64,000 nt of DNA from Parietichytrium sp. I65-24A (taxonomy: Eukaryota; Sar; Bigyra; Thraustochytrida; Thraustochytriidae): contig BLSF01000054.1 of the NCBI GenBank assembly GCA_012862575.1, positions 62,001 to 126,000 on the forward strand. Reading direction: 5' to 3'. This document shows, piece after piece, positions 1-64,000 of the stretch (the first letter of the stretch is position 1; each line of letters starts with the position of its first letter). A model generated the notes under the pieces. That model worked only from the letters and a program-made list of their open reading frames with translations, was not told the DNA's origin and did not search any database. The translations under genes and the position numbers were made by a program.

Positions 1-1979
1 AAGGTCGCCGAAGCAGAGTCGCCGTCGATGCGGAACGCGCTGACCTCTGCCGAGTCGGACTTGATCATCAGCACGTTGAGCCCATCGTGGATCGTTGCGC
101 CCCGTCGTAGAACCGCCGGCGCCGCCACGTCCAGCTCGCCGCTCTCAGCGGTCTGCGAGAGCACAGCCTTTCCCACTCGAATGGTGTCCCTGACGACGAG
201 GTTGCCCCCGATCCCCACGCCACCGCCGACGACCAGGGCGCCCGACTCCACGGACTCGGACTGCTCTTGGCTCGCGAGGGCGAGGGGCCCGGCTATGGCT
301 GCGCTGCCAGCCAGGTCAGTGCGCCCAGCAACCCGAAGAGTGCCCGTCCCTTCCACGACCAGGTCGGAGTCGATGGCCGTGATGCCTTTGGTCGCCGATA
401 TGGCGCTCTTGGAGAGTATGGCGGCGTTCACGAGTATTTCCGACTTTGCCGGGTCGACGCGCAAGGCGGCGGGTTCCTGTGCTTGCCCTTGTCCTTGCCC
501 TTGTCCTTGTCCTTGCCCCTGTTTGTTCGTCCTGACTTCCAAGACCCCCGCGCCGTCGAGTATCATGTCGCCGGCCACGGAGACAGCGCCGCTGACGACG
601 TGCAAAGTGCCCTGGGCGGCGCTGAGCTTGCCCGCCACGGCCAGCGCGCCGGCGCCGGTCAGGTTGAGATCGCCGCCTCGTACGGCGAGGCCGGCCGCAA
701 AGTCCGCGACGCCGGCGACGCGGAGCTCCTTGGCGACTTGCACGCTGTCCGCGAACTCGGCGCCGGCTGCGACGGAGAGCGCGCCGCCTTCGACTCGCAG
801 GTCGCCTTTGCCGATCCTCAGCGGGCCGTCCTCCAGCAGCAGCGGGCCTCCCGCGACGCTGAGTCCCGCTGCGCCGCGCACGCTGACCGCTGCCGAGAAG
901 TTGGCCTGCGCCGCCACCGCGAGCCCTCCGCCGGCGACCACGCTTCCCCGCGCGAGCACCAGGTCGCCGCCGCCCTCCAGCCTCAGCCCGCCTTCGCCGG
1001 CCACCCTGACGCCGTCGCGCGTGCCCACCTCCAGCGCGGCGGCGGTCAGCGTGGCCCTGGTCCGCGCACCCTGGTCGTCCGCGGCCGCCACGCCCAGCTC
1101 CAGCCGCGCGGCGACCCTGCCCGGCGCGGCCGCGCCCTCCACCAGCGATGTCACGCGTGTGAGCGTGGCGAACCCGGCGCCGTCGAACCCGGCCGCGTCC
1201 ACGCTGCCCAGCACGTCGTCCCGCGCCACGATCTGCGGCGCGTACGCGCTGGGTCCGCGCGCCCTGTGCAGCGCCACGCGCGCACCCCCCGCCGTCGATC
1301 CCGTCCCCGTCCCAGTCCCAGTCCCAATCCGCGCCACCACGACCGCGCCGTCCGCGTCCACGCGCACCGCGCGCGCCGGCGCCGCCGCGCTGACCTGCAC
1401 GCTCGCCTCGCGGGGGTCCTCAGCGCGTACCCCGCGTTTCGGGTCTGCCGCGCCGCCCCCGAACACGATCCCCAGCGCGCCCTCCTCGCGCGCGTCCAGC
1501 ACCAGGCTGGCCCATCTCCCATTGTTGTTGTTGTCGTTCTTGTCCTCGCTGACCTGGGCCAGGCGCAGCGCCGCGCACACCCCGGCGGCGGGCGCGGACC
1601 CCTGCGCGGACCCCGAGAGCTGGAGCACGGCGGGGCGGTCCGCGGCGGCGACGAGGACGTCCGCGGGCGCGTCCGCGGGAGAGGGGGCGTCCGCGCCCAC
1701 GGCGATGCGCCCCGTGTGGGAGAGGCGCAGCACGCGCGAGGACGGGCCGTCCCCGCCAACCATGAAAGACAGCTCGCGGTCCGCGGGGACGTGCGCGATG
1801 GCCGCCGCGCACGCGTCCCGAGCGTCGTGGAACTTGATGGTGCGCGCAGAGGTGTCCGCGGCCTCCGAGCGGAGCACGAAAGAGCACGGCTCGCGGTCGT
1901 CCTTCAGGCACCAGCCCACAGCGGACACCGTGGCGTACGCGGACGCCGCCGCCGCGCACCACACCACAGAAATGCGCAT
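1..1979 (-). CDS. Secreted repeat protein, beta-solenoid / tail-fibre-like (3' end outside window)
   Basis: An open frame runs from an ATG at 1979 to the window edge with no stop, about 659 codons. It begins with a short hydrophobic Ala-rich segment (MRISVVWCAAAASAYA) that looks like a signal peptide. An early unit, HTGRIAVGADAPSP, has the shape of the G-x-x-GIGT-x-P repeat found in tail-fibre and endosialidase-chaperone-type proteins. The remainder is a run of short units of the form V-x-G-x-L-x-V-x-G, including GALVVGGGVGIGGNLVV near the C-terminal part seen. Such repeats normally fold as beta-helices or beta-prisms in surface adhesins and fibres. Two low-complexity runs, (GT)n and (GQ)n, come from microsatellites at about 1305-1330 and 480-520. 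GC content is very high. A long open frame on the opposite strand (28-2076) is a composition shadow. Secretion and the repeat class are fairly clear; the function and the C-terminal domain are unknown. Confidence 0.75.
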   Translation of the reverse strand, partial: MRISVVWCAAAASAYATVSAVGWCLKDDREPCSFVLRSEAADTSARTIKFHDARDACAAAIAHVPADRELSFMVGGDGPSSRVLRLSHTGRIAVGADAPSPADAPADVLVAAADRPAVLQLSGSAQGSAPAAGVCAALRLAQVSEDKNDNNNNGRWASLVLDAREEGALGIVFGGGAADPKRGVRAEDPREASVQVSAAAPARAVRVDADGAVVVARIGTGTGTGTGSTAGGARVALHRARGPSAYAPQIVARDDVLGSVDAAGFDGAGFATLTRVTSLVEGAAAPGRVAARLELGVAAADDQGARTRATLTAAALEVGTRDGVRVAGEGGLRLEGGGDLVLARGSVVAGGGLAVAAQANFSAAVSVRGAAGLSVAGGPLLLEDGPLRIGKGDLRVEGGALSVAAGAEFADSVQVAKELRVAGVADFAAGLAVRGGDLNLTGAGALAVAGKLSAAQGTLHVVSGAVSVAGDMILDGAGVLEVRTNKQGQGQGQGQGQGQAQEPAALRVDPAKSEILVNAAILSKSAISATKGITAIDSDLVVEGTGTLRVAGRTDLAGSAAIAGPLALASQEQSESVESGALVVGGGVGIGGNLVVRDTIRVGKAVLSQTAESGELDVAAPAVLRRGATIHDGLNVLMIKSDSAEVSAFRIDGDSASAT

Positions 1980-2696
1980 CGTTCCCGGAACGACGCCAGA
2001 AACGAATGCGGAACGTTCCCGGGAAATGTGTCGCTGTCCGTGTATGTCCGTGTATGTCCGTGTTCAGGTTGTCTAACAACACAAAAACAGGCGAAACGAA
2101 ACCACCACTCTCGCGGACAGAGTGTTATCGGAATTGTGTCTTGAAAAGACGTTACAACCGTGTGTGTATGTGTGTTGCTAACGATGCGTATGTATCCGTA
2201 ACGTCCCAGGGGTACGCGGACGCTGACCAGCAGTAATTAATTAGGTTAGGAATTACGACGACATTTCGTATCTTCGCCGCACAGTAGAAGTAAACTACTG
2301 AATACTTTAATGAAGACGGTTAGACCCGGTGGCTACTCGTAATGAACACGTAAGTACTCTTACATGCTTCAGAGTGTGCGAGCCTCCTTCCTTTCTTGAC
2401 TTTCTTGACTTTCTTGACACTGACATCTACGCGCGAGTCTTACCGGAGCAGTTGGATATACGGGTTGCAGTCGCCACCATCATGATAAAGGCGGCAAGAA
2501 TGTTCAAGTGCGGATCGCCGCGTGGACGAGGTTTCATACGCATTTATCGTTTATTGTTTATTTATTGTTTTATTGCCACCGTGCTGTTGATTTAGTCCGA
2601 GTCCGGGTCATCGTCCGAATTCTGAGCTCTGCTATACATTCCGAATAAATCTTTAACAGTAAGCAAAAAGTGAGTGAACAGCCAAGCAAACTATCA

Positions 2697-2730
<34 letters not shown>

Positions 2731-2786
2731 CATAGATAGATAGATAGATAGATTGATTGATTGATTGATTGATAGAAAACAGGGCG
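1980..2786. other. Spacer with compound tetranucleotide microsatellite
   Basis: No gene is supported. It holds the 5' flank of the solenoid-like gene and the 3' flank of the next minus-strand gene. A compound tetranucleotide repeat lies at 2696-2773. Confidence 0.7.
2696..2773. repeat. Compound microsatellite (AAAG)n-(GATA)n-(GATT)n
   Basis: Three tetranucleotide tracts abut: about eight AAAG units, then about six GATA units, then about six GATT units. It ends 14 bp beyond the stop codon of the secreted lectin-like gene, so it probably lies in that gene's 3' UTR. Confidence 0.95.
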
Positions 2787-5700
2787 TCACTCACTCCGCT
2801 TCCCCCTCGCTCTCTTTCTGGGCAGAGCTTCCAAGTCAAAGTCGAACGTCATGGACTCCTCGCCTGATTCCCACACCCAGTACGCGTTTGTGGCCGCCAT
2901 CAACTCGGTTGATTCCGTGGCCCACGGTTCTTCCAGCGGGTGGGTGAGCTGGAACGTTCCTGCGGTATGGTCCTCGAACATGGACGGGTCCGCACTCGTG
3001 GCGGCATCAAAGTAGAACTTGTACCTCGGAGGGGCCGCGCCTGCGAGGAGCACCGGCATCAACCCGTCCGTGACGAATGACGTCCCGCACTTGTCGATGA
3101 AAGCAATAAACCCTGCGTGATCCCCCCCTTTGTCGACGCACGTGAACCGCAATTTCGTGATGCCCGATCCAAGCGCAATAGTGGTTTCCAACGGCGTTCT
3201 CCAATCGCTAACCGTCTCAGAGCTCTGCAGTGCGGACCCTGAGAACGTCTCAAAGGTCAGCTCGTCATCGCAATGCGCTCGCACCTTAAGCTCCGAGCAT
3301 TGGGGCTCGAATGTGTACCCGAACATGATGGTGTTGCTGGCTTGCCCATCCCATACCCACTTGGCCCCTGACTGATCCATGTCCCCCATCGTTCCCCAGA
3401 CCCCATCAGAAGCATTGTTGTACACCATTGCATCCTTTTCAAGATTGGAGGCCTCAGCGTCGATGAAGAACTGCTCCTTTGGCGTGCTCACCGCCTTGGT
3501 GTCCACAACTTGCATCGGCATTTGAGTTGCCGAGTAGTGCCCGCATTGCTCCACTTGGCCAATAAACCCTCCGGCACCACCTTTGTTCGAGCAGTTGAAA
3601 GACAGCTTGACCGCATCACTACCAAGCACAACAGCGGCGTTGGCGGCCTCGTGCCAGTCGAGCATCAAACTACTAGAGACTAAGCGTTGTCCGGAGTACG
3701 AAGACATCGATACCTCGTTGTCGCAGTGGACAGCAACTTTTGCCCATGTGCATTTTGGACTGAAATTGAAGCCAAAGTTCACCACATTGTTATCGTCGTT
3801 ACTCCAGACGATGTTGGTTGCTTCTGGGCTCGAAGTCATGCTCTCGTAGAACCCAGGTTTCTCATACGTCATGTCACCATACCCTACGGAGCCCGAGTTA
3901 ATATACCACTGGTTGGAAGGGGCGCCGGCGTACCCATTGTTCGACGACACACCCGACTCAGTGACGTAGGTGGTCCCACACATGTGTACCTTGGCAGCAA
4001 AGGTGTATTCGTTCAAGCACCTGATGTTGACTCTGGTCTGGTGGCCGATCGGGACTGTGCGCCTGAAGGTGTCCAGTGCAACACTCCCTGAGAGACTAAC
4101 TCTGTCGACGAGATTCTCGCCTTCGAAAGCCTCAAAGAGTAGATCAAAGCAAGCTGTTGAGACGACGGTGGCGGTCTCGCATGCCACGGTAGATTCCCGG
4201 ATCGTGACATGGGAAAGCTCTTCCCCGTTGATGAAAACTTGAACGCCATTTAGGCGCTCTGAACAACAGTCGCCTCTATTATAGATTACGGCGCGCTCGA
4301 CTTTGATTGGCTTTGAGTCGACGTATGACCCGAAACTCGCCCCCCACCAGGGGTTTGCCTCTAGATTGGTGTGGGAGCACGAGCCGTGGGCGTAGTTTGC
4401 GTCAACCGCTCCATCGATAGCGAGCGAGGCATGCGCACTTTCGTAGGTCGAACTTTGGGACGGGGCAAACAACTTGATCTGGCGGCCTTGAGTGTCAAAC
4501 AGTTCAACTTCGCACAGTGAGAGATACTCGGTTTTTGGGAGCGAGATGCGCACCATCGAGTGCTTGATCATGCTTGACGCTGTGTAGTTTGCTGTCCAAG
4601 CAACTTCCTCTTTCAGCTGCGAAGGATGTGAGACGATTGCGCTTGCCACACTAGCAACGTCTCGAGAAACTTCGCCAAGCGTTGTGTAGAGTGGGATCAT
4701 GGTTCCTGCATCGCAGTACTCCTTGGTCTCCGTACACTTTAAAGGACAGTTGCCGCAATAGCAGTCGAGAGCAAGTTCTGCAACCGGGGTGAATGGGTCG
4801 GCCGTGTCGAGCGAAGCAAACATGACCTCGACGAGCTGAGAGATTTGGCCATCGCAAAAGCCGATTTCTTTAAGAGCCTGCAAAGTCTGAAAGGCGGCGC
4901 ATCTCACAGCGTATTCGTCTATTCCGTTCAAACCGATGATAGTTTTCAAGCTTTTTGGAAGAGATTCGCTTGCGACAGTGTGGATTGCGCGTAGTCCAAC
5001 CAGCCCGCCCGCGCCGGTTCCGCACCACGGCAGATTTCCTGCAGTGCCCACGCAGGTGGCAGCTTTGGCGGCCGCAGAGATGGAGCTTTTAAATGCCTGT
5101 CTGACCAGGGGGGCCGAGCAGTATGCGGACTTTGACGTGTCATAAGTGGTTCGAATATCGTAGCTGGTAGTCGAGGAAACTCGTTCCAAAATCTTCTGAC
5201 CTAGCCACTCGAGGTCGCTCGCGAACTGAGAGTTGTAGTACTGCTTGAGCGAGCCAAATCCTGTCAAAAGTTGCGCCCATTGAATACTGTCCCCGACCTC
5301 CAAAGCCTCAAAAAGTTTTTCAATGGGCGCACCAGGATCGACGGTCCAGGCTGCCCTGTCCACCTTGCTGCTTGAGTCTATGCCAACGTTTAGCCTGACA
5401 AGCAGCCAAGCTGTGACCAGTTGCGCCTCGATGTCGTAGGCTGACTTGCCAATCTCGCTGTGCGCAGTGTCTATCGCGTCGCGAACCAGCTCTGCGCTCG
5501 TTAAGAACGCCTTCCACGTTGCGGAACTGTCGATCATTCTCCACCTGTAAAAGTCGGCAGCATCGCCGACAGCGCCCCATCGAGACTCGATCCACTCCGA
5601 GGCCTTCTCGAAGCTCGCCTCCGAGCTTGCAACGACGGCGCCTTCCTGAACCATCTGCGCTTTCGGGCTTCTCCGCAGCTCACTTCTCAGCTCACCTCTC

Positions 5701-5795
5701 AGTTCAGCGTGTCCTCTCGCGGCCAACGACACATTCGCACACAAAACCAGCGCAGCCACGACCAGGAGCGCCGCTTGGCCGCCCATCCTTTTCAT
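2787..5795 (-). CDS. Secreted F-type-lectin-like multi-module protein A
   Basis: A 1002-residue protein starting at ATG 5795 with a clear signal peptide (hydrophobic core LLVVAALVLCANVSLA). Residues about 40-400 form a helical, Cys-containing domain that is conserved in the next gene (shared pattern DLEWLG, then CSA, then LPWCGT, then CxCGxC). Residues about 413-545 look like a fucolectin/F5-8 type C domain: SLAIDG, a CSHT motif, NPWW and YNRGDCC match the usual FTP-domain landmarks. The rest holds about three repeats of a beta-sandwich-like module: W-VW, then FGYTFEPQC, then CDDELTFETFSG, then DW, then KLRFTC-x3-GG-x2-AGFIA. Known families with the last pattern are galactose-binding-like. 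The protein ends part-way through a module with a basic tail. It lies in tandem with its paralogue upstream. I infer a sugar-binding extracellular or matrix protein; the ligand is unknown. Confidence 0.85.
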   Translation of the reverse strand: MKRMGGQAALLVVAALVLCANVSLAARGHAELRGELRSELRRSPKAQMVQEGAVVASSEASFEKASEWIESRWGAVGDAADFYRWRMIDSSATWKAFLTSAELVRDAIDTAHSEIGKSAYDIEAQLVTAWLLVRLNVGIDSSSKVDRAAWTVDPGAPIEKLFEALEVGDSIQWAQLLTGFGSLKQYYNSQFASDLEWLGQKILERVSSTTSYDIRTTYDTSKSAYCSAPLVRQAFKSSISAAAKAATCVGTAGNLPWCGTGAGGLVGLRAIHTVASESLPKSLKTIIGLNGIDEYAVRCAAFQTLQALKEIGFCDGQISQLVEVMFASLDTADPFTPVAELALDCYCGNCPLKCTETKEYCDAGTMIPLYTTLGEVSRDVASVASAIVSHPSQLKEEVAWTANYTASSMIKHSMVRISLPKTEYLSLCEVELFDTQGRQIKLFAPSQSSTYESAHASLAIDGAVDANYAHGSCSHTNLEANPWWGASFGSYVDSKPIKVERAVIYNRGDCCSERLNGVQVFINGEELSHVTIRESTVACETATVVSTACFDLLFEAFEGENLVDRVSLSGSVALDTFRRTVPIGHQTRVNIRCLNEYTFAAKVHMCGTTYVTESGVSSNNGYAGAPSNQWYINSGSVGYGDMTYEKPGFYESMTSSPEATNIVWSNDDNNVVNFGFNFSPKCTWAKVAVHCDNEVSMSSYSGQRLVSSSLMLDWHEAANAAVVLGSDAVKLSFNCSNKGGAGGFIGQVEQCGHYSATQMPMQVVDTKAVSTPKEQFFIDAEASNLEKDAMVYNNASDGVWGTMGDMDQSGAKWVWDGQASNTIMFGYTFEPQCSELKVRAHCDDELTFETFSGSALQSSETVSDWRTPLETTIALGSGITKLRFTCVDKGGDHAGFIAFIDKCGTSFVTDGLMPVLLAGAAPPRYKFYFDAATSADPSMFEDHTAGTFQLTHPLEEPWATESTELMAATNAYWVWESGEESMTFDFDLEALPRKRARGKRSE

Positions 5796-5810
5796 CTCCG
5801 TAGCTCAGCA

Positions 5811-5865
5811 GCACCCCACCTTCCGATAGGGTTCGTTTCCGCTGCACTTCGTGGCGGGCTTCACT
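5811..5865. repeat. Direct repeat copy A, adjacent to the start of paralogue A
   Basis: A block of about 55 bp starting GCACCCCACCTTCCGATAGG recurs, with a few substitutions and a short indel, at 6597-6648 in the same orientation. This copy lies within 16 bp of the start codon at 5795, so it belongs to the promoter or 5' UTR. Confidence 0.85.
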
Positions 5866-5981
5866 TGGTAGCTCAGCTCTTCTTTCTTCCCGGCAACGCA
5901 AGCCACGTTACGTAACGCGATCAAGCTCTTCTCCACACCTCCGCTTTCGCTTCTCTCTTCTGCTTCCCCGCGTTAGGTGTC

Positions 5982-6023
5982 TGCCATCGCCATCACCATC
6001 ACCATCACCATCACCATCGCCAT
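5982..6023. repeat. (CACCAT)n microsatellite
   Basis: About six tandem hexamers of CACCAT with CGCCAT variants at both ends. Non-coding context. Confidence 0.9.
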
Positions 6024-6343
6024 GATCATGGCCATGATAGTGATGAGGCATTGGCTGACCTTCCACTTGTTCAAGTTTGCCCAACCAAAATCTCAACTCT
6101 CATGCTAGGCCGCAGATGGATCTTTTCTCGAAAGCATCACGATCATGAGCATCATGATAATCATGATGCAATGCATGAGGAAGGAACGCCTAAATCTAAG
6201 CTTACTCTCAGTAGCTTACGCGCAGTACGCGAAGTGCATCTCTTCGATTATCCCATCGTAGTACTGAGTACACGCTCGGGATGATCGGCAATGAAAGATG
6301 GGAAAGGAATAGAGATACGAAGCTGCCGAGCCTCTGAGCCTTT

Positions 6344-6390
6344 TATGATGGTATGATGATATGATGATATGATGATATGATGATATGATG
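6344..6390. repeat. ATGAT/ATGATGAT microsatellite
   Basis: Tandem ATGATGAT units with small variations between two secreted-protein genes. Confidence 0.9.
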
Positions 6391-6596
6391 GCTCGACCCT
6401 CGCAGGCTTGCATCCGCCTCGAAACACGAAAAGCGTGCGTGTGGTCGGGTGCCGTGCTGGAAAGTATCAATCGAAGTCAAAACCAACGGGGGCTAGATCC
6501 CCGTGCTGAGAGAAAGTGGAAGAAAAGACACGAAAAGACCATAACAAGGGTACGAGTACTGAGCCGACTAGGTAGCTGTTTGTGCGTATTTGCTGG

Positions 6597-6648
6597 GCAC
6601 CCCACCTTCCGATAGGGTTTGTTTACGCTCTCACTTCGTGGCTTCACT
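6597..6648. repeat. Direct repeat copy B
   Basis: Second copy of the block at 5811-5865, in the same orientation. It lies about 310 bp beyond the stop of paralogue B and about 800 bp upstream of paralogue A. It could be the remnant of a promoter left by unequal exchange between the tandem genes. Confidence 0.8.
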
Positions 6649-6959
6649 GTTTGCTGGGTATGTCATGGAAGACTCCAACGAACAAGGAATCTCGCTCTCA
6701 GTCCTGCAAACTGACTATCCGTTCGCTCAGGAACGAACTTCAACTTTGAAGGAAGAGTTGGAAAGAAAGGGGAAACTGACAGTGAGCGAGTTTGGCGAGA
6801 AGGCAGAGGTGAAGAGGCCGAACTGCGATTGATTTGCGCATCTGTGAATTCCAGGGAGTTAAATTTGTAACGGCGCGATCTGAAGGACATTGAAGAGGCG
6901 GAATCGGGTATACGAAACCTCCTTGCTGGTAAAAAAATCTGTTGTATTTATGTGCGAAC

Positions 6960-9900
6960 TTAAAAATCGATAGCAAAGTTGATGTTGTTCCCGATCTGGT
7001 CATCCCAGACCCATTCTCCTCCATGCATGGCCCCAACGTATCCCGTGGTTGAATCGTACTCGGGAGAGTTGGCTGCTGTGTATTGGAGATCGTGTGGATG
7101 AAATCGTGACTGCTCATCGAAACCAGCAGATTCCGCACTTCTTGTGTCAATGTAGAACTGATATCTAGGCACTGTTTCTGTGTCGGGGTCATAAGCCGAC
7201 ACTTTGCTTCTCGTAGTTGTATGACGGCCGCAGTGATCAGCCATCGCGAAGAAGCCTGGAGTTCGTTTCTGGAAGTTGTAGCAACCAAAGGCTACTCGAG
7301 TGACTTTTGACGTATCCACGGTACCGCTGACTATCTTGGTGATGGTTCCTGTGTATTGGCTTGCTATAGTCTCGAGTTGCGTGTCCCCATTAAAATATAT
7401 TGCGCGAAACAGACCATTGCAATACGCAACATACTGCACCTTGGCACAGTCCAAATCATAGGCCAAGTCAAAGTCAATTGTGTTGGTGGTTGCAACCTGG
7501 TTGTCCCATATCCATGAAGCGCCAGTGGACTGCATAGTTTGCATCTTGGAAGCCCATGGGCCCTCCGTCACGGGAGTCACTTTCATAAACTCCGGCTTAA
7601 AGTTTGAGTCGGCAGCCCTGATGTAAAACGTTTCCTTCGGAGGTGTCTGCGTCGAGCCTACCACTGGGATAGTGCCGTCCGTTTTAAATCCCTGCCCGCA
7701 CTTGGCAATGTTTGCAATGAAGCCTGCAGAGCCGCCATTGTTTTTGCATTTGAAACGGAGTTTTGTAATTCCACTATTCAGGGAGACGGTGATGCTCAGT
7801 GGCTTGGACCAATCCGAACTCTGCTTGGAGGCCTTCAACTCTGACCCAGCATACGTCTCCATGGTCAGAACGTCGTCGCAGCTTGCCATGACGTTGAGGC
7901 TTGAACACTGTGCCTCGAAATCGTAGCCAAAAGTGATGGTGTTGCCAACCTGATTGTCCCACAACAGCTCCCCGTTCTGAATGAGAGGTTCATATGCCTT
8001 GCTCGTAGAAGCAAAATCAAGGTACGTCATTTTATCTGCGTGGATGTTGGACGCTGATTTATCGATGAAAAAGTTCCCAATAGGAGTGTTCTCAAAAGAC
8101 GTGTCAACGACTCGAATGGGATAAGCTGTGGACAATCTCCTGCCGCACCGGCGCAGCTCGCTCGCGAAGCCTCCCTTGAGAGCGCTGTTCGTACACTCGA
8201 AGCGCACTCTGGAGAGATCGTGTGTATCAGGGTGACCCCAAATATGAAATCCAGCGCCTGGAGTTGTGCTCGAGACACTAAAATCAACGACACTGCCATT
8301 ATCACTGTCGCTATACGTTTTCGCAAGAAGGTTGCCCTGGCAATGGCCAAAAATAAGTGCAACGTCGCATGATGGTTCAAAGCGGAAGCCAAAGTGCATG
8401 GTGTTAGAGCTCTGAGAGTCCCACACCCATTTTGCTCCATCCATCGCTGGAACATTGTTCCCCCAAGCTCCTTGACCAGCAGGAGTGAAAACCAAGTTGC
8501 CCTGGATGTTGGACTGAGGATTAATGTGCCACCTGTTGGCAGGTGCGTCGGCGGAGTCCACAAGCATAATGTCCGAACTAGTGGAATACTCGGAGCCGCA
8601 GATATCGACCTTTGCAATAAATCCTCCAACTCCTCCGAGATCTTTGCAGATCAGGTTGATCCTGGTCCTGTCGTTGATTTTCACTTTGCGCCTGAATGCT
8701 CGACTCCAGTCGGCGACATGCTGAACGCGATCCACGAGCGTCTTTCCTTCGTAGGCCTCGAAAATCAACTGGTTATCACAGTGGGCAACGACATTTGCGA
8801 CCTCACAACCAACCGTGGAAGTGTAGATATTGACCTTGGAGCTCGGGAGCTCTTGTCCGTTGATGAAAACCTTCGCTCCATCCAACCGACTGGAGCAACA
8901 GTCGCCTCTGTTGTATAGGACAGCTCGTCCGATTTCGATGGCCTTGGAGTCAATCTCCGGAGAGAAATGAGCTTTCCACCAGGGGTTTTTCTCCGATTGT
9001 GTGTGCATGCAATGTCCGTTGTTGTAGTTGGAGTCTAAAAATCCGTCGATAGCGAGCGAAGCAAAAGAGTTCTCGTAAGTGGAGCTTTGCGACGGCGCAA
9101 AGAGCTTGATCAGGCGCCCTTGAACATCATACAGCTCAACTTCGCACAAAGTAAGAAACTCAGTCTTGGCGAGCTTTACCTCGATCGAGGAGTATTTCAG
9201 CACCTCTTCTGATGGCGTAGGATTGGCGAGAGCAGTCTGTGCGGCCTGCAAAAGCCTATAATCGACAACCATTTCACTTGCAATCCGCACGATGTCCTGA
9301 AATGCTGACAACATGTCGCTCCTCAAAACCTCAAAGCCACTGCCCGTCGTGCACGTGTTGGACTGCTCGGCACAGCTAATGGGGCATTCGCCGCAAAAGC
9401 AGCTCGCAGCAAACCCGCATACTGGACTGACCGAATCAGCGCCCGAAGCGGACCATACGAGCTCGCTCATAGAAAAGATTGCATTATCGCAGATGCCTAT
9501 TGACTTGAGAGATTTCAAGACGGCATAACTTGCGCACGCGACTACACCTTTGGAGAGAGAATGTTCAGACATCAGCGATCGGACACTTGGAAGCATGGGG
9601 CTTAATACAACAGCATCCAGAATCTTGAGGCCCGCTGTGGATGTTCCGCACCATGGAAGGAGCCCGAATGTTGCCAAGCAGGTGGCTGTTTTGACAGCAA
9701 CTGAGCAGGAGTACTTGAGTGTCTCAGTAACGATTCGCGCGGAGCAGAACGCGGTTTTGTCGAACTTATAAAAGCTTTCAAGTGTGCACATTGCCTCGTC
9801 ATTCACCCGCTGAAGCATCTGTTTACCGAGCCACTCGAGGTCAGACTCATACCTCTCTGCGTAGTATGCCCCTGGGCTCGAGGAGCCCCAAAGCAACTTG

Positions 9901-10400
9901 ACCCATTTGCCAGGCAGTTCACTTTCAAGATCGGCGAAGAGGTCTCCATTCCTCTCGACGAAAGCCTTGCCGGGAGAGTCGGCCAAAAGCGCCCACGGGT
10001 AGAACATGTCCCTTCCGATTTGTTGAGCAACGTCATTATAAACAATATGACTGCTTTGGCCAGGGAGCACATTCGCGAGGTTCTTGCTGACTTCTTCAAT
10101 TTTCTTCGCACTGTCGCCGGGGGTGAACTGTGCTACGATGTCGGCAAGATACCCCGGCGCCGACGTAGGCCGAGACGTAGATTTCGCTAGAGCATGGGTA
10201 ATCTGGAGCTTCTCCTCGGGGAAGTTTTGCAGCAGCGTCGCAAAGATCTTGCGTTTATCCTCATGGTCGGACCGCGCCCCATACTCCTCGACTGAGCTTC
10301 TCAGTTCGCTCCTCAAGCTCACGCGTTCCCCGTTCGCGCGCACCGCATTCGCGCCGCACACCAGCGCGAGCACCAGCACTCTCCACGCCAGCCTCCCCAT
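6960..10400 (-). CDS. Secreted F-type-lectin-like multi-module protein B
   Basis: I place the start at ATG 10400, giving 1146 residues beginning MGRLAWRVLVLALVCGANA, a good signal peptide whose following RSELRSS matches the paralogue. A longer frame upstream is not needed and would bury the signal. The order of parts is the same as in the neighbour: a Cys-containing N-terminal domain (CSARIVTE, then LPWCGT, then CFCGEC), an F-type-lectin/discoidin-like domain (SLAIDG, CMHT, NPWW, YNRGDCC), then about five copies of the WVWD, FGYDF, CDD-LTMETY, DW, KLRFKC, GG-AGFIA module. One module is divergent (AYCNGLFRAIYFNG). It again stops inside a module, right after the WVWDDQ and FAIDF strands. The two genes are clearly an old tandem duplication that differs in module number. 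A secreted carbohydrate-binding role is inferred. Confidence 0.85.
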   Translation of the reverse strand: MGRLAWRVLVLALVCGANAVRANGERVSLRSELRSSVEEYGARSDHEDKRKIFATLLQNFPEEKLQITHALAKSTSRPTSAPGYLADIVAQFTPGDSAKKIEEVSKNLANVLPGQSSHIVYNDVAQQIGRDMFYPWALLADSPGKAFVERNGDLFADLESELPGKWVKLLWGSSSPGAYYAERYESDLEWLGKQMLQRVNDEAMCTLESFYKFDKTAFCSARIVTETLKYSCSVAVKTATCLATFGLLPWCGTSTAGLKILDAVVLSPMLPSVRSLMSEHSLSKGVVACASYAVLKSLKSIGICDNAIFSMSELVWSASGADSVSPVCGFAASCFCGECPISCAEQSNTCTTGSGFEVLRSDMLSAFQDIVRIASEMVVDYRLLQAAQTALANPTPSEEVLKYSSIEVKLAKTEFLTLCEVELYDVQGRLIKLFAPSQSSTYENSFASLAIDGFLDSNYNNGHCMHTQSEKNPWWKAHFSPEIDSKAIEIGRAVLYNRGDCCSSRLDGAKVFINGQELPSSKVNIYTSTVGCEVANVVAHCDNQLIFEAYEGKTLVDRVQHVADWSRAFRRKVKINDRTRINLICKDLGGVGGFIAKVDICGSEYSTSSDIMLVDSADAPANRWHINPQSNIQGNLVFTPAGQGAWGNNVPAMDGAKWVWDSQSSNTMHFGFRFEPSCDVALIFGHCQGNLLAKTYSDSDNGSVVDFSVSSTTPGAGFHIWGHPDTHDLSRVRFECTNSALKGGFASELRRCGRRLSTAYPIRVVDTSFENTPIGNFFIDKSASNIHADKMTYLDFASTSKAYEPLIQNGELLWDNQVGNTITFGYDFEAQCSSLNVMASCDDVLTMETYAGSELKASKQSSDWSKPLSITVSLNSGITKLRFKCKNNGGSAGFIANIAKCGQGFKTDGTIPVVGSTQTPPKETFYIRAADSNFKPEFMKVTPVTEGPWASKMQTMQSTGASWIWDNQVATTNTIDFDLAYDLDCAKVQYVAYCNGLFRAIYFNGDTQLETIASQYTGTITKIVSGTVDTSKVTRVAFGCYNFQKRTPGFFAMADHCGRHTTTRSKVSAYDPDTETVPRYQFYIDTRSAESAGFDEQSRFHPHDLQYTAANSPEYDSTTGYVGAMHGGEWVWDDQIGNNINFAIDF

Positions 10401-11487
10401 CGTGGTTTCGTAACCTACTTCGCCTGATCTGCCAGCTCGCAACTCACAGTCGGCTCGCGCAAGTCCAGGAGGCCTTCTGAGTTTGGGGACTGCCAAGGTC
10501 CAAAGACTTCAATCTGTTCAATTGAAATCAGCCAAGAGAAGAGCGTCTTGTTTCATCTTGTTTCATCTTGTTTCATCTTGTTTCATCTTGTTTCTCTTCA
10601 CGGTCAATCTTATTCAATACCATCGGATACTGTGCGCCGTACTCACAGTCTATACAAGTGCTGTAAGCTTGCATACTCCTTGATCATTTCTCTCCTTCTC
10701 TTCTTCTATCTTCTTCTCTCCTTTCTCTCTGTCTCTTCTTCTTCTCCTTCTGATGAGAGACAAATGAAATGTGACAAAAACGATTTTGATCAAGATCAAT
10801 CAAGACTCAACTCTGACAGTCCAGAAGGGTTATGGTTGGTAGTGGAGTGGCTATCTGTAGCTTATAGAGGTATTATACCGACGTCTCGGTAATTACGTTA
10901 TTGTCTTTTAGTGATAATGGTAGAATGGCGGGCATGGCGTACGCCTAGTACGGTAGTGGGGATTAGAGATACGCAGCAAAGATCAAACCTTTGGTAAGCT
11001 TATTGTTTGTGTGCTGTACGATAACGCACTTCCTCTCACAATGCCACTCCCATTCTGATCACTCGTTTCACTAATGATTTAATACGCGCATCGCTAATAC
11101 TGTCGAGTCTGGGCTATTCAAGTGAGAGTATCTTCGCTATTAGTGTTAACAATAAGATCCGTCCCGATCACTTCACAGCGCCCGCAGAACGGAGCTCGGA
11201 GCTCGCAGAACAGAAATCGCAAAACAACGCCCGCAAAACAGCCGAATTGGGAGCTTGCACTGCCAAGCTGTGAGATGCGAGCTTGCTTGCTGCATTTAGA
11301 ATGTGAAACGCTCTGCCCCTCTCTTCGGTCTCTGTTTGAAAAAGGGTTGCCAAGCAAGGGTACGTTCGTTCATAATAAAATAAGATGTCTTTTTTTTTTT
11401 TTTTTCCTGAGATTGTTGTTTCCGGGATTCTACCGCGAAGCGAATGTACTGTCTGCGCTGTCAAAGCAAAGTGGTGCAAGGGCGCGT
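10401..11487. other. Spacer, low complexity, no gene seen
   Basis: Contains a TTTCATCTTG decamer repeat (10547-10594), a pyrimidine-rich CTTCT stretch around 10685-10750 and a T16 run near 11390-11405. Nothing here looks coding. Confidence 0.65.
10547..10594. repeat. TTTCATCTTG tandem decamer
   Basis: Four perfect copies of the decamer TTTCATCTTG followed by a partial copy. Confidence 0.95.
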
Positions 11488-13188
11488 TTAGTCAGAGTAA
11501 GTCTGGAACTTGGACGCAGAGTTCATTTTCCCGGCAATCACAGCTTCGACATCTGCGACAGTACGTGGAGTGCGAGTGAAGTTTTCAATGCCGCCCTCGG
11601 TCACAAGAACATCGTCTTCGAGGCGAACACCGCCAAAGCCGCGGAAGCGTTCGAGCATCTCGGCGTTGATGAACTTTGCCTGCTCTGGGTTCGCAAGGGC
11701 GAGATCCAGGGAGTAGCTGTTGAAGTAGATTCCAGGCTCCACGGTGAGCACCATGCCCCTTTCGAGCACCATGCAGCAACGAAGGCTCTTGTAGCCATCC
11801 TTCGTTTGCTTTGGGTGACCCTCTGGCCTGCCACCAACGTCGTGTGTGTCGAGTCCCATAAAGTGGCCGAGACCGTGCGGCATAAAGACAGCTCCAATGT
11901 TTGCGGCCATCATCTCCTCCACATCGCCGGTGAGCAAGCCGCCCTCCTTCAGCTTTGTGCAGATGACTTTGTACGCCAAAGTGTGCATGTCAATGTAAGA
12001 GACACCTGGCTTCATTGCGCGCATGACGGTCCACTGGGCCTCCAAAACAGCTTCGTAGATGAACTTTTGGTCGTCGGTGAATTTACCGTTGACCGGAAAA
12101 GAGCAGGTGATGTCCGATGTGTAGCATTTGTACTCTGCGCCCATGTCAAGGAGAGCCATGTCGCCGTCCTCGAGCAACCCGTCATTTGGCGCTCCAGCGT
12201 GGCCGTAGTGCAAAACGCTGCCGTGCGAGCCGCATCCGCAGATGTTGGTGTAACTCACGTGGCGGCACCCGCCCCTAAAGTAGCCCCAATGCTGGAAGAG
12301 GCTCTCGAGCTGGTACTCGCGCATTCCTGGCTGCGCCTTGTTCATGGTCCAGCAGTGCGCTTCGCTACTGATGCGGTTGATGTGACGCAGGAGGGCGACC
12401 TCGTAGTCGCTCTTGATCACGCGGCAAGACACAACGGTGTCGTACAGGATCTTGTTGTCTACGCGAAACTTGTCGATTCCCTCGAACGAAGCCTCCTTGG
12501 CGTAGCGCCCACTGTCTACGTTGAGACCGCGGGTGGTGTAGATCACGGAAGGGTCAAGCTTGGTGAGGAATTCCTTGAGCTCAGTGTCAAAGAGCACCTC
12601 GTCGACGTCGTACTCTTGCTTGAAGCTTTCGGTGTCGCGCACCTCGCCCATGAAAATGGCGTACGAAGCAGGAAGTTTTGGAAAGAACAGCGTGCTCTTC
12701 CCGGTGTCGAGGTCGATGAGGCCGTACACATCTGGCTCCTTGACGCCAAACAGGTACGCAAAGTTGGACTCCTGCCGGAACACTGGCTCAAAGTCCGTGT
12801 CGTAGCGAATAGGCGACTCTCCTCCCTGGAACAAAGCCACGCTCTTCTTTTCGCAGCCACCTTCCCTCAGCTTCTCCACCAGCCCTTCTCTGTGCGACTT
12901 GTACATCTCCGTGCTGATATCAAAAGCATTCAGCAAGCTGCCAAAGTCCGTCTCGCCCTCTCCGGCGAAAGGCATCTTGTCCTGCACCACCGACATCTCC
13001 ACTCTCCTCGACTGCACTCCAATATTGCGCTTCTGCACAAAAAAAGCAACTGCTCCACTGCCCCGTGTCCCCACAGTCCCCGCAATACCCACAGTTCTCA
13101 CAGTCCCCACAGTAGTCCCCGCACCGCCGCGGACACCCGTGTACAACCACTTGCGCGAAAGATCCCCGACCGCCCGCCTCGCAAGCAT
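11488..13188 (-). CDS. PEPD: Xaa-Pro dipeptidase (prolidase, M24B family)
   Basis: Prolidase cleaves X-Pro dipeptides during protein turnover. With ATG 13188 the product has 566 residues. The five M24 metal ligands are present with exactly the spacing of human PEPD: D348 (LLDMG), D359 (YTSD), H442 (GLGHFMG), E484 (VEPG) and E524 (VRLEDD). The N-terminal AMP_N-like domain precedes them. The first 65 or so residues (MLARRAVGDLSRKW, then a Gly/Thr/Val-rich run) are not part of the family core and resemble an organelle presequence. A second ATG at 12996 (MSVVQDKM) would give a cytosolic form of 502 residues, close to the usual length of about 493. An even longer frame upstream begins at TTG only. 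The opposite strand is open for 777 codons, which I regard as a shadow of codon bias. Function is near certain; which start is used is not. Confidence 0.95.
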   Translation of the reverse strand: MLARRAVGDLSRKWLYTGVRGGAGTTVGTVRTVGIAGTVGTRGSGAVAFFVQKRNIGVQSRRVEMSVVQDKMPFAGEGETDFGSLLNAFDISTEMYKSHREGLVEKLREGGCEKKSVALFQGGESPIRYDTDFEPVFRQESNFAYLFGVKEPDVYGLIDLDTGKSTLFFPKLPASYAIFMGEVRDTESFKQEYDVDEVLFDTELKEFLTKLDPSVIYTTRGLNVDSGRYAKEASFEGIDKFRVDNKILYDTVVSCRVIKSDYEVALLRHINRISSEAHCWTMNKAQPGMREYQLESLFQHWGYFRGGCRHVSYTNICGCGSHGSVLHYGHAGAPNDGLLEDGDMALLDMGAEYKCYTSDITCSFPVNGKFTDDQKFIYEAVLEAQWTVMRAMKPGVSYIDMHTLAYKVICTKLKEGGLLTGDVEEMMAANIGAVFMPHGLGHFMGLDTHDVGGRPEGHPKQTKDGYKSLRCCMVLERGMVLTVEPGIYFNSYSLDLALANPEQAKFINAEMLERFRGFGGVRLEDDVLVTEGGIENFTRTPRTVADVEAVIAGKMNSASKFQTYSD

Positions 13189-14180
13189 GAACCGAACCGC
13201 GCGCACCAGCTCAGCCAAACCAGGTACACACCTCTCCGGACAAAGACGCGTATGCTACGCGTATGCGACTCAGCGTGCGCGTACACAAGCAGACGAAGCA
13301 AGCAGGCAACAAGTGAGCGGGAAACTGAGGAAGGGAAGAAATCCACACGGATACACTCCTCCCTGGCTCGGAGGCTGTCATTTGTGTTGTCGTCTCCCGC
13401 TTGGCGATTTTTTTTGTGGCTAAGCCTCCGCGTAGCCAAGTATGGGCGCAGCTAGTCGCCTCTTCTCCAGATTTCTCCAGGCTCACTACTAGGCGAATGG
13501 GTAGGCGTCGGGTAGCATTCTCGGCGCTTGCGCCTAAATTTGTATAGCAATTTCTGATAGGAGGTCAGTGGGGGTTGGTAGTAATGGAGTAGGGCTCGAT
13601 ATGCACCAGAGTAAACTAGCGTAGGAATCGTGGTAGTACTGTTCATAGTTAGAAGTTTCCTACACATTTCAATCAAATCTACTGTGAATGAGATCAAAAG
13701 CAATCAATTACGTCGCTTTGATTTGTTTGACTTGCTGAGTTGACAGGGATCGAAATTCACTGTCAGTTCAGAACATATCCAGTTCGTCTTCGAAATCTTC
13801 GAATCGACAATCACAATTGGTTTTCACGAAAGCGGTTCTGATCAGAGTTCGGAATTCACAGTCATGTCAAATCCTGACTCCCGTTGAGAACATCTCCAGT
13901 TCGCTCTAGTAGCTAGAGGACGAGCTTTGTTGTAGTGTACAACTTTGTTGTTTATTTGTGCCGAGAAAAGTCCTGATGTCGGAAGCACCTCCGCACGGGT
14001 CCCGACGATGGACTGGATCGTGTGCACCACGTGGCTTTCAAGAGTTGTGGGTTTTGGAAAAAGAATGATTCAAAGCATGATAAATGTCGATTTCTATGAG
14101 TTTCGGAAGCAGGTCAGAAGTGTACAACAGTGTGCAAGTCAGGGAGGGAGGCAGCAAGGAAGGAAGGACGGGTTGGTTAT
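13189..14180. other. Spacer, no gene seen
   Basis: Nothing beyond short frames. It carries the 5' flank of prolidase and the 3' flank of the coiled-coil gene. Confidence 0.6.
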
Positions 14181-15362
14181 CTACTGTAAATAGTACATGG
14201 ACACGAGAAAAAACAACGCCAAACATGCAAAGAGTGACTTGGTGATGAAAACGACGGCGCGCCAGAGCTTCCTTGCAGAGACCTCATACTTGGACGCGGA
14301 TCGCCGAATCTTGACGAGGAGCGATGTTGAGTGGAAGGATTCTTCCCACATCCCTGGGGACAACGCACTGTGCGGGGTGGTGGAACTCGCGGGGCTCGCA
14401 AGAGTTCCGCTCTTGGGTCCCGGTTCCACCACGAACCAGCGCCGCATCCACGGAGGCATTTTGGCGAGCGTGTCTTGAAACCGAGATGCCTCTTTGGAAT
14501 GCTTTTCTGCAAATGTCCCAAACTCGCGTTCCGTCTTTTGCCGTTGCGTGTCCAGCTTGATCATGAGGCCATCCACGCCTTTGTCAATTACGTTCGAAAC
14601 CAGGGTCCGAGACATGTCCGCCTGAATTGGACTCAGAGAGTTGACCAACTGCTCCACCTTCGACAGCAAAACCTTGCACCTCTCTATTTTGTCTCGCTCC
14701 GCAAGTTTGCACTGCATGTTGATTGTTTCCAGCGTGGCTTCTATTTTCTTGGCAATCTCGCTTGCCTCCCTCTCCATCTGGTCCAGCTTGAGCTCTTTCT
14801 CAGAGATGCTCGAGTCGAGCTTGAGGAGCGCATTCAGATTTTTCCGCGCCTGCTCTCGCTGGCTGCGTCTGAGCAGGAGTTCTGAGATATTCTCGGCCGC
14901 CACCGACCGGACATAGCGATGCTTGTTGGGGCTGTTGGAAGACTCGTGGATCGGTTTCGGTCCTTCTGAGAGCTTTTCGCTTGGCGTGGAGGCGTCAGCG
15001 GTGCTGGCTTCCCCGTGCGCCCCAACCGATCGACTTGGGAGCCGCTTCTCCACGTCTGGGTCCGCCGATGATTCTCCGTACGCTGAGCTGGCAGCGTGCC
15101 CACGACGTTGAACCTGAATGACATCTGGCGGGAGATGCGTCACCGCGCCCTCGCGCTTCCGCGAGATTCGAAGCAGCGCATCCGGGTTCACATCGATGAC
15201 CTCCACCGTCTTGCCGCTGCCTCCGCTCAGATGGCTTTCCGCCGTCCGTTTCCGCTCCAGCTCCAGCGGCCAATTGCTCATTCTGCCATCGCCGCCGACT
15301 CTTGTCGATTGCTTGAGCTCCCTGAAGATGGCCTTCAGCGCCTTCAAGTCCTGCGCGCTCAT
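14181..15362 (-). CDS. Tail-anchored coiled-coil protein, unrecognised
   Basis: 393 residues from ATG 15362. The N-terminal half is polar and probably disordered. Residues about 165-300 form a heptad-rich coiled coil (patterns such as EKELKLDQMEREASEIAKK and LLSKVEQLVNSL). The last 28 residues hold one hydrophobic segment (AVVFITKSLFACLALFFLVSMYYLQ) ending at the C-terminus. This is the layout of a tail-anchored protein with the bulk in the cytosol, as in SNAREs, golgins or tethering factors. I cannot see a convincing SNARE zero-layer, so no family is assigned. Its neighbours are unrelated housekeeping genes on the same strand. Confidence 0.75.
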   Translation of the reverse strand: MSAQDLKALKAIFRELKQSTRVGGDGRMSNWPLELERKRTAESHLSGGSGKTVEVIDVNPDALLRISRKREGAVTHLPPDVIQVQRRGHAASSAYGESSADPDVEKRLPSRSVGAHGEASTADASTPSEKLSEGPKPIHESSNSPNKHRYVRSVAAENISELLLRRSQREQARKNLNALLKLDSSISEKELKLDQMEREASEIAKKIEATLETINMQCKLAERDKIERCKVLLSKVEQLVNSLSPIQADMSRTLVSNVIDKGVDGLMIKLDTQRQKTEREFGTFAEKHSKEASRFQDTLAKMPPWMRRWFVVEPGPKSGTLASPASSTTPHSALSPGMWEESFHSTSLLVKIRRSASKYEVSARKLWRAVVFITKSLFACLALFFLVSMYYLQ

Positions 15363-16147
15363 TTTCTCGCCTAATGAACAGCTCTCCCCGGTCCTCTTTT
15401 CCTTCTGTCACCGCCTATCAAGCTCAGCTCCCGAGACACACCTTCCTCCGGCACCAGCTCGCGCAGCGAACAGCGAACAGCGAACAGCGAAGCGCTTCGT
15501 CACAGCTGGCGCCCTTTCTCGCGAGCCTCTTGCGCGCCGCCGCGCTTTCGGATAGGAGCAGATGGAGCAGAAGGAGTAGAAAGGAGCAGATGGAGCAGAA
15601 GGAGCAGTTGGAGCAGATCTCGAAACGGATCGCCACGCCACTGTGACTATCGCCGAAGAGCTGTGCGAGCACTGTGCATCGTGGCGGCCGACGCCGCGCT
15701 CGTCTGTTTCTGTTTCTGTCTCTGTCTCTGTCTGTGTGTCTGTCTGTTCGCGCGCTGCAAGGCGAGGGGTTGAAGTTTGCTAGTGGTCGAGGTAAAGTTG
15801 GAAGTAACACATCGACCACCCTGCAGACAGGACGTGTGAAGGAATGAATGAATGAATGAATGTTGGAGCTCCCGTTTCTCGTTTGACTCTTTTTGCTGGT
15901 TCTGGGTTGGTTTGGTTTTGCGTGTGGTGGCGGCTAGGAGGAAGCGGTCGAGGTTTGATTGAGAGGACATGAGTTCTTCTTTCTTTTCCATTTTATTTGG
16001 TTTTGTAAAACTGTTTTTAGATTAAAAAAGTGATCAAAGTGACTGATTCTCTTTGATGATGATGATGCTGCGGAAATAGCCGGTTCTAACATAATTCAAC
16101 AGGCCCGCCCACGACAAAACAAGGGTTAAGGCGCTATCTCGCTCACA
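15363..16147. other. Spacer, no gene seen
   Basis: Low-complexity tracts only: GCGAACA repeats near 15466-15490, GGAGCAGA/GAAGGAG repeats near 15560-15615, a TCTGTCTC-type tract near 15708-15745 and (GAAT)n at 15841-15861. Confidence 0.6.
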
Positions 16148-18229
16148 CTACCATAGTTCGCACTTGAGCGGGTCTGTGCACTTGAGGTATTCTGGGAAGC
16201 GGCATGCGTTGTACGTCTGGTCCTTCACCAGAGCCTCCGCCTCGTTGAAAACGAGCTCCCAGCCTCCGTAGTGGAATCCCGATGTGGCTGTCAGGTCGTC
16301 ACCGAGAGTTTCGGGCTCCCGATGGAGCTTGGTGAGAAGCTCCGCCATCGAGTTCCAAATGTCGGGACCGAGGCCGGTTGGCTCGTAGTTTTGGATGGTA
16401 GGGTTGCCGTTAGCCTCCAGAAAGTGAATTTTACGATTTTTGTCCATGACCCAGTCCAGGCCGAAGAGCATGAACGAACCTGCCCTGCGCTTCAAGCGCG
16501 ATCGCGCCGCCTGAAACACGTAGTTGGTTGCGTGCTTGACATAGTTGCGGAAGTCTTTAGCCATAAAGTCTGCGGGGTAGCCTTCGTATTCGTGGAGGTA
16601 CTCGTTGAGTTGCTCAAAGCTCCAAAAGTGTCCAGCCTGTTTGTCCTGCGATTTATGGTTGGTGATGTGGCCCAGCTTGGAGAAGGTGGAGTTGCTGTAG
16701 GCAGCTCCCGACCGGCGGACGAAACCCTTGTGGTAAAATACCATGAAAGGCTTTGTGGAGCCAATGAGGAGATAAGTGCGCAGATCAAACTTGCGCCCGT
16801 CAAAGAGCTCCGGGTTTGCAATGTATTGCATCATGATGCTGCCTGCTCCTTTGCGATCCCTTGTGCACTTGCTAAACCGCTTCTTGATATCCTTATGCAA
16901 TCCCTGGAAAATTTTCATGCGTTTCCCGTGAAAGGAGCCTCCGTCCTTGTAGATCCAGGCCATGTCCTCGTTCTCTTCGGCGGTGGCGATGCGGAAAAAT
17001 TCCGCACAATCGTTCCTCTCCTCCAAGTTGAACTGCATAGGAGAGATCTGGAGGTCAGTGTATTTGCATCCGTGCTCCTCCGCGAGCCGCACCTTGCACC
17101 TCAGCTGTGCGCCTTTGGTTCCTCCAATGCACGACGATTTGTAGATCTGCGACACCATCTTTCCGGTCGAGTAAGGGACTTTGCTGATCGGCTTTGTGAG
17201 ATAGAGAGAAGCAGAAGCAGACGGGTCGTAGCGATGCTTCCATCCAGCATGCTCAAAAGCACGGAACAGAGTAATGAATTTCGTGGCGATAGACTTGAAG
17301 TGCTTCTTCGAGGTCGGGCTAACCTGCGCCAAGATCTTGAACTTCTTGCCTTCCAGCTCCTGGTAACCGTACTGCTTGGGGCTCTTTGGCTGCTCTTCAA
17401 CGACGTCGTCGGCCTCCTCATCAACTTCTTCCGCGAGACTCTCCTCTTCGCTAGCTTCCACACTCAGGCTTTCCGCCGTCTCTGTGTCCACCACTCCTTC
17501 GGAAACGGCCTGGAGCGATTCTTCCGGCAACTCTTGGACATTTTCGCCGCTTTCTGTCGCAATGGGGTCGTCAGATAGCGCGTCGTCGATTTGCTCAATG
17601 TCAGATACCGGTTGCGGCTCATCCGAACGGACGCGGGCAGGCTGGCCCAGTACCTCCGAACTAGAACCCGCCTTGTCCTCAGGTTGCAGCACCGCCTCCG
17701 CATCGCCGAGATGCTCATCATGCTGCAACGAAGGATCCTCCAGGTCGCCCATCTCGGCGGTATCTTGCAGAGCGGCGGCCACCGCAGCCGCGATTTGCTG
17801 CGCAGCATCCTTCTCCGAATCGAGCGAGACAGTGGCGGCATCCTTTTGCGCCTTCTGCCCTCCGTTGCTATTGGCGCTCTCTTGAATGCGCTTAATCTGC
17901 GCTTCCAGGAGCGACTCCTCCTCCACACTAATCCTGCTGAGCTCCCTTTCAAGCGACTTGGCCCGCAGCTCCATCGCGTCCAAATCCTTCTTCAGCTCGC
18001 GGTTCTCCTCCCGCAACGCTTCCGTCTCCGCGGAGCTGCTCTCCAGCGACGTGAACAGCGTGTGTCCGAGCCGCGTGTGAATCTCCGTCGGGCAATCGAT
18101 CTTCGCATTCAGCAAGAACACCGTCAGCAGGCACATCACCACCAAGTACATCACGTCCCGTAACGCAAACAGTCTCCCGAAGAACCCTGCCTTCTGCTGC
18201 ATCTTGGGAGGCACTGGCGCAGGCCCCAT
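16148..18229 (-). CDS. Type II membrane protein with tubulin-tyrosine-ligase-like (TTL, ATP-grasp) domain
   Basis: 693 residues from ATG 18229. A single hydrophobic segment at about residues 27-42 (MYLVVMCLLTVFLLNA) follows a short basic N-terminus, so the protein is predicted to be a signal-anchored type II protein. A coiled coil (about 62-110) and an acidic Ser/Glu-rich linker come next. From about residue 286 to 655 lies a TTL-fold domain: MQYIANPELFDGRKFDLRTY, then HITNHKSQ, then FGLDWVMD, then HFLEANGNPTI, which are the usual nucleotide- and Mg-binding stretches of TTL/TTLL ligases. Cytosolic TTLs add Tyr, Glu or Gly to tubulin. Here the predicted topology puts the ligase domain in the secretory lumen, so a non-tubulin substrate is possible. 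The fold is well supported; the substrate is unknown. A 435-codon frame on the other strand is a shadow. Confidence 0.85.
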   Translation of the reverse strand: MGPAPVPPKMQQKAGFFGRLFALRDVMYLVVMCLLTVFLLNAKIDCPTEIHTRLGHTLFTSLESSSAETEALREENRELKKDLDAMELRAKSLERELSRISVEEESLLEAQIKRIQESANSNGGQKAQKDAATVSLDSEKDAAQQIAAAVAAALQDTAEMGDLEDPSLQHDEHLGDAEAVLQPEDKAGSSSEVLGQPARVRSDEPQPVSDIEQIDDALSDDPIATESGENVQELPEESLQAVSEGVVDTETAESLSVEASEEESLAEEVDEEADDVVEEQPKSPKQYGYQELEGKKFKILAQVSPTSKKHFKSIATKFITLFRAFEHAGWKHRYDPSASASLYLTKPISKVPYSTGKMVSQIYKSSCIGGTKGAQLRCKVRLAEEHGCKYTDLQISPMQFNLEERNDCAEFFRIATAEENEDMAWIYKDGGSFHGKRMKIFQGLHKDIKKRFSKCTRDRKGAGSIMMQYIANPELFDGRKFDLRTYLLIGSTKPFMVFYHKGFVRRSGAAYSNSTFSKLGHITNHKSQDKQAGHFWSFEQLNEYLHEYEGYPADFMAKDFRNYVKHATNYVFQAARSRLKRRAGSFMLFGLDWVMDKNRKIHFLEANGNPTIQNYEPTGLGPDIWNSMAELLTKLHREPETLGDDLTATSGFHYGGWELVFNEAEALVKDQTYNACRFPEYLKCTDPLKCELW

Positions 18230-19028
18230 TCTCCTTGTCCTTTGTTCCCGCAGCTAGCACCTCAATGCACCAGCCGTTACAGCCGTTACGACCGTTGCAA
18301 GCAAGCGTCCCAAGCGTCCCGAACGTCCCAGCCGGAAAGCGTTACTCGAGGACGCACGGAGTTCTGTGGGGACGAGCTTAGCTTCGCTTTGACTGGTTCT
18401 GTCTCTGTGTCTTTCGTTTGATGGTTTTATTGTTTTCGTTAGTTGCTAGTGTACGATGTATGTGTCATGCTAGTTGATTTGCCGTCTCTGTCTCCTTGCT
18501 AAGCGAGATAGCCTTCCGCGTAGCACTCCGCCCGGTTAGTGTAATCTGATAAGGCTGTCCTACTGGGTGTAGGGGAGGGGATAGGAGTCTAGGTTATCAG
18601 GGGATGGGAGGCTATGTTAGGTGAAATGGTAAGATTTGTTACTGGGTACGGTGTAGTTGGCATCCCGTCCAAAGGGGCTAGGGGAAAGGGGTGGCAGGTC
18701 TTATCGGACATATGCACGTAAGGTCGAATATGGTTTGTTAGGAGCTGAGCCGGGCTGTGGGAGACGGTTTTGGGAAACAGTAGGACTTGGGTTCGCTGTC
18801 TCCTTTGCGTTATGAGAATGATTGACAGGCTCTATGCTTGTGCATGTGCAAGTGTGACTGGGAAGGGAAAGGGTGTGCTCACATGACTGCTCGAATGTCG
18901 AGGTCCCAGCATGGGTCGGATACGAATGCCTGGACTCGCGTTTTGTTCAAAAGTCAGCTGATGATTTTACACATCGCCAAGGAGGCCGCGCAGATTAGCG
19001 CTGTCGAAAATCAAGGTCTCCAACTTAT
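18230..19028. other. Spacer, no gene seen
   Basis: Moderate-complexity non-coding sequence between the TTL-like gene and an interrupted reading frame. No RNA gene or repeat of note. Confidence 0.6.
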
Positions 19029-19881
19029 TTACTCGAGATGCTCGAGGAAGGTGCGCATGACCGCGAGAGCTGGACCAACGGCCTCCTCAAAGTTGTCGAA
19101 TGTCGTCAGCAAGGTGTCCTCGGGAAGTTGTTCGGCATTATTAAATTCTGGATCGATGCTACGATTCGTGAATAGATCGTTCACAAACACACTTGGACCA
19201 GAACTAAGCGTGGAGTTTCCAGTGGCATTATAGTTCTTGGGCACAAATGACACTTGGGTAATTCCCTTTGGCATATTAGATCGAATTCCATCAATTTTTC
19301 AGCGAGTACATCGCCACTGACTTCATGGTGTCCCAAGAGTAGCCAAACGGCGAGACAACGCCTTTTGGAAGCACTCCCGTCATTTCACAATACGCATCGA
19401 TGACGATCAGAGGCATGAACAACCTTCCCTTTCGAAGCTCTCCCAACGTTAGAGAAAAGAAGCCAGTTTCGGCAAGCTCGATAAGTCTCTTGCCCGGTTG
19501 TATTTCTTTGCCGTCAAGGCTTTCCATCGAGTCACGGACCAATATCATGTCGGACCGAACATGATAGCCCGTCATCGCAAAGGCATGTATGCGTCTCAAG
19601 TGTTCAAGGCTCCTAGTACTTTGGACCAAGTTCGCGGGTACGTCTTCCTCGGATAAGTCGTCCTCGTCTAAATCCTCGTGTTCAAAGATCTTGCATAGCA
19701 TTTCTTTCTTCTGGTCTCTGAGTTGACTCTGCCTTTTACGGTCGAGGGTTATACGTTGGCCGGGAAGGTTTTTCTCCCCGTCAAGTGCAAATAGCCTCCC
19801 AGCAAAAGGGGAATTTGTCCTCATAGAGAGACTCCAACTAAACGCCAGTGTCATTCTGAAAGGCTTGCTTGTTCTCGTCAC
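19029..19881 (-). pseudogene. Probable broken gene, family unknown
   Basis: Two open frames (19291-19881 and 19029-19274) lie end to end on the same strand, 17 bp apart and in different frames. Their compositions are alike and both read like real protein rather than shadow: acidic DLDEDDLSEEDVP, a GYHVRSD and PLIVIDAYCEMTGVLPKG stretch, then NDLFTNRSIDPEF. The upstream piece has no ATG at its edge, and a stop lies shortly before it, so the 5' end also appears to be missing. The piece looks like one gene with at least one break and a lost start. An overlooked short intron is the alternative. I do not recognise the family and cannot tell whether it came from a host gene or an old element. Confidence 0.35.
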
Positions 19882-21948
19882 TTCATAAGCCCTTCAGAGC
19901 CGCACCATCACCATGGATTGCACTTAGCTTGCGCCGCAATTCAAAGCCTAATCACGACAAAAACTACCTCCTTGTCGAGCAACAGCCTCACCTGGACAAG
20001 TTCTTGCTTGACAGTTTGCAACTGTTTTCGCAAGGCCTCAACCTCACTCATCGGCGCAGGCCGCTTCATCTCGTCGGTCTCCTATGGTCTGCTCGCTCAT
20101 CGGCCCTTCCTTTCCCGCGATCATATACGTCTCCATTCCCCACAGATGCTGTCTGTCTACGGCACAGTGCAACTTCTAGTAATGATCTTAAAGCATAACA
20201 TAGCACAAGACATACACCACTGCACACCTAATCGAGTGCTATGTGAATGCTCCGTTTTAGTGGCTTCCCGTAGTCACCTGTAAGAGCTGCAAGTGTCCTA
20301 GCTACCTAGCAATTGTGTGCCGGAGTAGTCAGGACACTTAGTAAGGGTACTATTAAAGATAGCTAGTACAATAGTACCACCCTTTTGTAATCGCTGTCCT
20401 CGCTAGTACCTAAATAAATCTAACTAACACTCCTGCGCCAGTTCTTCCTTTCTGCAGAAACTGTAGAAGATCTGGTGAGATTGGTATTCATTCTTTTTTG
20501 TTTACGTAAGTATGTTATGTTTTTCATTATTTCACCACAAAACTTGACCAAAGCTCAGAATAAGATATCAAATTCCGCTTCTGCGGTTCCGTGGGGTGGG
20601 TGCTCAGGTTCGAGTGCAATGAGACGGGAGTCGCAGAATCTAATCATTGGCTCCCAGCAACGCTAATGGAAGAGCGTGTGCCAACTGCGACTGGTCCGGT
20701 AAGAGAGCGGCTCGTTCGTAATTTTGAGTACTAATATTTTTACACAGTCATTAATCACAAACTGCATTTCACAGAATATCCAAGGTTACAAGAACAGTAC
20801 TATTCGTGTGATATGTAAGACTAAGTTCGTTTCACTTGTCAAGCTCAAGCGCGGCACTTCGCCACTGTAAGGCAGCCATAGCAGAGCCTACCAGATTGTA
20901 GCGCGGGAAACTTGGGACACGTCGCCAAATTGTATGTGTCACGAGCCATCGGTGAAACCCCCGGATTGTACCGCGTCGCTAGGCAAATTCACACACATTA
21001 GTGGATCCCATAGCTCCGCATCGTGCTCCCGGAGTTTCCTGGTGCCTTCCTCTACTTTCATAGAATTTCACTGGGAGAGATGCCCTGTACCCACTTCGTT
21101 AATACCATGCGTGTATAACAGTGCAGTTGAAGGGGACAGGGGGCGCTTCATTTGCCAACCAAAAATGTGTGCTAAAGGCGTTCATAGCCATATCATAGGG
21201 ATCGGATCTCGACACGCTTTGAGATTCTCCGAGGAAGGGCAGTTTCACTTTTCCTTCACAGCCACTTCCATTCAATCATCTCCCCTCACAGCCACGTGCG
21301 CCCCTCACATCGGCTCTGCGTGGAGGGCTACTGACATTTACTTCAAACGGTAGCGTCTCTGGGTCGCTGTCAATCTCTCTCTCTTTCTCACTTTCTCTCT
21401 CAACTCCCTCTCACACACAAATACAAACCAACAATCAAAGAGCGGAAGAGCCGTCCAAATTCCTTTCACAGGTTTCGCCGAGTGGGACAGGCGCGGCACA
21501 TACGCGTCCCGCGGACACTGCAAGCGAGCGCCCGTTTGCCTCACATCCGCACGCGCACATCCGCGCGCACGTCTCCGAGGCTCGCTGCACGCGGGAGGCC
21601 GATCGGCGGCGGTCGAATCGCTCCGCTCGCGCGCATCTCCAAGAACCAGGCCCCACCCTCGCGGGGCAGGAGAACCGCCCAACGCTGACGCGGAGGGGAA
21701 GAACCGGGGGAGGAACCAAGGAACCGAGGAACCGGCGTGTGGGCGTGTGGGCGTGTGGGCGTGTGGGCGTGTGGGCGTGTGGGCGTGTGGGCGCTGGCGC
21801 TGGCGCGGGCGGAAAGGGTTCCGCTGCGCAGCCAACCTCGAAACGGACCGCGCTAAATTCGGTCCTGCACGTCGCCGCGTGGGTCCGTCGCAGCGCGGTA
21901 CTCGCGGTGCTCGCCGTGGGCGGAGAAGCGAGCGAGCGGCGGCGGGAC
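19882..21948. other. Long spacer upstream of the GPCR gene
   Basis: No gene is supported. Both strands around 20900-21350 have short open stretches without a start or a recognisable motif. The final 500 bp become very GC-rich and carry a GTGTGGGC octamer array (21737-21792), probably in the 5' UTR of the receptor gene. Confidence 0.6.
21737..21792. repeat. Octamer minisatellite (GTGTGGGC)x7
   Basis: Seven perfect tandem copies end about 155 bp before the receptor start codon. Because the unit is 8 bp, no frame contains a stop. This creates false open frames on both strands (poly TRPHAHTP on one, GVWACGR on the other). Confidence 0.95.
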
Positions 21949-24900
21949 ATGCGGGTGTGGAATTCGCGCGCGCTGCTGCTGGGTGCGGCGGCGGCGGCGT
22001 GGGCGGGTCCGCGCGCAGCCACGGGGTTGTCCGAGGACTGCGCGTGCCTCGCGCGCGGCAATGTGAGCGTGGCGCTGGTGGGGCTCAGCGCGGACGGCGA
22101 GGGGGTCCGCGGCGCGCTGGAGGCCGGCAAGAGCCTGGGGGTGCGCGTGCGCGGCTTCTTCCCGGAGAACAACGAACTGGTTGTCGCGTGGGGCGGCAAC
22201 GAGACGCTCGCGCTGCAGGAACTCGCCGCGCGCGCCAAGGACTCGGGCGCCGTGGCGCTTGCGGTGTTCGGCGACACCTTGGGGCCCCGCGTTACGCAGG
22301 TGCTGACGGGATTAATAGAGCAAGCAGAAGGAGAAGGAGAAGAGCAAGGGGAAGTAGGAGGGCTGTTCGTTGCGGCGGTGGGGTCCGTGGAACGCGAGGA
22401 CGCGGAGGCCGAGGGGAAGTTGCTAGGTTGGGCGGGCGTGGACGAATACGAGACCGGCGTGGCGGCGGCGGAGCGGCTGTTACAAGAACGCGGGGTGGTG
22501 CAGTCGGCGCTGTGCGTGGTAGTGCGCGCGGACGACTTTGCGCAGAACCAGAGGTGCAGCGGGTTCCTGGACGGGCTCGCCAAGTTCGATTCGAAAGGGT
22601 CGGTTCTCCTGGTGGACGCGGGGAGCTCCAACAGCTTCGTCACCGAGTCCGCTATCAAGAGCGCGCTGGAGGGTGCCGACCACTCGCTCACGTACGTGGT
22701 GGCCGCGCAAACGGGTGCTGTGGCTCGCAGCGCGTACAACGTGCTTGGCCAGCTGGGACGGTCGCAGCAGGGGGTGGTGTGCTTCACAAGCGACTCGGTG
22801 GCAAAGGCCATGCTAGACACTGGCGAGCTGCTCTTCACTGTGGACCACCAGGACTACCTGGCCGGGTACCTCGCGACCGTGCTGCTGGTGCAGAGGGTCA
22901 GCCACGGGTTTGCTTTGGTCAACAGACTGCTCAGCACCGGACCCGTGGTCAGGACCTCGTTCGAATTGGCGTGGGACCCGAAACCGGTGGCGGACAACTT
23001 CCTGCAAGTGTTCACGCACGGCAGACTCTCAGACCTCTTCTGGCAGGAGTTTAAAACGGGCGTGCAGGCCTCCGCGGAGGACCTCGGGCTCGCGCTGAGG
23101 GACTGCACAACCAGCTCCGCTTGCGCGGAGAAAGCCTCGGAAGGGTTTGTCGAGTACCGCGGCGTCGGCACCACGCTTGACCTGCTGGAGATGGTGAATC
23201 AGATACAGGTGGGCATGAGCAAGGTCCCGACACCTGACGGTGCGGTGACGTCCATTCCCAACTGGCAAGTGTTGAACGAGACGATTTACACGTACATCCG
23301 GGAGCCTGGGGTCCCGGCGGTGTCCGTCAATTCGGGCGGCGATCACGCTGAAGAAGCCGGCATGCTCGTACACGTGGGCGCCAATGAGACGTTTGTCGGG
23401 GAGAGCGTCGGATCCCGCTTGGGCGGCGAAGGATTCCTCAAAGTGCTCTGTCTTAACTATGACCAGGGCAACAATGCCCTGGAGGAGCGCTTCACCGGCC
23501 TTCAGGCTGGGATTGAGCCATACGGAGGAGTTGCAGTCGAGGTTCTCATTGACTATGGCGATGTGTCGTCTTTCGTGCAGAGGGCCATCCCCCAACTTGA
23601 AGGAGACTCCGGGTACACGTTTCTGCTGTTTATGGGATTCCCGGCGTCTCTGTCGCTCTATGTCAACGAGATGGCGTCGCGGGGAATATCCATACCCATG
23701 GGCTCGTTCGACCTCATTGCGGGCTACGAGAGCCAAGTGGCAGATGGCCTGCTGCACTTCTCCATCACACAACAACACTACTTCCAGGCGTACCTCCCCG
23801 TGCTCTTACTGACTCTCTACCTCAGCACTGGGCAGAGTTTGACCACCAACTGGGTTTTCACCGGGCCATTCTACGTCACGGAGGAGAACGTGGAGTCCAT
23901 TACGTGCCAGAGCGCGCTCCGATGTTCCGCAGCTGAAGAGTTTCCGGATTCTGCTACTGTTTGTCCCCTCTCCGACGCCGTTGGGGATGGGTGGTGTGAC
24001 GCCGTAAATAACGTGGAGTCTTGCGGTTATGACGGCGGTGATTGTTGTCAAGAGTCTTGTGTGGACAGTGATGTGTTCTCGTGTGCAACCGACCTTTTCG
24101 ATGTCGGACGGAACTCGTTTGACTGCCTCGATCCGAGCACCAACGAAGGACTCATTAGGCTCTGCGAAAAAACGCCGGACGATAGTCGCTGCGAAAGCCT
24201 CCAGCTTCGCGAAAAGTCTCTCTTCCGACTGGGACTCCTCATTCCGATGAACTACGTTGGCGAGGATAGCGAAGCGGCCAGCACGCAGTACAGTACGAGC
24301 GACTGGCAGGCTCTGGCCGCAACAGCACTTGTCGCCGTGCAGCAATTCAACAATAGGAACGGCAGTTTGATACCAGCATTTGGCTCGGATTCTTTGAAGT
24401 CATGCAATAAGAAGATCTCACTCCAAGTGGAGGATACGCAAGGCGAGCTTGCGAGCAGCTTACAAGCCGTGATGCGCCTCTTGACAGAGAACGGCACCGA
24501 TGTGGTGATTGGTTCAGACTCCTCCGAGCCTTCTATCCGCACGGCCCTTTTGAGCAGTGCCTTCAAGGTCCCACAGATAGGGTATGCAGTGACCAGCACC
24601 CGTCTCAACGACCGGAACACCTATCCATACTTTCTGCGTACCATTGTCTCCGACAACTCCAACACTGGCGCGATCTGCGCGTATTGGGCGCAGCTCGGAT
24701 TTCGCTTCGCAGCCATGCTCTTTCCAGAGTCCGAAGAAGGCAACTCGTTCAAAGCCGCTCTCGTGCTCCAGTGTCGATCATTCGACATCACCGTGCTCTC
24801 CTACTCATTTTTCGCGAACCAAATCTCCGAAGCGCGAGCTCTCTTAGAAGATATCCGAGACCTTGGGCTCAATGTCATCTTGTTTTATATCGGGCAAGAC

Positions 24901-26805
24901 AAGGGCGCCTTGGATGTACTCTCAGAAGCTAAAGACGTTGGGGCGCTCAGAGCGGGAACTCAGTGGACCTTCGCGATCCCTGATGCCGTTTTGGAGGTCT
25001 CCGACTCCCTTTCTGATGACCTTAAAGGACTCTTGACCGGTTCAGTTGTAGTCCAGCCAGTAGGCGGTGACGAATCCAACGAGCCTTTTGCAAATCTGCT
25101 CTCCAGCTGGAGCTCCTTGCAGCTCGAAAGCGAGCTGCTTGACCTACTCAGCTCAGACTTTGCATTTTCAAATGAGCTGTTCACAAGCTACTCTCCCACT
25201 GATAGTGAAATTCTCAAGGAAATAGCCGCCTATGTGTTTGACTCCATTGCGCTTACCGGTCTGCTTGTGTGCGCAGTGAACCCGGTAGACCCGATCGACG
25301 AAAGCACTTTCGCCGAGAATTTTTATGCTGCTCAGGCGCAGGTAGACTTTTCCGGTCTCACCGGACGGATTGCTTTGGATGGCTCTGGCAATCGTCTTTC
25401 AGAAACATCACAGATGGAGCTCCACAATATAATCTTCTCCGCAGAAGGACCAGCGGAGCAGCACATTACCCGCGTAACCATGAGCTCCAATATGACGTTC
25501 ACGCTAGATTGCGAGCCATCTTGCGGCCAGGGCCAGCTCTTCAACGGCGGGGTCTCCACAATCCCGTCTGACGTCACGAAGCCGGAGGAAGAGCTGGACG
25601 ATCCGTTCTACATTATCCCGGTCTGCTACGTGATGCTGTTCGTCAATGTGGTGCTCGCGATCGGTTTTCTTGTGTGGATCGCTGTGAACAAGAAGAACCC
25701 TGTGGTCAAAGTCGCCCAAGTACCATTCCTCGTCTTGATTGCCGTCGGGGCTATTGTTTCTTCGCTGTCTATTGTCCCCATCACCTTCACTGACAAGTGG
25801 CCCGTTGGCCCACAGGCAGGGCCGGATGGAGGGAATTTCGTTGCCGATGTTGCCTGTATGTTGGCTCCGTGGCTGTACTGCCTTGGATTTGTCCTCACCT
25901 ATGTACCATTGTTTGTCAAGCTGAAGAGGGTGAAAAAGGCTTTCACCTTTTCCGGGAACAGCATATCGCGATTCAACAATAGACAAAATAGTCAGACTCG
26001 CCTTGACCAACCTCGTGGGCTTACCAGGAGAATGACCACAAGCTGGTTTCCCGGCCACCAGACTTTCCCTGGACGTGGAGGCAGCTTTTCGGAAATGCCA
26101 AAACGAATGTTGATGGCGACGAGCCTTCAGCTGTTCGTTGTGGAAGCTATCATTCTTGCCATCTGGACTGCATTAGACCCCCTAGTCTACGTGCGAACTG
26201 CCTCCGAAACTGACATGTTCGGCAACTCTCTAAAGAGCTCGGGGTCATGCACGAGCGAGACCTTTGGTTGGTATATCGGGGTGCTGGCGTTCATCCACAT
26301 TGGGCTTTTGGTATACGGATCGTGGCTGTGCTACGCCACTAGGTCCATCAATTCCGCCTTCTCGGAGAGCCGGTATGTCACAATTGCCATGGTTTCCTAT
26401 CTCCAGGTCCTTGTGCTTGGTATTGCAGTGATCCTGAACCTCCCGGCAAACGCGAGTTTGAGCATGTTTCTGATGTCGATGGTGGTCTTCCTTAACGACT
26501 TTACCTGTCTCATCGTCATTTTTGTGCCCAAGATCTATTTTGCTCATTGGGGAACGGATTCGGACGGGATCGGGGCGGACATCATCCGTCGTAGGCAGAC
26601 CAAGTTCCGGGCCGAAAAGTCCAACTGCCGGTCTCGGAATGGCACTCCGCCTACCGACAATGACGAGACGACAGACTCTTTCAAAAGGTCTCCGCAACAT
26701 TGTCATTCCCAAGACCCGCTCGTCAAGAATCTCATCAATTTAGGTCCCAACAACACGCCGCAAGCCACGCCGCAGGACTCTCCTTCCGCATTGCGAATGG
26801 TGTAA
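21949..26805 (+). CDS. Class C (GABA-B-like) GPCR with multiple periplasmic-binding-like domains and an LNR
   Basis: ATG 21949 gives 1618 residues. The frame runs further upstream only through GC-rich 5' sequence from GTG codons. A signal peptide (LLLGAAAAAWAGPRAA) is followed by two type I periplasmic-binding-like stretches (about 30-335 and 480-655, for example NYDQGNNALEERFTGL). A Lin-12/Notch repeat follows at about 672-712 (CPLSDAVGDGWCD, ESCGYDGGDCC), then an ANF-receptor-type ligand-binding domain (about 745-1120, for example DVVIGSDSSEPS). Seven transmembrane helices span about 1218-1520. Class C hallmarks are CMLAPWLYCLGFVLTYVPLF in TM3 with KLKRV just after it, and VPKIY at the end of TM7. 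The C-tail is polar. Receptors of this class sense amino acids, GABA or similar small ligands through the Venus-flytrap domain and couple to G proteins. The ligand here is unknown. GC falls steeply from the 5' end to the 3' half. Confidence 0.9.
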   Translation: MRVWNSRALLLGAAAAAWAGPRAATGLSEDCACLARGNVSVALVGLSADGEGVRGALEAGKSLGVRVRGFFPENNELVVAWGGNETLALQELAARAKDSGAVALAVFGDTLGPRVTQVLTGLIEQAEGEGEEQGEVGGLFVAAVGSVEREDAEAEGKLLGWAGVDEYETGVAAAERLLQERGVVQSALCVVVRADDFAQNQRCSGFLDGLAKFDSKGSVLLVDAGSSNSFVTESAIKSALEGADHSLTYVVAAQTGAVARSAYNVLGQLGRSQQGVVCFTSDSVAKAMLDTGELLFTVDHQDYLAGYLATVLLVQRVSHGFALVNRLLSTGPVVRTSFELAWDPKPVADNFLQVFTHGRLSDLFWQEFKTGVQASAEDLGLALRDCTTSSACAEKASEGFVEYRGVGTTLDLLEMVNQIQVGMSKVPTPDGAVTSIPNWQVLNETIYTYIREPGVPAVSVNSGGDHAEEAGMLVHVGANETFVGESVGSRLGGEGFLKVLCLNYDQGNNALEERFTGLQAGIEPYGGVAVEVLIDYGDVSSFVQRAIPQLEGDSGYTFLLFMGFPASLSLYVNEMASRGISIPMGSFDLIAGYESQVADGLLHFSITQQHYFQAYLPVLLLTLYLSTGQSLTTNWVFTGPFYVTEENVESITCQSALRCSAAEEFPDSATVCPLSDAVGDGWCDAVNNVESCGYDGGDCCQESCVDSDVFSCATDLFDVGRNSFDCLDPSTNEGLIRLCEKTPDDSRCESLQLREKSLFRLGLLIPMNYVGEDSEAASTQYSTSDWQALAATALVAVQQFNNRNGSLIPAFGSDSLKSCNKKISLQVEDTQGELASSLQAVMRLLTENGTDVVIGSDSSEPSIRTALLSSAFKVPQIGYAVTSTRLNDRNTYPYFLRTIVSDNSNTGAICAYWAQLGFRFAAMLFPESEEGNSFKAALVLQCRSFDITVLSYSFFANQISEARALLEDIRDLGLNVILFYIGQDKGALDVLSEAKDVGALRAGTQWTFAIPDAVLEVSDSLSDDLKGLLTGSVVVQPVGGDESNEPFANLLSSWSSLQLESELLDLLSSDFAFSNELFTSYSPTDSEILKEIAAYVFDSIALTGLLVCAVNPVDPIDESTFAENFYAAQAQVDFSGLTGRIALDGSGNRLSETSQMELHNIIFSAEGPAEQHITRVTMSSNMTFTLDCEPSCGQGQLFNGGVSTIPSDVTKPEEELDDPFYIIPVCYVMLFVNVVLAIGFLVWIAVNKKNPVVKVAQVPFLVLIAVGAIVSSLSIVPITFTDKWPVGPQAGPDGGNFVADVACMLAPWLYCLGFVLTYVPLFVKLKRVKKAFTFSGNSISRFNNRQNSQTRLDQPRGLTRRMTTSWFPGHQTFPGRGGSFSEMPKRMLMATSLQLFVVEAIILAIWTALDPLVYVRTASETDMFGNSLKSSGSCTSETFGWYIGVLAFIHIGLLVYGSWLCYATRSINSAFSESRYVTIAMVSYLQVLVLGIAVILNLPANASLSMFLMSMVVFLNDFTCLIVIFVPKIYFAHWGTDSDGIGADIIRRRQTKFRAEKSNCRSRNGTPPTDNDETTDSFKRSPQHCHSQDPLVKNLINLGPNNTPQATPQDSPSALRMV

Positions 26806-27876
26806 ATAGACAGACCCACCTTATTTATTACTTGCACTCCTGTAATCTTTTTTGTCGTAGATTAAAATTTAGATTGTCGTCACTTTTTCATTCTCGCATG
26901 ACTTTGAGATCAGTTCAACTGAAAGCGACTACGAATGCACCAATGAACGAATCATTCGTTATCATCAAACACTCTTTTGGCACTCTGCATTATCTGCATC
27001 GCGCTCCCAAACTCGAGACAGACTTGTCAAACACTATATTTCACAGGCCAGTTCCTCGCATTTGTTCCTTTCCATTCTTCCCTGTTCTTTTCTCCACCTC
27101 CCCATCTAAGACACCCATTTGCGCACGTAATTTTCAAACAACATTTTTTTCCCCTACTAGCACTCCCTACCACCTCCTTACTCCCGGGGAAAAAACCTTC
27201 CCCGAGTCTTACCCGCTCGCATATACCAAACACTAGCAAATGCATTTCGTTAGTCCATCTAACCACCTGGAACCGCAGCGCTTTTTAAAAATGGGACTGC
27301 TAAGGTTCGCGCTAGACACCGTAGCCGAACCCGCTCTGCGAGAGACGCAAGAGAGAGATAGATAGAGAGAGAGAGATTGAGCTGCAGAACTCGTTTTGAG
27401 AGGACAGCGAAAGTGTACGCGCGCACACCTTGCGGTAGGTGGGAGGGCTCGCAGAGTGCTAGCAAGGGTTAAGGAGTCTGAGCAGGAGGAGTTAGGTTGG
27501 TGGGAAGAGAGGGCGGCTTGCCATGAATGGTGGCGGCTGAGAAGGTGTTGACGATAGATCTTGAACGCATCCGCGAGTGTGGCGCATAGATTGTTGGAGA
27601 ATCGGGGCTAGTGCTGGTGCTGGTGCTTGTGCTGGGGCTGCGTAGCTTTGCGTTGATTAGCTTATTGCGTTGGATGGTGTTGGGCTGCGAGTTCAATCTC
27701 CTTGCGCCGTTGTGTGTGTGTATGAGAAACAGATACGAGCGAATTCATTGTCGGGGTATCTCTATATTTCACGAGGTGCTGTTCTGCGCATAGACGCGGT
27801 GTCACGCACACGTTATAAAGACCGAAAGCACGACGGAGTTTCGTCGCTGCGGACGCTGGAGGTTGCGGACGAGTGC
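26806..27876. other. Spacer, no gene seen
   Basis: AT-richer non-coding sequence between two plus-strand genes. It holds a GAGA tract near 27340-27380 and GTGCTG-type repeats near 27610-27640. Confidence 0.6.
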
Positions 27877-29867
27877 ATGGTGGAGGTATGCGCAGTGGCG
27901 CAAGGCGCGACGATGGCCAAGCGAATGTGTAGCTCGAATGTCATGGAATGGTCCGAGAAATCATCTTCCTCCCAGAGCAAGACGAAGAGGTCACGGCTGG
28001 ACTCTGGCGAACCGAAGGCAGAAATATCTTTCGCCAAAGAAGGTTCCACCCCGAATCGAGTGGTAAGTTTTGGAGATAATTTTGCGTGGGTGCATCAGGT
28101 GTCGTGTCGTGTCGTGTCGTGTTGTGCTCTGTAGTGGGGTAGCTTGCGCTTTGAAGATTGCGTGGACTAACGTTTTGAGCTTTACCTGTGCACTCTCAGG
28201 CTGCAATCCGCTCTCATGCAAAGGCGAAAGGGCTCGGCACACCGAGCCCGGGTAGAGCGAGCGCAGCGTTCACGATGCTGGAGCTGACAAACAGCTCCAC
28301 AAGGGAGGAGAGGAGCTGTTCGCGGTCTCTAGAGTACGAGATTACCACTGTCCAGGAATGTTGCAAAATCCTAATCAATCATAAGCGTAGTCAGGATGCG
28401 GACCGAATAATAGATTTGGAGGAGGTCGCTCTCGAAGAAAGTTTCAGACACAGCACTCTGAACGAGGCAATCCACCTTCTGCAAGCCCTCTATGTAGTCG
28501 AAGAGGACAAAGTCTCGGGCTTTTTCGTATGGCATGGGTGCCAGAACGCCTTTGAGCATATCGGAGACGTGATCAAGTCTGCCAAAATGAGCACCTCAGG
28601 TAGCAAGGTACACTTGGCGCGTAGATCGATTGCCTTGGCACTGGACAGTTTTCCAGTGAAACCAACTCGTGTAGTCCCTTCCCGTGACCCATGGAGTCTG
28701 CGCGAGCTTGCTGATGAAGTGGATTCGGAGGAGAACGACAACATGAACGAACTCCGAGAAGTTGTCAACGTGTTTTGCGAAATTGGCCTCGTAAAAGAAT
28801 GTGACATCCTCAAGGGCGGAGTCGCGGGTGAGCAAATGTTCTGCTGGAACTTTGTCGTAGAAAACTCACAAGAGCAGGCACAAAAGCTCGAAAATGCCAT
28901 CACAAAGTCTCCACAAGCGTCCGACCAGGCTCTTATTGCATCGCGTCTCGTCACTCCATTGGACAACTTGATGAAAACCGGCCTAAGACCAACACCTCAG
29001 TCAGTGGACCAGATGCGAGCAGGCCGGAGGTATCGAACCAGCTTCAAAGGGCCATCCAAGAGTATTCTGCGAAAAGTACTTGACGAGGAAGAGGGATCTG
29101 ACGAGCATAAAGCGAAGAAGAGAGTGGACTTTCCGAAGAAATTTCCGCTCAAGCGCAGTCCAATTGCAGGCTCTTCATCCTTTCACAGCAGTAGGTCGCC
29201 TTCTTTGCTGGAGTCGACGTTACTATTGCGAGGCACGGAGCCGAAGAGCACGAACAAAGGCGCATTTGACAATAGCAGCGGCGTGGAGCGATCTGAGGGG
29301 CAGGATACTCTGCTGGGGCAGTCCCCAGCTGCAAATGGTCGTGCGGCATTAAGCTCGGATACTACTGCAAACGCTGACGTGATGGCATATACAAACCACC
29401 CCTTGCCCGTCCCCAAGGTCGATCAAGGCGAGCCCGCAAACGCTGCCATCGTGACAGCAAGTTTCATTAAATCCGGGTACACCGCCGTGACGCCTTCTGT
29501 CCCTCGCTCCTCTATGCCAACCGTCGAAGAGATGATCAAGTACCAAATGTCTTGCATGAAAGACTTCATCAAGCATTACAGCATTTTCTACAAAAAGGAG
29601 AATCCGGAGTGGAATCCTGATTCCGTAGATGTAGACCAAGTAATTTCTGCAGAGCGCCAAACAGGTCCGCAGTTATTCAAGCGACATTCGCTGGAGTCGC
29701 AAGCCTCTGTACAGCTACCTGAGCGCGCTTCCTCGATAGAATCTCTGCTCGCATTGCATACGGTGCCAAATGAGGATGGGTTGACCTCTCTGGATGGCAT
29801 CTTCGTCGACAGCCTCGAAGATACAAGCAGCCGGGACACCTTTCAGTTAAGTAACAGCTCGCAGTAA
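27877..29867 (+). CDS. Putative nuclear protein with two E2F/DP-like winged-helix domains (one intron)
   Basis: Two exons, 27877-28062 and 28200-29867, joined in phase 0; the product has 617 residues. The donor is GTAAGT, the acceptor CTCTCAG, with a likely branch site ACTAAC about 30 nt before the acceptor. Exon 1 contains a basic KTKRSR nuclear-signal candidate. After the junction, one domain (SLEYEITTVQECCKIL, then IIDLEEVA, then NEAIHLLQALYVVEE, then FFVWHG) has the spacing of an E2F winged helix. A second (SLRELADEV, then NELREVVNVFCEIGLVKE, then FCWNF) resembles another, as in the double-domain E2F7/8 and plant DEL proteins. The canonical RRxYD recognition motif is not kept in either, so DNA binding is doubtful. 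The C-terminal half is polar. An AATAAA overlaps the stop codon. The gene is well supported; the E2F relation is an inference from pattern only. Confidence 0.6.
28063..28199 (+). other. Intron (137 bp) of the E2F-like gene
   Basis: Starts GTAAGT, ends CTCTCAG and splits the frame in phase 0. It contains a GTGTC pentamer array near 28098-28120. Confidence 0.75.
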
Positions 29868-30289
29868 ATAAAACTCAAACCGTACGCCATGTAAACGATG
29901 CCGCGCAGTGTAGAATGGACTTTTCGTAGGTCACCCGCAGGGGCAATATTTGGCGATACGGGAAGCGCAATTGTTTCCATATCTTCAGGTCGCTGTTCAA
30001 AGAAGCTACGACAGTACAGTCGACCAGACATTCCAGAGGCCCCTCACTTTCCAATTTTCCATACTTTATTCTTTCTCCCTCTTTCCTTGTTTTAAAAAAA
30101 GACAAAATTTCCACCATAATAAAACAGAATCGAAGTGAACAGAGCAACTATTCTTGTTTCGTGAGTTTTTTATTGTCGCACGACTTGTTTCTTGAAATTT
30201 CGGGAACAGATCCAAAGACTGGCAAGAGAGTAGCTTCAATGCCGTCGCAGCAAGCTAGCAAGAGATGGTGAGCAAAAATGCGACAAGGA
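29868..30289. other. Convergent spacer between 3' ends
   Basis: Non-coding. It lies between the stop of the E2F-like gene (AATAAA at 29867-29872) and the stop of aldose 1-epimerase on the other strand. Confidence 0.6.
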
Positions 30290-31480
30290 TTACAAAAATC
30301 GGAAGACCGTTGCTTGCCGATAAGTCTCTCCAGGATGCAAGACGGTGCCTTGAAACTTTGGGTTTTTGGCTTCCTGATTTACCGAGTCAGGAAAGTGCTG
30401 CGTTTCAAGAGCAACCCCGCAGTGGCGAAAGTCCCCGGGTAAAAAATTTCCAGTGTAAACCTGAACGCCGGGCTGTGTGGTCAAAACAGTAAGTTTCCTA
30501 CACGAGGAGGGGTCCTGAAGCTCCGCTATCGTGTAAAGTTCTAGGTCGCCCGCATCAGCGCCAAATTGCATCTTGCAAGATGGCTGCTCAGCAAGAAGAC
30601 TTTCGCCCGCGTCCGGCAGACTTCTGCAGAAGCAATGGTCTAAACCGTGGTTCTCACCAAAAAACTCTTTGCCTACCAAAGGGATACGCTCTCCGAGGCG
30701 CTTCGGCGAGTTGCAGAAATCAAACGGTGTATCCACCACATTGTCAATCGAGCCCAGCGGAATGCAGTCCTTGTCGACCGGGACATATGATGGGCACCAC
30801 AGCTGAAGTGTGTGGTCAGTGAGTGGGGTTTTAGAGTCCCCGCTCAAGTTCCAATAAACGTGATTGCAAATGTTGACGATGGTCGCCTTAGAACCGGCAA
30901 GCTCGGCCGTGTAAAGTAATTTGAGTTCAGGCTCGCTGGTCTTTAGAGCCAATGTGTACCTCGCAGACACCACCAGTTCGCCAGGGTAGCCTTCCTCTCC
31001 ATCAGCGCTGGTGTACTTGAACACCACGCCAACTTCGTCCTCCGTTTGGATCAGCTCGGCAACGTCCCACAAGACATTATGAAACCCGTTTGGCCCGCCG
31101 TGCAGCGCGTTCGGGCCGTTGTTCGTTGCCAGCTTGTACCTTTCCGAGCCCAGCTCAAACTCCCCGAGGCAGATTCGATTCGCCACTCTCCCGCAGCTGG
31201 CACCGGCGTATGTCCCGTTCGAGCACGGCAAATTCTCTTTGTCTGTGACAACTGTGAGCTCCGTCATCACCGTCTCCGTCTCCATCTCCGTCTCCGATCC
31301 ATTCGCTTCGCTGCCTTCCACCTTTTCGCCCGAGGCGACCTGAACGGACAAGAGCGTGGCGCCGTACGAGCACAGAGTCACATGGCACACGCCCTGTCTC
31401 TTGAGCACGATCTTCCTCGCGTTGCTTTCACCTTTCGCCAGTTTCCACCCATCTTCCAGCGCCACATTTTCCACCGACAT
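30290..31480 (-). CDS. GALM: Aldose 1-epimerase (galactose mutarotase)
   Basis: 396 residues from ATG 31480; the frame extends a few codons further but only to GTG. Mutarotases interconvert alpha and beta anomers of galactose and glucose, feeding the Leloir pathway. The family residues are visible: H127 in NNGPNALHGG, H207 in NHVYWNLSGD and E359 in CGVALETQHFPDS, the last being the expected catalytic glutamate. VQVYTGNFLPG is also typical. A short Glu/Thr-rich insertion (SETEMETETV) after the first strands comes from a GTCTCC microsatellite and is unlikely to matter. There is no targeting peptide, so it is probably cytosolic. It is divergently arranged with the Kelch-BTB gene about 1.5 kb away. 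Confidence 0.95.
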   Translation of the reverse strand: MSVENVALEDGWKLAKGESNARKIVLKRQGVCHVTLCSYGATLLSVQVASGEKVEGSEANGSETEMETETVMTELTVVTDKENLPCSNGTYAGASCGRVANRICLGEFELGSERYKLATNNGPNALHGGPNGFHNVLWDVAELIQTEDEVGVVFKYTSADGEEGYPGELVVSARYTLALKTSEPELKLLYTAELAGSKATIVNICNHVYWNLSGDSKTPLTDHTLQLWCPSYVPVDKDCIPLGSIDNVVDTPFDFCNSPKRLGERIPLVGKEFFGENHGLDHCFCRSLPDAGESLLAEQPSCKMQFGADAGDLELYTIAELQDPSSCRKLTVLTTQPGVQVYTGNFLPGDFRHCGVALETQHFPDSVNQEAKNPKFQGTVLHPGETYRQATVFRFL

Positions 31481-32513
31481 GGCTCCAAACACTCCAAACC
31501 TCGCTCGCCTCTCTCGGCAGATTGACTTGACTGCTCACCTGCTGGCACTACGCAATGCTTTTCAGAATTAACTGTAAATAAGCTTAGCTGCTACCACCGT
31601 ACCCACCGTATCCGCCGTATGCGTCGGCAAATTACCCGACAGTTCTTGTGGGGTTGGCACTTCCTCACACTCTGTGCAAACACTTTAATGTTCTCTGTTC
31701 AATGAAGAAAGAAAACTTTACTTGTGGGCTGGTGACATTGGGAGACAGGAGCTACGCCTCGCTAGCACTCGCCGGTAGGGACAGCTAGAATGATATGTAA
31801 GAGGTCGTACGAGTCGTAAGAGCGGGGAAATGCCGAGCGCTGTGGGGGTTAGTGAGAAGCGTAGGATAAGGGTAGCAGATGGTTGCGTCGTGGGTTCCAG
31901 GCGAGCACGTCCGAAGGTGTCCGGTTCCTGGGTGGAGAACCCACCTTTCGAGGAGTTCCAGAGGTGTTTAGTCAATATTCGTAAATGCGAAGTAGGATCG
32001 GTACAGCGAACTGCTCATTGTTCCCTGATTGGGGACTGCTAGCCAGTCGCGTATGAGAGCCTAACTGTGGAACTTTGGAACTTTACTTCGAACACACAAA
32101 TGCCCTCCAATAAAACGCGCTTGCAGTATCGACATCTCAGTACCGATTTCGTCTCCACCACCATTATTGGAATATTCGTGGTCAACGAAATACAGTAGCA
32201 GACGTCTCTCCCGCAGTGCCGCTGTTTTGAGCAAAGCAAAAACACTCAGAGAAAACTGTCTCTTCCACCTTTCTCCCAAGCATACTCGCCGCGCACCCTC
32301 CGCGTACCGTCTATCTCCACGCGCTAATCACTGCTAGACACCGCCAGTCATTGTCATTGTCATTAGTAGCGTGCTAGCTCTGGCTTCTGCATTGCCTTTC
32401 GCTCTACACTGTTTCGCACCAGAGGTGTTGTTAGCCTTCACACTCCGTCGAGTACGTACGCGCGCCCGTACGCGAAGGTGTACGCGGAAATCAATAGAAT
32501 CTTCGAACGTTGC

Positions 32514-32597
32514 AACGTTGCAAACGATATCATCCTGGCGTGAGAGCTGTTCCTGGAACGTTGCACGATATCATCCTGGCGTGAGAGCTGTTCCTGG
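32514..32597. repeat. Tandem duplication of about 42 bp
   Basis: Copies at 32514-32556 and 32557-32597 are identical except for a 2-bp indel; they start AACGTTGCA and end GCTGTTCCTGG. The duplication lies about 340 bp before the Kelch-BTB start codon. Confidence 0.95.
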
Positions 32598-32790
32598 AGC
32601 TTGTGCTGGTGCATGTCGCTTCGGAGCTGTGGGATTGGGATTGGATCATCATTTGAGCGAAGGAGCAACTTTCCCCGACGAGGTATCTAGCGTCAAGTTT
32701 AGATTATTTGCATTATTTGCATCGCTTGCATTCCTCCGCGCGACTGAAGGTGTGGTTTCAAGGCTTGGAAGTGGTTTGAGGTGTCATCGG

Positions 32791-32832
32791 CTTGTCATTG
32801 TCATTGTCATTGTTATCGTTGTCATTGTCATT
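32791..32832. repeat. (TTGTCA)n microsatellite
   Basis: Tandem TTGTCA hexamers with single-base variants, followed by GTTGTC units, about 100 bp before the Kelch-BTB ATG. Confidence 0.85.
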
Positions 32833-32936
32833 GTTGCTGTTGTCGTCGTCGTTCAGGGCTTTGCTTTGCTTTGCTTCGCTTGGGCTGTCCCAATAACGGT
32901 GGAAGCGAGGAGATTTGCACCTCAATTCGGGCGGGA

Positions 32937-35900
32937 ATGTTCGAAGAATCATTGGAAGCAGAAGGCGGCCAGTCAAGCGACATCTGGGGAGCGGACGAAC
33001 CAGTGCAGAGGACTCCAAGCAGATCAGATTTTCAAGAGGGAAGCGAAGAGCACCGCGTCGGAGAGGAGGGCGACGAGGAAGACGAGGAAGATATGGAGGA
33101 TGAAGAGGAGGAGAACGAGGTCAAGCACCCAGACCGGATTCTCTCCGGAAGCGCTTGCTGGGAGCAAGTCAAGGTCACACCAAACAGCACAGAAGGCAAT
33201 CCACCTGGGCAGCGTTCGCTGCACGTGGCAGTGGTGTACCGCCAGAGTTTGTACATATTCGGAGGATACGATGGAAATGGGCGCGTGAACGAGTTCCACA
33301 GGTTCGATTTTGTCAATATGGCGTGGCAATGCCTCGACCCTTCAGTGGTTTCGGGTGATCCGCCAAGCGCTAGGGATCGCCACTCGGGTCTTGTAGTGGG
33401 GGACGGCCTTTTCATCTTTGGCGGGTTTGACGGTTTATGCAGAGTGAACGATCTCCATGTTTTTGACTTCGAGGCGCAGCGCTGGCTTTTAGTTGACTCG
33501 CGAAAGTCCTCGCTTCAAAGGAGCACAGGGGTTCCCCCGAGCGCACGCCATAGCCATTCTGCGGTGGCGTATGGCAAGTCCATGTATATATTTGGCGGTT
33601 ATGACGGAGCGTACAAGAATGACCTTCACTCGTACACTGTCACGGATCCGGCCACGTACGCCGGGGTGTGGCGAAGAATCGAAGCCACAGGCAGCTATCC
33701 ACAGGCACGCTACAGAGCGTCGTGCGTCACTTTTGAAAACAAAATGATCCTCTTTGGTGGACACGATGGGTCCCGCCACCTTGACTGCACGCACATCTTT
33801 GACTTTGAGCTTGAGTCGTGGACGAGGCTCTATTCCCAAGGCGCGCCTCTCCCAAGAGACTCGCACGTTGCGGTAGTGTATGGGAGAGCCATGTTCGTGT
33901 TTGGCGGAAGCAACGGCAACGCTCTCAACGATTTCCACTTACTTACGCTGAAAGGCGGTTACGCTTGGAGCCCTGTCGAAAGTGACGGCTGGTTTCCATG
34001 CAGCCGATTCTGCCATGTCGCGGTGGAATACGACCACAGCATGTACGTGTACGGCGGCTATGATGGCACGCAGCGGCTGAAAGATTTCCATCGCTTCAAG
34101 TTCGCGCCGAGCACTTTTCTGGTGGCGACGAGCACTTTGTTGGACGACTTGAACTCCTTCGTGAAATCCGACATGCTCAGCGACGTCACTTTTCTGGTCC
34201 AAGAGTCGGCCATACCTGCGCACAGGGTCTTTGTCTCGCGGTGCTCGATTTTGCTTGAAGGCGCTGAAAGCGATGTTGACGTTCATTACGACAGTGAGAA
34301 CAAACTCATTGTTAAGCTGGATGATAGTGTCAAACTAAAAACGTTTGAAGCCTTGCTGGGATATCTGTACACTGACAAAGTCGCCTTGGAGTCCGAGCTC
34401 GAAGCCTTGGACACTTTTGCACTTGCAGAAAGGTACAAAGTCGAGCGCTTGAAGCGCATTTGCTTGAATTACGTGGCGTCCAACCTCACCGTCAGAAACG
34501 CTGCCATTGTCTTTCAGGCGGCGGACCGCTACAAGGTAGATGAGCTTCGATCCCGCACCCTGAATTTCATTTTGCAACACTTCGACTCTGTCTCCAAGAC
34601 CGACACATTTGAAGAGATGGGCAGAACCAATGTGGAGCTTGTGTTTGAGGTTCTCAGGAAGCGTGGGGAAGAGGAGAGGCCGAATGAAGCTGACCCGGAG
34701 ATGAGCTTTTCGGTTCCGCCCCCGCCTCCTTCCATGGCCATGACCGAAGAGTTTTCGCAAGATCGCGGTAGGCAATGGCTTCCGGTCACAGTCAAGGAGT
34801 CCCGGAAGGGGATAAGCGTCAGCAAAAGATCGCTTCATGTTGTAGCCGTTTACAAGGATGCGCTGTATCTGTTTGGTGGCTACACCGGCGAGCGTCGAGT
34901 GAACGATTTTTATCGCTTCAGCTTCCTCGACCAGTATTGGTCAGTTGTGGAAACCTCCGTAGCTCAGGATCCTCCACCGTCGCCACGCGACAGGCATACT
35001 GCGGTGGTTGCGTGCGACCAGTTTTGGGTGTTTGGTGGATTCGATGGCAAGATGCGAACCAACAGTTTGCACTCGTACAATTTTATTACGAGGTGTTGGC
35101 ACCAAATTACCGCTGGGCCAAGTACCCCGAGCCCGCGTCACAGCCACTCCGCAGCCGTCGTGGAGAGCTCGATGTATGTCTTTGGAGGCTATGACGGCTC
35201 CTACAAGAACGATTTGGCTCGGTTCGACATTCCGTCAATGTCGTGGTTTCGTCCACAAGTGAACGGGAAACCGCCTTCCGCTCGTTACCGCTCAACCTTG
35301 GTGGCCCACCAAGGCTCACTCTATCTCTTTGCTGGGCATGACGGTTTCAGGCACCTCAATGACGTGCACGTCATGAACTGCGCAACACACACTTGGAGCA
35401 CTCTTCAAACCAGTGGTATGAGTCCTCTAGCACGTGACTCGCACTGCGCCGTCGTGCACGGCAACTCAATGTACGTGTTTGGCGGAAGCAGTGGCAACGC
35501 AAATAACGATTTCTACAAGCTTCGTCTCAAGGAAGGCGGGGCTTGGCAGAAAGTTCCAACTACAGGCATGGTTCCTTCTTCGTAAGTTTGGGCGGCTTTT
35601 CTTTTCCTTTGCTCTTTTGAAGTGTGATTTGTCCTCTCCTGACGCTATTTTGTCCTTTCTACTATTTCTTGTATGTTGTCTTCATTTTTCGCCTTATTCA
35701 TTGCAGACGTTTCTGCCATGCCGCCGCAGTATATAAACGGTACATGTATGTATTTGGTGGATACGACGGATCTCAGAGGCTCAAGGATTTTATTGAGTGG
35801 AGCTTCGGGGAAACTCAAGTCTCTTACATACCGCGCGGAACGCTTGTAAGCGATCTCGTGCTTCTCATAGGTTCGGAGAAGTGCAGTGATGTGACTTTTA

Positions 35901-36355
35901 TAGTGGAAGGACAGCGAATACCTGCACACAAAATCTTGTGCGCAAGATGTCCTTACTTTTCCGCTCTTTTCAAAGCAGGAATGCGTGAATCACGGGCGAC
36001 CGAGTTGGTGTACCCCGATATTCGTTATGAAGTGTTCAAGTCCCTACTGTTGTACCTGTACACGGATCGAATCGAAATCGGTCTCGATCAGTGCATGGAA
36101 CTCTTCGTTTGCGCCGATCGGTTCAACGTGGAAAGGCTTCGCGCGATGTGTGAAAACAAGCTGTTAAGCTCCATTGACATCGAAAACGTTAGCGACTACT
36201 TGTCTGCCTCGGAGTGTATGTCCGCTCAGAGCCTTCACGAGCGCTGCTTAAGTTTCATCATTTTGAACTTTGATGAGGTGTCCAAGACGAGGGGATTCGA
36301 AAACATGATCCGTCAAAATGTAGATCTTCTTATTAAGATATTGAGATCGAGGTAG
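32937..36355 (+). CDS. Kelch-BTB-Kelch-BTB protein (one intron)
   Basis: Exons 32937-35581 and 35707-36355 encode 1097 residues. ATG 32937 is the first in frame; the frame further upstream opens at GTG through microsatellite sequence. After an acidic N-terminus come about six Kelch blades (residues about 90-395, repeated LYIFGGYDG and MYVYGGYDG). A BTB domain follows near 411 (SDVTFLVQESAIPAHRVFVSRCS) with a BACK-like helical stretch, then a Pro-rich linker. A second set of about six Kelch blades (about 630-905) and a second BTB domain (from about 928, CSDVTFIVEGQRIPAHKILCARCP) complete the protein. The two halves are an internal duplication. Related animal LZTR1 has one Kelch set and two BTB-BACK pairs; such proteins usually serve as Cullin-3 adaptors. 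The splice restores the last Kelch blade exactly (VPSS then RFCHAA). AATAAA lies at 36381. Confidence 0.9.
35582..35706 (+). other. Intron (125 bp) of the Kelch-BTB gene
   Basis: GTAAGT donor, pyrimidine-rich end, ATTGCAG acceptor. Removal joins the last Kelch blade of the second set in frame. Confidence 0.9.
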
Positions 36356-36706
36356 GTGCAGCACACAAATATTAGCAGTAAATAAAGACTTCTTTTTTGG
36401 GTTTCGTTCTATGGCTATTTTGTTTTGTTGTAAAGAAGAATCGATTGGGAGCTGTAGTTCGTCACCCTTTCTCCCCTTGCCGCGATTGATTCTTTTGGCG
36501 GAGGACAACGAAACTAAAATTTGAATGAGCGAAGAAAAAGGTTATTCGAAATTATCTTTTGTGTTGGGGGCGAAAACAGGGCTTTAGCTAGAAGATTGAA
36601 AGTGAACAAGTTGGATTTGCAGATATCGAAATTCAGGTAGGCAAGCGCGACTCAGCTTTTACTGTTAAGCTGTGACACGGCCGTCCAATGACCAAGAAGA
36701 TGCCGA
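36356..36706. other. Convergent spacer
   Basis: 3' flanks of two convergent genes. It holds AATAAA at 36381-36386, 26 bp past the Kelch-BTB stop. Nothing else seen. Confidence 0.65.
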
Positions 36707-39109
36707 TTATTCGCGCACAGTCTCCAAAGTCTCAAGGCGCTTCAAAATCGCGTTGACACTTTCGATCAAGGTTTGCTGAGTTTTGGCAATTTCCGCTACT
36801 GAGAGTCGAAGCTCTTGAACAGTTCCAGCGTTGTCAGTGGCATCGGTTGTTGCGTCACCGTCGACGCCATCCGGCTTGGTCCCGACTTTTCGGCCAAGCT
36901 CGTCGAGCCGATCCCAAACGGCGACGATTTTGTCGTTAATGATGCCTTCAAAGTTGCGAGAGAGGGATTCAATTGCCTTTTCTAAGTGTGCGCCATTCTT
37001 AGCCCGCTTACCGCCCCTGGTGTCCACCTCTTCTTCGTCCACCAGCGCGACAGCGTCAAGTACGTCCTCGGCATCCTTTCGTGCGGAGGCTGCCAGAGCA
37101 GCAGCTGCAGCGGCTGCAGCTGCGCGCTCTTGCAACTTGCGAGAGCGCTTTGTGCCCCGAGGTTTTTGGGCTTTCTCCTCGCCTTTCGTTTGCGGGGTGG
37201 TCCCGCCTCTCGTGCTCGCTCGCGACTTGCGTCGTGGCTCACTCGGGGTGGACGCAGCCGTGGCAGCCGGGGGAGGCGAGGCCGCAGGCGTTTCACCCTC
37301 CTCTTCTGCAACGGCTTCAACAACCTCCGACTTGCGCGGAATAGGAGCACTCTTGCGTCGCGAGGAAGGCTTTTTCCGGTTGGTGCAGCCTTTGAGCACA
37401 GTTTCGGACTGAAAGAGGTTTTCGACAAGGAATTCCGCATAGGTGTAATCCTCGAAGGTTTCCAGGGTCACTGTCTTGGTGGTCGCAGTAACGGAAGCTG
37501 TCATCAGATAGTAAAAGAAGAAGGCGCGGAGGATCTTGTCCCTCTCCGCAACGAGACCAAACTCCTCTTGGAACACTTTTAGCTGGTGGTTTCTGAACGC
37601 GTCAATGTCGAACTCATCCATGCTTTCGTTCTTCCCGTAGATTTTGTTGGAAAGACGCCGCATGGCCTCGCGAGCAGCTGGTGCAAGAGGATAAATGTCA
37701 AAAAAGTCATCTCTTTGGTCCGGCTTGCCAGTGGATCGCCGCACTGCGTCGTGATTTGACTCATGCTCGTAAATCTCTTCCCACGGAAGCTTCTGCCACA
37801 CGAAGCGCACTTCCGGCTTCAAAAAATCAAGAAGTCTTTCCTTCCAACGCGCGAATGTGGTCGGGTAGTCGCCGCGACGAGCCTTCCGTTGAGCTGCAGT
37901 CAAAGTCTTCTCGTTGCTTGACCCTTTGGCCGCACTTTTCTTTGTTGAGGTTACAGCAGGAGCTGGAGCGGATTCAACATTGGATTCGTCTGCGGGCTTC
38001 AAGAGAGCCTTGCATTCCGCATATAGCACCGAATTCTCAGAAAACAAAAGGCTGATAACCCACCGTGCGTAGCTATCCTGAGGGCCCTTGAGCAACTCAG
38101 CAGGAACCTTGAATTCAAACTTGGGCTTTGACTCCTCCGTCTCTTCAGGTTGCGCAGTGGAATCGCCGACAGCAAGGCCCTCTGCAACAGCGGCGGAAAC
38201 GTCCGCAGAAATTTGTGCTGCATTGGCTATTGAGTCGTCGGTGGCAGGTATTGGCGGTAGATCTACGAGATTCGCAGGAGAAGCAGCAGAGCCTGTCTCG
38301 GCCGGGGCGGCCTTAGATTCCTCCGCAGCAGCTTCTCCTGGGATGACCTCCACTGACGAAGGAGGCGCCAAGTCCGTTGCGGTATTGCTCTCATCCTTCT
38401 CTCCTTCAACTTTGGTCTGGGGGGAAGAGTTCTGGTTGTCGTCATCACCGTTGGCAGCAGATTCGTCCTTGTCCGCCGAAGAATTTTCAGTGGCAGCGAT
38501 CTGTGCTTCTTTCTTCTTGCGCTCCATTGCCTCGGCCTTCTCCGCTTCCTTGACAAGGTCAACAGAGGTTCCGAGCGTTGAGGGCGCCAAGGTCAAACGA
38601 GAGTCGAGGATAAAGTCTAAGAGCTGCGACTTCATGAGCTCCTCGTATTCCTCGTCTTCTTCCTCCAGCTTCTCGAGCTGGTTTTCCAAGCGCTTCTGCG
38701 CCAGAGAGGAGAGCAGCTTGTATCCGTGGGTCCAACCCGGCTCTTCCTTGACCTGTGCGAGGAATGTGAGAAGCTGCTCCTTCCACATGGACTCCCATCT
38801 CTTGGACTGAAACACGTCCCGAAAGAGATCTTCTGCATTTGATGCCGTAGCTCCGACATCGCCCTTCTCAAATTGCTTGGCCATACTCATGTGCTCGCCA
38901 TCGTCTTCATGAATACGTTTCCAATCCAGAAGCTTCCAATATTTGTTGTCGGACCTGGACCCTTGCAACTTGCCCGGCATTTCGTCAAGCAGCGCCAGCG
39001 TCTTCTGCTTCCAGTTCCCGTACTCTGACTCGCGAGCTTTGCCGTCCATGCTCTGGAGCGCTTCCATCACCAGATCCTCCTCGTCCGCGTCCACATCCAT
39101 GGCACTCAT
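36707..39109 (-). CDS. Acidic nuclear-looking protein with W-K helices, unrecognised
   Basis: 800 residues from ATG 39109. I do not recognise a family. The N-terminal 180 residues are helical with spaced motifs YGNWKQKTLALLDEMP and RWESMWKEQLLTFL; a related FARWKERLLDFLKPE recurs mid-protein. These suggest a small repeated helical unit. A long acidic Ala/Glu/Ser-rich region (about 205-345) separates the halves. A more conserved-looking globular part (about 430-590, for example DIYPLAPAAREAMRRLSNKIYGK) follows. Then come basic Ser/Arg stretches (PRRKSRASTRGG, KRSRKLQER) that could be nuclear signals, and a C-terminal coiled coil (about 735-800). The composition fits a chromatin or transcription scaffold, but that is a guess. 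Confidence 0.8.
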   Translation of the reverse strand: MSAMDVDADEEDLVMEALQSMDGKARESEYGNWKQKTLALLDEMPGKLQGSRSDNKYWKLLDWKRIHEDDGEHMSMAKQFEKGDVGATASNAEDLFRDVFQSKRWESMWKEQLLTFLAQVKEEPGWTHGYKLLSSLAQKRLENQLEKLEEEDEEYEELMKSQLLDFILDSRLTLAPSTLGTSVDLVKEAEKAEAMERKKKEAQIAATENSSADKDESAANGDDDNQNSSPQTKVEGEKDESNTATDLAPPSSVEVIPGEAAAEESKAAPAETGSAASPANLVDLPPIPATDDSIANAAQISADVSAAVAEGLAVGDSTAQPEETEESKPKFEFKVPAELLKGPQDSYARWVISLLFSENSVLYAECKALLKPADESNVESAPAPAVTSTKKSAAKGSSNEKTLTAAQRKARRGDYPTTFARWKERLLDFLKPEVRFVWQKLPWEEIYEHESNHDAVRRSTGKPDQRDDFFDIYPLAPAAREAMRRLSNKIYGKNESMDEFDIDAFRNHQLKVFQEEFGLVAERDKILRAFFFYYLMTASVTATTKTVTLETFEDYTYAEFLVENLFQSETVLKGCTNRKKPSSRRKSAPIPRKSEVVEAVAEEEGETPAASPPPAATAASTPSEPRRKSRASTRGGTTPQTKGEEKAQKPRGTKRSRKLQERAAAAAAAAALAASARKDAEDVLDAVALVDEEEVDTRGGKRAKNGAHLEKAIESLSRNFEGIINDKIVAVWDRLDELGRKVGTKPDGVDGDATTDATDNAGTVQELRLSVAEIAKTQQTLIESVNAILKRLETLETVRE

Positions 39110-39382
39110 TTCTCTCCTCTCTTTCTCCTTTTACAACGAAAGGCTCTCGTCGTCTATCCCGCCTTGCCTAAGATATTTTCAACAGAGCTACATCCGCAAC
39201 GACATCGCAACCGCAAGTGCAGCCCCACATCGACGATACGAAAAGACAGTTATCAGAAAGGCACAAACGCACAATTCGAACCCGTCATCCGCATTCCGGA
39301 GGAGATACAGCCAGCACAAACACACACACACATATCGCTGTTAGTCCCTTCTGTCCCCGCAAAATCCACATCGCCCGCGCGA

Positions 39383-39500
39383 TGCACAGTGCACAATGCA
39401 CAATGCACAATTCACAATTCACAATTCATGATGCACAATAATTCATGATGCACATTCCACATTCCACATGCTACAGGCAACACATTCCAGATTCCAGATT
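39383..39500. repeat. Degenerate GCACAAT / ACATTCC short tandem tract
   Basis: Overlapping arrays of 7-8 bp units (TGCACAA, ATTCACA, then CACATTC and AGATTCC) lie upstream of the acidic nuclear-looking gene. Confidence 0.8.
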
Positions 39501-41034
39501 ACAGTTTACACTTACGCGCAGTGCAGTCCTAGGCCGTCCCTCCCCTCGTCCGCGGCCCGTCCCAGTCGTCCCACCCGTCCCGCAGTACGCGCGTCCCCCA
39601 CACTTCGGGCGTCGCGTCCCAGTGCCCGCAGCTAGGTCGGCAGCGGCGGTGAGCGCGCGTGGCCCAGGAGAACCCAGGCGCGCTGGCTCGGTGCGGATCC
39701 CGCGGTGCAGATCCCCCCTACCCCCCCGGCCGGTTCTCCGGTGCGCGGACCTGTACGAAGAACTTGGCTGGCGGAACTCTCGCTCGCGAGGCACTTTCCC
39801 TCGCTGCGCCAAGAACCGAACGCGGATTCCGTACCGGGACGTTTCTCCGCGCCTCCGCTGTTCCTCGCTCGCGCCTGCCGCCAGGGGCCTCTTTTTCTCC
39901 CGCTTTTTCACCGCTTTTTTCTTCCCTTTTTACCTCTCTTTTTCTGGTTTTTCCCTTCCACCTCCCCGGTCCTAGTGCGATAACTAAAGCTTGGTGTAAT
40001 ACTTTTCGCAGCCGAACGAGGGCGAACTCCCTTGAGTCGCGGTTGGGGTCCAGGCTGGCTACAGGTTACGATAAGACTGAGTCTTAATTAGGAGGCTATG
40101 CGGCGGAATAGGACTCCAGGGGAAAGGATTCGCTGCTTAGAGGAAGAGTAGGCTTGGATACTGGGTCTTAACCTCGTGCTAAATAATTGTCAGTACTGGG
40201 TACTAGCGCAGGCGGTAGTGTAGTGCGAGGAGGAGGATTGTTGAATTTTGTAAATGTTCCATGGGGAAAAAAAACGGTTTGTGAGGGAGGGAGGGGAAAA
40301 AAGATAGTGGACCGTGTAATACCTGCCCAGTGAGTATAGGGATGTATAGGGAGCAGGATATCAAATGTCATGTGAGGGCGTTCCGCTCGACAGGAAGAAA
40401 CCGCCAGTAAGCCTGGCTTAGTCGGACAAGTAACGAATTTAAAAAGTAGTAGTTCCAGGTCCCAACCGCTACTCTCATCTGTAGTTGTCACGGTTCTTCT
40501 CTGCATTTCCTTTCACATCTAACTTTTACTGCGAAAGTTGATGGTTCGCTCCCTTTGCATCACATCAGTTTTAACTTACTGTTACCAATTGCCGGTTCAG
40601 TCAATACTGACCAAGCCAGTGAGTGTCAGCACTACAGTATAGCAGTACCGGTACCACAGTAGTCCAGAGAACCAAGGGAACCTCAACACCGGTACTGCTG
40701 CTACATAGTGATAGCAGTAATCTACAAGCTAGAGCTAGTATAGTGGGGTGAGAGAACCTGAATCCTAATTGCCAGATTAGCTGCCACATAGGACTGGGTT
40801 GCTAACACCCACTAGCATCCACTAGCCGTAGAGAACCGTGAGCTGTAGCGAAGGGCTATTTATTGCTACCTTTATCACTCAGACCAAGCGGACAAAGAAG
40901 CCAAAGAAGCCAAAGGAGCATAGGTCCTATCACTTTCAGTCAGTCATCACTTGGTGCACATAATCCATCGATAGACGGATGCATAGATAGGTGCAGAGGA
41001 AAAACGCATGAAGAAAAAGAGATAAAAAAACTTG

Positions 41035-41746
41035 TCACGAGCTTCCCACCTCGTCCACTACGGTAGGGCTTAACTTCGTTCGGAACTTTGGAGTTCGGAT
41101 GTTCCGGATGGGTTCCAGTGTAATACCCGCCGCGCTGATCTCAAGATCTCCGGCTGGCACCACAAACCGCAAGCGGTCGTTTTCATTGACTTTACCACAA
41201 TGACACGCTCTACACCAGCCAACACCTGATGCTTCTCTAGCGGCCCCTGAAAGACGGCCCCGCAACCATCCGGGAGAAGGAGAAACACCAAGCGAAGATT
41301 CCGCATGCACTCCTGGTTCCTATGGTGAGATCTCTTCATGGAGGTTTTGGTCCTGAAGCTGAACACTTGTTTGGCTTCGTCAAAGATGAAGTAAAGCATT
41401 GTCGGCATCCACAATTCGCCTCCGAGGCACATGTCGGCCGCGCCACTTGTGCTCGTTTGATGAGCCCGTAGATTGGTCTTTCTATAGACAAATTTCCAAT
41501 GAGTTTTTCATTGTGAACGGGCTTAATCCCCAGACAATTGCGATGCATAATTACACTTTTCTCACTTTGCTTGCTCACCACTCTCGCCAGTTCGTCCAGA
41601 GCCTTTGCGCTGTGCGACTTTTCGTTCAAGGACCTGAATCTTCCTGAATTGCACGATTTAGACAACTCGCCGCCATCTTCAATTAAAAAGAAATAACTAC
41701 AATTTAGAAAGCATTGCCGGGACGAGTGAAATGGTAGAGCACCCAA
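41035..41746 (-). pseudogene. Possible decayed coding remnant, family unknown
   Basis: Three overlapping short frames on one strand (41336-41746, 41070-41432, 41035-41310) each read locally like protein: IYGLIKRA, then YFIFDEAKQVFSFRTKT, then CRACHCGKVNENDRLRFVV. They look like pieces of one old coding sequence with about two breaks. There are no flanking repeats and no recognised family. Low confidence; chance open frames remain possible. Confidence 0.2.
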
Positions 41747-42282
41747 AAGCGTTTTCGTTGTGGTGAACGGTACTAATTGCAGTACCAGCTATACTTTATT
41801 TTAAGCTACCCTAAAACGAACACCTTACCTGGCTTACTAAACACGGCTACCCTAAACCCGCACCCGGCACCACTAATGCCGCTTACCCCCAGGCTATCAA
41901 TAGTAGACAGACTACTACACAGAGCCCTACTCACCGGTTAGATGTAGTAGTATCATGATGATTTAGTACAAAGAGGCAGCCCAGCAGTGCTACTGTAAGA
42001 GGTAGCGATCACTAGCAGTAACGTTAGTACAATGTGGTCCGAGTCTGTGCCAAGTCAATGTTGTCAATGTGCTCCGAACAAAGTCAATGTGACAAGAGTC
42101 ATGACTGTCATGACACAGCAAACGCAGCAGCACACACATACACAAATAGAGAGAGCGCGCGAGAGAAAGAGAGCAGGAATTGAAAGAGAGAGCAGGGAAT
42201 AGAGATAGAGAGGTGTGTGTTTCGTTTCGTTTTGTTTTGTTTTGTTTTGATTGGTTTGGTTTAGTTGTGCTTTGCGCAGGTG

Positions 42283-43722
42283 ATGGACGTCGTCCGAGAA
42301 GCGTTGGAAGTGGGTGCTGTGGGCAACCGGCTGGCAGCGATCCATTGCGATGACGGGACGGAAGATGTGGAGCTGGAGAAGGAGGTGGAGTTTATGAATT
42401 GGTTGAAAAGGCACGGCGCGAAATTGGACAAGATGGTGTGGCCTTCGCGTGACACGGTTGGAGGAGTGCGCGGGGTCGTAGCGGCAGATGACATCAACCC
42501 GGGAGAACTCATGTTTGAGATTCCCGTGTCGCTCATGATTCACCCAGCGGTGTGCTATAAGAGCCCAGAGTTGCAAGATATCTATGCGAAGAATCGCAGA
42601 TATTTCTCCGCGGACGACGACCTTGTAATTGTACTTTTCCTCATGCACGAGACTGTCAGAGGCAAAGAATCATTCTACGCTCCATACATACAGATTCTTC
42701 CTCGTCCTGGGTCGATTTCGGACTGGACCGCGGAAGAGTTAGCCGAGCTGCAAGACCGTAACCTTGTCGGAGAAGCGCGCCGGAGACCTATTCAGATGGA
42801 GCGCCTGTACGAGCAGATCATGGGTTTGTGCCACGCAGAGGCCCCGGAAAGGTTCCCGAGGGAGGTTTACACGTTAGATTTATTTTGCTGGGCTTGGATG
42901 GTGATTCAGTCCAGGGCTTTCGGCAGTCGTCTGCCATGGACCGCACTGGTCCCTTTTGCTGACATGCTCAATCATCGCAATCAGCAGAGCAAATACCAGC
43001 TGGCCCGGCCAAAGACGTCTCCTGAAGACAAGGTAGGGAAAGGTGGAATTAGCGCGCCAAATCAGCACACGGTTCGAATCTCCTCTCCCACTTCGGCTGT
43101 AGAGGGCATGTCCTTCAGCATGTTCCCGACCGGCTCGAATGCGTTCCAGCGCGGCGAGGAGGTTTTCAACAGCTATGGGCGGCGATCTAACCGTTTCTTG
43201 CTCCTCGAATACGGATTTTGCCTCCCTGACAATGAGTGGGATAGCTATGGGTTGGTCTTGAGGGTCGACAAGGAGTCCGGCAGCTACAGGTGCAAGTGTG
43301 ATATGCTCAGAAGCTTGAACATCAGCACCGTCAAGATCTTCAAGCTGGAAAAGTCCAAAGTAAACGCAGAAGCACTCGCTTTTTTGCGAGTCGCCAACTT
43401 GCCCGAGGACGATGTCAAACTCATTTCTGAGACGAAGGAAGAGCCGACTTCTGATCCGGTGCATGCCTCCAGCAAACTCCGCGCGATTTGGCGTCATCCG
43501 TTGTCTATGGAGCACGAGAAGCTCGTCTGGAGCGAGTTTAAGGCGATCATTGAACGTGAAATCGCAGCCCAGGACTCTACTCTTGAGGAAGACATTGCCT
43601 TATTGCAATCTGATCCGGACCTTGCACCTCGACTTCGCGCAGCTCTTTTGTATAGAATTGGCCGCAAAGAAATTCTTGCCAGCCAGCTTGAGATTTGCAG
43701 CACTGAAATTGCAAAACCTTAA
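42283..43722 (+). CDS. SET-domain protein methyltransferase, Rubisco-LSMT/SETD3 type
   Basis: 479 residues from ATG 42283. Family members transfer methyl groups from S-adenosylmethionine to lysine or histidine of non-histone proteins such as Rubisco, aldolase or actin. Visible features are an N-terminal SET start (FMNWLKRHGAKLDK, then RGVVAADDINPGELMFEIP), the large iSET insertion typical of the group, the FADMLNHRNQQS motif (SAM and catalytic region) and EVFNSYGRRSNRFLLLEYGF (the Asn-Tyr-Gly SET motif). A C-terminal helical substrate-binding domain follows. No transit peptide is obvious, so the plastid Rubisco role is not implied. The substrate cannot be read from sequence. CAG sits immediately before GTG-ATG, so a spliced 5' UTR is possible. 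Confidence 0.85.
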   Translation: MDVVREALEVGAVGNRLAAIHCDDGTEDVELEKEVEFMNWLKRHGAKLDKMVWPSRDTVGGVRGVVAADDINPGELMFEIPVSLMIHPAVCYKSPELQDIYAKNRRYFSADDDLVIVLFLMHETVRGKESFYAPYIQILPRPGSISDWTAEELAELQDRNLVGEARRRPIQMERLYEQIMGLCHAEAPERFPREVYTLDLFCWAWMVIQSRAFGSRLPWTALVPFADMLNHRNQQSKYQLARPKTSPEDKVGKGGISAPNQHTVRISSPTSAVEGMSFSMFPTGSNAFQRGEEVFNSYGRRSNRFLLLEYGFCLPDNEWDSYGLVLRVDKESGSYRCKCDMLRSLNISTVKIFKLEKSKVNAEALAFLRVANLPEDDVKLISETKEEPTSDPVHASSKLRAIWRHPLSMEHEKLVWSEFKAIIEREIAAQDSTLEEDIALLQSDPDLAPRLRAALLYRIGRKEILASQLEICSTEIAKP

Positions 43723-44605
43723 TACCCCTGTCGTGTAAACTTATCTACATGAAAAATGTACCTGATATTTTGCGAGACCGTGAAATGCAAGCATGCAGCA
43801 GTTCTCTCTGTGCACTCAACACTTGGACCTGTCAGCCTCTGGCAAGCCTAATAGCGAACCCTTTCTCTCCAGCTACTAGTAGCATCGAAACGAGACTGAT
43901 TTCTCTCTCCTCTCTTTTCCGATCCTTCCTAGTGGCCAGATCCTCTTTGCTTCTCTGTATCAGAATAATCAGAATGGCTGCTTTCACTCTCAACAGTGCG
44001 GCGCGAAAAGAAGAGAGATGCGCGATACTAGTACCTTGTGTCATGTGACAGCTCAAGTTCGCCATCCATCAACCATCGATCTTTTTTCAAGGTACAGTGT
44101 GCCATCTGACAAGAACCTCCAAAACAAGAGGGACCAAAACCAGAAGAGTAAAGTCACAGTCCATCCATGCCTCCAATCAATCAAGATCATCAATCCAAAG
44201 TCAATTTTTGCATACAGCAATTTGATTGAAGATTGACTGTGAAACCAATCAAAAGCTACCCTCTACTACCACATTCCCAATAATTAATTCACATCAATAC
44301 TTCAACGATTAGGCAACCGCTTAGCAAAGTTGCCATCCACCTACCCCAAGCGAACGCGTACGTATGTATGTACGGAGGTCCTCGCGTGCTGAATCTATCT
44401 TGGCAAGCATTGCTATCCGACTGTTGCATTCTGTTACGGTCGAGTACCGTAAATCGTACGTGGGACATATTCGCCGTAGGTCGTAGGACTTTGGAGGTTG
44501 GGAGGACGCCAAAGTAGTTGCGCTTGAGAAGTAGAAGGAGAAGTAGAAGGAGAAGGAGACCGACCGAAAGAGGACAAGTATAGAGGAGCGTGAAGGAAAG
44601 AGGAG
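43723..44605. other. Spacer, no gene seen
   Basis: AT-rich non-coding sequence. A purine-rich AAGGAGAAG tract at 44525-44565 precedes the small membrane-protein frame. Confidence 0.6.
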
Positions 44606-44785
44606 ATGGCTTTGCGGCCGGAGCAGGCGCTGCTTGTGCGGTTGTTATTTGTGGTCGGTTTCGTGGCCTTGTTCTTCGTGCATAACGCGGAGATTCACGT
44701 GGCGGCGCTACTGCTACCGAGCCTCACGGTGTTCTTCATCCTGATATGCGTCTACTACGCCTGGTTTGTCAACCGCGGCTTTTAA
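44606..44785 (+). CDS. 59-residue two-helix membrane microprotein
   Basis: A short frame from ATG 44606 to TAA 44785. After MALRPEQALLVRL it has two hydrophobic segments, LLFVVGFVALFFV and a second of about 20 residues containing LLPSLTVFFILICVYY, separated by a short polar turn (HNAEIH). It ends AWFVNRGF. The codons are GC-rich at third positions, like neighbouring genes and unlike the AT-rich spacer, and a purine-rich leader precedes the ATG. The size and layout resemble small ER or vacuolar subunits (OST, DPM, GPI-transferase or V-ATPase accessory subunits), but I cannot assign it to any of them. Confidence 0.6.
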   Translation: MALRPEQALLVRLLFVVGFVALFFVHNAEIHVAALLLPSLTVFFILICVYYAWFVNRGF

Positions 44786-45342
44786 TTTGAACGCGTGAAA
44801 GATAACGTAGAGAGGCGGCGGCGGACTCTCGTGGCATTGATTGGAAGGAGAAGAGTGAGAAGTTCTGATGCTGGATTTTTGAGAATGCGAGATGTCCAGT
44901 GCGTCGCTGTAGTTGAGCAAGTGAGATGTCCTGGGCAGCGTGCGACGCCTTCTTGCGCGCTGGACAGTTGTTAGTTTTGGTTCACATACCTTTTCTGCTT
45001 TAAAAGATATGGTACTATGTTTTGCAGATCCTGCTTGAATGGAATGGAATGTACTGTTAGAAATATGGATGTCCGTCTAGAGCTGCTCAGCCTCCCCCCC
45101 CCCCATCCCTCCCCACTCTTTCCTCTTGGCCTGGTCGTGATAAAAAGTTGAGACGCAAGAAACCGCAAAATTTGTGTTATTTTGATTGACGATTTAATTG
45201 TAAAAAATTAAAAGTGATTGTTTTGCGCTGCTCATTCAACCTGGCTTGGCGAACTCTCCGCACGCAGGCGACGGCCCAGCATCCCCGCCAGATAGAAATA
45301 ATAAAAGGGGGGAGAAATGATCAGTTGCACGTTTGGTCAAGT
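44786..45342. other. Convergent spacer
   Basis: Contains a short poly-C run near 45096-45106. No gene or RNA recognised. Confidence 0.6.
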
Positions 45343-48300
45343 CTACCTCTTCAGCTTGTCGAGGTTGTTCATTATCTTCCGTCGCAGGTTGGGAATGGTT
45401 TTCGGGCTGTACAAATTCTTAGGAACCTCCACCCGAGAGACCACCGTCTCGTAGGTGGGCCCAAAGTACTCCCGATACTCGGACTCGGACTCCGGGATGA
45501 CGTTGGGCAAGGCACCTTCCAGTTCCAGGACAACGGTGGTCAAGTATGCCCAAAGCCTGGCCATGTTGGCCATGTTAGAACCAATTCCGCCCAACAGCAG
45601 CAAAGGCACCTTGAAGTCTCGAACCACCCGGACGCAATCTCCATATCCTCTACAGGTCAAGTTAAACAAACCGTCGCGCTCGCCTGCGAGCAGTTTCCCA
45701 CCACATTGCATGACGACCACATCGGGATTGAAGACCGTGCGAGCTTTCCCCACGATGGAACGGAACATTGGTCCGAACGCGGCGTCGTCGACACCAGGGT
45801 CCAAAGGCACATTTACAGTGTACGCCTCCCCGTCGTCTGCTCCTGTGTCGGCGACATCTCCCGTACATGGGAACTCTGGATCATCTGGGTTGGGCTTGAT
45901 GTGGAACGAGATGCAGAGAACCCTCGAGGTCGTGTAAAAGGCTTGTTCGACAGCGTCGGTATGCACGCCACTAAGATTAATGTACAGGACTCGCGGAAAG
46001 CGCTGCAAAAGCTCGAGGATTGCGAGCACGGTATCATTCACAAAGCAACCGCTATGTGCCGAACTCGACCGAGCATGGCTCATTCCTCCATACCAGTTGA
46101 TCGCAACATTCACATCTCCGTAGCACAATCGTGCTGCGCAGCCTAAGCTTCCAGTCGTGTACATTCTGCAATAGTCCAGCACTCCGGGAAACACCGCGAA
46201 ACTGGATTTGGATGCGTCCAGGGTAAGATTGAACCTTTGAAAGAGCTCATCAACCTTTGCAGAGACCTCTTTCTCTTCCGGACCCTCTCGGTTCTTTTGC
46301 GCTGCGCCACCGATGCTCCAGGAAAAATTCTTGTTTGCCATACGCTGAGCGGTCGCCAAAAGCTCTAGGTATGCGTCAGAATGAAACTGGCCCAAATCTG
46401 TTCTGGTGGTCAACCTCGGGTGGAGCGGCTCAATGAAGGCTGGGTAATATCCGTAACTACAGATCAAGCTGTGCGCCAACTTGGCGCGAAAAGGCCTAAA
46501 TGGGTGATCCCTCGAGTGGTCAAACACTGAGAGCTCTGGATCGTGATAGTACACCACTTTTATTCCCGGAGGAGGATACAATTCTATCTGCGGGCGACGC
46601 AAAGGTGTCGCCACCTTGACCTCTTCTTCTGGAACAGCTACTTTCTCTTCAAGGCTGGCATCTTGCGGGATCGTGATCTTCGCAGGAGGTTTTTCTTCTT
46701 TCGGGGCCTGCTCCTGCTCCTCCGCGGGTGCATCTGGCTCGACTTTTGTGTCCTCCTCAACCACTTGCGATTCTTCTTGTTCTCCTGCTTTTGTCTCGCC
46801 TTCAAGCCGAGGCTTTTGCGTTGTAATTTCTTCAGAAACCTCATCTCCTTCGTCGTCCCGCTTGCGCTTGGCGCTGCCCTCTGCGCTCTGTTCGCCGTCG
46901 GCTGTTGTATTTGCTTCTACACTCTCTATAGCTTCTTCGGTCTTCGTGGTCTCACTCTCTTTCTTCTCATCCTTGACGTCAATATCCACTTCCATCTCGG
47001 TTGATTGTTTTATTTGCTGCTCATTCTCCGCTTCTCCATCGACTTTTGCGCTACCAAAAGCGTCAACAGCAGGTGAAGAACTCTCCTGAGCTGCCTGGGT
47101 GGTAGAGGTTTCCTCCTCCATCTTCACAGCTTTGTCGCCAGCAGTCGTTCCTTCAGTCTCTGTTTGGGGCACCTCTTCGTCATCTACCCTCTCGGACAGA
47201 GATGCGCCACTCTCTTTCACAACAGCCTCTTCCTTGGCGTCTAAGCCTTCGGAGTTCTCTTTTGCATCAGCCACGGCACCATCTGAAAGGTTGCTTTCAC
47301 TTGGTATGGCTACCTCACCTTGATCTGTGGTCTCCGGTCCTCCGCTCTTTTCATTTGGAGTTTCATCAGCTTCTGAGCTTACGACAACAGGTGTGGCTTC
47401 GTTCACCACACCAGGAAGTCTAACATTTTCGGCGTTGTCAACGTTTGATGGACTTGTCTCCATCATCTCCTCTTCTGCGTCACCTTCTTGAGTTTTTGCA
47501 GCCAAATCGGAGGCGGGCATGGCCTCCGATTTCTGGTGTTGTTCTGCCTCTTCAACTTCCATATCAGCTGCAGCAGCGGCTGGACCTGGTTCTTCTTTGG
47601 CCTCGACTTCCATGTCCAGTTCGCCATCCTTCACATTTTTGTCCAACGGCGCCGCATCGGACTCCACCTTCTCTGACTCTATCCGGGGATCGGCCTCTTT
47701 CGAGTCTGACTTCTCGGCAAGTTCATCATTGACTGCTGTGGGTTCACCGGCCTCTAACTTGCTCTGTTCGACACTCTCACTCTCGTCTGCTCCGCTCTGC
47801 TTGGTGTCTGGAGATGCCTGATTGGAAACAGCCCCCTTGTCACCTCCCGCTTCTTCGAGAACCTCCTTCGACTCTACATTTCCCACGGTGCCGACATTCG
47901 CATTCGCATTCGCATCGCCATCGACCAAAACTTGGGAGTCGCCTTGTGAAGCCATTTTGCCATCCTCAGGTTCAGCGGCACTCTTGCCATCTTCTTCCGG
48001 AGCGGGCTTAACCTCGGCTTCCGGAGCAGCCTTAACCTCAGCTTCCGGAGCGGCCTTGGCCTCATCCTCTGGAGCGACTTTGGCCTCGACTTCTGGAGCG
48101 GCCTTGGACTCGACTTCTGGAATGGCCTTCGCCTCGCCCTCTTCTGGATCGACTTTGGCTACATCTTCTGGGGCCACTTTGGCATCGCTTTCGGACACCA
48201 TAGTAGCATCGCCCTCGGTAGCTATTTTGGCGTCACCTTCAGAAAAAGTATTGGAATCACCTCCTACCCTATTAGCATCGCATTCAACATCCATTTTCTC

Positions 48301-48483
48301 TTCTCCTTCTGGGGCAGTCTTGACTTGTTCTTCAGGCACTGCATCGGCATTAGGAGCGGCAGCGCCGGTAGTCCCGTGCACATCATCGCCGGACGCATTC
48401 ACTCCATCGCTCTCAACCTTGGCCTCCACGACACCACTCAAATCTCCTAGTTCGGAGCTTGACGCTTCCTGTTTCTGGTCCAT
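45343..48483 (-). CDS. Class I HDAC-like pseudoenzyme with long acidic repeat N-terminus
   Basis: 1046 residues from ATG 48483. Residues 1 to about 630 are low-complexity and acidic, with repeated APE-x-EAK-type octamers (about residues 95-165) and Lys/Glu-rich stretches. Residues about 633-1040 align through their length with class I (RPD3/HDAC1-type) deacetylases: FRPFRAKLAHSL, DAVEQAFYTT, LFNLTCRGYGDCV, REYFGP. The catalytic machinery is replaced. HDAC1 H140-H141 is SH here; the DIDIHHGD zinc loop reads NLSGVHTD, so D176 becomes S and H178 becomes V; ligand D264 is K (CGGKLLAG); and transition-state Y303 is S (GGIGSN). All three zinc ligands are therefore missing, and deacetylase activity is not expected. 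The intact length argues for a structural or regulatory role, perhaps as a partner in a corepressor complex (inference). Confidence 0.9.
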   Translation of the reverse strand: MDQKQEASSSELGDLSGVVEAKVESDGVNASGDDVHGTTGAAAPNADAVPEEQVKTAPEGEEKMDVECDANRVGGDSNTFSEGDAKIATEGDATMVSESDAKVAPEDVAKVDPEEGEAKAIPEVESKAAPEVEAKVAPEDEAKAAPEAEVKAAPEAEVKPAPEEDGKSAAEPEDGKMASQGDSQVLVDGDANANANVGTVGNVESKEVLEEAGGDKGAVSNQASPDTKQSGADESESVEQSKLEAGEPTAVNDELAEKSDSKEADPRIESEKVESDAAPLDKNVKDGELDMEVEAKEEPGPAAAAADMEVEEAEQHQKSEAMPASDLAAKTQEGDAEEEMMETSPSNVDNAENVRLPGVVNEATPVVVSSEADETPNEKSGGPETTDQGEVAIPSESNLSDGAVADAKENSEGLDAKEEAVVKESGASLSERVDDEEVPQTETEGTTAGDKAVKMEEETSTTQAAQESSSPAVDAFGSAKVDGEAENEQQIKQSTEMEVDIDVKDEKKESETTKTEEAIESVEANTTADGEQSAEGSAKRKRDDEGDEVSEEITTQKPRLEGETKAGEQEESQVVEEDTKVEPDAPAEEQEQAPKEEKPPAKITIPQDASLEEKVAVPEEEVKVATPLRRPQIELYPPPGIKVVYYHDPELSVFDHSRDHPFRPFRAKLAHSLICSYGYYPAFIEPLHPRLTTRTDLGQFHSDAYLELLATAQRMANKNFSWSIGGAAQKNREGPEEKEVSAKVDELFQRFNLTLDASKSSFAVFPGVLDYCRMYTTGSLGCAARLCYGDVNVAINWYGGMSHARSSSAHSGCFVNDTVLAILELLQRFPRVLYINLSGVHTDAVEQAFYTTSRVLCISFHIKPNPDDPEFPCTGDVADTGADDGEAYTVNVPLDPGVDDAAFGPMFRSIVGKARTVFNPDVVVMQCGGKLLAGERDGLFNLTCRGYGDCVRVVRDFKVPLLLLGGIGSNMANMARLWAYLTTVVLELEGALPNVIPESESEYREYFGPTYETVVSRVEVPKNLYSPKTIPNLRRKIMNNLDKLKR

Positions 48484-49994
48484 TTCGGTTCGCCTTCACA
48501 ACCAACCACCTGTGCCGAGCGAATTATGCCAGACAAAAACGCATGTAACGCAGTCTGTCCGCCGGCAACCACGTGTATGCCTTTGCAAGATTGCAAGAAT
48601 ACACACCGATATTAGCCTGCAAGAGTCCGCGGTCAACCTATATATCTATAACCTATGACCTGTATCTCCCTCTCTGTCTCTCTGTCTCTCTGTGTATGTT
48701 GCGTACGTGAGTATGGTGTATATATGTGGATCTATATATATATACTATCTTTCCCCCCTGCAAAACCCTACAATCGCTCAAGCCTGAAGCGCGCCCCGCG
48801 CTCTACGTGCACTCTGCGCAGCCCCACACCAACAGCGCGTACGCCGCCCCAATATTGTGCACCGCAAAACAGCCCTGTGCGCCAAAGTGTCCGCGGCGGG
48901 CGAAACGTGTGGCGGTTGGATCCAGACTGCCTAGCGCGCCGCCCTAGCAAGCCAGCTACGACCCCAGCTCACGCGCTCACACGCTCACGCGGACTGCTAG
49001 CCTCCCCCGCGTCTCCACCCTTCTCCTGCCGCGAGTATGCGCGCGCCTCGAGGTGAGACGACTCTGCGGTGAGACGATTCTTCTTTCTCTGTGTGGGAGA
49101 GCTTGTGAGGAGTGTGAGCAGAAGAAACACTGTGCAGGAAAAAAAAAAAACTGCAAGGAATGGGTCCTATTGAGCCGATAGTGGGGTGGTTAGGGAGGGT
49201 GGTAAGGGTGTTAAGGAGGGGTCTGCGGTGATTTTCTCGACGAGAGCTTGTGAGGGAGAGGCGGGGGGGAAATTAATTGTTAGCGAGAGTAATAATGTAC
49301 CCTACGCCGCTCCCAGACCTGCCAAGCGAGCGTGGCTATTAGCTCTCGAATAGGAGAGCATACTGGACACTCCATGGAATAAAAAATCTTTTTCCCTAAA
49401 TTAATTTTGCTTTTTTTGGTGATTTTTCATCTCATTCTTCTTTCTTTCCCATTTTCGTTGATTGATAAACACGTTCGTTCATCAATCAAAAGCAAAACCA
49501 ATGTGGACGCAAGAGGAACTTGCAACTTCATTATAGTTATGGCAAGCAACAACAGTTAGCTACAAATTTTCTCTGGCCATGGGAATCAAATGGAAGTAGA
49601 ATCACTAATCATCACCGGGTTTGACTGAAAGTATCGCCCTACCCTACTCAAAATCCGGAGTTTCAATCACCTGCATATTGCAGGTCTTCCGGACCCAACG
49701 CTGCGGCCCGGTAGCAGTCAACGGATTCTTGAACACCCTTGGGTGTGACAACGAGCGGTAGCATGCTAGCTTTTCCTGTATACAACGCTATATGACACTC
49801 TCTTCAGAACGTCCCCGACTCTTCGAGTGGAAGGGAGCATACGCAACATCGTTTGAAACGGTCTGTAACGGCTTTCCGAAGAGTGTGTGAGAAGTGTGAC
49901 AAGTGTGACAAGTTTGGGAAGTGTGGCAAGTGTGAGAGTGAGGGTCGCGGCAGCAGCAGGAGAGTGTGTCAAATATATAACAAAGTTGGTGGAG
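48484..49994. other. Divergent intergenic region
   Basis: No gene is supported. It holds a (TCTC/TGTC)n tract at 48665-48693, TATA microsatellite sequence near 48720-48750, a poly-A run at 49140-49150 and GTGACAAGT repeats (49885-49945) just before the five-TM gene. Confidence 0.6.
49885..49945. repeat. Degenerate GTGACAAGT / GTGGCAAGT nonamer tract
   Basis: Imperfect 9-bp units leave the frame open upstream of the ATG at 49995. Being a multiple of three, they mimic an N-terminal extension, which I do not accept as coding because it has no ATG. Confidence 0.7.
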
Positions 49995-51632
49995 ATGGTG
50001 TCGAACGCTTTGGTGGAAGAGGGGTATGAGGTGCCGTATTTCACGGCAGACGGCTCCGTGGAGAGTTTACATGATAATGTGGCGTTCAGGTTCTCGAATG
50101 AGATCATGCTGCCGTCGGAGAATGATGATGACTGGCAGAAGTACTGGTATGGGCTCATCATTGTTCCCTGCTTGATGCTGTTCTTGGTGATAGTATGCGA
50201 GGTCGCGTTTTGCTGTTTGCCTATTTGCAAATGCAAGTGCAGATCAAGAAGAAACCCCAGAAAAGTAGGGTTCGTGTTGTGCTGCATCTTTGCGTTGGCG
50301 TCGATAGCTGTGTGGGCGTTCACGTTCGAGAATAATTTTGTCTTGCGCGATGCCACTGATTCGAGTATCGATGGCATGCAGAGGGTCGCAAACCGAGTAG
50401 ACGCTTGGCTCAAGACGTCTGGCGAGGCTGTCAGTGCTCTTAATAGCTCGCTTCAGGCAGCCAAGAACGCTGAAGACGGGACCTGCTCGCCATACGTCAA
50501 AAGTGCTCTCAAGAAGGCCAATCTCACAGCTTCTTTTGGGAATATCTCTGACACCATAAAAGATCTCCAGGACCAGATGCAAGATGTGGATTCTTCTCTT
50601 TCAAACATAAAGACCGAAACCGGAGAGGCAAAGGAGACACAAGAAACCATCTTGACGGTTTTTACCGCCATCATGATCACTCTCTCCGCGTTGCTTTTCC
50701 TCACCACAACCATCGCCTACCTTGATCTTGGGAGCAGACGGCATGTGGAGTGTAGAAGGCGTGCGGCGAACTGCTCCTTCTCGCTCTCTGTCGCTTTGGG
50801 GCTCGTCCTCATTATGCTTGCAGTGCTCGTCTCTGCAATACTGCATGCACTCTCCGTCGTAGGGTCTGACTTTTGCACCGACCCGGATCAAACTCTCATG
50901 AAGGTTGTTTCGGAGGTATTGAATGCATCTCACCTCGAGCTGGCGACAAACACAAACTACGACGTGCCAGTATGCTCTCCAATCAACGGATGGACTGCGC
51001 TGAATTTCTCCGATAATGACCTGTTGAGGTTGGAGGCTCTGGAAGTGTTGTGCTTCTATCAAACTTGCAAAGGCATGCCGTATTTGGCGGAGGCGGTGGA
51101 CGTGCTTGGGCTTGTGCTTAGCGCAGGACTCCAGGTTTTAAATTCTCTTGCAGAGGGTCTCCAAAGCATGGGCGAAGATTGCCAGAGCGACTTGGTCCAC
51201 CTGAACTTTACCCTTGCAGATACATTGTCCGGCGTTTTGAATGACGTCGTCAGGGAGTTCAGTTGCGCGAATGTCAATGAGTTGTACACGTCCGTTTTGC
51301 ATAATGCCGTCTGCACCCAGTTCATGACAAATATCGTTCGAAGCTGGAAGCTATTCTTCAGTGGTTCGCTACTGCTGCTGATGGCCGTATGCATGTTCCA
51401 GGCCTTCCGTCTAAGCGAGCCGTATCACGAGCCCTTTAATTCTGCCCAAAACGGACCCCAAGGCACCCATACCACAAGGGACCTGCCTACTGAATCAGAC
51501 CACGCCATTCCAACAGCGCAAGTGGTGTCCGAAGATCAGACCCAGAACTCGGCTTCCGCTCAGAACGTGTTTGTCCAGTTATCGAGAACGGATGACAAAG
51601 ATGAGAGCCAACAAAAGATCGTCAGACTGTAG
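49995..51632 (+). CDS. Five-transmembrane Tweety/prominin-like protein
   Basis: 545 residues from ATG 49995. Five hydrophobic helices are evident: about 52-76 (ending in a CC-x4-CKCKC Cys-rich loop), 91-111, 213-240, 258-283 and 445-470. The loops between helices 2 and 3 (about 100 residues) and 4 and 5 (about 160 residues) are polar, carry several N-glycosylation sequons (NSS, NLT, NIS, NAS, NFS, NFT) and coiled-coil-like stretches, so they are probably extracellular. This 2-2-1 helix pattern with two outer loops is shared by Tweety homologues and prominins, which act at membrane protrusions, in adhesion or in lipid handling. There is no cleavable signal peptide, as in Tweety. The family link rests on topology, not on a diagnostic motif. 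Confidence 0.8.
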   Translation: MVSNALVEEGYEVPYFTADGSVESLHDNVAFRFSNEIMLPSENDDDWQKYWYGLIIVPCLMLFLVIVCEVAFCCLPICKCKCRSRRNPRKVGFVLCCIFALASIAVWAFTFENNFVLRDATDSSIDGMQRVANRVDAWLKTSGEAVSALNSSLQAAKNAEDGTCSPYVKSALKKANLTASFGNISDTIKDLQDQMQDVDSSLSNIKTETGEAKETQETILTVFTAIMITLSALLFLTTTIAYLDLGSRRHVECRRRAANCSFSLSVALGLVLIMLAVLVSAILHALSVVGSDFCTDPDQTLMKVVSEVLNASHLELATNTNYDVPVCSPINGWTALNFSDNDLLRLEALEVLCFYQTCKGMPYLAEAVDVLGLVLSAGLQVLNSLAEGLQSMGEDCQSDLVHLNFTLADTLSGVLNDVVREFSCANVNELYTSVLHNAVCTQFMTNIVRSWKLFFSGSLLLLMAVCMFQAFRLSEPYHEPFNSAQNGPQGTHTTRDLPTESDHAIPTAQVVSEDQTQNSASAQNVFVQLSRTDDKDESQQKIVRL

Positions 51633-52479
51633 TCCCAGCCCGTCCCAACATCCATTCAAGCTTGGTCGAAGTATCGACTGTAGGTCGCAGTGCGCCATGC
51701 GCAATTTACCAAAACCTATCAGAGCAGTGAAATACACGAAAATGTTGCTTTTCTTCATTTTTTCACAGTCAGATTCCCTCCATCCGTCGCGTACACCGCG
51801 TGATCCGGAGGTTCACCATAAACACTGGTCTGCAACCGAATCGTCCTGCGTGAATAGACCCGAGCATGCTTCGAATCCTGAGCAAGATAACCGTGCTGGC
51901 AAGTCAATCAGATTGACGTTTATCGTTGAAGTAATTACTGAACACCGACTTTCAATAATTATTTCAACCACCAAAAATAACCAAAAGCCAAAGCCAAAAC
52001 CAAAACCAAAACTAAATTTGTCAAGCACAAGCCAATCCCCAATGGCATTTCAACAACCAAAGCCAAAACTCAAACCAAAACTCCCCACAGTCTCGAACAA
52101 CACAGGATAGCACATGATAGCACCCACCCCCTGCCACTACGCCAATCCTTAGCCCTCGCCATTACACACCAATGTACCACTACCGTACTTGAGGGTACTT
52201 GCGGGACACAGCGAGCGTCCCCCACACCCACCAAACGAGTCCCAGTCCCCGTCCCCGTCCCAGTCCCAGTCCCAATCCGAGCCCTGCGTACGCGCATCTC
52301 CGCTGTGGCGTCCGCATCTCTCTCTCTCTCCAACAGACGCCACGCCACTCTCTCGCCGCGACCGCGACCGCGAAGTCTCCGCCCGAAAACCGTGCGCTCT
52401 CCCCGTGGGCGAAGCGCAGGGTTGCGAGAGGTATCGTTCGTTCCGTCGCGGCGGCGAACCCCGCTAACTCCGCTGCGAG
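51633..52479. other. Spacer with short tandem repeats
   Basis: Contains an AAGCCAAAACC-type tract (51990-52085) and a GTCCCC/GTCCCA hexamer tract (52239-52275). No gene seen before the GC-rich 5' end of the next one. Confidence 0.6.
52239..52275. repeat. (GTCCCV)n hexamer tract
   Basis: Six tandem GTCCCC/GTCCCA units. A very similar tract lies inside the solenoid-like gene at about 1305-1330. Confidence 0.85.
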
Positions 52480-52762
52480 ATGTCTCTGCTGGCGTCGCTG
52501 CTGCGTCTGGCGGGCGCGCGGGACGGGGGGAGACTCTCCCTCGCTGTCCTCGCTGTCCTCGCTGTCCCGTAACGAGCAGGGCGCGTTCCTCGCGGGCGTG
52601 GCCGTGAGCGCGTCCGTGGTGGGCGTGGGGCTGGGCTTGCAGCAGCTGCTTCGTTGGCCGCGGCGCAGCGATTCGCGCAAGCTGTCGGGGCTGCACCACC
52701 TGGACGAGCGGCTGGTGAGGCTGAACGCGAAGGCGCGGGGCGCGGCGCCGCAGATCAAGTTC

Positions 52763-53473
52763 ATGCGGCGGGACGTGATGGCGGACTCGGCGAGCATGGA
52801 AGAGGAGGACGACGACGGGCGGAGCAGGATCTTTCAGGTGGTGCTGACGGGCGGGCCGTGCGCGGGCAAGTCGTCGTCGATGGAACACCTGGCGGAGCAC
52901 CTGCGAGCGCACTCGTTCGACGTGTACGTGGTGCCGGAAGTGCCCACGCTGCTGCTGAATGGCGGGTGCCTGTACCCAGGGCTGGACGGCGGCGAGCGGC
53001 TGATCACCTTCGAGGCTAGCTTGATCGAGCTGCAGCTGCAGATGGAGCAAACATTCTACAATATCGCGAGGTCCACCGGCCGGCCGTCCATCATTCTATA
53101 CGACCGCGGGCTGCTGGATGTGGCGGCGTACCTGCCGCAGAGCCTGTGGCCGAGCGTGCTAAACTTCAACCAGTGGGTGCGAGATGGCATGCTTGGCGTG
53201 CTGGAAAGGTACGACCTCATCATTCACTTGGTGACTGCAGCGGAGGGTGCTGAGAAGAACTTTCATTCTGTAGGAAGCCAGAGCAAGACTGAGGCGATCG
53301 AGAGCGCGCGCAAGCTGGACGCCAAGATCATGAATAGCTATCGCGGACACCCCCACCACCACATTATTGACAACTCGACCGACTTTAAGGGCAAGCTGGA
53401 GAGAGTCCGGGAGCTTTTGGACGAGATGGTACGAAGGAATTCAGTGGAGTTTTCGGACGATTCAGAAGAGTAG
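52763..53473 (+). CDS. P-loop NTPase, TTD14/NadR-like AAA_28 type
   Basis: 236 residues from ATG 52763. A Walker A motif (LTGGPCAGKSSSMEHL) is followed by YVVPEVPTLLLNGG and ILYDRGLLD (Walker B region), the pattern of the AAA_28 group that includes Drosophila TTD14 and bacterial NadR kinases. Members bind GTP or ATP; TTD14 works in membrane-protein trafficking. The C-terminus (HHHIIDNSTDFKGKLERV) is also typical. The frame stays open and protein-like upstream to about 52570, with a hydrophobic segment FLAGVAVSASVVGVGLGLQ, but no ATG lies there in frame. A plausible start MSLLASLLRLAG at 52480 is in another frame, separated by three copies of CTCGCTGTC. The true N-terminus is therefore probably longer than annotated. 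Confidence 0.8.
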   Translation: MRRDVMADSASMEEEDDDGRSRIFQVVLTGGPCAGKSSSMEHLAEHLRAHSFDVYVVPEVPTLLLNGGCLYPGLDGGERLITFEASLIELQLQMEQTFYNIARSTGRPSIILYDRGLLDVAAYLPQSLWPSVLNFNQWVRDGMLGVLERYDLIIHLVTAAEGAEKNFHSVGSQSKTEAIESARKLDAKIMNSYRGHPHHHIIDNSTDFKGKLERVRELLDEMVRRNSVEFSDDSEE

Positions 53474-53893
53474 CGGGGCATTTTGCGACACAGAATCCCC
53501 ATAGGTCGCTTCCCTGCGCCTCCACTCTCAATATCTAAGGTGAACTGTATGTAACAATCGATGTGCTTTCATTGCTTTTCCAAGTCTTTTCACTCTGGTT
53601 TCTATGACTACTGTACTACATTTGAACTTGTTGAAGAGAATCGGCCCGGATAAAACATTATCATTACCGGCACGGAGTGGGGCACTCGAATTTTATGCTG
53701 CGACACTCTCTAGAGTAGCAGATTCTTACACGAAACGACGAACTGATCAGCGCAGCATTGCCTTGGATGATTTCTATAACTTTTGCTTCTCCGACAGCGA
53801 GAAAGAAAGACTGACATGGTCTTCATTTTTGTTTGCTTTTTATATTTAATTTAAAGTGGTCCATCTTCCGCATCAGAAAGAAGCATGCCATTT
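53474..53893. other. Convergent spacer
   Basis: 3' flanks of the P-loop protein and adenylosuccinate lyase genes. Nothing recognised. Confidence 0.6.
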
Positions 53894-55520
<1,627 letters not shown>

Positions 55521-58500
55521 TCAGACACTCTGCACGAAAAGCTCAAAGCGAACTTTTGCCAACTCAAACAACCTGCTCCTGGACGGGCCCACACCTGCGT
55601 TACAATCCAACACAATATTCATTCACCAAAGTCAGCGCGGACCCAACCAAACTAGACCCATTCCGCAACATCTTTTTCTCTTTCTGCTCCTCACAAATGT
55701 ATTCCAAAGTATACCAAAGTATGCCAAAGTATACCAAAGTCCACAATCTCCACAAAACTTCCATCCTCTTTCTGCATTCTTCTTTCTTCTTCGGCAGAGG
55801 CAGAGGCAGAGGCAAGACATGTGCATAGTTCGGCACGCCCCACACTTACTTTTTTCGATACCGTACAGTCCGCAGTACTCAGTACACTCGGGGATGCGCG
55901 AGCAAGATCAGTCGTTTCAGTCGTTTCCTTCTTTCTTTCGTTTGGTTGCAGTGCCGCTCGCTCTGGCTAGCGGCTCGCGCTAATTTAATTAGGGATCAGT
56001 CGTGAGCTCGAGAATCGTTCGCGAGCAAGGAATGATTCTCTAGTGGAGTCCTATGATGCTAGGTGGAGACATCGGGTGGAGCTCTATGTTTGAATTTTTC
56101 CAATCTTTTTTGACGAAATTAGTCAATGGACTTTCCCAAATGTCAGAGAGGAGTGTCACGGGACCCCTAAAGTTTTACTGTCGTTCTTCCAGCAACAATT
56201 GTAGTACTACATATCATTTCTTCCTGATCACTATGCTCTTCCCCACGTCAAAATGCGTCACATAAACGGCTCTGTTACGTGACTCTGCACCTGCGAGCCG
56301 AGGATTATCCAGGCACGCCAAAGCGAGGAACGACCATGATGGCCTACAAGTCGAATAGATACTGCTACCAGAATACAGGTCTCCGCATCTGCGTGAGCAG
56401 GGACGAGTGCAACAATGAAATTGGCGTTGCAGATTTTGATTATTTCAAAGTTTGTTGACTTGACTTGGAAGTTCAGGTTCCGGAATGACTAAGTTTAGCC
56501 TCTTTGAGAAGGAAGCTGTTGTTTTGTTGACAGCGACTTCAACTCGATACTTGAGTGCTGAGTATTGTACTGCACTACTTACATCAAAATCAACAAGAGG
56601 CGGAAAGCCTCGTCCGCCAAGGTTAACGATCTCCAAATGAACTGAACTGGTTTCAGCTATTCACGTCGGTTGTTTTATTAGCTGTAAATCTTCTAATAAA
56701 ATTTATAATATGGGAAGGATTTCTTCAGCCCTGCGTATGTTGAAGCCACGAAAGAATGTGCGATAATCTTATCAAACACTATCTCTCTGTTGCATGATCC
56801 AACCAACTCGTGGAGTTCATTCATTCACCCCGGACTGACTGATCGATTTCATTTACTCCAATGACAAGAACTTGTCCGGGCTCTCGACGATGCTCACATG
56901 CCGGTTCCCGCCTGCCGTTCGATCACACAGTCAAAGCGAATCACGTCGGAGCGAAGACATTCGAGAAGACGAGTTGGCTTCGTAGCATTTCGAAAGAATT
57001 GAATGATAATTGAGGTTGAGAACCTCGAACCGAGCCTTGTCCCCCGCGCCCTTCCAGCCTTCAAGCATCTACAGAATCTGCAGAGCTCAGCCGAAGGCAT
57101 TTCACCCGTTGACTAGCCTGAGACGCCTCACGCTGTACATCTCGCCGCCCGGCGGACCTTTAGAATTCAGAATTTAGAATGCTAGGCCCAAACGAATGGA
57201 TGAGCTTCAATCCTCACGGTTCTATGATGATTTCGCAGGCTATGCCGCAATGCGGCTATCTACAGCTATACGTCAACGCGGTTCAGTTCATTTCGCAGCC
57301 AACTCGCGGGAGCCCTCGATGGAAATAACGTAGTGTGCGCAGCAGCGTTCGCTTCACTCGCGTAGTTCCGCCAACGAACCGTGATCGTCGTGAACGCCGC
57401 GAACCAAAAAGACTAGTTTTAAAAAAGGAGAAGGATCCAAAACAAACAAGGCAAACAAGGATGCCAAGCCAATAATTCTCCACTCCGAGCCACTCGCTAG
57501 CTAGTATTAACATTGGTCAAAACGATCCATAGTACCAAGTACAGCAAAGTACAGACTTTTACACAGTGAAAATTGCATTGGATAAGAATACATTTCTTTC
57601 TTCCCTTCCTACATTCTCATCAGCGCATGATGACTATGGCCTAGCTACACCTTTCCTTAATAGTAGCTCCTGGATTGCGAAAGACATCCCCCAGACAGTG
57701 CCTGGACTCTGTCGCCGCACTCTTTTTGTTTATAGGTGATGTTCTCAAGAAACAACAGTCTTTCTCGCACAGTGTTAACTTTTCGCACTTTCTTCGTTGT
57801 TTGTTTTTCAGATTCCGTTCTTCCGCTGGCCCATCTCCCTCCGTCAAATTTGAAGGTACTTTAGTTGTTATATTTCACGTTGCCACGATTGACATTGATA
57901 TACATAAACACCTGAATTGGAAGTAAGTTGCCCATTCGCGAATGCGGAGCGCTCTGTCTTTTTTCTTTTTCTCTTTTCCTTTTGTTTCCCCTGGCTCTTC
58001 TCTCCTGTCTTTTTGCGTCAAGCACACAGTCTCCCGCACCAGAGCCTGCGGCGTTTCGTGCTCCTCATTGCACAGCATTCTGCTTCTCAATACTCACCAT
58101 CAAGCAATTTTCTTTTCTTCTCGTTGGTGGTACAGTACTCTCAGTACGCAGAACTAATGGTTACTCTAGTAGCTCGAAATGAGCTGTTCGGATTGTCAAG
58201 AAATGAAAATGAAAGTTGAAAAAGATACCTCGAGTTGGTTGGAACGAACGCAAGACTCAAGCCTCGGAGCCTGCGGATGCTGACTACCGATGCTGATGCT
58301 ACTGCTAATGTTGCTGCAGAGATAACCGTGAAGCTTATCTATCTATCCCCCTTGTCCCCCTTTTCCCTTCTTTTTCGCTTTTTACCCCATCGACTTGTAA
58401 AACAAGTTGTCTCAGTGTCAATTCTATTTGAACAATTTAGAGGATGAATGATGAAGGGTGAAAAATGAAAAATGAAAAATGAAGGATGAAGAAAGGTTGT

Positions 58501-59154
58501 CAGCTATCCATCACAAGCGACGAGTTCAGCAGCCCGCAGCAGGCCGCGAGGAATATCGTGCCCTCTTCCGGCGAGAACTTGTTCGTGACACTCCGCCTTC
58601 TCGAATCCGCCAGCGCACAGCAGCTCGGACTTGCTCGAGTCGGCAACTGAACGCTCCTGCAAGCGAGGCTTTGCACCTCCGAAATCACAATTTAATTTGC
58701 AGTGTTAATTTATTTATGGAGCTAAATTCAAATGAATACACCACTTTATGAATTCAGAATTCAAAAACTCAGAATTCAGAGTGAGTCACTCCGCAGAGCG
58801 ACGCGTATGCGCCTGGAAAAAGGAGTTCTCCATACCTTTCGTAGCTCACGCCTTCGAACGCCTCAGCCGTAATCGAAGCAACTTGCAAGTCCAACGCCGC
58901 TGACGCACAGCCGTCAGTGGGGCACGAGAAAACTAGACTAATTACTATTTCTCGAGAATTTAGAATTTGGAGCCTTCCATCGCTTGAACTTGTCGAAGTA
59001 AGGCTCTTGACGCTCCCACCAATATGGATCCTGAGCCTTGGGTCCTGGGTTCAGAGTCTGAGTACTCACAGTCAATACCGGATACTGTGTGCCGTTTTCT
59101 GGAACAGTAGAGTACCATAGCACTATTTACTGTGTACTGTGTACAGTGTGCTGT

Positions 59155-59200
59155 GTAGTGGGTGCTGGGTACTGGGTACTGGGTGCTGGGTGCTGGGAGA
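59155..59200. repeat. Degenerate GTGCTGGGTACTGG tract
   Basis: Tandem 7-bp units GGGTGCT/GGGTACT, preceded by TACTGTG units. Non-coding. Confidence 0.75.
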
Positions 59201-59629
59201 TAGATCTCGCTGGCCTGTATGAACGAGGCCAGCACTTTCTTCATTCCTTCCATCTGCCCCTCTTCCTTTCTTTCTTTCCTCTCTCTCTCTATCTCTCTAT
59301 TTATCTATCTATCTGTCTGTCTATCATCTGTCTGTCTCTGTCTCTGCAACTTTCTCTCCAAAAGTCGCCCTCTCTCTATTTCTCTCTACTAGTAGGTATA
59401 GATAGGTGTGTGTGTGTGTGGGGCACAGGGTTCCAAAGGTGGTAGTAGGATGGGCGGTGGGGCGTAGTCTCGGCTACTGTAAACCGTGGAACCGGGAGGG
59501 CCTGTGCGCGACCGTGACTGCTGCAACGGCGATGGCAGCAGATCCCGAACTGCAAGACAGACAGCAAACGCGAAAGCGAAAGCGAGCAAGGAGACAGAGA
59601 CAGAGACAGAGACAGAAAGCAGCGCATAG

Positions 59630-59661
59630 CGAATAGGGAATAGGGAATAGGGAATAGGGAA
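59630..59661. repeat. (GAATAGG)n heptamer tract
   Basis: Four heptamers GAATAGG end about 10 bp before the W-repeat start codon, so they probably lie in its 5' UTR. Confidence 0.9.
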
Positions 59662-59670
59662 AGGAGTAAG

Positions 59671-61092
59671 ATGCCGACGACTCGTCAGCAGGAGAAGCAG
59701 AAGGAGGAGGTGCCTCCTCAGGAGAACTCGCAGCAGACGCTCAAGCAGAGCCTGCTGGCTCATGTGAACGACTGGAAAGGAGACATCGAGCACGCATGGG
59801 ACTATGCTCGCGCACGCGTGTCGCCAAAGGCCGGGGACAGCAGGAACCCGCGCGAGACGTATGAGGACTTCCGCCGCCGAGGAGTTCTGAGACGCTGGGG
59901 CAAGCTCTTCGTGTTCGTGATCCTCGTCTACGTGGTCATCAAGGCCGTGGAAGGCCCAAAGAACCCGAAGGAGGCCAAGTTTGAGGAGTGGAAGAACCAC
60001 TTCTTGGAGACCATCGGATACAGAGATGGCAACCAAGTTGTCGCTGACGCAAAGGATTCCGTGAACGATGCCAAGGCATACGCTTCCGACAAGATGGAGG
60101 ACGTTCGCAAGAGCGCCAACGGAGCTGCAGACTCTGCCACCGCAAAGTTCGAGGAATGGAAACGTGCAATGGAAGAATCCGGCAAGGACTGGCGCGACAC
60201 CATCACCCAGGAATACAATAGCTTCGCTCCAAGCAAGAAGCAGATGTACAAAGACTGGGAGGCAAGCTGGGACAAGTTCAACGACTGGAAGAAGGCTGTC
60301 GAGGAGACCGGCGAGGACTGGAGGGACGCTCTTGTGGACCAGATCGAGAACGCAAAGAACAAGATCACCCCATCGAGCGCCACCGAGAAGAAGATCAACC
60401 GCACCTTCAACGACTGGATCAAATCCTTCCAAGGCAAGGATGAGGACACCTGGAAGGAATACATCATGGACCTGCTCGAGAACTCTAAGGACTACGTGGC
60501 ACCAAAGAAGACTTTTGCTCAGTCCTTCAAGGAACGCATGAGCAACTGGAAGAGCTACTTTACCTCCAACAAGCGCGACTGGAAGGACTCTGTCAACGAT
60601 GCCATGAACGAGGCTCAGAGCAAGGCAAAGACCGCTGAGAAGTGCTCCAAGTCCGCTGCCGAGGACTCCAAGAACTACGTTGCTGATACCTTCGACGACG
60701 CGCGCAACTATTTTGAGGACTGGAAGAACACTATCACCAACGAGGGCAAGGACTGGAAGGATGAGCTCGACAAGAAGATCAGTGAGAAGACCCCATCTTT
60801 CGGAAGCGACTCCGCCGAGTACAAGTTTAACCAGTGGAAGCGCACCATGGAAGCTAAGGGCGAGAACTGGCAGGACATCATCTTGCGCCGCCTTGAGCAC
60901 GGCCGCCGCATCGTTCGCGATGGAGTCAACACCGTGTCCGACACTGCTACTGATGCATATGAGGGAGTGAAGCGCACCGCCCGCGACGGCGCAAACACCG
61001 TCACCGACACTTACGATGACTGGAAGCGCAGCGCTAAGATGAGCGGCCGCGACTGGAAGACTTCTTTCGAGAATGCTTTCTCGTGGCATTAA
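59671..61092 (+). CDS. Membrane-anchored double-tryptophan repeat protein, probably abundant, unrecognised
   Basis: 473 residues from ATG 59671. One hydrophobic segment (about 77-93, GKLFVFVILVYVVIKAV) divides a short basic N-terminus from a long hydrophilic, charged, helical C-terminal part. That part is built of about seven units of the form F-x-x-W-K-x-x-M-x-x-x-G-x-D-W-R/K-D, for example FEEWKRAMEESGKDWRD and FNDWKKAVEETGEDWRD. These are interleaved with LEA/apolipoprotein-like segments such as DAKAYASDKMEDVRKSANG and RDGVNTVSDTATDAYEG. The repeats suggest amphipathic helices that lie on a membrane or droplet surface. Lysine is almost always AAG, and C-ending codons dominate, a sign of high expression. 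I know no family with this double-W unit. The opposite strand is open for 595 codons, a shadow of the codon bias. Confidence 0.85.
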   Translation: MPTTRQQEKQKEEVPPQENSQQTLKQSLLAHVNDWKGDIEHAWDYARARVSPKAGDSRNPRETYEDFRRRGVLRRWGKLFVFVILVYVVIKAVEGPKNPKEAKFEEWKNHFLETIGYRDGNQVVADAKDSVNDAKAYASDKMEDVRKSANGAADSATAKFEEWKRAMEESGKDWRDTITQEYNSFAPSKKQMYKDWEASWDKFNDWKKAVEETGEDWRDALVDQIENAKNKITPSSATEKKINRTFNDWIKSFQGKDEDTWKEYIMDLLENSKDYVAPKKTFAQSFKERMSNWKSYFTSNKRDWKDSVNDAMNEAQSKAKTAEKCSKSAAEDSKNYVADTFDDARNYFEDWKNTITNEGKDWKDELDKKISEKTPSFGSDSAEYKFNQWKRTMEAKGENWQDIILRRLEHGRRIVRDGVNTVSDTATDAYEGVKRTARDGANTVTDTYDDWKRSAKMSGRDWKTSFENAFSWH

Positions 61093-61587
61093 GCAACGAT
61101 TTTGCAACATTACTACTATATACTCTTGCAACAATTTTCCATAAAAGTATAAAAGCAATTTGACATACTCCCTCACCTTCCATTTCTTTTATCATTTTTC
61201 TACAATTGTACTGTTCTATTTAATAAAATTCATTTGAAAACAAATTTCACAAGATCATCGATTCTTGAAGACGCTTTCCATAAAGTCGGAGCAACAACAA
61301 GATTAGAATGAGCAGACGCATGAACTATCTTGACTTTTGATCTTTGGTTTCGCAAGTAATTTTTTCCATTCAGCCACCAAAAAAACACATCATTCGAAAG
61401 CTGCCGTAAATACAAGCGACCAGCACAACAAACGCTTCAATCAAAAAAGCAGAGCAGAATTCAGAATACTAACAGCTAGCCCGGTATTTGTTATGTCAAA
61501 AAAGGAAAATAGAAAAAGCGAATATGCATGCATCCATCCATCCATCCATCATCCACCCCAACCCCAAGGAAAAAAAAGAGGGCACAA
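61093..61587. other. Convergent spacer
   Basis: AT-rich 3' flanks with ATAAA-type signals about 50 bp past the W-repeat stop and a (CATC)n tract at 61528-61552. No gene seen. Confidence 0.65.
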
Positions 61588-62979
61588 TTAGGCCTCATCA
61601 AGGGAAGGCATGTCTTCCAGATCAGCTTCCTCCTGGCGCCGCTTTTCCTCCAACTGAAGTCGCTGCAATCTCTGGGTTTCGTTGGCGTTCTCCTGCTCCA
61701 CCTTGCTCCAAATTTTATTCTTGAACAGGTTTTTCTCCTGCTCGCGATATTTCTTGGTGTACAGTTTCAATCTATTCTCCAGCTCTTTCACCCTCTTGTG
61801 CGCCATAGCAACGCCAGAGTCGGATTTCCCGGCAGTAATATCGAGCAGGGCCTTGAGGTCATCATGCGCAGCCTTGTACATGTCCCGCGCCTTCTCAATG
61901 ACCCAAAACTCTCCTCGGTCTTCCTTCTCAAGTTCGTTGGCCAATCGTTCACAATGGGTGAGGCACCTCCTGTACAGGCCTTTGGAGCTTTGAGGGTCAA
62001 GTTCTATAGCTTTATCGCAGTCCCAAAGCGCTTCTTCGGCTCGCGAAAGCTTGAGCTTGACCATAGCTCGATTCAAATGCAGCACGAGTTTGACTTCATC
62101 CAGGACTCTGCGCTCGTCGTCGTTCAGGTAGTGATTGTACTCATCCTCGCTGTAGAATATGTGGACAAAGGCCGAATCGTACGCCTTCTTGGCAGCCTCG
62201 AAGTCTCCGCTCTTGAACAGCTCGTTGCCCCGCGCCCTCTCCGCTTGCGAGGACTTGATGCGCTCCTCTAGCGTCGGAGGGGGGTTCTCTTCGAATCTGC
62301 GCCGTTCCTCGCGCTCGCGCTCTAGCTTGGACTGCTCCATCTGCTCCCGAGTGGGCATGTGTGGAAGCTTCTTCTCCCAGTCGACCATTTCAAACTCGAA
62401 AAAGACAAACGCGTTGGGCGGAACCTTGGGAGGATAGCCCTCGCTGCCATACGCCCAGGCTGGCGAGCAAATAAACTCGGCAACTTCGCCTCGGCCCATG
62501 CGCTCCATGCACGCGTCCCAAGCTCTGCACCGGCCGTACACTACGTGGTGCGGATCCATTGCCTCTTTCCGGAGCTCGTCTTCCACCACATCCTTGTTGA
62601 ATCTCCCCAGAATGATCTCGTGTGGGTCGTCCGTGCCGCCCACATTCACGCCGCCGATCTTCTCGCGCGTGGTCTCAAAAATGTTGTCCCACTTTCGGCT
62701 TTCGGCGTTCCACAACTTGCCCACAAAGTGAAATTTCACGGGGCAACCTGCTTCCACGAACCCTCCTCCCAGCGTCCCGTCCCGAACCCATCTTTTCAGC
62801 AGAGTGTAGTCCCCTTCTGGCGAAACGTCTACGAATCCTTCTTCCAGCTGCTGCTGGACGAACTTGGACGGCTCCATTATCTCCTTGTTCCTTTCTCTCA
62901 CGCAGTGCAGACACTTGCCATCGCGACGCACGACTCCCGTGCCCCATCCTCCGCACGCCTCGCACTTATTCACCTCCAT
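61588..62979 (-). CDS. FKBP-type peptidyl-prolyl isomerase with zinc-ribbon N-terminus and TPR domain
   Basis: 463 residues from ATG 62979; the frame extends 12 codons further to a TTG through a TTATCC microsatellite. An unusual N-terminal CxxC pair (C6, C9 and C23, C26) resembles a zinc ribbon or DnaJ-like knuckle. An FKBP domain spans about 50-210 (VKFHFVGKL, IFETT, IILG, CMERMGRGEVAEF, AYGSEGYPP, FEFEMVDWE) with an insertion between the fourth and fifth strands. A three-motif TPR follows (about 245-400: ARGNELFKSGDFEAAKKAY, LHLNRAMVKLKLSRAEEAL, SKGLYRRCLTHCERL), then a basic coiled-coil tail. Large immunophilins of this plan dock on Hsp90 through the TPR. The tail lacks an ER signal, so it is probably cytosolic or nuclear. 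Whether the isomerase site is active cannot be judged from sequence alone, because several aromatic pocket residues differ. Confidence 0.88.
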   Translation of the reverse strand: MEVNKCEACGGWGTGVVRRDGKCLHCVRERNKEIMEPSKFVQQQLEEGFVDVSPEGDYTLLKRWVRDGTLGGGFVEAGCPVKFHFVGKLWNAESRKWDNIFETTREKIGGVNVGGTDDPHEIILGRFNKDVVEDELRKEAMDPHHVVYGRCRAWDACMERMGRGEVAEFICSPAWAYGSEGYPPKVPPNAFVFFEFEMVDWEKKLPHMPTREQMEQSKLEREREERRRFEENPPPTLEERIKSSQAERARGNELFKSGDFEAAKKAYDSAFVHIFYSEDEYNHYLNDDERRVLDEVKLVLHLNRAMVKLKLSRAEEALWDCDKAIELDPQSSKGLYRRCLTHCERLANELEKEDRGEFWVIEKARDMYKAAHDDLKALLDITAGKSDSGVAMAHKRVKELENRLKLYTKKYREQEKNLFKNKIWSKVEQENANETQRLQRLQLEEKRRQEEADLEDMPSLDEA

Positions 62980-63632
62980 CCTTATCCTTATCCTTATCCT
63001 TTTCCTTTTCAACAAAGATCTTCTCTCACGGATCTGAGTGTATGAATATGAGTGTATGTGTGTATGTGTGTATGTGTGTATGTGTGTATGTGTGCACGTG
63101 GATTCGTTGGAATCGTTGGAATCGTATGCCCGGCGCCGTTACACGCTCGCGCGCTCACTCTGTAACGGTCCCCGCAGTTGTCCCGTTTCTTTCCCTCTCT
63201 TGACTCTCCTTTGTCTTTGTCTCAGCACCAACACGGCACCACGGCGCACACATTCGTAACGGCAGAAGGAACTATTCGTGATCAGAGAACTATTCGCGCT
63301 GCCTTGTGGACCGGTGAACAACGAGCTCTTCTCCGCGGCCCAGAAAGATACAGAACTCTTTTTCTAGATCTTGTCCCAGCTATTCTGGTACATCGTCTCA
63401 TAGAGGAACGCTTCTGTAACTATAACCATCCTTACCCGAATCGCTATTTCACAGATCGCACAAAAAGAGAACAAATCGAGAACGCCACAGGTGAAAGTGT
63501 CGCGCGGACCATAAAAGAGACAGAGATAGACAGAAAGAGAGCGGACTGAGGTGTCCTCGCGTCCGTCATCTCAGCACCTCAGCACCTCAGCGTCTCGCGG
63601 AACCCATTGCAAGGAACAAGGAACAAGGAACA
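62980..63632. other. Divergent intergenic region of 653 bp
   Basis: Holds TTATCC hexamers (62980-63000) just before the FKBP start and a (TGTGTATG)n tract (63050-63092). An open frame at 63178-63549 lacks an ATG and is not accepted. Confidence 0.65.
63050..63092. repeat. (TGTGTATG)n microsatellite
   Basis: About five tandem octamers in the shared upstream region of two divergent genes. Confidence 0.9.
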
Positions 63633-64000
63633 ATGAGCCTGTTCTCCAGCAGCGGGGCCAGCTGCGGGGTGAGCAAGCTTCCGTGCCGCGCGTTGTGCAG
63701 CGCCAACTGGCAGGGTGTCCGCGGCGGGGACACCTGCAGCCTTTTCCTGGTGGGCACGTGCGGCGCGGCGGCGGAGAACGAGCTGTCGCTGGTGGCGTAC
63801 GACGAGGCGTCCGGGGACGTGCGCGTGGTGGCGTCCGCGGCGCATGCGGACGAGATCTCCCATGTGTCCGCGCACCCGTCCGCGCGCGGCGTCGTCAGCA
63901 TCGTCTCGCAGTCCGCCGCGGACCACTCGCTCGCGGTCCTCACTCTCACCGGTCTGTCCTCCGGAGAACAGCACGACGAACAGCAGGAACAGCAGGAACA
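63633..64000 (+). CDS. EIPR1: EIPR1/TSSC1-like WD40 protein (3' part outside window)
   Basis: The first 122 codons from ATG 63633 are open to the window edge. The start reads ALCSANWQ, then LFLVGT, then NELSLVAYDE, then HADEISHVSAHPSARGVVSIV, which follows the N-terminal pattern of EIPR1/TSSC1 (RALTPQ, FLVGTQSL, NQIHIIDFD, GEIWHISASPADRGVL). EIPR1 is a WD40 protein that binds the EARP and GARP tethering complexes in endosome-to-Golgi and recycling traffic. Only the first blade can be seen, followed by a Gln/Glu-rich insertion (EQHDEQQEQQE). The 5' end is very GC-rich. The assignment rests on a short region, so it is likely but not certain. Confidence 0.75.
   Translation, partial: MSLFSSSGASCGVSKLPCRALCSANWQGVRGGDTCSLFLVGTCGAAAENELSLVAYDEASGDVRVVASAAHADEISHVSAHPSARGVVSIVSQSAADHSLAVLTLTGLSSGEQHDEQQEQQE

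Follow-up and report, generated by a model that had tools for sequence, protein, structure and literature searches.

We identified an open reading frame (ORF) that encodes a predicted class I histone deacetylase (HDAC) domain in which all three zinc ligands, the first histidine of the active-site pair and the catalytic tyrosine are replaced. The ORF occupies positions 45343 to 48483 on the minus strand of the window, the 64-kb stretch of DNA that was analyzed, and all coordinates below are positions in that stretch. It opens with ATG, stays in frame throughout and encodes 1046 amino acids (aa), with a long acidic arm fused to the HDAC-like domain. On balance, we think that the product is probably a translated, nuclear class I pseudo-deacetylase that serves as a scaffold or as a histone-binding subunit, a reading based on comparison of sequences and of a predicted structure.

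Architecture and class I membership of the ORF product

We divided the ORF product into two parts. The first, recognized by its composition, is an acidic low-complexity arm of 627 aa (46603 to 48483, minus strand); the second, recognized by alignment with HDAC2, is an HDAC-fold domain of 419 aa (45346 to 46602, minus strand), which was used for alignment and folding. The boundary between them (46602/46603) is our own choice and lies 14 residues ahead of the first residue that aligns with HDAC2. The Pfam profile Hist_deacetyl matches residues 660 to 984 of the protein (E value, 3.4e-47) and is covered from position 1 to position 297 of 298. This agrees with a sequence-only reading of the same DNA, in which the deacetylase fold was described as intact from end to end. 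The two segments quoted in that reading, LFNLTCRGYGDCV and YFGP, are both found in the translation. The putatively dead domain, which is of class I type, is the sole HDAC domain of the 1046-aa protein.

Membership in class I, which had also been claimed from the sequence alone, was borne out by Pfam, phmmer, Foldseek and a phylogenetic tree, all of which agree. Among the best 60 of 113 matches in a phmmer search of the PDB, the scores were 276 bits for HDAC2, 266 for HDAC1, 252 for Rpd3, 251 for HDAC3, and 191 for HDAC8. Identity over the domain is 40% with HDAC2, 38% with both HDAC3 and Rpd3, 36% with Clr6, and 34% with HDAC8. We modeled the domain with AlphaFold2, using as input the domain and 14 of the 16 prokaryotic homologues described below (15 sequences). 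The model has a mean pLDDT of 71.7 and a pTM of 0.78, and its top PDB match by Foldseek is HDAC2 (38% identity; E value, 3.3e-34; TM score, 0.72 for the query and 0.82 for the target). When Foldseek was run against a viral library, it returned five deacetylase-like proteins with 13 to 16% identity. A maximum-likelihood tree was built from 16 sequences (the window protein, 5 references, and 10 of the 16 prokaryotic homologues). In it, the window domain clusters with the five eukaryotic class I references with a support of 99/99; the support values do not place it nearer either to HDAC8 or to the group of HDAC2, HDAC3, Rpd3, and Clr6. There are 70 positions that split this group from HDAC8, and the window domain is RPD3-like at 31 of them, HDAC8-like at 13, and like neither at 26. 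Its end branch (1.29, compared with 0.20 to 0.33 for HDAC2, HDAC3, Rpd3, and Clr6 and 0.93 for HDAC8) stays below the long-branch flag of the tree program. We assign the ORF product to the class I HDAC fold family.

The N-terminal part of the protein had been described as a 630-residue acidic repeat arm. Its acidity is clear: the 627 residues comprise 19% E and 14% A, with 173 D and E residues against 56 K and R residues and a net charge of -117. The repetitive character holds for only part of the arm. Tandem Repeats Finder identified a 24-bp tandem repeat of six copies (47994 to 48136, minus strand), each copy of which encodes eight residues of the type EAKxAPEx, along with a 6-bp run at 47895 to 47915; an overlapping 72-bp row at 48012 to 48159 represents the same stretch as the 24-bp array. 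The rest of the arm is acidic low-complexity sequence in which the same program found no array. Residues 539 to 542 of the arm form a KRKR cluster (46858 to 46869, minus strand), the only one in the arm, which we take to be a candidate nuclear localization signal.

Catalytic residues and coding status

The window domain has S, V, and K in place of the zinc ligands D176, H178, and D264 (numbered as in HDAC1) and S in place of both H140 and Y303, exactly as the sequence-only reading had stated. The residue calls were verified in two alignments, and five further replacements (D174N, G149S, F150G, L271D, and G301I) go beyond that reading. All of these changes lie on the minus strand and are given here with the positions at which the codons start. 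The segment from 46048 to 46080 contains H140S (46080), the retained H141 (46077), G149S (46053), and F150G (46050). It is followed by the segment from 45955 to 45978, with D174N (45978), D176S (45972), H178V (45966), and the retained H179 (45963) and D181 (45957). D264K (45696), the retained R270 (45678), and L271D (45675) fall between 45673 and 45696, and G301I (45585), Y303S (45579), and R306A (45570) fall between 45568 and 45585. Hence, the pocket has gained three serines and one lysine; H141, H179, D181, D99, and F205 are retained.

We compared the domain with 21 references, 5 of them with solved structures and the other 16 prokaryotic homologues, all 16 of which enter the column counts. 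The latter came from a scan of bacterial and archaeal genome contigs, in which no orthologue was found, an absence that is uninformative for eukaryotes. A viral contig collection, which is not meant for eukaryotes, was scanned with the domain by itself as well as with two alignments and yielded no relative. H140, D174, D176, H178, D264, and Y303 are kept in 21 of 21 references; because the prokaryotic homologues were retrieved by patterns over GG[LW]HHAKK and EASGFCY, their conservation at H140, H141, K143, K144, G149, and F150 is partly built in, while D174, D176, H178, D264, and Y303 fall outside the patterns.

At the 37 columns with at least 95% conservation in the 21 references, the window domain has lost 6 of 7 catalytic residues versus 9 of 30 others (Fisher test, P = 0.011) and has retained 22 residues overall. 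Nine of the references, each scored with itself left out, had lost none of the 7 catalytic columns and between 0 and 5 of the others. With only the five eukaryotic references, the losses at invariant columns were 6 of 8 catalytic versus 30 of 93 other (P = 0.023), and overall divergence was considerable, with 36 of the 101 invariant columns changed. The difference was not significant for a broader active-site list of 25 residues that we drew up ourselves, 20 of which do not vary among the five references (10 of 20 lost versus 26 of 81; P = 0.19). These comparisons suggest that the losses center on the catalytic residues themselves, within a domain that has drifted elsewhere too. With the zinc ligands, H140, and Y303 all replaced, the domain should be unable to carry out the canonical HDAC reaction. 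Their replacement, at positions kept by every reference, supports the earlier claim that the domain is catalytically dead, and homology combined with the loss of catalytic residues marks the protein as a putative pseudoenzyme.

Codon use was compared with that of sequences recoded synonymously according to local base composition; the neutral base makeup was taken from three stretches that we treated as noncoding and the codon model from 8 ORFs of the window, all of our own choosing. The domain fitted the model with a z score of 6.4 and scored highest in its own frame among the six; at 0.625, its GC3 falls within the range of the 8 ORFs behind the model (0.61 to 0.81). The arm lacks the codon bias of its neighbors (z score, 0.8; GC3, 0.48), which is a point against our main reading, and its own frame is outscored by two others, both of which contain stops.

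The codons at the six catalytic changes are AGC, AAT, AGT, GTG, AAA, and TCT. To reach them from the standard codons takes a minimum of 11 base substitutions, and the frame is unbroken. Sequencing error is unlikely for this reason, and we rejected it as the source of the replacements. An artefact of any kind, whether of sequencing, assembly, or annotation and including the possibility that arm and domain are separate genes, strikes us as extremely improbable: the codon bias does differ between arm and domain, but the two share one open frame, which in the arm runs for 627 codons while the other five frames contain 22, 45, 12, 4, and 17 stops. A young or slowly decaying pseudogene that is still open by chance would fit the end branch, longer than that of any class I reference in the tree, as well as the many changed invariant residues and the unbiased codons of the arm. 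However, 1046 codons are open, the codon bias of the domain resembles that of its neighbors, and 22 of 37 near-universal columns are kept, with the losses concentrated at catalytic columns, and we consider this explanation distinctly improbable. As to the marks of a pseudogene, the frame is not broken, and coding bias is kept in the domain and absent in the arm. Decay is unlikely because the domain has kept its codon bias and its AlphaFold2 model resembles HDAC2; together with the open frame, this upholds the earlier statement that the gene has not simply decayed.

Binding surfaces and proposed role

Binding of acyl-lysine or of inositol phosphate had been suggested as a function that could persist without catalysis. 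Three tunnel residues have changed (G149S, F150G, and L271D), which makes an acyl-lysine reader unlikely, although F205 and D99 remain. We take HDAC1 K31, R270, R306, and G27 to mark the inositol-phosphate pocket. The window domain has kept R270 and has the changes K31R, R306A (also A in HDAC8), and G27D. Since these phosphate-pocket residues have changed, inositol phosphate is unlikely to act as a glue, and its binding is disfavored as well. The contact with Sin3 also bears on docking. Clr6 Lys141 bonds with the Sin3 HID (PMC10115800). By numbering offset, Lys141 would correspond to HDAC1 K144. This position is S in the window domain, and a Sin3-type dock would therefore have to differ from the known one.

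The protein might be a dominant-negative competitor that limits deacetylation by binding the proteins with which an active class I HDAC associates. Dead HDAC2 is dominant-negative in mice, but heterozygous dead HDAC1 is without a major phenotype (both reported in PMC4719423), and the window domain differs at the phosphate pocket and at K144, where known scaffolds make contact; we regard such a role as unlikely. Alternatively, the pocket might have been neofunctionalized, with a new ligand or a new chemistry at a polar site made up of S140, H141, S176, K264, and S303. The gain of three serines and a lysine would suit this idea, as would the persistence of H141, H179, D181, D99, and F205. However, no homologue with the same residue set appeared in the viral and prokaryotic scans, and the tunnel lining is altered (F150G and L271D), such that we rate a new pocket function as quite unlikely.

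The nuclear pseudo-deacetylase that we favor could work as follows. Its domain would be unable to hold zinc or to deacetylate, and K264, located about where the metal sat, may supply the positive charge of zinc and thereby allow the fold to stand metal-free. The KRKR cluster would direct nuclear import. The ligands of the acidic arm may be histones or further basic proteins of chromatin. The HDAC fold may dock onto another member of a complex that acts in corepression or handles histones, where it would take the structural place of an active class I enzyme. The scaffold or decoy role proposed in the sequence-only reading is possible and comes close to this one.

Published work offers parallels for such a subunit. 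Inactive mouse HDAC1 and HDAC2 still enter corepressor complexes (PMC4719423), and Sin3-type complexes of yeast and fission yeast contain one HDAC copy with a blocked site (PMC10115800, PMC10224958, PMC13183676). Why one copy is blocked is called unclear in two of these papers (PMC10224958, PMC13183676). The blocked copy has also been described as latent and as unlocked by nucleosomes, which argues against a fixed structural role there (PMC13183676). A more specific version of our reading, which we put forward as doubtful, is that the gene is an ancient algal, perhaps red-algal, class I paralogue that became the fixed noncatalytic partner in a two-HDAC chromatin complex. It would then be a hard-wired counterpart of the blocked copy of yeast Rpd3L, with an acidic histone-binding arm of its own.

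Comparison with known deacetylases and other features of the window

HDAC1, HDAC2, Rpd3, and Clr6 have the whole fold in common with the window domain and are its best PDB matches by sequence and fold; they differ from the window protein in that the latter replaces the zinc ligands, H140, D174, and Y303 and adds the 627-residue acidic arm. In class IIa HDACs the tyrosine is lost and the zinc site retained, whereas in the window domain the zinc site itself is gone. The class IIa enzymes are regarded as pseudoenzymes and have low basal enzymatic activity (PMC4719423). The C-terminal pseudo-deacetylase domain of HDAC10 is likewise an inactive HDAC fold (PMC11532494), but in HDAC10 it comes second, after an active domain that deacetylates polyamines, whereas that of the window protein is of class I and stands alone. 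In Rpd3L/SIN3L, the blocked second copy is likewise of class I, and its site is closed when the complex is in the apo state (PMC10115800, PMC10224958, PMC13183676). It is the same protein as the active copy, is blocked by a loop of Rxt2, and can be unlocked by nucleosomes (PMC13183676). Arabidopsis HDA10 and HDA17 are noncatalytic and related to a class I HDAC, but they are truncated and have been called pseudogenes without a catalytic HDAC domain (PMC7586748). Trypanosoma DAC2, considered as a possible inactive precedent, was set aside: the available part of the source gives it as class I and cytoplasmic and has nothing on inactivity (PMC2941730).

As described in the portions of these papers at hand, none of the inactive HDACs (the C-terminal domain of HDAC10, class IIa, and HDA10/HDA17) is a class I domain with its metal site replaced. 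In the literature searched, which consisted mostly of papers available without subscription, we found no class I HDAC in which every zinc ligand is replaced. A class I HDAC domain with its whole metal site replaced would show that a structural role is enough to preserve the fold, and it would be a natural setting in which to ask why an inactive copy is present in some HDAC complexes.

Pyropia yezoensis has been described as having two HDACs of class I, 538 and 1134 aa long, which belong to two red-algal clusters; this split is said to date to the red-algal ancestor, and Porphyridium was among the species searched (PMC10227436). The transcript of the 1134-aa gene rises more than 2.7-fold at 50% water loss, and the main text of that paper does not mention the active site or zinc (PMC10227436). 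The 1134-aa protein (PyHDAC2, Py03239) is of class I and resembles the window protein in its large size, a comparison made by description only, and its gene may be a candidate relative of the window gene. According to a survey of oomycetes, the class I HDACs there consist of the core domain only (PMC5112689).

Elsewhere, the window contains long open ORFs and has a GC content of about 53%; no Rfam match reached the gathering score, and ARAGORN found no tRNA in it. The ORFs, the base composition, and the adenylosuccinate lyase fragment described below led us to guess that the source might be an alga such as Porphyridium. Two adjoining large ORFs on the minus strand (2787 to 5795 and 6960 to 10496) match the galactose-binding family PF22633 at similar positions, one match above and one below the Pfam cutoff, and are possibly tandem paralogues. 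At 32781 to 36355 (plus strand), a kelch-BTB-kelch ORF is followed by a second ORF, kelch-BTB-BACK, in another frame. An adenylosuccinate lyase fragment at 54510 to 55520 (minus strand) has best PDB matches of 411 bits, presumably to bacterial enzymes, and its frame stops shortly past GSSTM, perhaps at an intron. Lastly, a 1688-aa ORF at 21739 to 26805 (plus strand) encodes two ligand-binding modules, with best Pfam matches to Peripla_BP_4 (residues 224 to 386) and ANF_receptor (residues 891 to 1221), followed by the seven-helix domain of a class C G protein-coupled receptor.
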